This document shows, piece by piece, positions 1 through 64,000 of a stretch of DNA of 64,000 nt (position 1 is the stretch's first letter; each line of letters begins with the position of its first letter). A model generated the notes under the pieces. The model did no database searches. It was not told where the DNA came from and was given only the letters and a program-made list of their open reading frames with translations. The translations under genes and the position numbers were made by a program. Source of the stretch: Gordius sp. MW1 (lineage: Eukaryota > Nematomorpha > Gordioida > Gordea > Gordiidae); NCBI GenBank assembly GCA_964036665.1, contig OZ038533.1, positions 511,001-575,000 of the forward strand, written 5' to 3'.

Positions 1-2710
1 GAGCGTGCTTAGGGGGGACAACCGCCCCCCCCCCTAAATCATGATTTTATTTAAATATATTAAAATTACGGGTAAAATTTTAAAACAAATATCAATTGCC
101 ATTTTCTAAATTATTAATGCCCCCCTCGAATTCATCTTTAATTTATATCTTATTCAACGAAAATATGACCTTATAAAAAATTTCCTTTTAGCCCCTCGGC
201 CACCAATTTAAAATATATCTACGCTCACGTAGATAGTTATATTAACACTTGTTTAAAAAAAATATGTTTCAATCAAGTTAAGATTTGTTGCTCTTATTAA
301 GACAAAGAAAAGGTCATTGACGCTATGCTTCATCCAGCCTTTATAATTGCCTGAAGTTAATTAAGTAAGAAAATAAGATATCTAGAGATGATCTTTCAAG
401 GATTGAATGTCCCTTCACAGTTCCTATTCAACTAATTTGGTTTAGATGTAGAAATAAAGATACTTTGTCATCTTGTGACAGCAATTTTAATTTATTTAAA
501 AAAAAATTTTAATTAAAGCGTAATTATTAAATATAAATTATTATTCCCTCGATGCACCAGTTAAAAGACTTTTTTGTTTAAGTCAACGATTGTTTGGAGA
601 TAAAAAAATTTATTTAAGTTACCATTTTGAACCTAAATATTGTGGAAGTTAAGTGGTCATTTATTATCAATAAATTTTTAAAATTTTGACAATATTTAAT
701 TTTATATTAAAATTATTTTAAATAACTTTAAAAGGAAATCAAACTAAACCTTATGCCTTTTGGAAAAGTAAAAATTGGAACTAAATTTATATGTTATAAT
801 CTGAGGGAAGGACCAATGACTAAACTTGTAATTTTTAAAGGAATTTTAAATCTCTGTTTATAATTGATCTCATGAATACCTATTCTATTTAATTAAGGTC
901 GAAATAATTACCATAAAACCCCTTCAACTTTATATGAAAGAAAACATTTATAATACCAGAAAGATCATAAATACTAATGTAATGGCTGCTGGCTTTATGA
1001 TAATGGAATAATAGGCTGATATTAATTCAACACCAAATATGGACAAAACCCTTTATTCAACAGAACTGACTCGGCTCAGTGGTTTTAAAGTTGTTAAAAT
1101 TTAGTAAAAAACATTAATAATATTTCACACCAAAGTTAGTTTTAAGGAAAAATAAAAATTTTGTTTTATTTGTAGACTAACTTATTAAAGACAGTTTAAA
1201 TTTGTTGAAGTCATAGAATAACGAAAATGTCATATGTAAATTCGAACTGAATTTACACTCAAGCTTTTAATTATTAAATTAAAACATTGATTTGCTAACC
1301 TATCGAGGCAATTGCTAAAAGAACCTTACTATTTGAAAATCACGAAAAAACCAAATTCAGTTATGAGCAGAAAAAGAACTCCCAACAATCTATATCTTAA
1401 AATCAGGACGATAACGGTTTTTTTTATTTAATTTATAAATTTTTATTACATTACCCTAAAGATCATGTCGGGGAGGGAGCGACTTTTTGACGTATATATA
1501 GTGTTTGTGAGGTCCGCAAAGAACTGACAATGTAGGAAAAGAATGAAGGATGAAACTTTTGAATGTTATCATTTTATATGTAGGTATATTAAACACTTTT
1601 TAAAAGTGAGTGAGTATATTATTTAATTAAAAATTAATGCATAAAAAATATTCCTTTTCAAATTTAAGCATAAAATTTTATATGCATTAAATAATTTGCT
1701 CCGTTGAGTCATAATTATCATCTTATGCCGAAAATATGAAACATTTATCTCCATAGTTTCATCTTGTTCTGTTACTTTTGGAAAAAATACGTTGTCTTTC
1801 GTAAAGGAGGTAATTAAACGATATATTTTTCCCCGTACATTTTCCAACATATTTACTTCAGCAATCAATCATATTATCAATTTCAAAATTCAAATTTTAT
1901 TATACTTGTTATTATAAAAAACGAAAACGAGGACATACGCCTTTTATACTATAGTATTAAGATTAGCTAAAAAGACTTGCAAATTTTTTGATGAGGTGTC
2001 AAGGTTGTTTGAGAAAATGTGCGCATGTATCTATGATGTGGACATTAAGAATTAGTTGTTCTTAGTAGTAAGGAAAAAGGCCTTGTGGACAAAAGTTTTG
2101 ACATAAACTTGTATATTTATAATCGAATACGTTTGAGGGAAGTATAAAACAAAAGGAATGTTAGTAAAGAGCGTGCTGCCGTTTTGAAATATTTCTAGCT
2201 AAATATGCGTGATACGAGCTTACAGAGCGAAAATTTTATTAATAGGCTTAAAATTATATTATCGCATTAATAGGTCTTAGTCTATCAATGTGTAAACCGA
2301 ATTAGAAAAGAGATAGTTTATTTATGAGCCAGAAGTCAAAGTTTCAACAAGCTGTATATAATTAATTAGTTTTTGGCTTATATTAATTAACATCCTTAAA
2401 GACAGAGCCGGTTATAATGACGCCATCAAATTGTCAAAGGCATTAGATTATTTATCGATGGATGATTAAAGCACAATGAGTCAGTCACCCTTGTAATAAT
2501 CAAATCTACTGAATTCAAATATATTTTGATTAATAGCGACCTCAACCAACTCATCAACGCCTTAACTTATAATTCTATTTAAGAACTTTAACCATAATTT
2601 TAGGATTAAAGTTAGGTCAGAGATGTCAGTGTTAAAGCTTTCTTATTTACGAATGGGTCTTTATTTTGCAAGTGACAGGATATCATAGATCTTGACGAGT
2701 ACAATGTGTT
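1..2710. other. AT-rich intergenic sequence, no gene seen
   Basis: No open frame here has a recognisable domain or splice-supported exon. Positions about 12-140 are a partial copy of the C-run repeat family seen complete near 8.1, 55.6 and 62.5 kb: a C run, CTAAATCATGATTTT, and GCCCCCCTCGAATTC. The rest is AT-rich with no structure I can name. Confidence 0.5.
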
Positions 2711-2718
2711 CGGCATGT

Positions 2719-3313
2719 AGAGCCCTGCACGGGCGGCCCAAAGCCCGGCCCGAGAACGGCCAGAATTGATATAAAAACTAATCTTTTATAATACATGATT
2801 TAAATAAACTAGACTCGATATTAAATAATTATCTTCGCACAGCGTACATAATATATGTCCAAACTTCAGCTCTTTCCCCCTGTCTATTATAATAAATAAC
2901 TGACCTGAACTGCAAATCTTATTCTAGTATTTAATATTAGTAGCTCTTAGAACTTGAGAAATAAGCTAAGTAAACATTTTAAAAAGTTTTTTATATGGAA
3001 CTGTTAAATAAGGTATATTTTTTAAAGTTATTTTTTAGTTTTAAATTATTAGCTATATAAATTGTAACGAATGAAAAAGGATCTTTTATTTTAAAATTAT
3101 CCTAGAAATTACGAGTAATAACAATCTAATGCATTTTATATTTAGATGGTGAAATAATTTTCAAAAATAAAAATTTACAAAAGTTTTATTTAAAAAATCG
3201 GGTCGGGCTAGGGCCAAAAAGGAAAAAGTCTTTCGGGCTCAGGCCGGGCTCGGGCAAAATAAAAAATGGAGAATTCGGGCTCGGGCAGAAGAAATTTCAT
3301 TTTGCAGGGCTCT
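2719..3313. mobile_element. non-autonomous hAT-like element, GC-rich ends
   Basis: The ends are inverted copies, AGAGCCCTGCA at the left and TGCAGGGCTCT at the right. They are bordered by imperfect 8-bp direct repeats, CGGCATGT (2711-2718) and AGGCATGA (3314-3321), 6 of 8 identical. Inside each end lie GC-rich blocks such as CGGGCGGCCCAAAGCCCGG and GGGCTCAGGCCGGGCTCGGG that stand out against an AT-rich core with no coding frame. An 8-bp duplication and a TIR of this type fit the hAT superfamily. Assignment is by signature only. Confidence 0.6.
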
Positions 3314-3759
3314 AGGCATGAGGTTAGATCATTTTAATATTTGAGATGTTAACGGTACTAGACCTGCGCAACCCATTCCACCATAAATTTTAAACATTGT
3401 TATAAATAGCTAAGGAATAAATCTAATATGATATACTCTAAGGAATTAATGATTAGCATCCGCTAGATATGATCAGAATTGATGTGATTCATGATATATT
3501 ATAGATTAGGAAAAGTGTATGTTTGTAACGAAACTTTATTGATAACTAGGGCCGGGGTGGAGAAACTAATAAACAAAAGAATAATTAAAAATTCAAAAAG
3601 AAAGCTATTCAAAAAAAAATCCTGTTTCCAGACTAGACAATAAAACTAATATTCAATTTTAAATATTTAATTAATACAAAAAGCTAGTATAAAAAATATT
3701 AATAATTAAACGCATAAAATGACTAAGCTATTATTTTTAAACAATTGTATATATATAGC

Positions 3760-4440
3760 GTGTCTACATTAGATATTAGTCTAAATATAAATATTTACAA
3801 GTATGTTTTAAGTTGCTAATGATTATAAAAGAATAAATCATTGTCAAAAAAGGTTATTCTATATACAGTTGCATATGATTCACGGTGTCTACATATAACA
3901 GCTCAACACTTTAAGTTGCTAATGATTATAAATACACTAAAACATTGTCAAAGTAGGTGATTTAGAATTGGGTTCAAAATGTCACAGTCCGAAATGCCAC
4001 ACTGAATATCACGAAAAATTAAATCTCAAATGGAGAGGGAATTTGATGTGCATCTAAACCTAACCCAAACCCTAACCTAAAACGCTGACCTAAAACACTA
4101 CATAATGGAAATTATGCGCTTGCGCAATGAGTAATTGCGAATCTCACGATCGTGAGATTCAGTGGCTTAGTTGCATTTTGGACTGTGACATTTTGAAATG
4201 ATACCGATTCTATATACAGTTACATGTCTACATATAATAATAGCTTAATTTTAATTAATGATATGGATAGCAATAAAAAATCACCAGTACGCTTTATGTT
4301 GTTAATGATTATAAAAGACTAAAGCACTGTCAAAAAAGGTTATTCTATATACAGTTGCATATGATTCACCGTCTCTACATATAACAGCTGAACACTTTAA
4401 GTTGCTAATGATTATAAATACACTAAAACTTCATAACTGT
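3760..4440 (+). repeat. degenerate tandem array of about 100-bp units
   Basis: Units share AAGTTGCTAATGATTATAAA, then CATTGTCAAAAAAGGTTATT, then CTATATACAGTTGCATATGA, then ACATATAACAGCTGAACACT. Copies or partial copies start near 3810, 3911, 4210, 4297 and 4396. The array is split between 3967 and 4206 by a MITE; the unit sequence continues on both sides of it, which proves the array is older. There is no coding content. Confidence 0.7.
3968..4205 (+). mobile_element. MITE with GGTTCAAAATGTCAC-type inverted ends, copy 1
   Basis: A 238-bp element running from TTGGGTTCAAAATGTCAC to GTGACATTTTGAAATGATACC; the ends are inverted copies. It interrupts a tandem array and is flanked by GATTTAGAA and GATTCTATA, a decayed 9-bp target duplication. 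Inside are a telomere-like stretch (CCTAACCCAAACCCTAACCT near 4058) and a perfect 22-bp palindrome at 4139-4160 centred on CGATCG. A second copy in opposite orientation at 31382-31610 has a perfect 9-bp duplication. Nine-base duplications are typical of Mutator-type elements. Confidence 0.8.
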
Positions 4441-6075
4441 TTAGGGCCATATTAGGATAATTCAAAATCCTGGCTACAATCTTCTCTTACTAACTTTTGC
4501 AGTTTAGGACCGGTTCACCTGATGTCTCTAGTGTCATATATAACTTCTTGCTTATCTGTTAGGATACTGTAAGTAGATTATGTTCGGTTAAGGAAATTCC
4601 ATATTTACCAATAAATTAGCTATTTAAATATTTAATCCATATCCTACAATATCTATAATAACACAAACGATAGAGTGTAAACTCAGGTTCAGTTTGATGA
4701 GTCAGGTTCCAAATATTTAAAAGCCGCGCCCATCATTTTATGGGGATGGCGTTGAAAAATGCAAAGTTTTTTTTGATTAACTTACAAATCAATTGAGTAA
4801 TTCATAAATTTATATTTGTAAGTGTCCACGGTAATTATGTAAACAAGTGAGACACGACAAGACAACCAAAAGCGAGGCCATAAATTGCATAGCAATTAAT
4901 AACCAGGGGCGTTTGTTTTTTTGTTTTGGTAAATTCGCCTATCGTGGGGTATTGTTCTTACAAAACTCATCTATACAGCGTATAAACTCAGCACATAGCT
5001 ATGAAATTAATAAACGAGATAGGTAAGAAGGGGCAAGAACACCTATGGGGGGGGGCAATGTAGCATGGGGTCATATAATACTCGTTTATAATTGTTTTTT
5101 TCATACACTATTTACAAAAATTTAGCTTTTTAAGTTTTTAATGCAAAAAAACTAGTTATTATTTTTATTTTGCATTTTTACTTATTTTTTGGACATAGGT
5201 TTTCTTTCACTCATTCTTTATTATTACCTGCTTTATCATTCATTGCCTTATATCAAATTCTAAACTACTCAAAAATATTATTTATGGCGAGGGGAAAGCA
5301 AATGGAGAAGATGACCTTGGAAAAGCCAATAGTCATCCTTCCAAATCTTACAGCTTTAAATTGAGAATTAAAGTGGATTCCTTTAACGTAACAGCAGCGG
5401 TCATAAGCTAGTGTATTTGCGAAAGCTAAATAGACAGAAGCATATGTCCACAGCCATTATAAATCCTTATATGCTTATTTAAGAGTCTATAAATTTTGAG
5501 GTTATGACATCCAAATAATTATAATACAAAATTTAAATCTTACCTAAAAAGTAAAATAAAATGGACGTTTAAGTGATTTAATAATCATCATTGGTAATTT
5601 TTTATAACTTTGTTGTAATTTCTAGTTATTATATTTTAACAAATTAAGTTTAAAACCATAAAATGAGCCTGGAACAATAAAATACAAATTACTGTCAAAT
5701 TATAATTTTTATTTCGAGTTACTAGTGTCGGTATAATCAATAGTGTCTCTTTCAGTATTAATATTTTCATTTGAAATAATATTTAAATGCGAATCAATAT
5801 TGTTTTCATCAAAAGAATTATGACTAACAAACGAGCGCTTTATAACAATATTCTAAAAATTCTAATTACGCGAATCATAGGCAAAAGAAAATAAATTTGC
5901 GATATTATCTAAATAATTGAATACATCAATCGAAAGAGAGAAGATTATTTATTTGAGCATCTTTTTGCTTAACGGGCTTGCTAATCGAAAATACTTTTTG
6001 GCCTTGGTCAATTTGTAATAAATTGATCTCAGCTTTCTCATTATTTTCTATTAAAAACGAAATGCAGGTTTAAAT
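4441..6075. other. AT-rich intergenic sequence with one repeat end
   Basis: No supported gene. Near 4858-4912 is a solo end of the repeat also found at 8862-9869 and 20556-21991 (GGCCATAAATTGCATAGCAA). A short open frame at 5170-5364 has no recognisable family. The sequence next to 6076 may be the decayed C-terminal coding part of the Mutator-like transposase that follows. Confidence 0.45.
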
Positions 6076-6690
6076 ATCGGGGTGAGGTTCCCCAATAGGG
6101 GACTTCAAAGAGTTGTGATAACCCTCAAGATGGTTATTGGTCCTAGGACCAATAGCCTCACATCTTTGCCGCATAGAATACGGAAATTTAGCCGAAGGGC
6201 TTATCCATGTGGCAAAATATAATCAACAAAAACGCGCATTTTTGCATGCAGGGAGACAATAGGGTCATCCCAGCATGATCTCCAGACCTTGTCCACATCG
6301 TTCAAACGTATAAATGCAAACCCCGTAGCCCTTCGAATCATCTTGCGCATTCGAGGATCTCGGAGATATTCCTTCTTGAATCCCAACTTGTAGATTCTTC
6401 TCAGAAGGGCCTTTGAATAATGAAACAGGCAATTTTAAATAAATGTATAAGCCTAACAAATTAATTATTACCTTTTACGATGGCGTTCGGGAAGGATTTT
6501 TCAATCACGCTTTTAGCCGACCGCTCAAAATCAATTTGCACAAATCATTTAAACCCAAACATACACTCTTTATTATAGTAAACACCCTGCAGTATGTTCC
6601 ACGCCTCCTATTAGGCATGAAGACATATACCACAGGTATCCAAAGTATATGGTATGCTCCTCGAAGATGCTTGAAATTGCAGTAACTGAC
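6076..6690 (-). pseudogene. Mutator-like (MULE) transposase remnant
   Basis: Read on the minus strand, this stretch gives, in order, blocks typical of animal MULE transposases: PVVYVFMPNRRRGTYCRVF (about 6640-6585), then in another frame DFERSAKSVIEKSFPNA (about 6535-6485) with a catalytic-type Asp, then YLRDPRMRKMIRRATGFAF followed by a VDYI segment (6386-6201), and finally GPRTNNHLEGYHNSL (about 6150-6105), the well-known C-terminal signature of the family. At least two frame changes separate the blocks, so it cannot make protein. No terminal inverted repeats were found, so the element's limits are unknown. It could be related to the 9-bp-duplication MITEs in this window, but nothing in the ends shows that. 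Confidence 0.75.
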
Positions 6691-8075
6691 CTTAGAAGTC
6701 TATAAAATATAAAATACAATTTACTATAAGCTGGGATGTTATAAGCTGAGGCCCACACAACGTATTTAGAATGGTCCTTGTAAGTGCTTGGCCTTAAAAA
6801 TCAAAAAATCTAGACCTTAAAATTTGCTTGATGTCTTATGAGGAGTATGTCGCATAGCAAATTTAAAAATAAAATTTAAAGATTGAATATATAAAATTGG
6901 GTTAGATATTCAAAAGTAAGATTTTTAAATTAGATTTAATAAATAGAAATAATAATATGATATCTAAAAATAGTATAGATATTAAGATGGTATAAAGATG
7001 GTATATTTAAAAATTGGATTCAAAAATGGTGGGAAACTTTCGTTAGAAGGTTAAATCTAAATTGCGAAAGAATAAGTTTAAATCCATAAAGGATTAATCT
7101 AAATTGCGGGAGAATACGCTTAAATTCTCATTTTATGCATTATAGGTCGAAATTGCCAAATGTTCCTAAATTTACATTTTGTATGCACTATACGTCGAAA
7201 TTGCTAAATGTTCCTGTTGGTTTATTAGCTTTTTTTTCAGATCAGCTTTTTTTGATAAGCTTTTATTTTGAACAGAAACGGATAATACATATGGTTATTA
7301 CCAACTCGGATTTGGTTTACAATATTAAAACATATAATTATAGCAATAATATAATCTGTAGAAAATGATATATTAATAAAAGTTATACTAAAATAAACTA
7401 TTCTCTTTCACGTATTCATATATACGACACATTGTATCAAAATCATAAATTAAGCAGGGTGGTGAGCACAAAGAATGTCATGCTATTTGGTATAGGTAGA
7501 TAAAAAGTGAGCTTATAAAAAATATATAACAATGAGTGCAAATGCAAATAAACAAATGAATATTTAACTAAGGGAAAAATATAAAAAGTGAAAAGCCGAA
7601 GGAAATGGTACAAAATATAAGGTGAAACAAAACAATTTTGGCATGGGGGAAATGTAAGTTTTTTGCTATGTTATCAAATACTGTCAATTTTTAATAAGTG
7701 TTTGTTTTTAAAAAGTGGTAAGGTTGAATTGATAAAAATGGATTCCATATTTCGGACAACAGAGGCCTATCTTCTGGAAACGAGCGATCTTGTATGGTAA
7801 CAAACACGTTAATAATAGATAAACTAATCTAATGCTATAATTAAAATAATGGGTATAAATCACAAGAAATGTTTTAAAGGGCGGGTCATTTGATTTCGTA
7901 ATCATCCCTAATATTATTGAACAAAGCACAACCCTATTACGAGAACTTAAAATTTTTAAAATTTCAGACATTACCTTGTAGCAATTAATAACCATATCTG
8001 GTTTACAACGAGTTAGACCTAGAATATAACGTATATGCAGAAGCACATAATTAAAAACACCGATACTATCACCCT
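6691..8075. other. AT-rich intergenic sequence, no gene seen
   Basis: No recognisable coding sequence. A 112-codon open frame on the minus strand (7708-8046) has no domain I know, no splice-supported neighbours and composition like its surroundings. Short direct repeats occur near 7030-7210 (GGTCGAAATTGCCAAATGTT and a variant). Confidence 0.4.
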
Positions 8076-8233
8076 CATGGGCTTAACCATAATTGGAATT
8101 AAAGGAGGGCAATAATGAATTAGGGAGGGGCAAAATGAACATTTTTTGAAATTGTAACCATAAGTTTAATAAATTTTTGGATTTAGAGGGGCAGTCGCCC
8201 ATCCCTGCCCCCCCCCCCTTGACTATGCCCATG
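8076..8233. mobile_element. hAT-type MITE, GGGCGTAGCC family, copy
   Basis: It begins CATGGGCTTAACCAT and ends TTGACTATGCCCATG (inverted ends) and contains the family's C run and the GCAATAATGAATTAGGGAGG block. It is flanked by ATCACCCT and ATCACCAC, an imperfect 8-bp duplication (6 of 8). See the copy at 55597-55763, where the duplication is perfect. Non-coding. Confidence 0.65.
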
Positions 8234-8366
8234 ATCACCACCCTATGTCTAATTATATTCTTTAATGTTACCAATTTAAGCTTGCCTTTAAAATCTAAAT
8301 ATTAAGTGTAAGTTGAAAGTTTTTTTAAGGTTATTTAAAAAGTATTTTTTTCATACTTATAAAATA

Positions 8367-8703
8367 CTAGATGAACCCGGCAAAGGTTGTTTTGCCTTTA
8401 CCCGTGTGTATTAAATTATGTTGAAATTTTAGGGCAGATATGATGATAAAGCGGTTATTGAAGTAAAAATAAAGTTTGATGTCTATATGTTCTACTTCTA
8501 TTGTTCTATTTCCGTATACAGTGCAACGCGTACGGATACTTGAAAACTACTGGACCGATTTGGCTCGAACAAATCTTAAAACATGCTCCGGAGGGTCAGG
8601 AATAAACTATGAAATTTTGACCCAAATCGGTCTGGTAGTTTTTCTAAATTGGTGGCGGCATATACACACACACACACACATAGTTTGATTTTTAGATATA
8701 GGA
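8367..8703 (-). mobile_element. short non-autonomous Helitron
   Basis: Read on the minus strand, the element starts TCCTATATCTAAAAATCAAA after an A and ends with a hairpin (GGCAAA / TTTGCC) followed by GGGTTCATCTAG and then T. A 5' TC, a 3' hairpin shortly before CTRR, and insertion between A and T are the defining Helitron terminal features. At 337 bp it carries no Rep or helicase. A (CA)n microsatellite lies at about 8663-8680. Good terminal evidence; internal identity not tested. Confidence 0.7.
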
Positions 8704-8861
8704 TTTGAGAAATTTATACGTCATTATGCATCATTGCATGAAAGTTAATTTACTTATTAAATATTTAATAAAAAGCCGAGTCGTCGAGTTAACTGAACAT
8801 GACATGGCAATTCATCTTAACAACTATCAGTCCACTTTTGATTATTAATTATAAAACTCAA

Positions 8862-9869
8862 GCCTTCGGCCCTCGTGGGAAGGGGGAGGTGGGAAGGGAA
8901 GGGGGAACTCTTCTATAATCTGTATAAAAGTAACATATTTGCTATGCAATTTATGGGCGAGAAAGGTGGGAAGGGGCTAGATTGCCTATAGGAGGGTATT
9001 AATGCAAAATAATTGGACTGACGGGCATAGGGTAAATATCAATGTTAACTAATTCCGAAGCGAAAAAAAAATTAAAATTCCGATTCACAATTTGGCCAAT
9101 GGTCATTTTTTCATTGGTCAGTAGCCAGGACACTGTTAAAAGTCATACTATCAAGGGTATTAACAAGAACAATATATTAATTTAATTTAAAAAAAAAATA
9201 AAAAATTTGCCCTCCCCGGATTCGAACCCACATCATTAGAGGCATAGGCTTTTGTAGGGGCGCAGGAACCCATATCAGTATAGGCATGGGCCCTTGTAGG
9301 GGAGGTCATAGGGTAATTGTAAATGTTAACCTAATATACCCAATTCAAAAACGAAAAAAAATTCGATTTATTTGGCCAATGGTTTTTTTTTTCATTGGTC
9401 AGTAGCCAGCGGACGGTCAAAAAGTCATATAATCAATGTTATTAACAAGAACAAAATATTAATTTAATTTAAAAAAAATAAAAATTTTGCCCTCTCCGGG
9501 ATTCGAACCCGTTGCCTCCTGTTTACAAGTCGTGCGCTATAACCACTCACACCCTGCTGGTATTAAAATCGTAGAAGTTTTTATGTTATTTATATAGATA
9601 ATGAAATAATAAAGTTGTGTTTTATGTTAAGAAAATCAATATATTTTATTGGTCAGTAGCCAGCGGACGGTGAAAAAGTCATATTATCAATGTTATTAAC
9701 AAGAACAAAATATTATTTTAATTAAAAAAAAATTAAAAAAATTCGTCCTCTCCGGGGATTGAACTCGAGACTTCAGGTCACAAAGCTGGCGCCAATAACT
9801 TGGTAAACAACGGACAACAAAAAACGAGCCCATAAATTGCATAGCAATTAATAATTCACTAGATCCAGC
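8862..9869 (+). repeat. unclassified interspersed repeat R, copy 1
   Basis: It opens with CAAGCCTTCGGCCCTCGTGGG and closes with CGAGCCCATAAATTGCATAG. A second copy in opposite orientation lies at 20556-21991 and interrupts a retrotransposon, so it is mobile or was. The core is about three 280-bp modules, each with GGCCAATGGTCATTTTTT, CATTGGTCAGTAGCCAG, and a block containing a tRNA-like B box (GGATTCGAACCC on this strand). No open frame has a recognisable protein. The tRNA-like blocks suggest a retroposon (SINE-like), but the size and modular structure are unusual for one. Confidence 0.55.
9490..9562 (-). pseudogene. tRNA-Thr(UGU)-like module
   Basis: On the minus strand the sequence reads like a tRNA body: an A-box-like GTGAGTGGTTATAGCGC, an anticodon region GACTTGTAAACAGGAGG with TGT in the loop position, and a perfect B box GGGTTCGAATCCC. 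The wording around the anticodon resembles tRNA-Thr(UGU). The 5' anticodon-stem strand and the acceptor stem do not pair, so it is a tRNA-derived promoter module rather than a tRNA gene. More degraded relatives with the B box lie near 9210-9235 and 9742-9775. Confidence 0.6.
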
Positions 9870-10224
9870 ATTGTATTAGCATTTATATTATATATAATCT
9901 TAATATATTTTGTTCAAGAATATTTCTATCTTTACCAATCAAATACATATCTTAACATGGCATTTGATGAAGTAGTCGTTAAATTTAGGTCTTATTTAAT
10001 TAATTTAAACTTACCATTTATAATTTGAATATTCATTTTAGTCTCTTTGTGGCAATGGAATTCGAAGAACCTTTGGATAGATATTAAATAATTGGAGAAA
10101 TAAAACAAAGCGCAAAGGTAGCATTTTTGAGAAAAAGGGTAAAAAAAAATATGTCATATCCCTTCACAATATAAAGGTCGCCTTGGTTAAATTTAATTTT
10201 GGAAACGACCTTCATTTTAAACTT

Positions 10225-10525
10225 AAGCAGTCAGTGAAATAAGGATAATTCTAAGTACAGCATCTATGAAGATAAAGCTTGTAGGACACAGACGAAGATG
10301 GTATGGTCATAGAGAGACGGCATGGCTGCGCTGAAAAAATGGGTTGATAAAACAAGAAGGAAAACGAAAAAGGAAGACATGCCTTTAAAGAATCTCAAAA
10401 AGCTTTCAGGATAAATAAAGAGATTTGTGAATATAGAGACAAATGGAAATTAATGATGAAAGATCTGACCACCGTCATGAATGATAAACAGTGGTGGAAA
10501 AAAATTATTCATATCTAATAAATAT
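10225..10525 (+). pseudogene. 3' end remnant of a non-LTR retrotransposon ORF
   Basis: Conceptual fragments read KLVGHRRRWYGHRE, then a Lys/Arg-rich stretch, then EYRDKWKLMMKDL and DKQWWKKIIH. A GHxxRWxGH block followed by a basic linker and a WR-type tail is what the C-terminus of many LINE ORF2 proteins looks like. Stops and frame changes interrupt it, and no reverse transcriptase core is nearby. The family assignment is tentative. Confidence 0.4.
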
Positions 10526-10600
10526 TAATTGATATTTAGGGTACGGCTGTCGTATCAAATAAATTATTAAGAGTGCCTCAATTTAACTATAAGTACCCAA

Positions 10601-10610
10601 TTTATTTATT
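10601..10610 (-). terminator. poly(A) signal for LETM1
   Basis: TTTATTTATT on the plus strand gives two overlapping AATAAA signals on the minus strand, about 140 nt after the LETM1 stop codon. Nothing else this close fits better. Confidence 0.5.
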
Positions 10611-10746
10611 ATCGAGGGAATAATTCATCTACATTTCCAATACAAACATCACAAAAAACATCATTTTGTCGTACGTCATCGCAAATCGATGAAAAAAATT
10701 GGGCGATAGTAGGGCAGCGACTGATCAAATAATTCATCTTTTGTTA

Positions 10747-15012
<4,266 letters not shown>

Positions 15013-15683
15013 CTTCCGAAAACTACTGCCAACAATTTACCAAAATAGCAAATTGAAAAAAATATTTAGTCATATGATCGTGACATTGTAAGCCGCATGT
15101 ACGAATGTACATTTTTACAAATGAATGCCTTTTAATTCGCATGGAACAGGTAGTAAACGTAATTTTAAAGGGTACGGATGAAGGTTTAAGATGTCTAATC
15201 TTAAAATACAGTATCAATGTTAATGAAAAACTTTGCTTTAATATAGCTTTTATAAAAGTCAAGGTTTGAGCAAGAAGTTAGTGCCAGTAGTTGTTTAGTT
15301 TGAGGGAAGTAAACAAATGATGCCACACATTTTAATAATGTAAGATTTTATAAGTACATTTTAAGGTATATATTTATGGTAAAGCTATTAATTTTTTCTT
15401 AGTTTTGATGCTTTTGTATGCCGAATGCATTATATTATTGTTGATATTAAAATTTGTTTGCTAACCCATCCCCATGCGCAACAATTTGACATCCTGAATA
15501 GAAAAATTAGGGTACTCGGCAGAGTTTTTCTTAATGAAAGTCAAGGCACATATAAAATCTAATACTCTGGTCCCGATACACAAAATAAAGCTGGCTGCTG
15601 TGCTATAAACCGACCAACAGAATTCAAATGGTGGTGGAAGATACAACTTCATGAAACCTACCTGAATGGGCGTTCTTGTAACC
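15013..15683. other. intergenic stretch between LETM1 and the gypsy element
   Basis: No supported gene. The LETM1 promoter and 5' UTR must lie here, just right of 15012, but no clear TATA box or initiator is visible. Short open frames at 15023-15262 and 15461-15652 (both minus) have no recognisable family. Confidence 0.4.
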
Positions 15684-15688
15684 AGTTG

Positions 15689-15788
15689 TATACTAATTCA
15701 CATATGTCTTAAATCGGAAACAAAATTATATATTTTTATCCACATGGTATATACAAAACTGATATTACAAATTACGCTATATATCACA
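15689..15788 (-). repeat. gypsy 3' LTR (100 bp) with adjacent polypurine tract
   Basis: On the minus strand the LTR starts TGTGATATATAGCG and ends GAATTAGTATA. Immediately before it (higher coordinates) is AATAGGGAGAAA, the polypurine tract that primes plus-strand synthesis. It differs from the other LTR by one 6-bp gap, one 1-bp gap and two substitutions, so little time passed relative to the decay of the coding region, or the sample is too short to judge. Confidence 0.85.
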
Positions 15789-16079
15789 TTTCTCCCTATT
15801 TTAAATGTGAAATTCCTCGTAGAACCGTACAGGTGGTTTTGACGTTCTAGTCGATCATCTTAACGTAATCGGACTTGCAACTTTTTCAACATTCGTTTCC
15901 AGACTAGTATTCGGACTTGCAACTTTTTCTACATTCGGTTCCAGACTAGTATCGTTAGTTTCGACGAACTGGAATTGCATCCTAAATTTTAACTGATCCG
16001 CGTGTTTCCTTTTAATTTCTTTATTAGTGCGAACATTATATGAATATGGGCCTTTACGTTGTATGATAAATCCTTTGTA

Positions 16080-16745
16080 TCAGCCCGCTTTAATTTCATT
16101 CCGAATCCATACTGGATCTCCAACATTAAATTCCCTATAACATGCTTTTCGGTCATGGTAGCTCTTTTGTTTAGCTAATCTCTCCTTCCACTTTTCTTTC
16201 GGATCTGGTCGAATAAGGTCCAACGCTGTCCTTACTCTTCTTCCCAACAACAACTCCGCCAGAGCTTTACCCGTGGTTGCCTGAGGTGTATTCCTGTATG
16301 TCATAATTATTTGTTGAAGGCATAGTTCTTTCTCCCCCCCCCCTGATTTTCCTGCTGCTCAGTATCTTGATATTAGCGTTCAAATCATTCTCTCAGCTAA
16401 TCAATTTGTTTTGGGGTGGTATGGAGTGGATGTTACGTGCTTAATAATGTTGTTGTCACAAAATTTTGTGAATTCTTGACCGACAAATTGTGGTCCATTA
16501 TCTGATACTATTTGCAAGGGAATACCGAACCTGCAAAACCAATTTCGTAATTGCCTCACAATTTGTGGTCCTTTAATCGACGATAGTGTGGCTACCTCCA
16601 CCCATTTCGATAATGCATCAATTAAAACCAACCAATAATTTCCTTCGACAGGTCCGGCAATATCTATATGGACTCGATCCCAAGGACGGTCCGGTACGGT
16701 TTCAACCAATGAGAATGTGTAATTCACGTGGAGACGATTCTAACG
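16080..16745 (-). pseudogene. gypsy integrase, catalytic core and C-terminal part
   Basis: On the minus strand, RPWDRVHIDIAGP carries the first catalytic Asp, WVEVATLSSIKGPQIV follows, VSDNGPQFVG carries the second Asp, and STPYHPKTN leads to a frame-shifted LAERMI that would hold the catalytic Glu (near 16385). A C-run of about 10 (16336-16345) lies in the broken part. It resumes at 16304 with TYRNTPQATTGKALAELL and ends at KAG (stop at 16080). Further weak similarity (GPYSYNVRTNKEIKRKHADQ) continues past the stop to about 15975, so the true C-terminus was longer. The N-terminal zinc-binding part of the same protein lies 5.4 kb away at 22187-22567 because a retrotransposon inserted between them. 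Confidence 0.9.
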
Positions 16746-18334
16746 GAGACATCAAAAAAATCAATCCCATTTAAATATTCCTAGTCGCAAATATTCAAGC
16801 TTTAATTGTTAGGCTGAAACATGAGAGATCAAATATATCCCTTAATATCTATCCAATGATTCCGCGTTAAGACATACTACATTTTAAACATGAAGATTTA
16901 CACTTCACACATCTCTCCATTAATATTCAACATATATAACCAGCTTCAAAAAATTTCAAGATTTATTCAATCCTATATAACCAATACAAAGTTTATTTTT
17001 CATCAAATGATGTTGATAATATAAACTAAATTATGTATACTTAAAAGGCTCTGCACAATTTAGCCATTGTACAACTAAAATTACTTTAGTTTTGCATTAA
17101 TTCAAAAGAATAACATGCTTTAAATAACTTTTCAATATTTCCCAATTGATTTACATCACATTTATTTCTTCATCCTTATTCCTTAGCAAGAGTATTATAG
17201 TAGTATATTTAATTACAATATTTCTATACCAATTTTATCTCATGAAATCCCAATAAAACTTATAGAAAAACATCTGCTATTCAGACAATACCCAATTATA
17301 TATTCATACCAATAAACCCTGATCTTCCCTGGATAAATGGTTTAATCTTTTTAAAACAGATTATCAAAATTTGAGAAATATACAATTTTATGTTTCATAT
17401 TATCTTTCATTTATGCAATATTAAATTTTACTGTGCTCATTTATGTACTCCCTGATCTCACCTTAAAGGGTTAAATTTATATTGCATAACAACCTACTTT
17501 TGTTGTATACCGCTTAAATCTGAGAATAAACAGATTTATGTTATTACATAAAGGCATAATAACAATATAACACATACCCTGTGAATTTTAACCTTGCACG
17601 TTTGAAATTCTTATTAATCTTTATTTGTCACCTTACACCCATGGTAGCACTTAAATCTCTATGCTCTACATGTAAGAGAAACATTTGTTTAAACAAAACA
17701 ATTGTTTTGTCCCCCATGGGCCATTATCAGCTAAATGCCCTTCATCTGGTAAGCTGGCCCCCCCCCTATAATATGTCCTCCTACAGCACTAGAAATTGAA
17801 TCTAATAATAATATTGACATTATACCTAACTCTAGTACATTCTCAGCTACCCTTAATAATGTTTATTACAGTGATGAGCCTCCTGATTTAACATGGAGTA
17901 AAGTCCTTTTGGCACATGGCTTCACCCCCACAATTTCAAGAATTCCAAGAGGAGCACGACCTTGTTTGCAACAATTTTTAATAAACTTGCTAAATACTAT
18001 CATAAGTGACCCACACAACATTGTTGTATGGGAATAATTAATCAAATTCTCTTCTCACATTTTGGCCCCACCCAAATCTAAGGAAACAAACCTATCACAA
18101 AAAATTAAATTTTGAATTTTGACATTAATAATACACTTGCAGATTATACCCCCTATGAACGAAATTAATATCATCAACTCCAAAACAAACAGCAACTAGG
18201 ATATCCAGGAAAATTCACTCTTTTAATATAAAAGGAACCATGAGACTTTTAGAGGAGAACAATTCAATTGTAACCCCTAGTCAGGAATCATATGAACACC
18301 TCCTTGCCAAATACCCAAAACATTTGTCTCAGTA

Positions 18335-18500
18335 GGTTTTTTATTTTTTGAGACTTCATCTTCTCCTTTTTTTTTTCCTGAAGATGGACCATAAGTGTCC
18401 GAAATATTGCGTTCCATTTCCCTCTACCTACGCTATCAATCCAAATCCACCGTATTTATACAATAAAATTTATATAAACGGATTGAAAATTATTGACTAT
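18335..18500 (+). mobile_element. 166-bp retroposon-like insertion with perfect 13-bp duplication
   Basis: It is flanked by ATTTGTCTCAGTA on both sides (18322-18334 and 18501-18513), so its limits are exact. The insert starts with T-rich sequence and contains CCTGAAGATGGACCATAAGT followed by GTCCGAAATATTGCG. CTGAAGA, a short GGAC/GTCC helix and GAAA are the order of conserved parts of a hammerhead ribozyme core and resemble 3' regions of Penelope-like and some LINE/SINE elements. No protein is encoded. A 13-bp duplication is typical of target-primed reverse transcription. Confidence 0.75.
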
Positions 18501-20555
18501 ATTTGTCTCAGTATTGATTCCCCCTTGTGCCATCCAACTTAACCCTAGAATCCTCAGAAATTAGTGAAGCTATCCATTTGTTTCCAATTGACTCTGCTGC
18601 AGGTTTGGATGGTATCAAACCAATTTATCTTCAAGATCTTATTAAAATTGAAAATATCAATTCTTCTGCTCGTTGCACTAACTAAATTTTGCAATTTAAT
18701 TATTAATGGCAACATTCCTCAGGAAGTACGACCAATTTCAGGGCCAAGTTACTTGCTATTCAAAAACAGAACAAAACTATCGGCATAGTCTTCCGGAGAA
18801 TCATACCTAAAGTTATATGCAAAGCAATCAAGCATAATTTATCCCCATTTCTAATGCCTCATCAGCTAGGATTCGGTGTTAAAGGGGGTTGTGAAATAGC
18901 TACGCATGCTGCTAGATTGACCCTTGAAAATTTACCGCCTAGCAAGTCTTTTATAAAATTAGACTTTCAAAATGCCTTTAACAACCTAAATAGAAATTCC
19001 TTTATTAACACTTTCATCGATGCTTTTCCCCAATATGCCAACTATATTCTTTTAAGTTATGGCACCCCGTCTATTTTAAAATTTGGACAATTTTTCATTG
19101 ATTCAGCTGAGGTTCAACAGCCCCCTTAGCCCCCCCCCCCCCCCTTATTTTGTATGGCCATCAAACCATTAATAGATGAAATCAACGACAAATGCAATTT
19201 GAGGTTAAACGTATGGTATCTCGACGATGCCACCCTATCAGGCACCACGGAAGAGCTAATCAAAGCTCTTAACATAATTAATGAATACTACATAAAACTT
19301 AACCTATCATTAAACGCGACAAAATGCGAAATTTATTCTGACAGCACTACTGACATCCACCCATCCTTTGCATCTTTTCTACGCCTTGAGAAGGACGAGG
19401 TATTTTTACTAGGTTCTCCAATAGGCGGTCCTGAATGCTTAAGAAGTTATCTCGACAATAACCTTAAAAACTTAAAATGTAAAAATGAAATTTTTAAGCT
19501 TATGCCCGCCCATCACGCATTTTACATATTGAAAAACTGCTTTAATATAGCCAAAATATTATTTTGCTTCCGATCAACAAGCGCATTTTTGCATACACAT
19601 ATTTTACATAATTTCGAAACCCACATAAAGTCTGTCATCGAATCCACCCTGAACTTATCATTCGATACTAACACCTGGCTACAAGCCACATTACTAACAA
19701 AATCTGAGGGTCTGGGAATTCGTTCGCAAGCTCCTTATCCTTGGCCTCATTTATATCATCCCACTTATCCTCAAAATCCATCGTCGCCAAACTAATCTCA
19801 TACCCCCTTGATGAAACATTTATACAGGCCCTATCCCTTTGAAATTAAATGTTCTACCAGAAAGCTCACCACCACAAACACCAAATCAAAAGGATTGGGA
19901 TGCATGTTTGGTTTCGCGCTCCGTTGCTTATCTCCTTTCGAGCTGCGATACCAAACAACATTACAACCTTAGATCTTTGGTGTTTGATAAATCTGGACAT
20001 GAATGACTAGAAGCTTTTCCTAGCAGGTTTTCCAATATGATGTTAGAGGATTGCGAGCTATCCTACAATGTAGCACTACGCCTTGGAATAAAATACACAA
20101 AGGCATATGCCTGTAAAAATTGCAACCTGCCTGTGGATGAAGAAACACGCCACCCGTTACACTGTAGACTTAATAAATTTAGACGCTTGCGACACTCTAA
20201 AATTAATTCTATCCAGTCAGCCCTTAGAAAGGCCCAAATTCCATCCATACTTGAACCTTCAGATCCTGCCCTTGAAGGTCGAATGCGTCCTGACGGTTCA
20301 TCGCTAGTCCCATGGGAAAATGGTCTCCTTTTAAAGTGGGATTTTACATGCATAGACCTATTTGCCCCCTCGAATCTTAATTAAGACCCCATGGCCCTCG
20401 CCGAAGAACGCAAGCTCCAAAAATACAAGGCCCTTTTGGACTCTAGTATTTTTATCCCAATAGTTTCCGCCTGTTCAGGATCCTATGGAAAAATGGCATT
20501 GGCTTTATTCAAAGAAATAGGCAGGCGATCCCCTCCCTCCAAATATTCCCCCGCA

Positions 20556-21991
20556 TTTTAATTGCTATGCAATTTATGGGCTCGTTTTTTGGTTGTCCGT
20601 CCGTTTGTCCGTCCGTCCGTCTGTCCCTATCTATTTGCATTGGGTATATTAGGTTATCGATTTTTTAAATTAATGCATGAGAAAGAGGTGCCCCACCCCT
20701 CATCTATCTCCCTCGCTTTGGTATTTTTAAAATTAATGCATAAGAGGTGTCCCACCCCTCATCTCTATCTCCCTCGCTTTCGGGCGGGGTCGGGTTTTAA
20801 TTGCTATTTTAAATTAATGCATAAGTATTATATAATAAACATAAATAAAAGTTGTTTAATTTTAATTGCTATGCAATTTAACTAGTTTTTGGGTTAGAAT
20901 CCCGGAGTTTTTTTTGACTCTTATGATTGTTCTTGTTACTATCATTGATTATAAGACTTTTTGGCCGTCCGCTGGCTGCTGACCAATGAAAAAAATGACC
21001 ATTGGCCAAAATGTAAATCCGAGTTTATTTTTCGTTTTTTTTTGACTATTATGATTGTTTCTGTTACTATCATTGCTATTATGACTTTTTGGCCGTCCGC
21101 TGGCTCCTGACCGATGGAAAAAATGACCATTGGCCAAAATGTGAATCGAAATAATTTTTTTCGTTTTTTTTGACCATAATGATTGTTCCTGTTCCTACCA
21201 TTGCTATTATGACTTTTTGGCCGTCCGCTGGCTGCTGACCAATGGAATAAAATGACCATTGGCCAAAATGTGATTCGAAAACTTTTTTTTCGTTTTTTTT
21301 GACTATTATGAATTTATATCCACTTTTACCGTGTCCTGGCTGCTGACCAATTGAAAAAAATGACCATTGGCCAAAATGTGATTCGAAAATTTTTTTTTCG
21401 TTTTTTTTACTCTTATGAATTTATATCCACTTTTACCGTGTGCTGGCTGCTGACCAATGGAAAAAAATGACCATTGGCCAAAGTGAGCTTCAAAATTTTT
21501 TTTTCCGTTTTTTTGGCTATCATTGACTTATAGAATATCTGTTGGTACTGACCAATGGAGAAAAAATGACCATTGGACAAATTTTTGATTTTTTTAATTA
21601 AAAATTGCCCAAATTCAACAAAAAATTTCTCCCAACAATTCTGCAAATTCTTAACATTGTGATGTTTTATAATATAATGTTTGTTAGACCCATAATCACT
21701 AAAGGCCATAAAAACTAATGTATTAGGCAACTAGATGCAAACACTAAATCTAACCCTAACCCTTGCCTATATTACATTTTGCCTATAAATGGAAAATTTG
21801 TATAAATAATTAATTAATCATTAGGCATTTAATACACCCCTATAGGCATTCTCGCCCCTTCCCACCTTTCTCGCCCATAAATTGCATAGCAAATTTATAC
21901 GAAGTACAGATGAGTCGTCCCCCCTTCCCTTCCCCTCTTCCCTTCCCTTCTCCCCCTTCCCATCAGGGCCGAACGCCCGAGTTTTTTATTA
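20556..21991 (-). repeat. unclassified interspersed repeat R, copy 2, inside copy A
   Basis: It splits the copy A reading frame between PSKYSPAF and FLLKQSIAIL. It starts AATTGCTATGCAATTTATGG GCTCG and ends GGCCGAACGCCCGAG, the reverse of copy 1 at 8862-9869. The left part holds GTCC-type tetranucleotide repeats, and a second internal AATTGCTATGCAATTTA at 20863, which suggests one R nested in or fused to another. The centre is a tandem array of palindromic units. CTAACCCTAACCCTTGCC at 21739 recurs in the MITE at 51.5 kb. Non-coding. Confidence 0.65.
20915..21580 (+). repeat. tandem array of about 125-bp palindrome-bearing units
   Basis: About six units start near 20915, 21037, 21165, 21290, 21403 and 21505. 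Each carries TTTTTTGACTATTATGATTG, GCCGTCCGCTGGCTGCTGAC, then CCAATG-AAAAAAATGAC-CATTGG, a hairpin with an A-rich loop, then CAAAATGTGATTCG. The last unit is decayed. The periodic open frames on the minus strand come from the repeat and are not genes. Confidence 0.85.
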
Positions 21992-22186
21992 AAACAATCA
22001 ATAGCCATCTTAATTGCAAAATTTAATTTCAAATCTTTTTTGGATTCCTGGCCTCTTCTAAAAGAGGAAGATGAAATCATATTACTCATATAATTTTTTT
22101 TAATATCATTATTATATATTTGTACCATTTAATATTATGTTTAAATATATATCAATAAACAAATTTTATTTTTAAAAAAAAAATAA

Positions 22187-22567
22187 GGGAACTTGTTCGG
22201 CTTGTCGGCCTTGACAACCGTCACATTCCTTTACAAACAAATTAATAGTCTTGTCCATTTCCGGCCACCAAACATAATATCGGGCTAAATTAAGCATTCC
22301 TGTGATCCCGGGGTGTCCTTGGTGTAATATTTTTAAAACCAACTTTTGTAAGTTCCTCGGTATTATTAACCGATTGCCACGCAATAATAATCCATCTTCA
22401 AATGACAGTTCCTCCCTGTGATTGTAGTACGTTTTCATGTCAAGACGGCATTTTTTTAAATCCAACCGCCATTCTCGGTTGATCGCTAAAATTAATTCAC
22501 GACACAAAGGATCTTGTTTTATTGATGTTTTTAGCATTTCATAATCTAACTTTAATTCATCTAACAT
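22187..22567 (-). pseudogene. gypsy integrase N-terminal zinc-binding part
   Basis: Minus-strand frame with ELSFEDGLLLRGNRLIIP, the His pair in LHQGHPGITGMLNLARYYVW, and the Cys pair in ECDGCQGRQAEQ: the H2C2 finger that precedes the integrase core in gypsy elements. The frame runs into the inserted retrotransposon's poly(A) at 22184. On the other side the frame is contiguous, across the hAT insertion, with RNase H at 29193. It is intact within itself but severed at both ends. Confidence 0.9.
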
Positions 22568-22845
22568 GAGTAGTCCTACGCAGAGCTGTTAAGAACTAGT
22601 TCATTTTGAACTAGTTCATAGAACTAGTTCATTTTTTTCTGAACTTAGAACTGAACTAGTTACCTTCCCAAAAATTTGAACTGTGAACTTGAACTAGTTC
22701 ATTTTTTTAAGATTGAACTTGAACTTGAACTAGTTATTTTTTTTCTAATTCTGAACTTGAACTTGAACTATACAATGTAATTGAACCAGTTCATCACAAA
22801 TATATTATTTAAAATCAATTTATAAGCCGAGTGTATATGCGTCAA

Positions 22846-22848
<3 letters not shown>

Positions 22849-22885
<37 letters not shown>

Positions 22886-25800
22886 AATTGACATGCTTTA
22901 TTAAAAAAAAGTATTAAATATAAAGTGGATTTAATACAAAGATACAAGAACGAAAATATTTATAAAAAGAATGATTAAAACACATTATCCGTTTCTTCAT
23001 CTTTAAGAATGGGCATTGAATCCATCAAAGAATAAAAATTGGATTTAGCAATCGCAATGGCAATTGATTGTCTTAGTAAGAAACTATTCGATATTTTAGA
23101 AGGGGGCGAGCGTTTATTGAGTTCTTTAAAAAAATTTAATGCGCTCTTTCCGAACGTCCCTGAGCACGACGAGACGATAGGAATAAAAACGGAGGATTCC
23201 GATAAAGCTGAGTATTTTAAGGATTTGCGATGCTCTGCCGATCCTAGGGGGTCGTGAGTATCGTTGGAGGGGGCAAACAGGTCAATACAGGTGTAGTCCC
23301 ATTTTAAGAAAAGGCCTTTGTCCCATGGGATAAGTGATGAACCGTCAGGACGCATCCGCCCTTCGAGAGAGGGATCTGACGGTTCAAGGATGGAAGGAAC
23401 TTTTGCCCGTTTGAGGGCAGCTTGAAGCAGTGTATTTATTTTTTGGTGCCTACTATACCGGCTTTTGTTAAATTTACAATGCAGAGGGTGACGCGCTTCC
23501 TCATCTACAAGTGAATTACAAAGCCGGCAGGGGTATGGGGACGTGTATTTACAGCCCAAGCGGAGGGCTATGTTGAAGGACAGGGTAGGATTCTCTAAAA
23601 ACATTCCCGAAAACTTACTAGGGTAAGCTTCAAGCCATTCATGACCAGATTGGTCGAAAGCCAATGACCTAAGATTGCAATGCTGTTTGGCGTCGCATGT
23701 CGAGAGAAGGTAAGCAACGGACCGCGACACCAAACTTGCATCCAAATCTTTTTGGGCATATGATTGTGGAATGTCAACTCCTAAATTGACATTCTCATTC
23801 CATAGAGATAAGGCTTGATTGATAGAGGGGTTGAGTGAGAAAGGGACAAGGTCGTTAATAGATTGTTTAAAAGAAAGGGAGGAGGAAATAAAGGCGGCTA
23901 AGGAAATCGCGGTTGGGGAACGAATACCTAGACCGCCAGATTTTGTGGGAAGAGTGGCTTGAAGCCAAGTATTCGTGTTAAAAGAAATATTTAAAATTAA
24001 TTCAAGTGTGGATTTAAAAAAGTGTTCATAATTGTGTAAGACATCTTTAAATAAAAAAGCTTGCGTGGAGCGGAAGCAGAATAAAATTTTGCTAATGTTG
24101 TAATAATTTTTTATAATGTAAAAGGAATGATGAGAGGGCATAGATTTAAAAATGTCTAATTTGGTTTTTAGAGAAGAAAGGTTTTTGTCTAAAAAATTTT
24201 TGAGGCACTCAGGGCCCCCGATAGGTGCGCCTAAAACATACATATTGTCTTTATTAATTTTAGCAAAGTCAAAAAACTTTGGGTGAATATTATCCAAGTC
24301 AGAATATATTTCACTTTTAGAGGCATTTAAACATAAGTTTAATGTGGGGAAAAAAGCATGTATTACATCTAGTGCTTGGACTAGGTTGTCAGGGGTGCCA
24401 ACAAGAGTGGCGTCATCTAAATACCAGACATTGAGGGTGAGTTTACAATGTTTGTTAATTTCGTTAATTAGGTGATTTATAGCCAAGCAGAATAAAGGGG
24501 GGCCTAGGGGGTCACCTTGTTGGATCCCTTCTGCGGATTCAAGGAAGAATTCTCCAAATTTCAAAATCGAAGGACATCCGTAACTTGAAATGATGTAGTT
24601 GGTGTATTGGGGAAATATCTTGATAAAATCGTTAATGAAGGCTGTGCGGCGAATGCTATTGAAAGCATTTTTAAAATCCAGTTTTATAAAGGAGTCACCC
24701 AGAGGGAGGTGTTCCAGGGCTAAGCGTGCGGCATGGGTAGCTATCTCGCACCCTCCTTTGACCCCAAAGCCTAGTTGATGCGGAATTAAAGTAGGGGACA
24801 ATATGGGTTTGATCGCCGAACAAATTAATTTAGAAATAATTCTTCGAAAGACACCGCCGATAGCGATAGGCCTGGCTGAATTGTCGGCCTTTCTTATAGC
24901 TAAAAGCTTAGCTCCAAAAACTATGGGTGTTATTTCTTTAGGTATACTCCCATTGACTAAAAGGTTACAAAATTTGGTGAGTAAGTCTAGTAAGATGGAG
25001 GAGTTATTATTATCAATTGTTATAAGATCTTTTAAAAAAATTGGTTTTATGCCGTCGAGACCACCTGCAGAATCCATAGGAAAGGATAAGATGGCATCTC
25101 GAACGTCTGATGACTTAAAAGCAATATCTGAAGGTTGCGAGGGCGATAGGTAAGTTGACGATAGACTCTGGGGATGCTTGAGAACCATTTCTTCATATGA
25201 TTTTTGTGAAGGATTCAAAAATGAATTGTCTTCTTCAAGGTATCTCATTGCACTCTTGATGTTGAATGAGTGAATTTTCCTAGAGATTATATTCGCTTTT
25301 TGTTTGGGGGTTAATATTTGGGATTCCTTTCTATCCATGTTATATGCAGGAGGGCTATTTTGACTGTCAAAATTTAAAACTGATTGTTTAATATTATGAG
25401 TGATATTTGCTTCCTTGTCTTGAGGAATGGATAAAATGTAAAAAGAGAATTTAAATAATTTCTCCCAATAGGATAGTTCTGAGGGAGAGAAATAATATTG
25501 TTAAGTAAGTTTATTAAATATTGTTGCATGCATGTTCGGGCCCCCCTTGGAATTCTGGATATAGTTGGTGGGAATGCCTGAAATAAAAAGGCTCTGCTCC
25601 ATGTCATGTCCTTTTTTCATTTGTGGTATAGTAGGATTGATCAGGTATTAGATTAGGAATATCTGCACCAGAAGGGCTGAAATTAATATTATCATCCAAT
25701 ATTAAGGTAGATGGTGGACATATAGTGTTTGGGGGAGCGAGCTTACCTGAGGAGGGGCATTTATTTTTAACAGGGCCATGTTGTAAAAAACAATTCTTTT

Positions 25801-26695
25801 TGTTTAATGAGATATTTCTGGAACACAAGGGGCATAGAGCTTTTAAAAGGACCATTTAATATGTATTAGAATTTTCTCTCAGACAAAAAAAAATACATTC
25901 AGGTCTACACTGATGATTTATTGTAAGATTCTGAGTTATTAAGTATGTTGGAAAGATGGTAAGTAGTAAGGAATAATTAGTGATATCATTAGTAAAATTG
26001 CTTTAATTATGTGTGTAGATATATAATTTAGGGATAAAAGTACGTGTTGCTGAATTTGTAGAGAACCTTGTTTATTATAAACATGATTAATAATATACCC
26101 ATGGGTTATACTTTAATTATGGGTACAGGTAAAGAAAAAGTAATTGTAAATAAATATTTACTAAGAATAATACTATGTGAACTTTGGCCATAAGAATTAG
26201 AAGGTTGAAGTTTCTGGAATTGAACGTATAGGTGTGGGTGAATTTGTAATGAGGTGATATTTGTATGCACCAAATATAAGAAATATCCACCTTTAGATTT
26301 TGGCCAATTATAAAAGAATGTCTTTCCAAAAGAATAGTTAGGTGTCTGTCTTGGTTATTCCACAAACTTGGTTGTAAAGAAAGCATGAAACATTATATTA
26401 GATTAATCTCTCAGTTTCATGGCTGTGTAAAGTTTTGTAATTGTGAATATGTAAATTGCAAGAGATATAGAAATGTATAATAGTGTTTTAAATTCTCGCA
26501 TTGCTTCTGTATATGCTTCTATATTAGTCTTGCTAGGGAATAAGGATGAGGGGATAAATGTGATGTAGATAAGTTGGAAAATATTGAAAAGTTATATTGT
26601 TATTTAAAGCATATTAATCTTTAAAGTGGGCTAAGTTGTGCAGAGCTTTCAAGAATATATAATTTTGTATTGGTTATATTGATTTCAATTTGGCA
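22849..26695 (-). mobile_element. non-LTR retrotransposon copy B with 36-nt poly(A), inside the hAT element
   Basis: On the minus strand it ends with AATAAA (22897-22902) and a run of 36 A (22884-22849). It carries a nearly complete ORF and a 5' region alignable by eye with copy A. The 5' end is near 26695 (about 220 bp shorter than copy A), just left of the hAT transposase start. I could not find a target duplication. It is the best-preserved of four copies in the window. Confidence 0.88.
22975..25855 (-). pseudogene. non-LTR retrotransposon protein (zinc finger, RT, C-terminal nuclease-like domain)
   Basis: A 787-codon open frame (25338-22975) preceded by two overlapping shorter frames (25607-25374, 25855-25604) that hold the N-terminus, so two frameshifts remain. 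N-terminal finger: LCPLCSRNISLNKKN, then His and Cys. RT: FGVKGGCEIATHAARL, FIKLDFKNAFNSI, EGIQQGDPLGPPLFCL, NVWYLDDATLVG. After the thumb come CRLCNSLVDEEARHPLHC (a CCHC-like knuckle) and GRMRPDGSSLIPW with LKWDYTCIDLFAPS downstream. A single ORF with an N-terminal finger, RT, then a CCHC knuckle and a PD...D motif is the plan of R2/R4/NeSL-like elements with a restriction-like endonuclease. No apurinic endonuclease domain is visible. The class is inferred from layout only. Confidence 0.8.
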
Positions 26696-26735
26696 GAACA
26701 CACAGTAACCGCAAATTTTTGATTTTAAAAACACA

Positions 26736-28797
26736 ATGGATACCATTTCTGAAGTAGATAATAGGAACGAGGCAGCTCAATCTACCTTTTTACCTTGGCC
26801 TTCAATGGAAGAATACTTCAAATATGTATCTTCAGATAAAGATTCATTCAAAGTTAAGTGCAAACTATGCACTAAAGTTGTGGCGGCTTCAAGAACCTCA
26901 ACAGCCAATTTATGGAGACATATAAAGGTAATAAGAATAACGTATTATAATTTATAATATAAAATCTAGGTGTCTCACTATCAAAAACATGATGAGATTA
27001 AGAAGGCTGTCAAGAATAAGGCTGGAAAAAGTTGTGAAGCTAACAAAAAGTTAACACAGACCTTAATTGACAGGCCTTTAAACCAAAATTCCCCAATGGC
27101 CATTATCAAATATATAATCAATGGTAATCAACCATTTTCGCTATGTGATGATGAGCACTTCAATGAATTGTTGAGGGCTTTTAATCCAAAAGCAAAAACA
27201 ATTTGTAGGCAAACACTCACAGGGAAGGTGATGAAATTTGCTGCAAAGATGAAAGATACAGTTAGAACAAAGTTAATGGCACCCAAGTATGTATGTACAA
27301 CTGCAGACTGTTGGACAGCATTTAATAAGTACTTATAAATTTCTCTAAAATTGTCAATTTATTTTTTTTGTTAGGTCATTTATTGGGGTAACAGCTCATT
27401 GGATAGACGATGAGAGTCTTAAAAGAGTTGATGCAGTTCTAGCCTGCAAATGTTTAGAGGGGAGGCACTCTTTTGATGTTATATGCAAATCCCTTACTCA
27501 AATTTACAAAGAGTACCATATTCAAAACAAAAATATCTGTACAATTACTGACAACGGATCTAATTTCGTTAAAGCATTCAGGTACTATTTATATAATTCT
27601 TCTTTCCTAACTTTTATATAGGATTTTTAATGAAAATGATGAGATGCAGGAGGAAGTAGTATCTCTTAAGGATATACTTGATCGGGCTGGTTTAGAGGGA
27701 CATAATCAAAATGATTATGATTATCTACCCAAACATAAGAGATGTGCTTGTCACACCCTAAATCTGATTGCTACAAGTGATGTTAACAAGCTTTTGAAAA
27801 ACAATAATGCGTTTACTAAATTATATAATTCTTCATTCTGTAAGTGCCAGGCACTTTGGAACCTCAATAGCAGATCCACATTATCGGAACAAACCATACG
27901 TAACCGTTTTGGGTGTAATATACCCTACCCTGTAGTAACTAGATGGAATTCAACATTTGATTCCATCTCTGTTATAATAAAAATGATTCAAAATAAGCCT
28001 AGTGATTTTCATACTCTCTGTGATGAATTGAGGCTTGAAAGGCTTTCTTTGGAAGAATCAAATTTTTTACAGGAATATCACTTAGTGAGTCATTATTTTA
28101 AATTTATTTAATTTTTTTAAGGTAATGGAGCCACTTGCTAAGGCCCTTGAAATTTTGCAGGGGCAAACATACATGTATATGGCTTATTATACACCTACCA
28201 TAAGCCAGATTCAGTTATGTCTGCAGAATATGGTAAACTTAAAATGGGCTCAACCATTAAAAGATGCTATTTTGAAAGGAATAAACATCAGGTATCAAAT
28301 ATAAATGGATTCTAATATATAAATCATATGGTTTTAAGATTTCCTGATCTCTATGATGAGGAAAATATTATTGCAGCTGTCCTGCATCCAATTTTTAAGA
28401 CAGACTGGGCTTGGATCCGGTCACCAGAAAATGTGGAGGAAAGGTCCAGAATCTTAAAAGCAATAAATTTACTAGTGCCTCAAACAACTGAAAATATGGA
28501 GGTGCATGATACACAGAATGGTTTAGATTTTTTTGATATAATACGTGAGAATTCTAATAAAGAAACAATTGAAGACTATATTTCGATGTATTCGATGAAT
28601 TTCCCAATCTAAAGCAAATTTTTATAAAATTTAATGTTTGCCTCCCATCTAGTGCTCCAGTTGAAAGGCTTTTCAGTCTGGGAAAGCTTATATTTGGAGA
28701 TAAACGTACTTGTTTATTAAACGATAATTTTGAGAACAATATTTTATTAAAGTCCAATGGACATCTACTTTCACATGATTTTTATTGTAAATTATAA
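26736..28797 (+). pseudogene. hAT (ZBED-type) transposase, six exons, one frameshift
   Basis: Exons: 26736-26927, 26970-27328, 27375-27581, 27622-28084, 28122-28291, 28339-28797; introns are 37-47 nt, GT-AG, phases consistent. A BED finger lies at residues 20-70 (CKLC then RHIKVSH). Catalytic-domain marks: TTADCWTAFNKSF with the first Asp, TITDNGSNFVKAF with the second, and RWNSTFDS before the insertion domain. The C-terminal dimerisation motif is LPSSAPVERLFSLGKLIF (about 28640-28695). One indel near 28583 separates DYIS from DVFDEFPNLK; otherwise the frame is open, about 616 codons in all. It should bind and cut the CAGAGCTGTTAA ends of its own element. Whether the frameshift is real decides if it could be active. 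Confidence 0.9.
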
Positions 28798-29192
28798 TTG
28801 TATATTGTTTGTAATAAAGATTTTAAACATTGTATAGTTGATGATTTTGTTATATATGAATATTTCCTTAAATTAGATTTTCAAATATATAATAAACTAT
28901 GAAATTTATTTAAAATTTTGGATAGCTCTCAAAAAAACTGATTTTAATTTAGGAATCATTGCCTAAATTAAAACTTTATCATATTTAAAAAAATGAACTG
29001 AACTTTAACTAGTTATTTTTGTAAAATTGAACTATTAACTTGAACTAGTTACATTTTTTCCTACATGAACTTGAACTTGAACTAGTTACTTTTGAGAAAA
29101 AAAATGAACTTGAACTAATGATTTTTTCAAATTGAACTATGAACTTAAACTAGTTCGTAACATAGATGAACTTTAACAGCTCTGGTCCTACG

Positions 29193-30960
29193 TGATTGAT
29201 CTGATCCGTCTCAAGGTATTTTGGATCTGGCAGTCTCGACAATGCATCAGCGCATTGATTGTTCTTTCCTGATAGGTATTTTATGTCGTATTGATATCCA
29301 TTTAAAAATAAAGCCCACCGAATTAATCTATTATTGATCAATTTCGGTAAATCCCGATGATTTCCGAATAATCTTTCTAGAGGTTTGTGGTCCGTCATCA
29401 ATACAAATTTTCGACCACGTACGTATTGATCGAATTTTTGAACCCCGAACACAATGGCTCGCGCTTCCCGATCAATTGTAGAGTATCGTTTTTCGGACTC
29501 GCTTAACATCCTGGATGCGTACGCAATAGCTCTTTCGGACCCGTCTGCATATAAGTGTGATAGTACAGCACCTACACCAGTTTTAGAAGCATCTACCGCT
29601 AGGTATAACGGCAATGAGGTTGAATACGGTACCAATGTATTTGACGTTGAAAGCATCAGTTTAACATCGTTAAAAATCTTCTGCTCTTTAGTCGTCCATT
29701 TCCAACCTATTGATGAGCCCGTCAATGCATGCAAGGGTGCGCATTTTTTGTGTAGCATTGAGTTGAACCTCTCCTGATAATTAACTAGTCCTAAAAAGGA
29801 ACGTAGTTCTTTTTTGTTTTGTGGTTCTTTGAAAATAACAATGGCTTCCACTTGCTCTTGAGTCGGGTGGATCCCTGTTGCATCGATCACATGTCCCAAG
29901 TATTTAACTGAATTTTGGAAAAATTTAACCTTTTCCTTCTTTGCTTTTAGACCAGCGTCCTGTACCTTCTTTAGTACTTCGTTCAGATTTTGCAGGTGGT
30001 CATATTCATTTACTCCTGTAACTATGATATCGTCTAGAAGTACGCCGGTATGGGGAATCCCATCTAATTATTCCTCCATATAACGTTGGAATAAATTTGG
30101 TGCTATCGAAAGTCCAAATAGAAGACGTTTATATCGATACTAACCTATAATGTGTTGTGATAGTGAGATACTGTCGCGACTTTTCTTCGACCTTCATCTG
30201 AAGATAGGCATCACGTAAGTCAATTACTGTAAATTTCTGCCCTCCTGCGATCTTCAGAATTAAATCGTCAAATGTCGGAAGTAGAAGGTTGTTTAAAGTT
30301 AGGAAGGGATTGATAGTAACTCGAAAATTGCCGCAGATTCTAATGAAATTATTTGATTTTAATACATTTACTATTGAAGTTGCCCATGTTATTGGTGTTG
30401 CTGCAGGATCAACATGTTCAATTATATCTTCATCCAATAATCTTTTGATTTCCTCTTCAACTTTATTCCTTAAAGGAAAAGGAACTCTTCGTGCAGGAAA
30501 TGCTATGGCTTTGGCTTCTTCCTTTAAAAAAAGATTTACCTCATAGTCTTTAATACAGCCAGTGCCAGCACTGAACACATTGGTATACTTTTCAACCAAT
30601 TCCTCTTCTATGTTTTGAGGTTTTTCTTCTATAGCATTAATCTTAACTTGATGAGGAAGTTTTAGGTTAACAGCTTGCATCCAATATAGCCCAAAGATGG
30701 GGTCTTCTCTACAGTTGTTACAATAGCTGTTAATTTTAAAGTTTTATTGTTTAAATTGACATAGACTTGTGTTTCTCCACATATAGGAACTGGATTGTTT
30801 CCAAAAGCTTTTATCTTTGGGCATGGTGTTAATTAAGGTGTATTTAAAATGTTGTAGATATTCTTGTTAATTACAGATACTGATGAGCCAGTATCATATA
30901 ACATTTTGAAAATTTTCTGAATTATTCTTACATGGATGTATGGTTTAAGATATTTACATT
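29193..30960 (-). pseudogene. gypsy pol: protease, reverse transcriptase, RNase H
   Basis: Protease: LYDTGSSVSVI (about 30900-30870), followed by an in-frame stop. RT: PFPLRNKVEEEIKRLLDE, ATSIVNVLKSNNFIRICG, FTVIDLRDAYLQMKV (30680-30129), a frame break at about 30129, RYKRLLFGLSIAPNLFQRYM, another stop, then VLLDDIIV as catalytic box with Leu in place of the usual Tyr of YxDD. RNase H: AVDASKTGVGAVLS, DREARAIVFGVQKF, MTDHKPLERLF (29899-29193), ending ADALSRLPDP, the usual linker. The frame continues into the integrase finger on the far side of the hAT insertion. Non-functional. Confidence 0.92.
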
Positions 30961-30962
30961 AT

Positions 30963-32017
30963 TTAAGTCATAATTTTTCCAATTGTATTAATAATCTGGT
31001 TTACTTTGTTTGAGGTTTTGCACATTTTTGCAAAGTGTCCTCTATGATGACATATGGAACATTCTTTTAAAAATGCTGGACATTGCTTCATTGCATGTGA
31101 CTTACCACATCTATAGCAATTCCTTATGAATGATTGTTGATGTTCATCCTTTTTTGTAGCAAATTGTTTTATTGATTGCCTATGCTTTTGATTTGAGTAC
31201 ATTGGATTTGGTTTTTTATAATTTTGAATTTTGTTTAAATCTTGTGATGTGTTAACTTCTTTATTAGCCGTCTCCATTGATTCAGCTAAATTAAATATCA
31301 TTAAATGTTACCACATCACCCTCTTTCTTTAAAGCTTCAGGCCATCTGGTCCTGACATCAATTTTCAATGATATGTTTTGAGGTATCATTTCAAAATGTC
31401 ACATTTCAAAATGCAACTAAGCCACATCGTGAGATTCGCAATTACTCATTGCGCAAGCGCATAATTTCCATTGGGTAGTGTTTTAGGTCAGCGTTTTAGG
31501 TTAGGGTTTGGGTTAGGTTTAGATGCTCATCAAATTCCCTCCCCATTTGAGATTTAATTTTTCGTGATATTCGTGTGACATTTTGGACTGTGACATTTTG
31601 AACCCAAGACATGTTTTGATACCCATTTAGCAGTTGGTCACGGAGCCGTTCATCTAAATTAGATTTGAAGTCACAATTTTCTGCAGATGATTTTAATCTT
31701 GTTACATACTCAATCATAGTTTTATCATTTCTTTTAAGACATCTCATGAATTGTAATCTTGAGTGGAAAATTGTACTTCTTTGTGAAAATACCTTTTTAA
31801 TTAATATTAATAAGTCTTCATATTTCAACAAGGATGTATCTTCAGGGTATAGAAAGTTTATTAGAGTTTCAATGTTTTTCTGACCCATGTATCCTAATAT
31901 GATTTTGCATCGAGTAGTTTTAGGCACATTTTTAGCCTCAAAAATATTAGTGATAGTTATTATGTATATTGAAATATTATCACCTTGTTTAAAATTAGGT
32001 ATTCCCACAGACTCCAT
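30963..32017 (-). pseudogene. gypsy gag, interrupted by a MITE
   Basis: It starts MESVGIPNFKQGDN at 32017, only 24 nt after the primer-binding site, and runs through the capsid-like region (FLYPEDTSLLKYEDLL, QRSTIFHSRLQFMR) to LRDQLLNGYQNMS, where the 229-bp MITE (31382-31610) intervenes. Beyond it ISLKIDVRTRWPEALKKEGD continues to a stop; a frame change leads to FNLAESMETANKEVN and two zinc knuckles (CYRCGKSHAMKQC, a short variant, and CSICHHRGHFAKMC, canonical CX2CX4HX4C) that bind genomic RNA. Ends 30963. Confidence 0.88.
31382..31610 (-). mobile_element. MITE copy 2 in gypsy gag, perfect 9-bp duplication
   Basis: It is flanked by ATGTTTTGA on both sides (31373-31381 and 31611-31619). The plus-strand ends are GGTATCATTTCAAAATGTCAC and GTGACATTTTGAACCCAAG. 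Content matches copy 1 (3968-4205) in reverse, including the ATTGCGCAAGCGCATAATTT block and the telomere-like TTAGGTTAGGGTTTGGGTTA. The central palindrome of copy 1 is partly lost here. Confidence 0.88.
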
Positions 32018-32040
32018 TTTCAGAATAGGTTTTTTTTCTC

Positions 32041-32146
32041 GACCGTGCCAATATACTAATTCACATATGTCTTAAATCGGAAAACAAAATTATATATTTT
32101 TATCCACATTACAAAACTGATATTACAAATTATGCTATATATTACA
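32041..32146 (-). repeat. gypsy 5' LTR (95 bp) and primer-binding site
   Basis: LTR at 32052-32146, minus: TGTAATATATAGC to GAATTAGTATA. Next to it, 32051-32041 reads TTGGCACGGTC, the position of a tRNA primer-binding site (TGG opening complements the tRNA CCA end). LTRs near 100 bp are among the shortest for Ty3/gypsy. Confidence 0.8.
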
Positions 32147-32151
32147 AGTTG

Positions 32152-33821
32152 TATATGAAATTCATTTAAATTTGACTTATGTCATAGACTTTAATTTTGG
32201 AATGGGCTATTTGACTGACCAATTTACTTTAGGCTTACACAACGCAAGTTTACAAGAGAGGCTAATGGCATGGTAGGGCCTAAAATAGAGCAGCAGGAGA
32301 TAGCTATTGGATAGAAGATGATTGATGAAGGCTTGGAACCGTTAATCCTCCAACAGCGTAAATAATCAGCTTGACCCCGTTAAATCAGGCATAGATTCTG
32401 ACGATTGACCCTCATATAAATGAGAAATTTGCCATTTGTTGGATATGGGGTCATCCGTCACGATTGAACCTGCCTACCTTAAAGGGATTATCCCCTCACG
32501 CTTCATGAGCCTTCAGCGACGTCGAGGCAGATATTCAATCTAAAGGGAGGCTTTTATACCGTGGTCTATGGGCTTACCTCAATTATTTTGTTCAAGGAAT
32601 AGATAAAGTTCTAACCGACGACTAGACGTTGAATTATATATTTGATTAAAGCATAAAGGGAAAGGAGCAGGTGACATAAGATAGACCTTAATACTGTCAG
32701 GTTGATAAGCTCGTATACGACAAGGGAAAAATGCTGCCGACTTTTTATTCAGGCGGCAAAAAGAATATGTCATGTATCCACGGAGGTATTAAAAACGCCA
32801 CGATCTTGTGTATTTCGCTCGACGGGACAGCACACCTGCAACCCTACAGCAGCTCAGCGTTTAGGTAAAATGTATGCAAAGAACAACAAATCGTCGGTTC
32901 TATGCTTCGTTATGAGACGCACATGTTAAGGCTATATGACTGCATTTTCTCTTCTAAAAAACGGTGGGTCGGAATTTTAGCCAAATTTGGGTACTCCATT
33001 CTTTAACAGGTACACTATAGTCACGTAATTTTTTTGATAATTTTCGCCTGTCGATCAGTTTTCAATAAAAGTATTTTTCTTGCTCTATACACGATAATTA
33101 TTAACATTGTCCTTTAGAAATAGCCACAATTTTGGTTTTTATATTTTTAATAATAATCTGCCACCATAAGCGATCAATTTTCGTTAAAAATTTTAGTTTT
33201 TTATAAATGACATTTATAGCGATTTTCATTAATATTTGTGTTCTAGGTCATCTGTTAGTAGTGTGTCGGAATCACCAATAATTAAATCATCTCATTGATA
33301 TTAAATTATTGTTTTATATATTATAATTTCTGAAGAAAAGTTAGTTTACACAACACCCGAATTAGCGTTTAAAAAACAAGGAATTATCAATTTTTTATTA
33401 AAAAGGTATTTAAAACTAAAAGTCAAAATATGTTGTTTATAAATTGTTGAATATTATGGATTTTAATCTGAATAATTGCGCCATGGCCAATTTTATTAAC
33501 CTAATATTGGCAGATTTCATTTATAGAACAACCGTATTGATCGACGGAAATTATAAAGTATTTGAATTGATTAAAAGTTTTTAGCATCTATTTTTCATAT
33601 AATTTTAATGTGAAAATAATCCTTTTGTCCTTAACTGTAGAGCCATCTAAAGTGATTTTAATATATAATCAAAAACTATTCATATTTTATAGTAATATAA
33701 GTGCAAAATATTTATAGATTCAATGGTATTTTAAGTCTCGAAATAATTATGAGCCAAATTTAATTTAATTTTTACACTCCATTTTTTCCTATCCTGTTGT
33801 TATAATAATATTATATAATTA
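32152..33821. other. intergenic sequence, unrecognised, partly GC-richer
   Basis: 32200-32940 has a more balanced base composition than its surroundings and holds overlapping short open frames on both strands (32579-32773 minus, 32702-32929 plus) that match nothing I know. 32940-33821 is AT-rich with no visible structure. Confidence 0.4.
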
Positions 33822-34415
33822 CTAGCTGTCCTCGGCCAATCGTTGCTTTGGCTTAATCCTTAATTAGCTAAATAACTAGTATGAATTAATAGAACATATA
33901 AAAATAATTGGGTAATCTGTAAGACAATTTATGATGTAAAAAATATAATGCGATAGTAGTAAAATTAAATTTAATAATAGGAAAAGGCATATTTATTCAT
34001 AATTAAATAGATTTGTAACAGTTTAAATATTTGTAAGGTATTTGTAAATTTTATGGGTTAAAATAGGCGATGTAAACGAAAAAATGCATAATTGGGTGAC
34101 AAAAAGTTATAAACCACTGGTGTATAATAGTCATTTATAATGTTCGACAATGTAGAGAAAATATTTTTTTACAGCGTTTATAATAGTGTCATAGCCTAAA
34201 ATCTATAGAATCAAAATGAAGAGATATCAAAAATTATCGTTCAAATTTGGTTAAATGAAGGCTTTTACAATATTTGATTGGAATCTGAATTGATTAAAAA
34301 TAAAACAAATTTCAATGGAAGCGAAATATTTATGTATGAGAAAAAAATAGAAATATAGTTATATCATTATACTTAGAAAAATTTTGATCAGATGAAGGTG
34401 TTAGAGATGAGGTTT

Positions 34416-36040
34416 AATTTTTTTTAATAAAAATCTTTATTAGGTAAAATCTATATATATATGAAAAACATAAAACTTTATCAAAGAATAAAAAAAAGCG
34501 TGACTACTCTTCATCTTTATCGAGGGCCAGAGGCCAGGTGTCGGAAAATGCCTTATAATTGTATTTGGCTATTAAAATTTCTATTTTTTGGCGCAAGAGA
34601 AAACTTGCTAAGTATTTTCCTTCGGGAGATCTCTTTCCTATTAATTTAAAGAAGGCTAATGCCTGTTTGCCAAAATTGGCGGAACAGGAAGCCACGATAG
34701 GGATAAAATTTTTAGAAGGAATTATATCACGGTATTTATGAGTTTTGCGTGCTTCCGCTAGAGCTAATGGGTCAGCGTTATTGTTAGAGGGTGCAAATAC
34801 GTCGATGCAGGAAAAGTCCCAAGATAGGAACTTACCATCATCCCATGGAATTGTGGATGTTCCATCGGGGCGCATTCTACCCTCAAGAGTGGGTTCTGAT
34901 GGTTCGAGAATAGAAGGGAAGCCGGCTTTTAGTAAAGCGGTTTGAATCAAAAGGTTGATCTTTTGATGGCGAATGAAACGGAATTTGTTAAGTTTACAAT
35001 GTAAGGGGTGATGGGCCCAAACATCAATTTGTTTCTTACAATTTTTACAAGTCAATTGCTTGCAAATTGGGATCCCCAGTCTCAAGGCGATCGCGTAAGT
35101 AATTTCGGGGTTTGAGAGTAAGAGCCCAGAGAACTTGCTTGGAATGCATTCCAGCAATTCGTGACCAGAGTCAGTCGTTAGTGACCTGAGATTGAAATGC
35201 TGTACGGCGTCACAACTCGAAAGTAGGTAAGCGACGGAGCGTGACACTATACAAGCATCCCAATCTCGTTGTTTGACTGAATTTGGAATAATGGTTTCTG
35301 GCATTACATTTTCGAGCCATGATGTTAAAGCTGTTTGCGGTAAAAAATCTTCTGTTTGGGTGGTCAATTTAAAAACGTGATCTTTAACTAGATTGTAAGA
35401 CGAGAGAAAGGCTACTAGGCTAATGGTCAAAGGGGACCTTATTCCTAATCCTCCAAATTTAGTAAGCGTGATGTATTGGCAACAATTTTAAAAGTTCCAT
35501 TTTTGAGGCCAAAAAAGCTAAATGTTGATTTAAAAAGTCCTGCAAGCACGAAGATCCACCTATGGGTGAACCGAGCATAGAAAGTTTTTCCTTAGCCACG
35601 GTGGGATAAGGTTTAAAAATCGAATATTGGTCGCAAGCAGGTGGTTGTAAAATTTCGCATTTGGCATCGTTGAGCGATAGATTTAAAGGTACACAATAGT
35701 CTTTAATGATGGAGATGGCTTTGGCGACCTGATCATAGCTGCCCGCGAAAGTCTCATCATCTAGGTACCATACATGTAATGATAAATCGCACTGATCCTT
35801 AATTTGGTTAATAAGTTTCTTTACGCAACAAAATAATGGTGGCTCAAGGGGATCACCTTGTTGAAGGCCCTCAGCAGATTTAATTAAGGAGGCAAAATTT
35901 AAACGTAACTTTGTAAGATATAATTTGCGTATTGGGGAAACTCTTCTAAAAAATTTCCTTAAAAAAGTTTCTATTAAGTTGATTGAAGGCATTTGAGATA
36001 TCCAGTTTCACTAGACAGTGGTCGGGATGAAGGTTTTGTA
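34416..36040 (-). pseudogene. non-LTR retrotransposon copy C, 5'-truncated
   Basis: Two frames (35992-35459 and 35430-34504) carry AEGLQQGDPLEPPLFC, LHVWYLDDETFAGSY, MLGSPIGGSSCLQDF, then SVAYLLSSCDAVQHFNLRSL, CKNCKKQIDVWAHHPLHCK, LEGRMRPDGTSTIPWDDGK and FIPIVASCSANFGKQALAF. The copy begins inside the RT domain (SLVKLDIS-like, about 36040) and ends at AATAAAGATTTTTATT plus a short A run near 34416. The thumb region between 35459 and 35430 is deleted. It belongs to a subfamily distinct from copies A and B. Confidence 0.85.
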
Positions 36041-36594
36041 TTTAGATACGACCTGCGGCGGACATTAACACCTAAATCAACAAGAGCAAATGTGAAGTAC
36101 CTCGGCAACAATTGTGAAAACACGTCCTAAGGAAGCTGAGATCCACAAATTTCGGTTGAACTCTCTTACGTGATGCAAAGAAAAGACTTATCTTCCCACA
36201 CCATCATCTATACATGAGCCTGAGTCCGACGCCCAAACTAGTGAATTATGTAGAGCCTTCGAGTCCTCTTATCACAGTCTCAAGGGAGAATCGTATCCTT
36301 ATTATTTATTTGCTTATATTACTCGCATGCAAGCTCTGCTTTTGCTTTTACTTTAATGCTTCCTACAACTAACACAATATTGAATTACGCTTTAACAACA
36401 AATTAACCCTAACCTACTAACAACTGAACACGTAACCTTTGGTTAGCGAGGCCCGAGATGCACCAATGGTGTCTGATGGGACTCAATCTTAGCTTGCCTA
36501 GCTAAGCTCTTGTTTGTCATCGGGGCTTATACATACATACTGGCGCAAAAAATATAAATTAAAAAATAATATATATAATAAGTTTAGACCTGCA
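36041..36594. other. unrecognised sequence, GC-richer
   Basis: No coding similarity seen. Composition differs from the AT-rich background, with blocks such as CAAGGGAGAATCGTATCC and GGTTAGCGAGGCCCGAGATG, suggesting an old repeat. A TAACCCTAACC motif lies near 36402. Confidence 0.35.
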
Positions 36595-36760
36595 AGTGGC
36601 GTAGCCAGCACTGGAATTAGAGGGGGTAATAATGATTTAGGGAGGGGTAAAATGATAATTTTTAGAAATTTTAACCATAATTTTAATATATTTAAAAAAA
36701 ATAGATTTAAAGGGGGGGCACCGCCCCTCCGTACCTCCCTCTGGCTACCTCATGGGTATA
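36595..36760. mobile_element. hAT-type MITE, GGGCGTAGCC family, copy
   Basis: Left end AAGTGGCGTAGCCAGCACTG, right end CCCTCTGGCTACCTCATGGG; inside are GGTAATAATGATTTAGGGAG, TTTAACCATAATTTTAATAT and AAAGGGGGGGCACCGCCCCT. Same family as 8076-8233 and 62483-62630. No clear duplication. Confidence 0.65.
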
Positions 36761-38048
36761 TTAATAGGTTAATTGTACACATACGGTTTTCAGTTTACCT
36801 GAGAGATGTTAAAATCTATTTTTTTAAATACATAGATGGATAGCATTTGATATAGAAAAATATGTTTAAATTTATGTAATAAGTTAGGATAAAAATAAAG
36901 CTGGAAGATTGATATGGTTGATGGGGAAGTTTTTGTGGTAAACATATTAGTATTAGTAGATAAGTTAAAATGAAGATATATGTATATGTCTATACCTGTT
37001 ATTGAGGTATAAAATTTTAGAATGCACATGTCCAGTTAAAATCGTGGCTTCAACAACGTTGCACATCAAGCGTTTAACATCGAGACGTAAACCTGTAAAG
37101 TTTTGGCTGACTGATATTGCGCATCATGATAATCGGTACGCTAATTTTCAAGTGCAAAATGTGCGGTGTCATATGAATTTAAAAATTCGATTGTATAATT
37201 AACATTCATCAGCATCAACAACAGTGTCTACCGACTTGTAAGTAGCTGTAATACTTTGAATGTTATATAGAATAAGGTTGTTAAGCTCGTGGGCGTCTTT
37301 ATTCATGGAGGCGAGAACAGCCCGTTGACATAGTCAAAGTTGGTCATGATAATGGACGTTAAATTGAAACTCTTTTTCAACCAAAGCAGTTCAAGACGGA
37401 ATAAAAATGCAGAAATTGGTAGGAAAAGATATCGGCGGGCTTGTTTTTTTAAGTCTTTGTTGATTTCGTTCATCTCGTGCCTCTTGCGATTGTGATTCAC
37501 GCATTTGGGCCATGCTCACACGCATATCTGTTTTGTAGGATTTGTTCGTCTGTTCTTTGTGCTCTAATATTTATCACGATTGCATTTTGTTTCGTACGAC
37601 TACTCAAATTGTTCCGTTTTACCTATAAATGTAACATATTTAATATATCAAATTGAATTACTTAGAGTTGAAAAACATTAAACTATCGAATTCTCATGCA
37701 GGCTACGCCCATATATGGTGTTTTTATAAGTAGAATACTTAAGCCTATTTATATATTTAATTATTTACATTGTCGCATTTTACAATATAGATCTATGACG
37801 TCAATTGTTGCATTTTACAGTATCCCTGTATGACGTCATGAGGTTGCGTTTGATTGACATTTTATTAAGTGTCAAAACGTATAAAACAAAAAAAAACTGG
37901 ACCGTTTTATCACTTAGAGATTCAGAATAAAGTTTAAAACCTATTATCAGACCTACCAAATATTCGCAGAAATTTTTATAAAATCGGTCAAGCCGTTCCG
38001 TAGGAGTTTAACTACAAACACCGTGACACGAGAATTTTATATATTAGA

Positions 38049-39860
38049 AAATTGAAAATTTCGACATATATTGCACTAGTTTTTTATATGAATTAAAAAC
38101 ACAATTTGTCCATTATTAAATATAAGTCCTTGAATATGATGATTTCATATTTTAAAATTCTCGAGCCAAACATTATAAAGTTTGAAAGCATAATATTTTT
38201 ACCATTAATTGCAAATAAAAAAAGAAAACATCAGAATTTAAAATTGAACTTGTGGAATAATGAAATTCGATCACAATATTTAAAATAATATTTGGACGCA
38301 AATGTAAAATTGTTTTAAAAAATTTAAACAAAAATTTGCAGATGGGTAAATTTTAGATAAGTTCAGATCAAACTCCTTACTTTATTTGGGCATGGCCGGG
38401 CAAACACTTATAAGGGTTCGAGCGGGCCCTGTGGCAGGCAACTTAGTTATCAAACAGGTATGTGTTCTGGCTGAAAAAATTAGACAAATACGGCCTATAA
38501 TGAAGTCACAAATTCTGTATATAGAATGTAGAATGTTATGGGCGAAAAGGGGGGAAGGGTCGAGAATGCCTATGAAAGGGGAGGGAGCAAGTCAAACTCC
38601 AACCAGGGAGTTAGAGAAAAAATATATATTTTTGGCCTAAAAGTTAGCCGCCCACACCAACACAAAATTTATATAAAAAAGTCTCAAAAAAGAAGCATCA
38701 AGTAAGGCCTAAAAAAGGGACAAAATAGGTGATCTACGGCCGAGAAAAGGTCATCGAAAAATTCGCTTTTTTGCAGTGAACATGTATATATGAAGCTAAG
38801 ATACCATAAATGCCAAAACCAGCAGCCACAAAAATAAAATTATTTTGGCCCCCTTGCCTCCCCCTTTTAACCCCCTTGCCTCCCCCCTTGCCCTCTTAAC
38901 CACCCCCATTTTTGACTCCCACTTTTGAACCCCTTAGTCCCTCCTTTTGACCCCCCCCCCTTGTTCTACCACCCCTCATGCAGACCTTTAGCGATAAGTG
39001 ATGACGCATGGCATACGAAGATAAAATGCCAAAAAAAATTTATTACCTCGCAAAAGGGAATACGGGAAAGTAGAGAACCCTATACTTGGCATCATTGCCA
39101 ACAAATCATTACTTTATATATTTCGCTTACGCACAACTCGATTTTAATTCATTTATCCGAGAGTTACTAAATATGCTTGAAGAACAGAGGAGTTATAACG
39201 TTATTACTCATTTTCATTTCCATCTTATCTATTATCCCAATTCAATCATTTCTTAACTTAATTGAATATTAAATATTCACTCCACACAAATTTTGAACCT
39301 TATAAAAAAGTTTTTTACAATTTTTTTTAATTTAAGTATCTTATCAATTTATCTTATTATTATTCAATTTAATGACCATTATAAAATTTGACATTTAAAG
39401 AATATTTTGAATGCATTATTTTTAAATATTAATGTTAAATTATGAATTTATCAGCATATATATATATCTCATGGAATTATTTAACCTAAATAAATTCCTT
39501 CAACCAAACAAATTGGTCTCAAACGAATTACCATAAATTTAGAGCCATTAATCGGAACACCCAACTTAGCCTAAAAAATCATTATCTAAAATGGGCCAAT
39601 AATTCTTTTATGAGAACTCATAGTTGTATAAGTAAAAAGCAAGTTAAAAATTTTTATTTCGGAGAACTTTCTCCTGATTTTCATAAAAATTTAAATGTTA
39701 ACCCCCCCCCCCCCCCTTTAAATTGTAACAAATTATTAAAACAAGCTGAAGTAGGTAAAACTTGTCAACTATTTTTTCCCTAAAATTATAACTAAGCATA
39801 AAAATCTTAAAGGAAACCATGTCAAACAAAGGTTTTGAGTTGTTATAAATAATGACTAAA
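38049..39860. other. intergenic sequence between two Helitrons
   Basis: No gene. 38386-38640 is an open frame over a repeat piece; GGGCGAAAAGGGGGGAAGGGTCGAGAATGCC is similar to part of repeat R. 38850-38965 is a polypyrimidine tract of CCCCCTTG and CCCCCTTTT blocks. A C run of about 17 lies at 39702-39718. Otherwise AT-rich. Confidence 0.45.
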
Positions 39861-40789
39861 TCTAATATATAAAAATCACGTGAAACGGTGTGTGTGGTTA
39901 AACTCCTCCTAAACGGCTGGACCGATTTAGATGGAAATTTCTGCGAATAATTGGTAGGTCTGAGCCTAGATTTTTAACTATATTCGAAATCTCTAAGTAA
40001 TAAGACGGTCAAGTTATTTAGTTTTATATGTTTTGACGTTTAATAAAATGTCAATCAAACGCAACCTCATGACGTAATGCGATCTATCGTGTTCTTTGAA
40101 AATTTGAATATACAGTTGTTTAAATTTTGATCAAGTTTACTTTTATGGTGGGGATAAAACTCTATAACCCACATAATTGTGGGGTAATTAATAACAATTG
40201 TTTTAGTATAATATTAAAATATAAATGTACATCGGAATTGTTTTAAATCCTAATTTCAATATTACATTAAATCATTTGTATTTGTTATGTCTTTATTTAT
40301 CACGGGTAATACATCTATATATATAAAAACTTATTGACCATGAGCCTTATTAATTGTTACTGCGAATGCAAATCTAATTGGAAATTGAATAGTTCGAAAA
40401 ATATTATTTTACCCCTCCTTTAATTAATATTGCCCCCCTCAAATTCCAATGGCGGCTACGCCTATGAATGTACCATAAGTCTCTCCTTCAACTGCATTTG
40501 TAGGTCTTAACTTATTATATATATTAATTTTTTTACTTTATACTTTTCAGCCATTAAAAAAATTTTCTTTTAAATCATGCTAACAATCAAATGTAAAATC
40601 ATTTTTAATATAATTAAAAAAATTACTACAAATATATATATAAGCACATGAATAATCATGAAATTAAAATATAATTTATATATACCCAGGAAATGATATA
40701 TTTAAAGAGGAAAATTTGTCAAAAGATATCTTAAAAGAAAAATGTGCCTTTTGCCCAATAATAATGTAAGATAAAAAGACTGAATATCA

Positions 40790-40960
40790 TCCAAATTTTT
40801 TATTTGTTGCTGAGGGGCTGAAAATCAACAAATACAAAGCCTTTTTAACTCTAAAAATTTTTATCCCTTTGGACGCTTCGTGTTTGGGCACCTTTGGTAA
40901 ACAGGTTTTAACCTATTTTTAGTAGTTAGAAAGACGTTCGCCACCTCTCTGAACATCCAC
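40790..40960 (+). pseudogene. non-LTR retrotransposon copy D, small C-terminal fragment
   Basis: It reads AEGLKINKYKAFLTLKIFIP followed by CLGTFGKQVLTYF. This corresponds to the region after the RPDG motif in copies A and B (FIPIVSACSGSYGKMALALF in A). Ends of the fragment are not sharp. Confidence 0.7.
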
Positions 40961-41188
40961 ACCCTTTTTATTATGTGATTATGCCAAAAATATTTTACAT
41001 CGTTGGCGGATTTTTGGCAACTTTTGGAAGATCCTCTCGATTTTATATTAAATTAGCTCATTTTTATTATTTGGTTCATTTCGTTTTTTATATTTTATGT
41101 ATTTTTTTATATTGCCGCAACTATTTTTACACACATTCTAACTCCTCCCTCCCCTGAGACCAATCGCACATAAAATCCCTTACAATTA

Positions 41189-42937
41189 ATGATCCTTCTC
41201 TCAAGTGGACTACGCCGATTTGTAATCAACACACGTAGAGCAAATGACCAACAACGCCAACAAGTACATCGAGCATTTAAATCGGCTTCATTCCTTCGAC
41301 TAGCATTCCAGTTAGAGCCTGATGTTAAATATTACGTCCTCTTAAGTGGTGATTGGTACTATGAACAAGGTATGTTCGCATTGTCTTGCTCTTAAATATA
41401 AAAATTCAGCCGGGATCAGGAAAAGTTGACTAACGGAGATTGAAACACCACTAGAACCATTGCACGATTTACTTATCGGTACGGATCCTGATTCTAGCCT
41501 CCTGAAGGCAATTCGGACATTCAATTCATGCTTCCAAATGACATCATTCGGAGCAACAGAAATAGTTCAAAATAATGCTGCAAACGGTCAACAATTTAAT
41601 TCGGCGTTAAAAATAAAAGGACAGGTTTTTCACAAAGTGGGTTCATGTCTGCCGATGCCGAACGAATCTTATAAATTTTTAAACATTTACCATTTGGGTG
41701 ATGACGACTCCGAACGCGCACTCGCTAATCGCGTGGATGTACGTTACGGCTACTACAACAACCTTTTGCCAGGCGCATCGTCGGCGAGCTGGACTCTCTG
41801 TTGAATGAGCACAATAAATTACCTGCCTTTAAGCTACCACTGAATATCCAAAGTAACCCAGAGGCAGTGTGCAACATAACAAAAGAATCGTTCATGGCCA
41901 TAGTACACAGACAGTATAAAGTTATCATCTGGGATCATTCCCTTGAGGCATTGGACAGGACATTGAAGAAAAAATAACGACAAACTATTTGGCGGCACTC
42001 TGTTACTCCTTTCAAGTGATTTCAGACAAACACTTCCGGTCATTCCACGTTTAACGTACGCTGATGAGATCAACGCTTCTTAAAATCCGTGACTGTGGGG
42101 TAATGTTGACAAATTAGAACTGAAATTAAACATGCGCGTTTATATGCTTAAAGATCCATCCGCTGAAGCATTTTTAAAACAACTGTTGGATATTGGTGAT
42201 GGAAAAGATGATTTGTATGAAAACACTGGATGCATAAAATTACCGTCGAATTTTTGCACAATCGTCGTTAGCAAAATACTCTCATCGACCATATATTTCC
42301 AGATCTATATACACAATACAAAAATCTTGCCTGGATGTCCGAAAGAGCAATATTGTCAGCAAAAAATGTGGACGTCAATGGTTTATTCCAAGATACAACA
42401 GTTGTTGCCAGGTGACTTGGTGTCATACAAATCTGTCGATACAGTTTGCGATGCTAACGAGGCTGTTTATCCAATTAAGTTTTTGAATTCATTGGATTTG
42501 TCAGGCAAGCCATCGCACCTTATACAATTGAAGATTGGATCTCCGGTATTTTTGCTTCGTAATTTTAACCCACCACGGCTGTGAAATGGCACACGATTAG
42601 TCATTAAAAAATTTATAAAAATGTTATCGAAGTCACCATTTTGAATGGCGAGTTCCGAGGTAAAAATGTATTACTGCTACGAATCCCTATAATTTCCACA
42701 GATGTGCCGATTGAATTCAACGTATTCAATTTTCAATTAGATTGGCATTTGCAATGACTCAATAAGGCTCAAGGTCAAACGATGTCTATTTATGGCTTAA
42801 ATTTGGGCACATCATGCTTTTCCCACGGACAGCTATACGTGGCATGTTCTCGCGTGGGTAAACAATCCCGCTTGATTGTGTTGGCTAAAGATGGACTAAC
42901 CAAAAATATTGTACACTCCATCGTACTTAGAGATTGA
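41189..42937 (+). pseudogene. Helitron RepHel remnant (Rep-helicase), Rep nuclease deleted
   Basis: In order: RRANDQQRQQVHRAFKSASF (41240); LHDLLIGTDPDSSLLKAIRT, QMTSFGATEIVQNNAANGQQ, GSCLPMPNESYKF, LLPGASSAS (41460-41800), the N-terminal region typical of animal Helitrons; then an abrupt jump near 41820 to the PIF1-like helicase (ALDRTLKK, FGGTLLLLSSDFRQTLPVIP, MRVYMLKDPSAEAFLKQLLD at 42132, LLPGDLVSYKSVDTVCDANE, HLIQLKIGSPVFLLRNFNPP) and the end motif GQLYVACSRVGKQSRL to a stop at 42937. The HUH nuclease and Walker A segment are missing at the jump; the Walker B region is cut after IIWD. Several stops remain. Confidence 0.88.
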
Positions 42938-43164
42938 TGATGAATTATTTTTTAATCGTCATTATTTGATGTAAATATAGGTATCAAAAATGATTTTATA
43001 AAGTATAAAGAATGAATAAATAAATGATTAGGTATTGTCATTTTATAGGCCAACATTGTCACAGCGCTCCAATCTTATTTCATTCCTAACCACATACCCA
43101 TACACTTATAGTATTTTCTAGAAATAATGTATATAGCAAAACAACGTTTTGCCGGGTCAGCTAG

Positions 43165-45099
43165 TTAGATTATAAAAACAACTTAACGATTATGCAATGC
43201 CTTTTAACTTTATAAAAAAATAATGTCGAAAATAGTAAAGAACAATACCTCAGAACTAGGCTCAAAGCGAAAAAACGAACTTCAAGTCGGACCCCCGCCG
43301 TCTCCCACCAGGGGCGAAGCCCCTGATTGAATAAATACTGCTTTATATAGGAATATTCAGGTTACTATAATAACGAAATATACAAAATATTGGAGTCACT
43401 AGGAATCAGACCTCAAATCCCAAACTCGAGTGTATTTTCAAAGCGAACGTTAACAAATATTTAAACTTGTTTTATGATAAACCCTTGAACATTTTAGGTT
43501 ACGCTCACACTACGCCCACCAATAGGAACAATTAAAAATCCAGAACTCTGCCCAGGCATGTTATATTTACGCTAAAGATCCGAGTTCGACCCGCAAATTT
43601 TTGAAAACTACGGGCCCATCCTGGACCCTCGTTAAGCAAAATTGTTTTTTGCTGCTTTTTAATTGCTTATTTTTTGTCAATATTAAAATAATTTAGTTAT
43701 ATGTTTAAAATGTTAATAATACTAATGTTAAAATATCATCTCCCTTAAACGGATGACATTTAGTACAACAGGCGTCCCGCCGGATAACTAGTTGCATTTG
43801 TAGCTGCATATGATCACTTATGTCAACTCTATGCAAGGTTTTTAACAAAAATTATCTTGTTTAAAAATTTTCAACCTCATTTCAAATTAAAACTTTGGGG
43901 ATTAACTTAAAATCATAAGTTTTATGAATGAAGAGATGACGAAAAATTAACGTTTATTAGATTATTATTTAAATAATTTATTAATCATATAATTTGGTAA
44001 ACTTCTTAAAAGCATACAATTTCTTATGCATTAAAATACAAAATTAAAAAAAATAATTTAAGTAATTTTGTTACCCGGGGCCAGGCCTACTCATACGTCC
44101 AACCCAACCGTGATTTTTTAATAGAGAGCCTATCTATACCCGGCACGTTTATAGACCATAGGCAGGGCGGAAATTAAAAATCTTAACTTTGCCGACGTCA
44201 TTTACATTTGACTTAAGAGAGTTGGCTATGTAATAATCATCTAGAAATAGACTTTAAAAATCGATTTACTAAACCTTGAGGATTATTATTCTAACTTAAT
44301 TTTGATCATAAATCTACCACACAATAGCCCATTCAGTTTCGAGTGAAAGGAGTTTTTATAAGTTTAAAAAGAGTCAGGCATGAATGAGATAGAATAAAGC
44401 GTTTAAAACGCCTTTTAGACTTATTCATTGATCTTTTGCATTTTATTATTATTCTCTTCTTTAGTAGTATTAACACTCGAAATGTCGCGCAATTTACAAA
44501 AACAAGTACTCTAAAATAATTTTAAATAAGTCAGTTAGGCGTTTAATAAATTTAATTACCAATTCACCTTTATTACTAAAAATATGGCTTGTATTAGCAC
44601 CCTCTTTCTCAACTTTTGAAAGTGGATCGGAAAATTGTTCTGAGCAATCTTAGAAATACTAGATTTAAATCTATTATTATATTTCAAATTAATAAAGGTA
44701 ATAAATTGTTTCTATTAGCGCATTACCAACAAGATATATATTTATCACTGAGTTTTCCATATCAGTCGGGAAATAAATTATTTATTCGATAGGTGACTAC
44801 ACCGCTGTGAATTACTATAGTACAATATCCTCCCTATTCAAAGACATTAGCAAAAAAAGCAAAACAATTTTTTAAAGTAGATCTACTATTTTAAATGTAG
44901 GGAAAGTTTAAGAGTTAAGTTACGATATAAGTTTAAGATAAGACATTGTGAATTACAAATGGTCATATTTTGCGATACATACCTTATGTTTGCGACGAAT
45001 TGGTTATATACTGATTGTCTCAAGGTTTTATTGGAAAGGTTAGGAGTTAGCTCCGGGTTCGGCTTACTTATGATGGATTTATAACTTAAAAAATTAAAA
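43165..45099. other. intergenic sequence upstream of the palmitoyltransferase gene
   Basis: No gene seen. A GC-richer island at 43250-43330 (CTCCCACCAGGGGCGAAGCC) and another at 44085-44180 are unassigned repeat fragments. The promoter of the gene starting at 45100 must be near 45000-45090; no convincing TATA box. Confidence 0.4.
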
Positions 45100-46965
45100 A
45101 TGGGAAAGCTTTTTTTTAAATTTAAGACACAAAGCATTGTGGACTATGTGTTGGATATGCTTTTTAAATATTTGGATGTGTTTGCACAATATCTTGGTCC
45201 AGTAAAGCTAGGACAATTTTATTATATATTAGTTTAGATTATGGTCTTTATGGTTATTATGCTAATTACATGGATTGTTGCAATTTTTTATTGTTATTTT
45301 ATTCCTGAAATATTCGTCACACAAACCCCTTTTTATACCTTCTTGTACCTTCTATATGGTCATTATTTATTAGTCATGATTATCTACTATTATTATAAAG
45401 CTTGGAAAACCAGCCCTGGTAATTCTGGGAAAGTAATGACTTGCTATTTTTGGCTTAAAATTATGTAGTTGGGAGTTATGCCAAATTTTAAAAATTGTAA
45501 GAAATGTCTAAATGTCAAACCTGAAAGGGCTCATCATTGTAGTTTGTGCAAAACCTGTATTCTTAAAATGGACCATCATTGTCGTAAGATTTATAATACT
45601 TATTAATAAAACAATTATTAGAAATCATAATTAGTATCTATATATATATTTTTAACAAACTAGCATGGCTGAATACCTGTATTGGGCATTGGAATCATCG
45701 ATTTTTTTATCTCTTTATGATGTTTACAACTGCTGGATGTTCTTATGTGTTTTACATAGTATTTCCCTATTTTAACCAGTATATTATTCTTGACTCGGTG
45801 AGTAAATGCGATGACACTTTTTATCTTTAACTGAGTTATAAAGTTTTAAAGATTCTCAAGTCATTTTTAATTTGTAGCCTTTGTTTGGAAAATACATTCC
45901 CAAATTTTTTAATGCAACACATTCTTTTCATCAGCCACATTTAGATAGACTCCTTAAATTAAAGTTTAATGAAACAGAGGTATTGATTTTTAAATTTTTA
46001 AGTCAATTTTTTATAAAGATAACAGGTGAATTATTGAGAAATTCAGATCTTATGAAAAACATATTGGTTATACAATTTGTGCTACCATTTGCTGTCACAT
46101 TTTCACTTAGTGAGTTGAATTTATACTAGTTTGATAATACAATCTCTTACTACATTATGCGCAACCTAATTTTATATATTTAATTTAGCATTATTGCTGT
46201 TGTGGCACTCATTTTTAATTAGTCGTGGGGAAACAAGTATTGAGTATCATATCAATCGCTCTGCAAAAGCAGAGCTATACAAATCTACTAATGAACAAGT
46301 AAACATAAAAAAATTGTTTCTTGCAAAAAATTTTGCTAATATATATATTAATGGTATTTTTTATTCAGGGACCTTTTTAATTTGGCTTTTATTTAATATA
46401 TTTTATTCTCCCATTAGTAACTAAAAACTTATAAATTCATTAAAGTTACCATTGTTTTTTGAGTTAGGCTAAACTTAAATTGTCTTTTTATATTTTGAAA
46501 AGGTGAAATACCAAAACCCCTATGATTGTGGATTTCTCAACAATTGGTTCATCTTTTTTGGCATTAATAATATCTGGTACAAAAATATTTATTACATCTA
46601 ATTCATATTATCTTAATTAAATTTAAAACATTTCTAAATTTGTCATAAAATTCAAGAGACTTCTTTGAATATTCATGATAATTTAATAACTTTCAGTGTG
46701 ATCTCATATGTTTCTTTGATGTAGGGATGTAGTTTGGAACATATTGTTACCCGATTTAAGGTCAACAAAGGTGCACAAATCATCTATTGGTGATGGATGG
46801 CAATGGAATAAGACTTACATGCTTAGGGAATTGAGAGATGGTCAAAATCAACCTAGCAATTTAAACTTTTGGGCTAGACTAATAAAAAAATTAAAAACAT
46901 TCCTAACATTACACAAACATAATGACTCATTTATCTTCAAATACCAGGCTTTAAAGATAGTCTAA
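45100..46965 (+). CDS. ZDHHC16: ZDHHC16-like protein S-palmitoyltransferase
   Basis: Eight exons: 45100-45201, 45238-45432, 45469-45583, 45664-45797, 45878-46109, 46189-46298, 46503-46576, 46725-46965. The sum is 1,203 nt (400 aa; human ZDHHC16 about 377) with consistent phases and GT-AG introns. Two transmembrane segments ([20 protein letters not shown] and a [17 protein letters not shown] stretch) precede the catalytic Cys-rich domain: [40 protein letters not shown]; the DHHC Cys forms the acyl-enzyme that passes palmitate to substrate cysteines. Two more hydrophobic stretches follow, then [14 protein letters not shown] and [16 protein letters not shown], motifs that point to the ZDHHC16 branch (ER/Golgi). 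Introns 1 and 2 are 36 nt each; reading through either meets a stop. An in-frame stop lies at 45082, so the ATG is well supported. The gene looks intact. Confidence 0.93.
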
Positions 46966-47238
46966 ATTTCATTTGGTGTAAATTATTGTTAAAATTCATT
47001 CTCTTCAGCAACTTGACATATGACAAATAATATAATACATAGAGTGCCCTTCAACTAATAATAGCAAGTCACGCATGGAACTTGATGTTCAATGATTTCT
47101 GCATACCTCATCAACTTAAGTTAAAAAAAATTAATTTATGATAGTCCATAAAATTGAAAAATTTTATAAAAATACTAACAAAATTTCAATGTTCCGATAT
47201 CATGATGCTTGAGTGTTATATTAATTGATTAACAGATT

Positions 47239-47451
47239 ATGTATGAATTTGTTTATGTTTACCTGTTCCTTCCCCCTGCTCAAAATACACTTAATCAATG
47301 TGGTTTTACATTTACATTCTTGCAACTTTATATTGTGGTGCAATCCGGCTTTCCAGTGCTCTTTTTAATTATTGAAACCATTAAAAATTTGCACTTAACA
47401 CGAAAAAGGAATTTACTGTATTACAAACAACATCAAGTCAACCTATTTTAA
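47239..47451 (+). CDS. unrecognised 70-codon open frame, possible exon
   Basis: Hydrophobic Phe/Leu-rich peptide (FTFLQLYIVVQSGFPVLFLI) ending in a basic tail (HLTRKRN). It follows an acceptor-like AACAG and lies within the likely 3' UTR of the palmitoyltransferase gene. Its membrane-like composition could be an alternative last exon or chance in AT-rich DNA. No family recognised. Confidence 0.2.
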   Translation: MYEFVYVYLFLPPAQNTLNQCGFTFTFLQLYIVVQSGFPVLFLIIETIKNLHLTRKRNLLYYKQHQVNLF

Positions 47452-47562
47452 TTTCTTATTTCTTTTTTTCCTTATATGTTGTCTATTTCAAGATACTGCT
47501 ATATAATGGAATGTATTATCTTATTAATTGTATTTACTATCACTGATTGTTTTTAAATTGTG

Positions 47563-47572
47563 AATAAATAAA
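47563..47572 (+). terminator. poly(A) signal downstream of the palmitoyltransferase gene
   Basis: AATAAATAAA gives two overlapping AATAAA signals about 600 nt after the stop codon. A closer site may exist; none as clear was seen. Confidence 0.45.
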
Positions 47573-48054
47573 AATTTGGTGAGAATGTAAATTTGGTGCT
47601 TTTTATCTTAAATAATGACAAAAATTCCGACATTTAAACGGAAAAATTATATACTCATATAGCAGGCAGGCTATTGAAATAAATCAATAAATTTCCTACG
47701 CAACTTTTATTTACTCTTAATTTAAAACTAAGGGGTGTGAGGGAATTAAACACCACCTTGAATAAGAACTTGGCATCTATGCTCTAGGACTTTAAATTGA
47801 AATAAGAGGTCAAGCACGAATGGGAATCTTATAATCTGTCGAAGATGTTCCTTTAAAATGGTTTCAATCATAACTAAATTATTTTACTTTTTGTTAAAGA
47901 ATATTATAGATCGCATTTTTGATAAATCCAATGGGAAACACATATCAAATTTTGATAGTTTTTGATATACTCGCTTTTTTATACGTCATGTTTTAAAAGT
48001 AATTAAATTTAAAACTGCGACATTAAGTGTTTTTCGCTCTTGTTTAAAAGGATA

Positions 48055-48480
48055 TTTTCATATCTTTAAAAAAGAATAAGATATGAATAAAAATGATTTG
48101 AAAAAGGATAGATATATATGTGGAGATATATTGGGAGACGGCCGGGCCGCGTAAACGCTCACGCGCGTACGCGAAAATATTTCTTAATTGTTTTTATAAC
48201 ATGGCATTAATATAATCAAAACCAAGAAAAAATTATAATGAATCAATCTCCTTATCACAAATCACTCATCCGTCTTCGTGTTGATAAACAATCATATATG
48301 GGGAGAAATAAATAACTCAAACGTATAAGCGCGTCGGGGGGGGGGGGGGAATAACATACGCGTACTAGAAATTAAATGTAAAAAAATAGTGGTGGAAATA
48401 CAGATGTTGTACGACGCGGCGCGTGAGATCAAAAGGATCTTGTAATGGGGGGGGGGGGGGGGAAATCTCCGGATACAACA
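48055..48480 (-). repeat. 3' LTR of the TRIM-like element
   Basis: 426 bp; contains GC-rich GGCCGGGCCGCGTAAACGC and CACGCGCGTACGCG, and two G runs of about 12-14. Preceded on its own strand by the polypurine tract. Confidence 0.75.
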
Positions 48481-49213
48481 CCTTCCCTTTTTCAAAAAAA
48501 ATTAGGGCCCGGGGTAGACAAAAGAATTTAATGGATATAATGCAATTGGATGGTTTTTATCAACAACGATATGATTATGGGTTTACAATATTAATAGTAA
48601 AAATATAATAGATCAAAAATATTATACTAACTTAACCATATAACATTTTATTATATACGACATGTGTAACCTTCAATGAATCATGTGGTCTTCTCTTTTG
48701 AAGAATTAAGTATTCATGGCCAACGGGATGTAATTATAAATACCTCATTTATGGCTTGTGGGAATACTCCTGGAATAATCCAATAATAATTTTCTTCCAC
48801 GCTCTATGGTAACTGAATCCCGGCTCTATGAATTTCTTTTTATTGGATAATTCTGTTAATGTCGTTCTGAAATCCATCTAAAATGAGGAATTCTCAGCCT
48901 TTTTATATGCCTTTACCTCCATACATGAGGAACTCTTGCCCTCATCTGATTAATTAAGGAGACACCTGCTGCCTTAATAAATATGGATGTCTCAGACCCG
49001 ACCTAAATTTTCCATACAATTACGTTTTCAATAAGGTTTTGAATCAATCAGTCGATAATTCATGCATTGGGTAGGGTGATTTGTTTAACTGCTCAACCAC
49101 TTTTAATCCTGTTTTCTTTACATAGAGGAAATTTATATTTGTGCAGGATGCGATTTAAGATATGATGAATAGGAATATACGAGGGTGGGATTTTTTTTAT
49201 CTTCTGGACACCG

Positions 49214-49633
49214 TTTTCATATCTTTAGAAAAGAATAAGATATGAATAAAAATGATTTGAAAAAGGATAGATATATATGTGGAGATATATTGGGAGACGG
49301 CCGGGCCGCGTAAACGCTCACGCGCGTACGCGAAAATATTTCTTAATTGTTTTTATAACATGGCATTAATATAATCAAAACCAAGAAAAAATTATAATGA
49401 ATCAATCTCCTTATCACAAATCACTCATCCGTCTTCGTGTTGATAAACAATCATATATGGGGAGAAATAAATAACTCAAACGTATAAGCGCGTCGGGGGG
49501 GGGGGGGAACAACATACGCGTATTAGAAATTAAATGTAAAAGAATAGTGGTGGAAATACAGATGTTGTACGACGCGGCGCGTAAGATCAAATCTTGTAAT
49601 GGGGGGGGGGGGGGGAAATCTCCGGATACAACA
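49214..49633 (-). repeat. 5' LTR of the TRIM-like element
   Basis: 420 bp, nearly identical to 48055-48480; differences include AAAGGATC versus AAATC and a few substitutions and G-run lengths. Confidence 0.75.
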
Positions 49634-49637
49634 GATA

Positions 49638-50034
49638 TATTGTAAAAACAAATTTAGAAATAATTCCAAGCGCGTAGGGAAGGGGGGGTTTTCGGGTTAC
49701 GACCCCCCTCCCCTCATTGACAAAAAAATTCATTTTTTTTTCAAATTATACGGAAAAAATATTAATAAAGTCTTGTGTGTGTTGCGCATATAGAATTAAT
49801 ATATTATCTTAATTAATTTGATAATTAATTTTAGATAAAATCTACTAATATAACATTATTTATACAAAAAATTTATGTCCCGAGTGCGTGTTTTATAATA
49901 AGAAGAAATTTAATTTTTAATTATTTCTCTAAAAAACTATCTCAACCTCTAAATTAAACGAGGAAGATGCTGATACAAGCCAAATTTTAGTAGCGGGGCG
50001 AACTTGGGCTAATAATTTAATTTAAACGGTCCCG
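49638..50034. other. intergenic sequence, no gene seen
   Basis: AT-rich apart from a short GGGAAGGGGGGGTTTTCGGG and CCCCCCTCCCC block near 49680-49710 resembling the C-run repeat family. Confidence 0.4.
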
Positions 50035-50042
50035 GGCAGGAC

Positions 50043-51290
50043 CATAGTTGTTAAATTGCTAAGTAGCTTCAACAAAAAACGCGAGCACGAACAGCTGGGT
50101 AATATGCTAGTTTAACACAATGAGTGCTAGCTGCTCGGTGCAATAGTTTTGACAGTAGCACGTAAAAATGCTCGTGAGGTTAGTCGAAGCAGCCAAATCT
50201 GTTAAAAAATTTAGGAGGAGCTCGAGCAGTAAATTCGAGCAGATAGTAGATTGAATTTCTATCTGTTAAAATTACAATTTTAATCATATTATATATCATA
50301 AATAAATTAAGAACTTTGCCCCCCCCCTTATTTTTTACCCTCTTTCTTACCAGATGGGAGGGGGGTGTTTTGCCCCCCCCCCTATTTTTTACCCTCTTTC
50401 TCACTAGAGGGGGGGGGGGGCGTTTTGCCCCCCTCCCTATTTTTTATCCTCTTTCTGTCCAGAGGGAAGATGGAGGGGGGGGGGGGTGTTTTGCCCCCCT
50501 TATTTTTTTATCTGTCTTTTTCACTGGTGCCCCCCCCCTGGTAAAAAAAGAGTAAAAAATAAGGTTGGGAGCAAACCCCCCCCCCCCCCTTTGGTAAGAA
50601 AGAGCATAAAAAATAGGGGGGGGGTGCAAAAAGAAGATAAAAAATAAGGGGGGGGCAAAACACCCCCCCCCATCTCCACTCTGATTTGAAAGAGAGTAAA
50701 AAATAAGAGAGGGGGGGGGGGGCAAAACACCTAACCCCCCCCCCCCCCTCCCCCCTGGTGAGAAAGAGGATAAAAAATACCATCTCCCCTCTGGTTCGAA
50801 AGAGGATAAAAAATAGGGGGGGGGGGCAAAACACCCCCCCCCCCCCCATCTCCCCTCTGGTGAGAAAGAGGATAAAAAATAAGGGGGGCAAAACACCCCC
50901 CCCCCCCCCTTTGGTAAGAAAGAGGGTAAAAAATAAGGGGGGGGGGCAAAACACCCCCCTCCCATCTGGTAAGAAAGAGGGTAAAAAATAAGGGGGGGGG
51001 GCAAAGTTCTTAATTTATTTATGATATATAATATAATTAAAATTGTAATTTTAACAGATAGCAATTCAATCTACTATCTGCTCAAATTTACTGCTCGAGC
51101 TCCTCCTAAATTTTTTAACAGATTTGGCTGCTTCGACTAACCTCACGAGCATTTTTACGTGCTACTGTCAAAACTATTGCACCGAGCAGCTAGCACTCAT
51201 TGTGTTAAACTAGCATATTACCCAGCTACTGTTCGTGCTCGAGCATAGCATATAGTTAGCATTGCTAAAGTTAGCAATTTAACAACTCTA
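50043..51290. mobile_element. hAT-type foldback element with G/C-run core
   Basis: A perfect 8-bp duplication GGCAGGAC (50035-50042 and 51291-51298) bounds the element. Ends CATAGTTGTTAAATTGC and GCAATTTAACAACTCTA begin long, nearly identical inverted arms of about 250 bp (to about 50310 and from about 51000), including GTTTAACACAATGAGTGC and the reverse of it. The centre is about ten units of 55-75 bp, each with AAGAAAGAGGGTAAAAAATA and long G and C runs. The TIR resembles that of the 22581-29184 hAT (CAGAGCTGTTAA), so that transposase family may mobilise it. The long open frames in the core are repeat artefacts. Confidence 0.88.
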
Positions 51291-51450
51291 GGCAGGACAA
51301 TTATTGGTTCTGGTGGGAGATTTAAGCGTAAAAGGCTGATGCAAGTGTTTAGTTTAAACAATGGCCCTAATTAGCGCAAACAGAAAAATTGGTAGGAGCT
51401 ATTTGCAATTTGTGTCGCTTAAGATATTATTAATGCATTTTTTGAATCTG

Positions 51451-51701
51451 GTGCATTTCGTAATATGTGCATTTCGTAATAAGTAATACATATTATCAAA
51501 TAAATCATTAATCTAACCCTAACCCTTGCCTATATTACATTTTGCCTAGATTATATTAAATTTACAAAATAAACGATAATAATATTTACAAAATAAAAGA
51601 TAATAATATTAGAAAACTTACCAAACGCGGAGGGTTATAACTGCGCATGCGCATAAGCAATTCTTGCCTGTATTACGAAATGCACATATTACGATTTGCA
51701 C
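51451..51701. mobile_element. 251-bp MITE with 31-bp doubled inverted ends
   Basis: The left end reads GTGCATTTCGTAATAT then GTGCATTTCGTAATA; the right end is its inverted copy with one changed block (GTGCAAATCG). Each end therefore carries two copies of GTGCATTTCGTAATA. The middle holds CTAACCCTAACCCTTGCC, also found in repeat R at 21739, and GCGCATGCGCATAAGCAATT. No exact target duplication. Confidence 0.75.
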
Positions 51702-53103
51702 AGAAGTGATTTTTTACCAAAAACCAATCATATATACTGAAAAAATGCTGGGGGCATCGCCCCCAGACCCCCATTGGGAGCTCCGCCCCCAAACCCCCAT
51801 CTCCTCGGGGGGCCCGTTAAATTTTTTTAATAGTATTATGAAATAAGTTTTTTTGAAACCCCCCCCCCCTTGGGGAAATCCTGGCTACGCCTTTTAATAA
51901 TTCATAAGCTTTTATGGTAATTGATCAAAAAAATTCCTATCTTAGTTATTTTTTAATTCTTATTAACACCTAATTTAAAAGCGTTGCTCTCCTTCGAGTG
52001 AAAATATTTGTTTAGAAAAAAGTAGTTCGTAGGTTAGAGAAGGGAAGGAGATTTAATATGTAGTGTAAAATGAGTAAATTTTATAAATAAAAAAAAAACC
52101 AATAAGATGAAGCAAAAATTCTGTTTTTTTTATCAATAACCCCAAGTTGGCCTTACACTGGGATTATATTTATAATTTTTATCTATTTTTCATAACATCA
52201 TTGAAAAGGGCCAAACTATTTTTTCAACCTTGCTGCACTTAATTATTTAAAAAAACTTGCCTCATGGGATAAACATACGTGATCCCCAGAAAATAGTCTA
52301 CCAGATATGCCAACCATTTTTCGGTTGATCAAAAGCTTTTACTTATAATTTTTAACATTAAAAATAAACAGACGCAGTTACAAAGATGTGTTTAATTAAG
52401 TTTTATTAATGGTACCTATAAATTTGAAATCGTTACAAATAATTTATATTTTTGAAAAATGGCTATTTTTGCGATCTCTGATCTTTTTTGCCTTGTAATT
52501 TATTAATGTCAATGTTTTTAAAATCAATAGTGCCAGCCTTAAAGCATCAGAAAATATTAATTTTATTGCTTCAAATTTTATGTAGAAAAAATATTATACA
52601 CAAAGAATATTGAAGTATATGTACTTGCCCCATGAAATATTAATAAACTGTTGACGTTTCCCTCATAGGGACAGTCTTGCCCCGGGTCGAGCTTTGGGCG
52701 GTCTGTGCAGGGCTCTAATCACATATGAGCAATAAATATTTGAAGAAAAAAATTTACCTCTCCCCCCTCCCAAAAAAAACAAATTATGCGTGCGCCCTTT
52801 CATTCGGTATAATATCGTTAAAAAAGTGCGGTAGCCTTAAAATAATTTGTTGGGCCAGAAACATTATTAATGGAGGGATTAAATTCTTAGCAGTGCGATT
52901 GTAAGAGTAATTCTATATTTGCACACCAAATGCGTCACTTCAATTTAGGTTAAGATCGCAACTCATCGTAATAGTGAGGTCAACTTGTTTTTTATTTACC
53001 TGGCACAATTTTAAATACTTACCGGTTACGCTAATGCTAACAAATCACGCCCAGTATTGACACACCAATCGCGGGCCACCTAATAGATAGATATAATAAA
53101 GTA
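51702..53103. other. intergenic sequence upstream of the serpin
   Basis: 51745-51893 is a C/G-run repeat (GGGGGCATCGCCCCCAGACC, ending ATCCTGGCTACGCC), a relative of the GGGCGTAGCC MITEs. The rest is AT-rich without recognisable genes. Confidence 0.45.
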
Positions 53104-53110
53104 TATAAAA
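53104..53110 (+). promoter_or_regulatory. TATA box of the serpin locus
   Basis: TATAAAA within GTATATAAAAGG, 93 nt upstream of the ATG at 53203; a start of transcription near 53135 would give a short 5' UTR. Confidence 0.5.
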
Positions 53111-53202
53111 GGTATTACAACATTTTTAACCTCAAATCGTACCAAATATGAGATTAATCAAATCATTGACAAGTAAAACATCTTTTTTATTCTTATTTAT
53201 AA

Positions 53203-54571
53203 ATGATTATTCTAGTGCTATGCAATATAGTTGTATTGTTGGGAGCCATATCATTATCAAACGTGGGAGCGCAAAGCGTTGATTCTAAAAACATAGACCT
53301 TAACCAACTGCAATTGGCAGCGAGGATAACATCAGCTATCCCCACAACCCATGCTAATTACGTTATCTCGCCCCTAAATTTAGACGTTGCCCTATCTACG
53401 ATATACCAAGGGATCGGAGATGCTAGGTGCTCGGCACAATTAAGAACCTTGATGGGTACTGGCACGATTCAAAGTGTCATTAAAAAGCGCGAATACATCT
53501 TGAAATACATAGATTCTGACGACACCGCCTCAAACTTGACGCTTTCTTTCCTCAACGCCATACCGGAACACAGCCATAACGCCAAAATACAAGAGTGAAG
53601 TCGAATATCTTTACCGTACAACCTTTAAAGCTCTAAACTTTAAGGATAAAATAAAGGCAAGTCGTACCATTAATGATATGATCTCTTCAGCTACCAGAGG
53701 CATGATTCAAGATGGCGTCGACGCTAACTCTATAGACCCACGAGCGCAAATGATGTCTGTAAATGTTCTTTATGTCAAGGCTCTATGGAAGGAACCTTTT
53801 GAAAAAAGGTAGTGTAATTTTATACCATGTTTGCATTTTAAAATATGATTTCAGTCTTTTAAAAAATCACAGCATAAGATTTACTAATAAATTTGTTATG
53901 AATTCAATTTAGACACATGCAAACATTTTTAGGATCTGACGGTTCTAAAGACGAGATTCCAATGATGGCTGCCAAAACAAATATTAGTTATTATAAGTCA
54001 ACCGATTTTAAATCTGAATTAATATCTAAGCCTTATGTAGCAAATAACTTACGAATGGTCTGGATACTTCCAAATGTTGATTCAAGCGTTAAAAATTTAG
54101 AAAAGAACTTACTTGAAAAACCTCATTTAATTGGGGATGCTTTGCGAAATTCTTATAACATAGAAATTGACGTCACGATGCCTGTTATATTGATGGAGGA
54201 AACTTTGGATATGACGAAAGTCTTGAAGGCCAAAAAAATTAACTGCATATTTAAGTGAGTTATAAATTTATCGATATTAGCGATTTGCTATGTAAGTGAT
54301 AAATTTAACAACGTTTAACATTTTATGTTTCAGTGGTGGCTTAAACAAGATAGCTCATCAGCCTATGTCCATTTCTAAGATGACGCACAAGGTTAAATTT
54401 GAAACGGACGAAAATGGTTCTCGAGGAGCCGCTGTCACTATAAGCGAAGTTATTCCCTTAATGGGTGCAACATGATTTGTAGTGAATCGCCCTTATATGT
54501 TCATGGTGGTTGACATGGATACAGGCTTTATTATCTTCATGGGAAAGCAAAGCAAACCGAATAAACTTTAA
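53203..54571 (+). pseudogene. secreted serpin, two disabling lesions
   Basis: Exons 53203-53808, 53913-54254, 54334-54571 (GT-AG, phase 2 at both joins). The N-terminus MIILVLCNIVVLLGAISLS is a signal peptide. Serpin marks: NYVISPLNLDVALSTIYQGI (helix B region), LSFLNAI, PKYKSEVEYLY, VLYVKALWKEPFEKR, EIPMMAAKT, LRMVWILPN, VTMPVILMEETLDMTKVLKA, and the end FVVNRPYMFMVVDMDTGFII. The hinge before the reactive loop reads DENGSRGAAVTISE, compatible with an inhibitory serpin. A frame change is needed between LNAI and PKYK (near 53570-53582), and an in-frame TGA (54473-54475) falls just before FVVNRPY, a conserved strand. Everything else is open, about 394 codons. It is a recent pseudogene, or assembly errors made both lesions. 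Confidence 0.88.
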
Positions 54572-54599
54572 ATACATTTGCTTATAGATTATGATTATA

Positions 54600-54605
54600 A
54601 ATAAA
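54600..54605 (+). terminator. poly(A) signal of the serpin locus
   Basis: AATAAA, 29 nt after the stop codon at 54571. Confidence 0.55.
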
Positions 54606-55240
54606 TTAGCTAGTTCAGCATAAATCAAATTAGTAAAAAAAACACTTATAAATTACTGTTAATTAAATTAAAGCGATCACAAATTCTTAAAAAGTTGTTA
54701 ATGGTGCGAATTGTTCAAATTTTAATATAAATTTGATTGTGGTAGACTGCTTTGTAATAATTAACAATTTTTATTCTACAACTGGGCAAGACGATAAAAA
54801 TCTGAATATAAAACAAACCTAAACACTGCTACGCTACATTAGTACATGTAAGGCACCCTTACACTCACCCAATTTTAGTTAATATATAGATGGCCCTATA
54901 ATCTAAAATACATTTAAATCATTAATAAATTTTTTTAATAATAACATCAAATGCTTTATCCTTCGTTTAAAATTGCGAATCTTCAAAAAAAATAAATACA
55001 TCATGAAAAAAGGAAAATATTTAAAATAAAAAAAAATATATTAAAATTTATCACTATATAAAAAAAATCCTTCAGGTTAACCTAACCCCAGGTTTAAGGT
55101 TGGGTATCATTAAGAAGATTTTTGAGATCAACCTAGGGTTTACTAAACCTAAAACCACCTCAGTTTGGAACTCGGGGAAAACCGAACCTAGGTTTGATCA
55201 TCACTAATATTAACCTCATTTAAATGTATTGTGAAAGCAT

Positions 55241-55444
55241 TTATCCTTTTTTTAACACCCTTGTCTCCTGTAAGTGGGCTATGTAAATCTTTCTGCATGT
55301 GTCAAGTTTATTAAATCCGTAACCACCTTTGCTGGGAGTTAGGCGGTAGGTAACCCTTGAGAGATTGCTTGCATTCCCCATGGGCTGTGCGTCGTTAGAA
55401 GAGGACGCTAAGTTCTGATATAAATTTTCTTTTAAAAATGCCAA
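55241..55444 (-). pseudogene. reverse transcriptase C-terminal fragment
   Basis: A 67-codon frame ending VTYRLTPSKGGYGFNKLDTC RKIYI. The pattern Leu-x-P-x-x-x-GG-x-G-Phe, followed by a helix with RKIYIAHLQ, resembles the thumb region after the RT domain of several non-LTR elements. No catalytic core is nearby and it differs from the copy A-D family. Low certainty. Confidence 0.3.
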
Positions 55445-55596
55445 TAATTTGGATTAAGTCTTTGTAGCCATTTACCAACCTCACGTCACCTCTCCTTTAT
55501 ACGGAATAATGACCGTCAGTTAGTTTAACATTCACTATCTCATGAATTGTCTATGATGCCTAAACTTTATTTTCTTCGCGTGGCTATGTCTATTTT

Positions 55597-55763
55597 CATG
55601 GGCGTAGCCGGGGGGGGGGGGGGCGGCGCCTAAATGGCGAAAAAAAAATTTTCAATGCAAAAAGCCTTAAAAATTAAAAAAAAATATGTTTTGCCCCCCC
55701 CCCTAATTGAACTTTTGAACGTTTCGCCCCCCCCCCCTAATCCAAAACCTGGCAACGCCCATG
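55597..55763. mobile_element. hAT-type MITE, GGGCGTAGCC family, perfect 8-bp duplication
   Basis: Ends CATGGGCGTAGCC and GGCAACGCCCATG, flanked by TCTATTTT on both sides (55589-55596 and 55764-55771). The interior has G and C runs (12, 9, 9) and AATTTTCAATGCAAAAAGCC. This copy fixes the family as hAT-like by its duplication length. Confidence 0.82.
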
Positions 55764-56601
55764 TCTATTTTTATAATATGCTAAGACCCCTCCTGCAATT
55801 CTAATTCGTTGGGTGGAGAATTTTAATAATATGTGACAAATATAAATTAATTTTAATAATGCAAGATGCCTTTGCCTTCTTTCCAAACAACTTTTAAATT
55901 ACACAACCATTTAAAGTATCCTTTGATTTTCAGGAGTAATTCTAAAGTTCTTTTTATGAACTTAGCTTTTTTCTTCTAAGATTACACCTCGACTGTAGTT
56001 AAGAACCTTTCTGACAGTTGGAAAGCTGTTTAATGATTTATAGTTTCGTTTCGAGGAAGAGGTGATTCAGTTGTAATGAAATAAACTTGTCTAGATCCAA
56101 ATGATGGTTTTGCAAGGCCCAGTACCTCGCAACACCTTGAATGTTAGAGTTTAACATGGTATAATTAAATTTTTTTGTCGTAATTGTAAATTACTTAAAA
56201 TTTTATTCGGTGCGAGACGCATATGGCACGTAGACACTTACAATAAATAAGGTGTATAAATAATATTGTAAGTGGTATAGATTGGAATTTTTGATTTGAA
56301 TAAAATTTACATTTTTATAAATATACTGTGTAATAAATAGACAAGAAATTTGGTACTTCAACTTGCCTATAATATAGTACTAAGCGGTACAATTACAATA
56401 ATACATTTACAAATGAATTCTAATGTGAATGTTTAAAAAAGCCTTGATCTACATAGATATTCATAAAAAGCGTGAATATTTAAAATATACGGATATTCCG
56501 TAGTATATTTGTTACAACTATTTTTGGCATTAGTGATAAAAATTCAGGAGCATTTCACGCGGCTGCCGCGGTGCGATGATCTTAAAAGGGTGCAAATTTT
56601 T

Positions 56602-59600
56602 TTATAAAATTTGTTGCTGTTGTTGGGGGGTGGGTGTGGAATCAAGTTCTTCTCGATCTCCTCCTATTAAGCCTTGCAGCCGTAATCTGGCAAAATCTTC
56701 AAATATTATATCTTCTTCGCCCGCGTGTTGTTTGTTTGTATTGATCATCATACCCAAATTGTCGTAACTAATTCAAAAATTTATACGTACATATCAAATA
56801 AATTTTGTTTTCTTAAAACTACTTACCTGGCATTTTTGGGCTCGCTTTCTTTGGGTGAGCTATCACCCAATTCTATAAGGTTAGCCACAGACGTAACGGG
56901 AGTGTTTGATACTTTAGGCGTTTGCTTAATGAGATCTTTTGCGATTTTGTCGTCATGTACTAAATTAGCTGTTTCGACCAATGGCTCTTCTTGAGGTTCG
57001 GGTTTAGGGTGGGTCAATATAAATTCCACCTCAGCGCTTACATCTTGCCCAAAGGCAACTATCAATTTAACTTTTACCGTGTATCTGAGTATATATATAT
57101 TAACAAATCATATTAATGCAAAAATTAATATATTTAATGATAGGTACCTGACTATGATGCCTAAACTTTCTTTTTCCTTGCTCCTATAAGCATCTTTATT
57201 ATTATCTTGATGATGTGCAGCAGGGCCTCCATCTGTAATAGCCCGATTGTCGGAATGAAGTGGGGATGATTCAGTCGAATCCTGGTTCAGGTGTGAACCT
57301 GTTTTCGCCCTTTCCTCTCGAAATCTGCGAATAATCCATATTTGTGAAAATTACATTTAAGTCAGGCATTTTACAGAGATTTAATAATTAAATTTAATTA
57401 CATTTTAATGCAATACATCTTATATCAGACAACCTACTTCGCATCATATATTACTAATGAAATACACACATGGTAGAAGATGCGAGGTTAGTATCTTCAT
57501 GCTTCAGCTTTCCGTCCAGAGCTAGTCCTCTTTTGTCCCGATTATCCTTCAGCAGGGGTGTTAAGTAATATACTTTGGATAAGTTACAGCAAGGTCCCAG
57601 GGGAAAACCATCGCTTCAAGCGGCGTTAAAAAGATTTTGTGATATAATAAACATTTAGAAACTTCATTCATAACTCCTACTAAATACCAAAACTATTTCA
57701 AAAACTTTCTATTTAACATCTATGAGATACAATATGTAATTTATTTTTAAGAAATGTCAATTCTAATATAAAAAAACTTATTAAATTTTTGACTTAGAAG
57801 TGTGATACTTAATGTAAAACGCTTTTCAAAATATTGAAAAAAAGGCAAATGATAATTTAAAAATTCGCATTAAAAATTAAAAGAAAATTTACTCGCTCTC
57901 CAATTCGGCTACCGTGCATTTGTATTGAGCTGTTGAGAAGAGGCAAATATCGGCGTGTTGACGAACTAACATAATAAACCTTTAAGTTATATAAATATTC
58001 AGCGCGTGTTTAGTTTAAATTAAATGTGAGCATAAATCAATTCCTGCCCTTTAAGGGAGCATAGCACCTCACCTGTCCTTTTACCTAATGCATCACGCTC
58101 AGCACAAATAATCAGCTTAATAAGAAACAATAATTAAAAGGGAACCTGAGATTCTAATTTTTTTGACGGTTTTGTTGGAATTATTGGCGATTTGTACGTT
58201 GATCGATATTGGTTCGCCGTGATAATATTTCTAAAACATTAAAAATAATTATATAAAAAATATCGGAAAGCAACAAATTCAAATGATAGCTGACTTTTCT
58301 TGTGTTTAATTTTAATTCACCAAAGTCAGTTCTATAATTACATTAAAGATTGAGTTATGACAGATATAACTCAGAAATTATATACTTAAGAGCCGATAAT
58401 TTCGATAACGCTAATTGAATTGTTTTAATTTTTTCAAATTGAATTCCATTATAAAAATCAGCTGTTGAGAGACCAGTCAAAAATGTACCTTTTTATCAAG
58501 CGTAACTTCCATGTGCAAGGGCCCAGGGCTCATCATGAAGTCACGTGATACCTCGACGTGGGGCTGAGGTCCTGCATCTTCTGGGGCGTACATTACTTTA
58601 CGAATGGCCAAACGTACGGTCGATCTTATAAACATTTCAATTTCAAAAAATTTAATTCCAAATTACAAATTCCAACAACAATCGTCTGCTTTTTCCCTTC
58701 GATTCAAAAATTAATTTACGTCTTATTCAACAAATATATGACTTTATTTGCACCAAATATATATTAATAACTAATTCCCCTCACATTATTATAACATTTT
58801 AAATTTTTATAATTATGTAGTTTAAAAAACTATAAAGATATTACAGCCTTATTAACGTAATTGCAAAACAAATTCAGAAACCGCTAATGCATTTCATTAT
58901 TTATTTATGAATTATGCTATTATCTTATCCTTATTTAAGACCGGACATACAGGGGATGTATGAGCATTACAAACTTAATGCTTATAATTGTGACACGGAA
59001 AGCTCATTAATAAAAATTGCTCTTTAAGTGGCAAAAAAAGCCTGACAAAATATCGAACCTCCAATGGCTATCACTTTCCCACTTTTCGCAAAAGTAAGGA
59101 CAAATTTATCCAAAATATTTGCGTGACATTTTTAACTGAACCTCCTAAAATAACATGACGATCAGTTTATCCATTTTAGATGTTACTAATGTAACTTTTT
59201 AATCATTACTGTTTTTTAAAAAACTTACTTTTTTAACGGTTTTTCTTCCAAACTTTCAGATACGAAACATTTTAATTCGTAATCTACACCACAAGGTTTC
59301 CCAGTATCGTTTGGCGCTGGCTGCAAAATAACTGATGCAGGGGCCATGGTTGGTAACTGTTAAACGTTAAACAATAGGAAATTAGATAATAAATTGCGGG
59401 CTTTTGATAATAATCAAAAGATAATCATAACCAGTGCTGCAATTAAATTAAAAGTTTCCCCTAATTAGCGCCAATAATTAGGGGAAACTTTTAATTTAAT
59501 TGAGGCACTCCTGAAAGGGGTTATGATTATCTTCTGACTGTTAAACAATTAATTAATTTTGTCAAGTTCATAATTTGGAAATAGTTATATAAATTCGCAA

Positions 59601-61815
59601 ATTAAAAAATTATCAAAAAGTAGTTTAACTTCAAAGTTAAAGGGATAGGCGTTATGACCCAATTTTTTGATTAGTCTTTCTTGCAATCGCGTCAACGGCT
59701 TATTTTCCTTAGGGATCGGAGGGTAAACCTGATATAATCAGTTATTTCAAATTAGTACTAATAGCCTTATAAATCTATATTTGAATTCAGAAGGCTATTA
59801 GAAATTAAAACTATCAAAAAGGATTTTTAAAAGATTGCTACAAAACACATAAAGATGAGTTTAAAACCTTCTTTTAGATTTATAATCAACACTTCCATCT
59901 TGTATAAGAATTTATACTTTAAAACCTTATTCAAGGGTATCGATCGACAAATGTCCATAACCTATACTTCTGCCAATTTAAGACTAAACAGCTTACGGGC
60001 TTAAAGCGTCATTTTGTGCGACAATAAATCTTTCTTCGACTTGGAAAGAATAAGCGAAAAAATCAATAACAATCCAATTCAAAACCACTAGCATTTCCTA
60101 TAAATTTGGACATCGGTGTAACAAGGCATGATAAATAACTCCCAATAATGAAATTTATAAATTACAAAATATAAAAATGATTTAAAATTGTTGAGTAAAA
60201 ATAAAATTGGACCTGGGCAACGGCTAGATACAAATCCTTCCTAAAAGTCAGCCCTAAAACGTCCAGGTCTTCACGCCCGTACCTAAAGGCGGCTAGCACC
60301 GAGGCATACACTTTTAGCGTACCTTTTTATAATTACCATTATATTATCATATTTAATTTATTAGCCGATTTCGAAGTTTCAAAAGCAAAATGTTTAAGGT
60401 ATCAAAACGACACAGCCTTCAATTAGTTTTAAATTTTGGGTGAAAACGGCCTAAAAATAGTTAATTATTCAAATATTAAAAAAACCAATACATCACTATG
60501 CTAGGATGCTCATTAGTTATTCAAAAGGAAAGTCTAGTAGGTTGCCCATCGACCTTAATTAGATGTTGTTTTAGGTTAATTAGTATGTAAATGCGGATTC
60601 CAATTTTTAGATAAGGGGTGTAGGTATCATGATGATATTATGCTATGCGACATTAGTCCTATTTTAAGGGCTTCGCATCTCAAGTCTCAACCTACATGCA
60701 TACATAGTAGATAGAAGGGTTAAATTAATCAATAAAAGTGCCAAATTCCCTAGACAATTCGAGAGTTTTGTCTTACATTTCTTTCACACACGCGCCAGGG
60801 TTCAATGCTTCTTCCCTTAACATTTTATTAATCAAACAAATTGGCAAACACTTAAAAATCGCCAACTTTTTATAGGTTTTCCTAATAACTTTGCTGTTTC
60901 ACAAATATGAGCAATAGGGTGGGATGTTATTCCTAATTATTTTAATGCTAATCTTTTTTTCACCGAGTAAATATAACACCGTTTGTATAACTTTGCAACA
61001 GCTTGTGTTTTTTTGTGAAAATTGACAAAAATCAACTGATTAAAAATTAAACATACCTACCTTAAAAAAAGATAATATAAAAATTAATTTTGTAATTTTA
61101 GAGGGCGAGGAGGGGGTATACCTGTAACGTATTCGGGATCGACTAGAATAACTCCATCAATTGGTTCCGTATGAGTTAATTGGTCCACGAAATCCCTTTT
61201 ACCCAAATAAGCCGTTATCTATAAGGAGGACGTTACAATTATTGAATCCATTCCATTGAGGAAGCGTTTAAAACTTACCTTGCTGTTCGGGCTGGATTTC
61301 TTGAAGACTCTTAAGTGTTTTTCACAAAGATAAATTAGAAGATCAAAATAAGGGATATATTCACTCAATAAATTTAATGTGTTTTCTCAAATTCTATTGG
61401 TCAATATAGCAATTTTTCTTACATGCATTAATATAAAATATGATTTTTTAGAAATGTGACATAACAAATATGAACGTCAATCGAAATCTAAATGTCCACA
61501 TATTACAAACTAGTTTACATGACCCGCAATTAGTAAATTAAAGTTATAATTCATATCATTTAAAAGTTTGAAAAACCAAGACAAAATTAAATTTTAACGA
61601 AGTCTTGGGGTACAAAATGTTCAATAAACAAAAACCTGCGTAAATTTGTACATTTTAGCATGCTGATATTCAAAAAAAGATCTTCATAATCACCTAGTTC
61701 CGACGGATAAAAAATTATTGGGCCCATCTTCTGACGCAGCTTTAATTTGTATGGCAGAATAAGTTGATCTATTCAAGTGATTCATATTTTGTGGTGACGC
61801 ATCTCTTTTGGCCAT
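56602..61815 (-). CDS. beta-type (non-visual) arrestin
   Basis: Thirteen exons (minus): 61815-61694, 61308-61278, 61218-61122, 60322 (or 60310)-60213, 59728-59630, 59356-59229, 58624-58489, 58230-58146, 57965-57893, 57613-57470, 57324-57148, 57084-56827, 56767-56602. Phases agree; 541 or 537 aa, longer than usual (about 410-470). N-domain: [58 protein letters not shown]-domain: [57 protein letters not shown]. The tail has a clathrin-box-like ANLIELGD and the AP2-binding [11 protein letters not shown], which mark a beta-arrestin that removes phosphorylated GPCRs from the membrane through clathrin pits. Unusual: a hydrophilic insertion (exon 11, Ser/His/Asn-rich) before [13 protein letters not shown], a 40-residue N-terminal extension, and a [10 protein letters not shown] tail. 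No lesions. Confidence 0.95.
59419..59532. repeat. 114-bp near-perfect hairpin in an arrestin intron
   Basis: Outer arms AGATAATCATAACC and GGTTATGATTATCT; inner 27-bp arms that read from AATTAAATTAAAAG to CCCCTAATTA, separated by GCGCCAA. An imperfect collar (AGTGCTGC versus GAGGCACTCCTGAAAGG) sits between. It lies between exons 59356-59229 and 59728-59630. It is probably a small foldback element; no duplication was found. Confidence 0.75.
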
Positions 61816-64000
61816 GCTTCAAATGCTCAAAAACTAACAAAAAACAAGTTACAATTTCAACCGTTACTTTTATAGGAAAAAAGCATTTTTTTAATTCTTT
61901 CACTAATAAATCGACGATTTTATTATGAAAACTTTAAAATTTTGTTTTATAACATGGCAATTCCTAGATCGATATTCTTTTGATTCTCAAATGTTAAACA
62001 ATTAATTTACCAAATTAGATAAAGAAGGCAAAGTTTTCAATTTGCCAGTGCATAACAAGAGCTGAGCTAATATTAAATCATATCAGAACTTCGAAATAAT
62101 ATAAAAGTTGAACAAACTTAAATAGAGGAGGATTGATCTGTTTGAGTGGATAACATTATATTGGTATAAGAATTAATAAAATGATATAATTCCCTAAATA
62201 GTTTTTATATCCCAATCAATATCAATCACTAATATATTTACAGCGTCATACATCCATCATTTTTTCTGAAAACCTACTGTCTGTCTACTAACCATACATT
62301 TTTACGGTGCTATGGCCTCATTATTTAAATATGGGAGAAATAGGGTATAATGATAATTCGGAGAAATTCAGCGAGATATTTACGTCATATCATAACGAAT
62401 TCGTCATCCTTATTTTATTACTAAGCTCCATCAGTTTTATCAAGTCGAAAGTTTGCCAAAATATCGAAACATTTTATGAAAAATGGGCATAGCCAGGGGG
62501 AGGCAGGGAGTCTAAATATGAAAATTCTTATAAATTGAATAAAAATATGGTAAAAACTTAAAACAATTATCATTTTGCCCCTCTCTAAATCATATTGCCC
62601 CCCTCTAATTCTAATGATGGCTACGCCCATCACAGTTATTAATGTAATATTCGTATGAAATTTTTTGAACATCAATCAGTAAACAAATAAGCCTACATTA
62701 CATACAAATGGTCTAATGTTCGTAGAAGGGTATTAAAAACTACCGAATGAAAATCGAGTTCAATTAAAAATTAGTAAATTAATAAAACAATTTAATATTT
62801 ATGTAAAAACTATAGGAGAACTTTAATTTAAACTTACTTATGTGATGATGGAGAGAATTGTGTAATGGAAAAGTCAATATGGACTGATATATACGCGATT
62901 TTAAATGACTATTCCTCCAGCAATTATAATGATAAAATTATTAATGACCAGATTAACCCCTTTTCTAAAAGGGAAAGACTATGAGGCAGAGGATAGGATA
63001 ATAGTATGCCATAAATTAAAATCTTATTTTATAAATACTTATAATAATAATAAATTTTTTATATAATTATAACTTTGCAATTAATTTCATTTAACCATTA
63101 TAGCGGAGGACAGGCTATATAAAAACAATGTATGGATTTTCTCGGCTATATCTTCAATTAATTTGTATCCGTATATATGGAATTGAAAAAAAAACTTTTA
63201 AAAATGTGAGTATACTCCGCTTTCTTAATTTGTAACGTAATAAGAAGCAGATCGTCAACAAATGATAGCTTAGGACTTTGCGTGTAAAAAGCACTTTAAA
63301 AGTCAAAAACAGAGAGCCACTGGATAGATAGCCTTGATCCTTTAGCATATTATAAAACAGATGCTTTTAAGGTTTGGTTAGAGAGAGATAAAGTGGCTAT
63401 AACTCTACCTGAATATGACAAATCTAAGTAAATATTTAAGTAAGTTAAATGTATGCAATGTTTTATATAAATGATATTATGCAACACTAATATATATTAT
63501 TTATTTACTACTAATTATATATTTAATACTTCTTACCCATTAGTTGAAACAACAATACAAGGTCATCACTCCTCATAAATAATCTTTAATTTATTTGAAA
63601 ATTAAGATTTTTAGCTACCAACATAAAACACAAAATTCAATGTAAGTTCAAAGTTTAATAAAAATTAAATTAGATTGCAAATATTTTTAATTAAAAAAAA
63701 ATAAGGAAATTAATCGTCTGCTTTCTAATTATTATTTGTATAGAACGACATCACATAAACAAACATTCATTTGAAATGATTAAAAAGTTTTTTGAAATAA
63801 AATTGACAAAACAGTTCACGGTAACTCCATTCTAAGTCAAAATGAATCTAGCATTAGGTGATATATGCGTCTCAAGTTAATTTTTGATTAAATTTTAATT
63901 AAATACATCCTTTGTGTAATAAATTGACGTAATCGGTAAAAAGAGAATATTTACAAATATAAAATTTATTTTAAAAGATCTGTAGAAAAGCCATAAACCC
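61816..64000. other. sequence upstream of arrestin, no gene seen
   Basis: The arrestin 5' UTR and promoter lie right of 61815; no clear core promoter. Contains a MITE (62483-62630). From 62640 to 64000 the sequence is AT-rich; the open frames at 62307-62492 and 63154-63348 match nothing I know. Confidence 0.4.
62483..62630. mobile_element. hAT-type MITE, GGGCGTAGCC family, copy
   Basis: Ends ATGGGCATAGCCAGGGGG and ATGATGGCTACGCCCAT; contains TCATTTTGCCCCTCTCTAAA and CATATTGCCCCCCTCTAATT as in the 13.3-kb copy. No exact duplication. Confidence 0.7.

What the first reader, a model, noticed from the sequence alone, without database searches (positions are those of the whole stretch)
15684..32151. 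Seven-event transposon nest whose order can be read from target duplications
A gypsy element (duplication AGTTG) contains a non-LTR element, a hAT (duplication GTCCTACG) and a MITE (duplication ATGTTTTGA). The non-LTR element contains a 166-bp insertion (duplication ATTTGTCTCAGTA) and repeat R. The hAT contains a second non-LTR copy with a 36-nt poly(A). Joining across the duplications restores continuous gypsy gag and pol blocks at each site. Copies A and B of one non-LTR family sit in two different hosts within 10 kb, which gives a relative clock for the family.
Basis: seen in the sequence. Interest (0 to 1): 0.8.

Follow-up and report, generated by a model that had tools for sequence, protein, structure and literature searches.

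The report
Transposon nest with sloppy LINE insertions
Seven mobile elements sit inside one another in this stretch of genome, and relatives of the two LINE elements in it leave very uneven scars when they insert, from a few lost bases to duplications of about 740 bases.

Summary
The nest is real. A 5-bp duplication and 95-100-bp LTRs bound a Ty3/gypsy copy holding LINE A, a hAT and a 229-bp MITE; LINE A holds a 166-bp piece and repeat R; the hAT holds LINE B. In readable sibling loci all six inner sites are unoccupied (7/7, 7/7, 5/5, 7/7, 6/6, 7/7), so they are not assembly joins.

Corrections: (1) nesting alone allows 120 of 5040 orders; private substitutions add that gypsy and LINE A are old, hAT and LINE B recent. 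(2) A and B are about 64% identical: two families, no family clock. (3) The 166-bp piece is the start of a Penelope-like element, ending 117 nt inside its ORF. (4) A and B made no duplication here; they removed about 3-10 and 31 bp.

New lead: in other copies of A and B, junction-exact target duplications measure 14, 34, 44, 186, 243 and ~741 bp (6 of 26; mismatched-flank control 1 of 702). An unoccupied homologue holds the 741-bp segment once. Proposed: an R2-like enzyme primes at A|T-rich nicks, and the second-strand break is not tied to the first.

The parts
15684..32151 (-). Ty3/gypsy copy with its inserts and both AGTTG duplications (15684-15688, 32147-32151)
15689..15788 (-). gypsy LTR, 100 bp (3' LTR in element sense)
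32052..32146 (-). gypsy LTR, 95 bp (5' LTR in element sense)
32038..32050 (-). likely tRNA primer site next to the 5' LTR (TGGCACGGTCGAG)
   Evidence: sequence; tRNA match not tested
22172..22588 (-). frame with the gypsy integrase zinc-binding domain (frame runs into neighbouring elements at both ends)
   Evidence: PF17921 E 5.5e-16
29150..30067 (-). gypsy RT end and RNase H frame
   Evidence: PF17917 E 4.2e-32, PF17919, PF00078; Ty3 chains E 2.7e-34
31496..32071 (-). frame covering gypsy gag; PNMA-like match below cut-off (20.7 of 25 bits)
16700..22183 (+). LINE A with its two inserts; ends in poly(A); about 3-10 bp of gypsy lost, no duplication
   Evidence: site unoccupied in 7 of 7 siblings L010-L016
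18335..18500 (+). Penelope-like fragment, 166 bp, ending 117 nt after its ATG at 18384
   Evidence: site unoccupied in 7 of 7
18322..18334 (.). 13-bp duplication of the 166-bp piece, left copy (right copy 18501-18513)
20564..21982 (.). repeat R with internal ~107-128-bp tandem units; 8-bp T-rich overlap at the ends
   Evidence: site unoccupied in 6 of 6 readable of 7; units
22581..29184 (+). hAT with LINE B inside; ends CAGAGCTGTTAA / TTAACAGCTCTG
   Evidence: site unoccupied in 7 of 7; PF05699 E 3.3e-4 (20.8 of 21.4 bits)
22573..22580 (.). GTCCTACG duplication of the hAT, left copy (right copy 29185-29192)
22849..26697 (-). LINE B; poly(A) 22849-22884; about 31 bp of hAT lost, no duplication
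   Evidence: site unoccupied in 7 of 7
22975..25500 (-). LINE B ORF, 841 aa: RT, CCHC (C658 C661 H671 C675), R2-type C-terminal endonuclease fold
31382..31610 (.). MITE, 229 bp
   Evidence: site unoccupied in 5 of 5 readable of 7
31373..31381 (.). ATGTTTTGA duplication of the MITE, left copy (right copy 31611-31619)

Best explanation
A Ty3/gypsy copy landed in single-copy DNA. LINE A, a hAT and a MITE then entered it separately; a Penelope-like fragment and repeat R entered LINE A; LINE B entered the hAT (shown). The two LINEs encode an R2-like protein (RT, CCHC, restriction-like endonuclease fold; shown for B). They insert at dispersed A|T-rich sites (dispersal shown, nick inferred from junctions), most likely by target-primed reverse transcription. 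The break of the second strand is not held at a fixed distance from the first: a break upstream gives the small deletions of A and B here, a break downstream gives duplications of 14 to about 741 bp in other copies (lengths shown, cause inferred).
Against: 20 of 26 copies show no junction-exact duplication, and some had under 300 bp of one flank. L057 has a ~440-bp flank repeat with 17/439 substitutions that starts 36 bp from the 3' junction, which a simple model does not explain. The L062 repeats also differ by three gaps, 27 letters. No empty site exists here for the outer gypsy, and one of two sibling gypsy loci checked has no 5-bp duplication. No biochemical test.
Confidence: 0.8

Rival explanations
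1. The nest is an assembly artefact: unrelated repeats joined together.
For: All parts are high-copy repeats, and no reads were available.
Against: Element ends and duplications match independent siblings at all six inner sites; the flanks are single-copy apart from one repeat-like part.
Confidence: 0.02
2. Some inserts were already inside the gypsy, hAT or LINE A source copy and arrived with it.
For: Only the seven best siblings per family were read (of 39 other gypsy copies listed).
Against: None of the readable siblings carries an insert at any of the six sites.
Confidence: 0.04
3. The long repeats around LINE copies are older tandem duplications into which the LINE fell, not target duplications made at insertion.
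For: L057 is offset and diverged; L105 lies in a tandem array; the L062 repeats differ by three gaps.
Against: Repeat ends coincide with both LINE ends in six copies against 1 of 702 controls; L107 has one copy; substitutions between repeat copies are as low as the family's own divergence.
Confidence: 0.07
4. The long duplications come from break repair or copying at a second, unrelated break (for example on a sister chromatid), not from a staggered second nick.
For: Lengths run from 14 to ~741 bp with no fixed value, and the five long or medium cases inspected are 5'-truncated copies.
Against: Nothing here separates it from a loosely placed second nick.
Confidence: 0.35
5. A and B are copies of one LINE family.
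For: Collinear homology over most of their length.
Against: About 64% identity between them, while siblings differ by 2.1-3.8% from A and 0.06-0.32% from B in substitutions; a third remnant at 34507-35487 is 57% identical to B in protein.
Confidence: 0.02

Closest known systems
[quoted passage not shown] HERO clade as described in PMC4640811: passages)
   Same: RT, CCHC and restriction-like endonuclease; 5' truncation; dispersed copies as in BLAG and HERO; small target deletions as in R2 (PMC7650587, PMC2718515: passages).
   Different: Target duplications from 14 to ~741 bp beside deletions. R2 has small deletions and few duplications, R1 mostly 14 bp (PMC2718515). Clade not resolved here.
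R9 LINE of bdelloid rotifers (paper title only, seen in reference lists)
   Same: Described by its title as making an exceptionally long target duplication.
   Different: Its length (126 bp) and fixed rDNA site are recalled, not seen. Here lengths vary, reach ~741 bp, and sites are dispersed.
Ty3/gypsy retrotransposons
   Same: Domains, LTRs, 5-bp duplication.
   Different: Short LTRs (95-100 bp); clade not tested.
Penelope-like elements, PAc of Anolis (PMC11167929: passages)
   Same: Insertions ending just inside the ORF start; partial inverted copies beside others; relatives with GIY-YIG.
   Different: No hammerhead match in Rfam; endonuclease end not in the locus read.
hAT transposons
   Same: 8-bp duplication, CAGAGCTGTTAA ends, C-terminal dimerisation motif.
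   Different: Nothing notable.

Membership tests
Ty3/gypsy LTR retrotransposon | RT-RNase H and integrase of Ty3 type, with RT ahead of integrase | tested here: met
   order along the minus strand: RT/RH 30067-29150, then integrase 22588-22172
Ty3/gypsy LTR retrotransposon | two LTRs and a short target duplication | tested here: met
   for this copy; siblings: L015 4 of 5 bases, L012 none
Ty3/gypsy LTR retrotransposon | CCHC knuckles in gag | tested here: inconclusive
   two CCHC-like strings read by eye; no CCHC family reported by Pfam
hAT transposon | 8-bp duplication | tested here: met
   this copy and 6 of 7 siblings; L029 not
hAT transposon | hAT C-terminal dimerisation domain | tested here: inconclusive
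   PF05699 E 3.3e-4, 20.8 bits, cut-off 21.4
Restriction-like endonuclease (R2-like) LINE | LINE-type RT | tested here: met
   PF00078 E 3.4e-22; R2 proteins are the top seven Foldseek matches of the whole model, though human LINE-1 ORF2p has the top Z there (27.0)
Restriction-like endonuclease (R2-like) LINE | C-terminal CCHC and restriction-like endonuclease fold | tested here: met
R2 proper | insertion into a fixed 28S rDNA site | tested here: not met
   A sits in gypsy and B in hAT; copies with differing 3' flanks
HERO or other clade within this LINE group | position in an RT tree with reference elements | not tested
   no named references at hand
Penelope-like element | Penelope-type RT | tested here: met
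   209 relatives at E <= 0.001, most of the 120 listed with RVT_1 or PF28514; RVT_1 below cut-off on the next frame of L023 (E 9.1e-5); Pfam gave nothing on the 440-aa part
Penelope-like element | GIY-YIG endonuclease | tested here: inconclusive
   L023 ends before it; of 120 relatives listed, 2 carry PF01541 and 2 more are named GIY-YIG
Penelope-like element | hammerhead ribozyme in the pLTR | tested here: inconclusive
   no Rfam match; a look-alike core was noted by eye only
Mutator-type MITE | 9-bp duplication | tested here: met
   this copy and L047 9 bp; L046 8 bp in a T-run
Mutator-type MITE | moved by a Mutator-type transposase | not tested
   no partner sought

The most novel reading that the evidence does not exclude
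A dispersed R2-like LINE lineage in which second-strand breakage is uncoupled from first-strand nicking, so that each insertion leaves a target change drawn from a very broad range, about -31 to +741 bp, seen in two families about 64% identical. Such an element would routinely duplicate up to most of a kilobase of host DNA as it spreads.
Probability: 0.5. Interest if true: 0.6.

Novelty: new variant of a known kind. Interest (0 to 1): 0.4.

Why it matters
The nest alone is ordinary for a repeat-rich genome, though unusually well proven. The LINE part touches an open question: how the second DNA strand is cut and joined when a LINE inserts (called not entirely clear in PMC2881922, passages). 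Young copies with duplications from 14 to ~741 bp, beside copies with deletions, are a natural data set for that step. The Penelope-like pieces add natural insertions that end inside the ORF start, in line with the PAc report (PMC11167929, passages).

Tried and rejected
Hammerhead ribozyme in the 166-bp piece: no Rfam match at gathering level for the window, and only unrelated weak matches for 18280-18540. Pfam on the 440-aa Penelope-like frame: none; relatives settled it. Repeat R as a Helitron or TIR element: left open, since its ends lie in T-rich DNA. Tandem-array reading of the long LINE flanks: rejected for L062 by L107. Whether the 20 copies without a duplication carry deletions could not be tested; no unoccupied sites were held. 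Copies left out of the 26: L108 (no left flank), L006 (near-identical neighbour of L004), L005 and L008 (0 and 123 bp of 5' flank), and the two window copies. Literature: the listings showed no natural LINE with duplications of several hundred bp; only open-licence papers are held. Large duplications at L1 insertions in cultured cells are recalled and not checked. Long runs of weaker matches to viral polymerases and viral endonucleases in the fold searches were taken as shared folds and not followed.

Full report
What was asked. The finding is a nest of seven insertions at 15684-32151. The window is C7:511001-575000 of an unnamed 211.8-Mb assembly in 12 contigs. The sequence was read directly.

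The stated duplications are there. All four pairs sit where stated; two of the strings occur only twice in 64 kb. The gypsy LTRs align over 101 columns with two substitutions, a 1-bp gap and a 6-bp gap. In each of seven sibling gypsy loci at least one LTR starts with the same TATACTA. Of the two siblings with both outer flanks in hand, L015 has a 4-of-5 matching duplication and L012 none.

Continuity was tested without mending the gypsy. Separate pieces of the window were compared with the seven best siblings of each family. For gypsy that is 7 of 39 other copies listed, 40 of 288 candidates having been scored. In gypsy loci L010-L016 the hAT site is unoccupied in 7 of 7, with all 8 bases of GTCCTACG in six and 7 of 8 in L014. 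The LINE A site is unoccupied in 7 of 7; L014 has a different ~200-bp insert beside it. The MITE site is readable in 5 of 7 and unoccupied in all 5, with the full ATGTTTTGA in one and a one-base variant in four. In hAT loci L026-L032 the LINE B site is unoccupied in 7 of 7. In LINE A loci L034-L040 the 166-bp site is unoccupied in 7 of 7 (one with a base change in the 13-bp string) and the R site in 6 of 6 readable (all). So the inserts most likely arrived one by one at this locus after their hosts. The outer gypsy has no empty site in the assembly.

Order. The nesting allows 120 of 5040 linear orders. Singleton substitutions, converted from the percentages and column counts, are 32/2440 (gypsy, three pieces), 50/2989 (LINE A, two pieces), 2/2242 (hAT) and 0/1547 (LINE B). 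Gypsy and LINE A each exceed hAT (Fisher 2e-7 and 2e-10); gypsy against LINE A (0.31) and hAT against LINE B (0.52) are not separable. LINE A's rate is nominally above that of its older host, within error. The 166-bp piece has one private change in 162 columns; the MITE and R had only two siblings each and are poorly dated.

A and B are two families. They align at about 64% over 2028 and 686 columns, with shorter blocks at 71% and 67%. Siblings differ from the window copies by 2.1-3.8% (A) and 0.06-0.32% (B) in substitutions. A third related remnant lies at 34507-36007; its 34507-35487 part is 57% identical to B in protein. The proposed family clock fails.

Target changes. At the window sites LINE A replaced about 3-10 bp (the poly(A) blurs the edge) and LINE B about 31 bp. 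In other copies the two flanks were compared. Of 27 copies, L108 has no left flank and is dropped. Of the remaining 26, six show junction-coincident repeats: L058 14, L004 34, L053 44, L068 186, L061 243 and L062 about 741 bp. Flanks taken from different copies gave 1 of 702 at the same threshold, a 12-bp match (L108 included there). The copies of each long repeat differ by 0/186, 2/243 and 2/720 substitutions, the last with three gaps as well. L107, an unoccupied homologue of the L062 target, carries the segment once between the same flanks. L057 has a ~440-bp repeat with 17/439 substitutions, starting 36 bp from the 3' junction; it was not counted. Twenty of 26 show none; L102, L103 and L105 have under 300 bp of left flank, and L105 lies in a tandem array. 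The base after the poly(A) is T in 20 of 27. The sequence at the nick reads ACAAA|TTAA in L061 and L062 and CAAA|TTG for LINE B in its hAT site; L068 has GCGC after its nick.

Mechanism. Shown: dispersed sites, poly(A) ends, 5' truncation, and target changes from deletion to +741 bp. Inferred: target-primed reverse transcription at an A|T-rich nick with a loosely placed second-strand break. A review describes a downstream second break as giving duplications and an upstream one as giving deletions (PMC2881922, passages). In that frame the new element is the breadth. Repair at an unrelated second break is a live rival.

The 166-bp piece. Sibling L023 continues it into a 440-aa frame. Of the 120 relatives listed, 2 carry a GIY-YIG domain and 2 more are named so. 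In 6 of 8 loci examined the homology stops within a few bases of one place, 117 nt after the ATG in the window copy; in L023 and L024 it continues. This resembles the internal initiation reported for PAc (PMC11167929, passages).

Verdict. An ordinary but well supported transposon nest, with one wrong claim (one LINE family) and one overstatement (a readable order). The lead worth following is the spectrum of target changes left by the LINEs.

Noticed in passing
34507-36007, minus strand: Remnant of a third LINE related to A and B; the 34507-35487 frame is 57% identical to B in protein, and 35462-36007 matches RVT_1 at the cut-off.
   Followed up: partly
3968-4205 and about 8838-9855, minus strand: Further copies of the MITE (about 92% identical) and of parts of repeat R in the same window.
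   Followed up: no
50093-51227: A 244-bp inverted repeat, 98% complementary, around poly(C)/poly(G)-rich tandem units.
   Followed up: no
48055-48348 and 49214-49507: A 294-bp direct repeat, 100% identical, 1159 bp apart.
   Followed up: no
L014, beside the LINE A site: A GC-rich ~200-bp insert in a sibling gypsy copy, near the place where LINE A entered this one.
   Followed up: no
42093-42581 and 53203-53595, plus strand: Frames matching the Pif1 2B domain (E 1.1e-9) and, below the cut-off, serpin (E 6.7e-4).
   Followed up: no
L018, L019, L021, L022: Penelope-like copies with partial inverted copies of themselves close by.
   Followed up: partly
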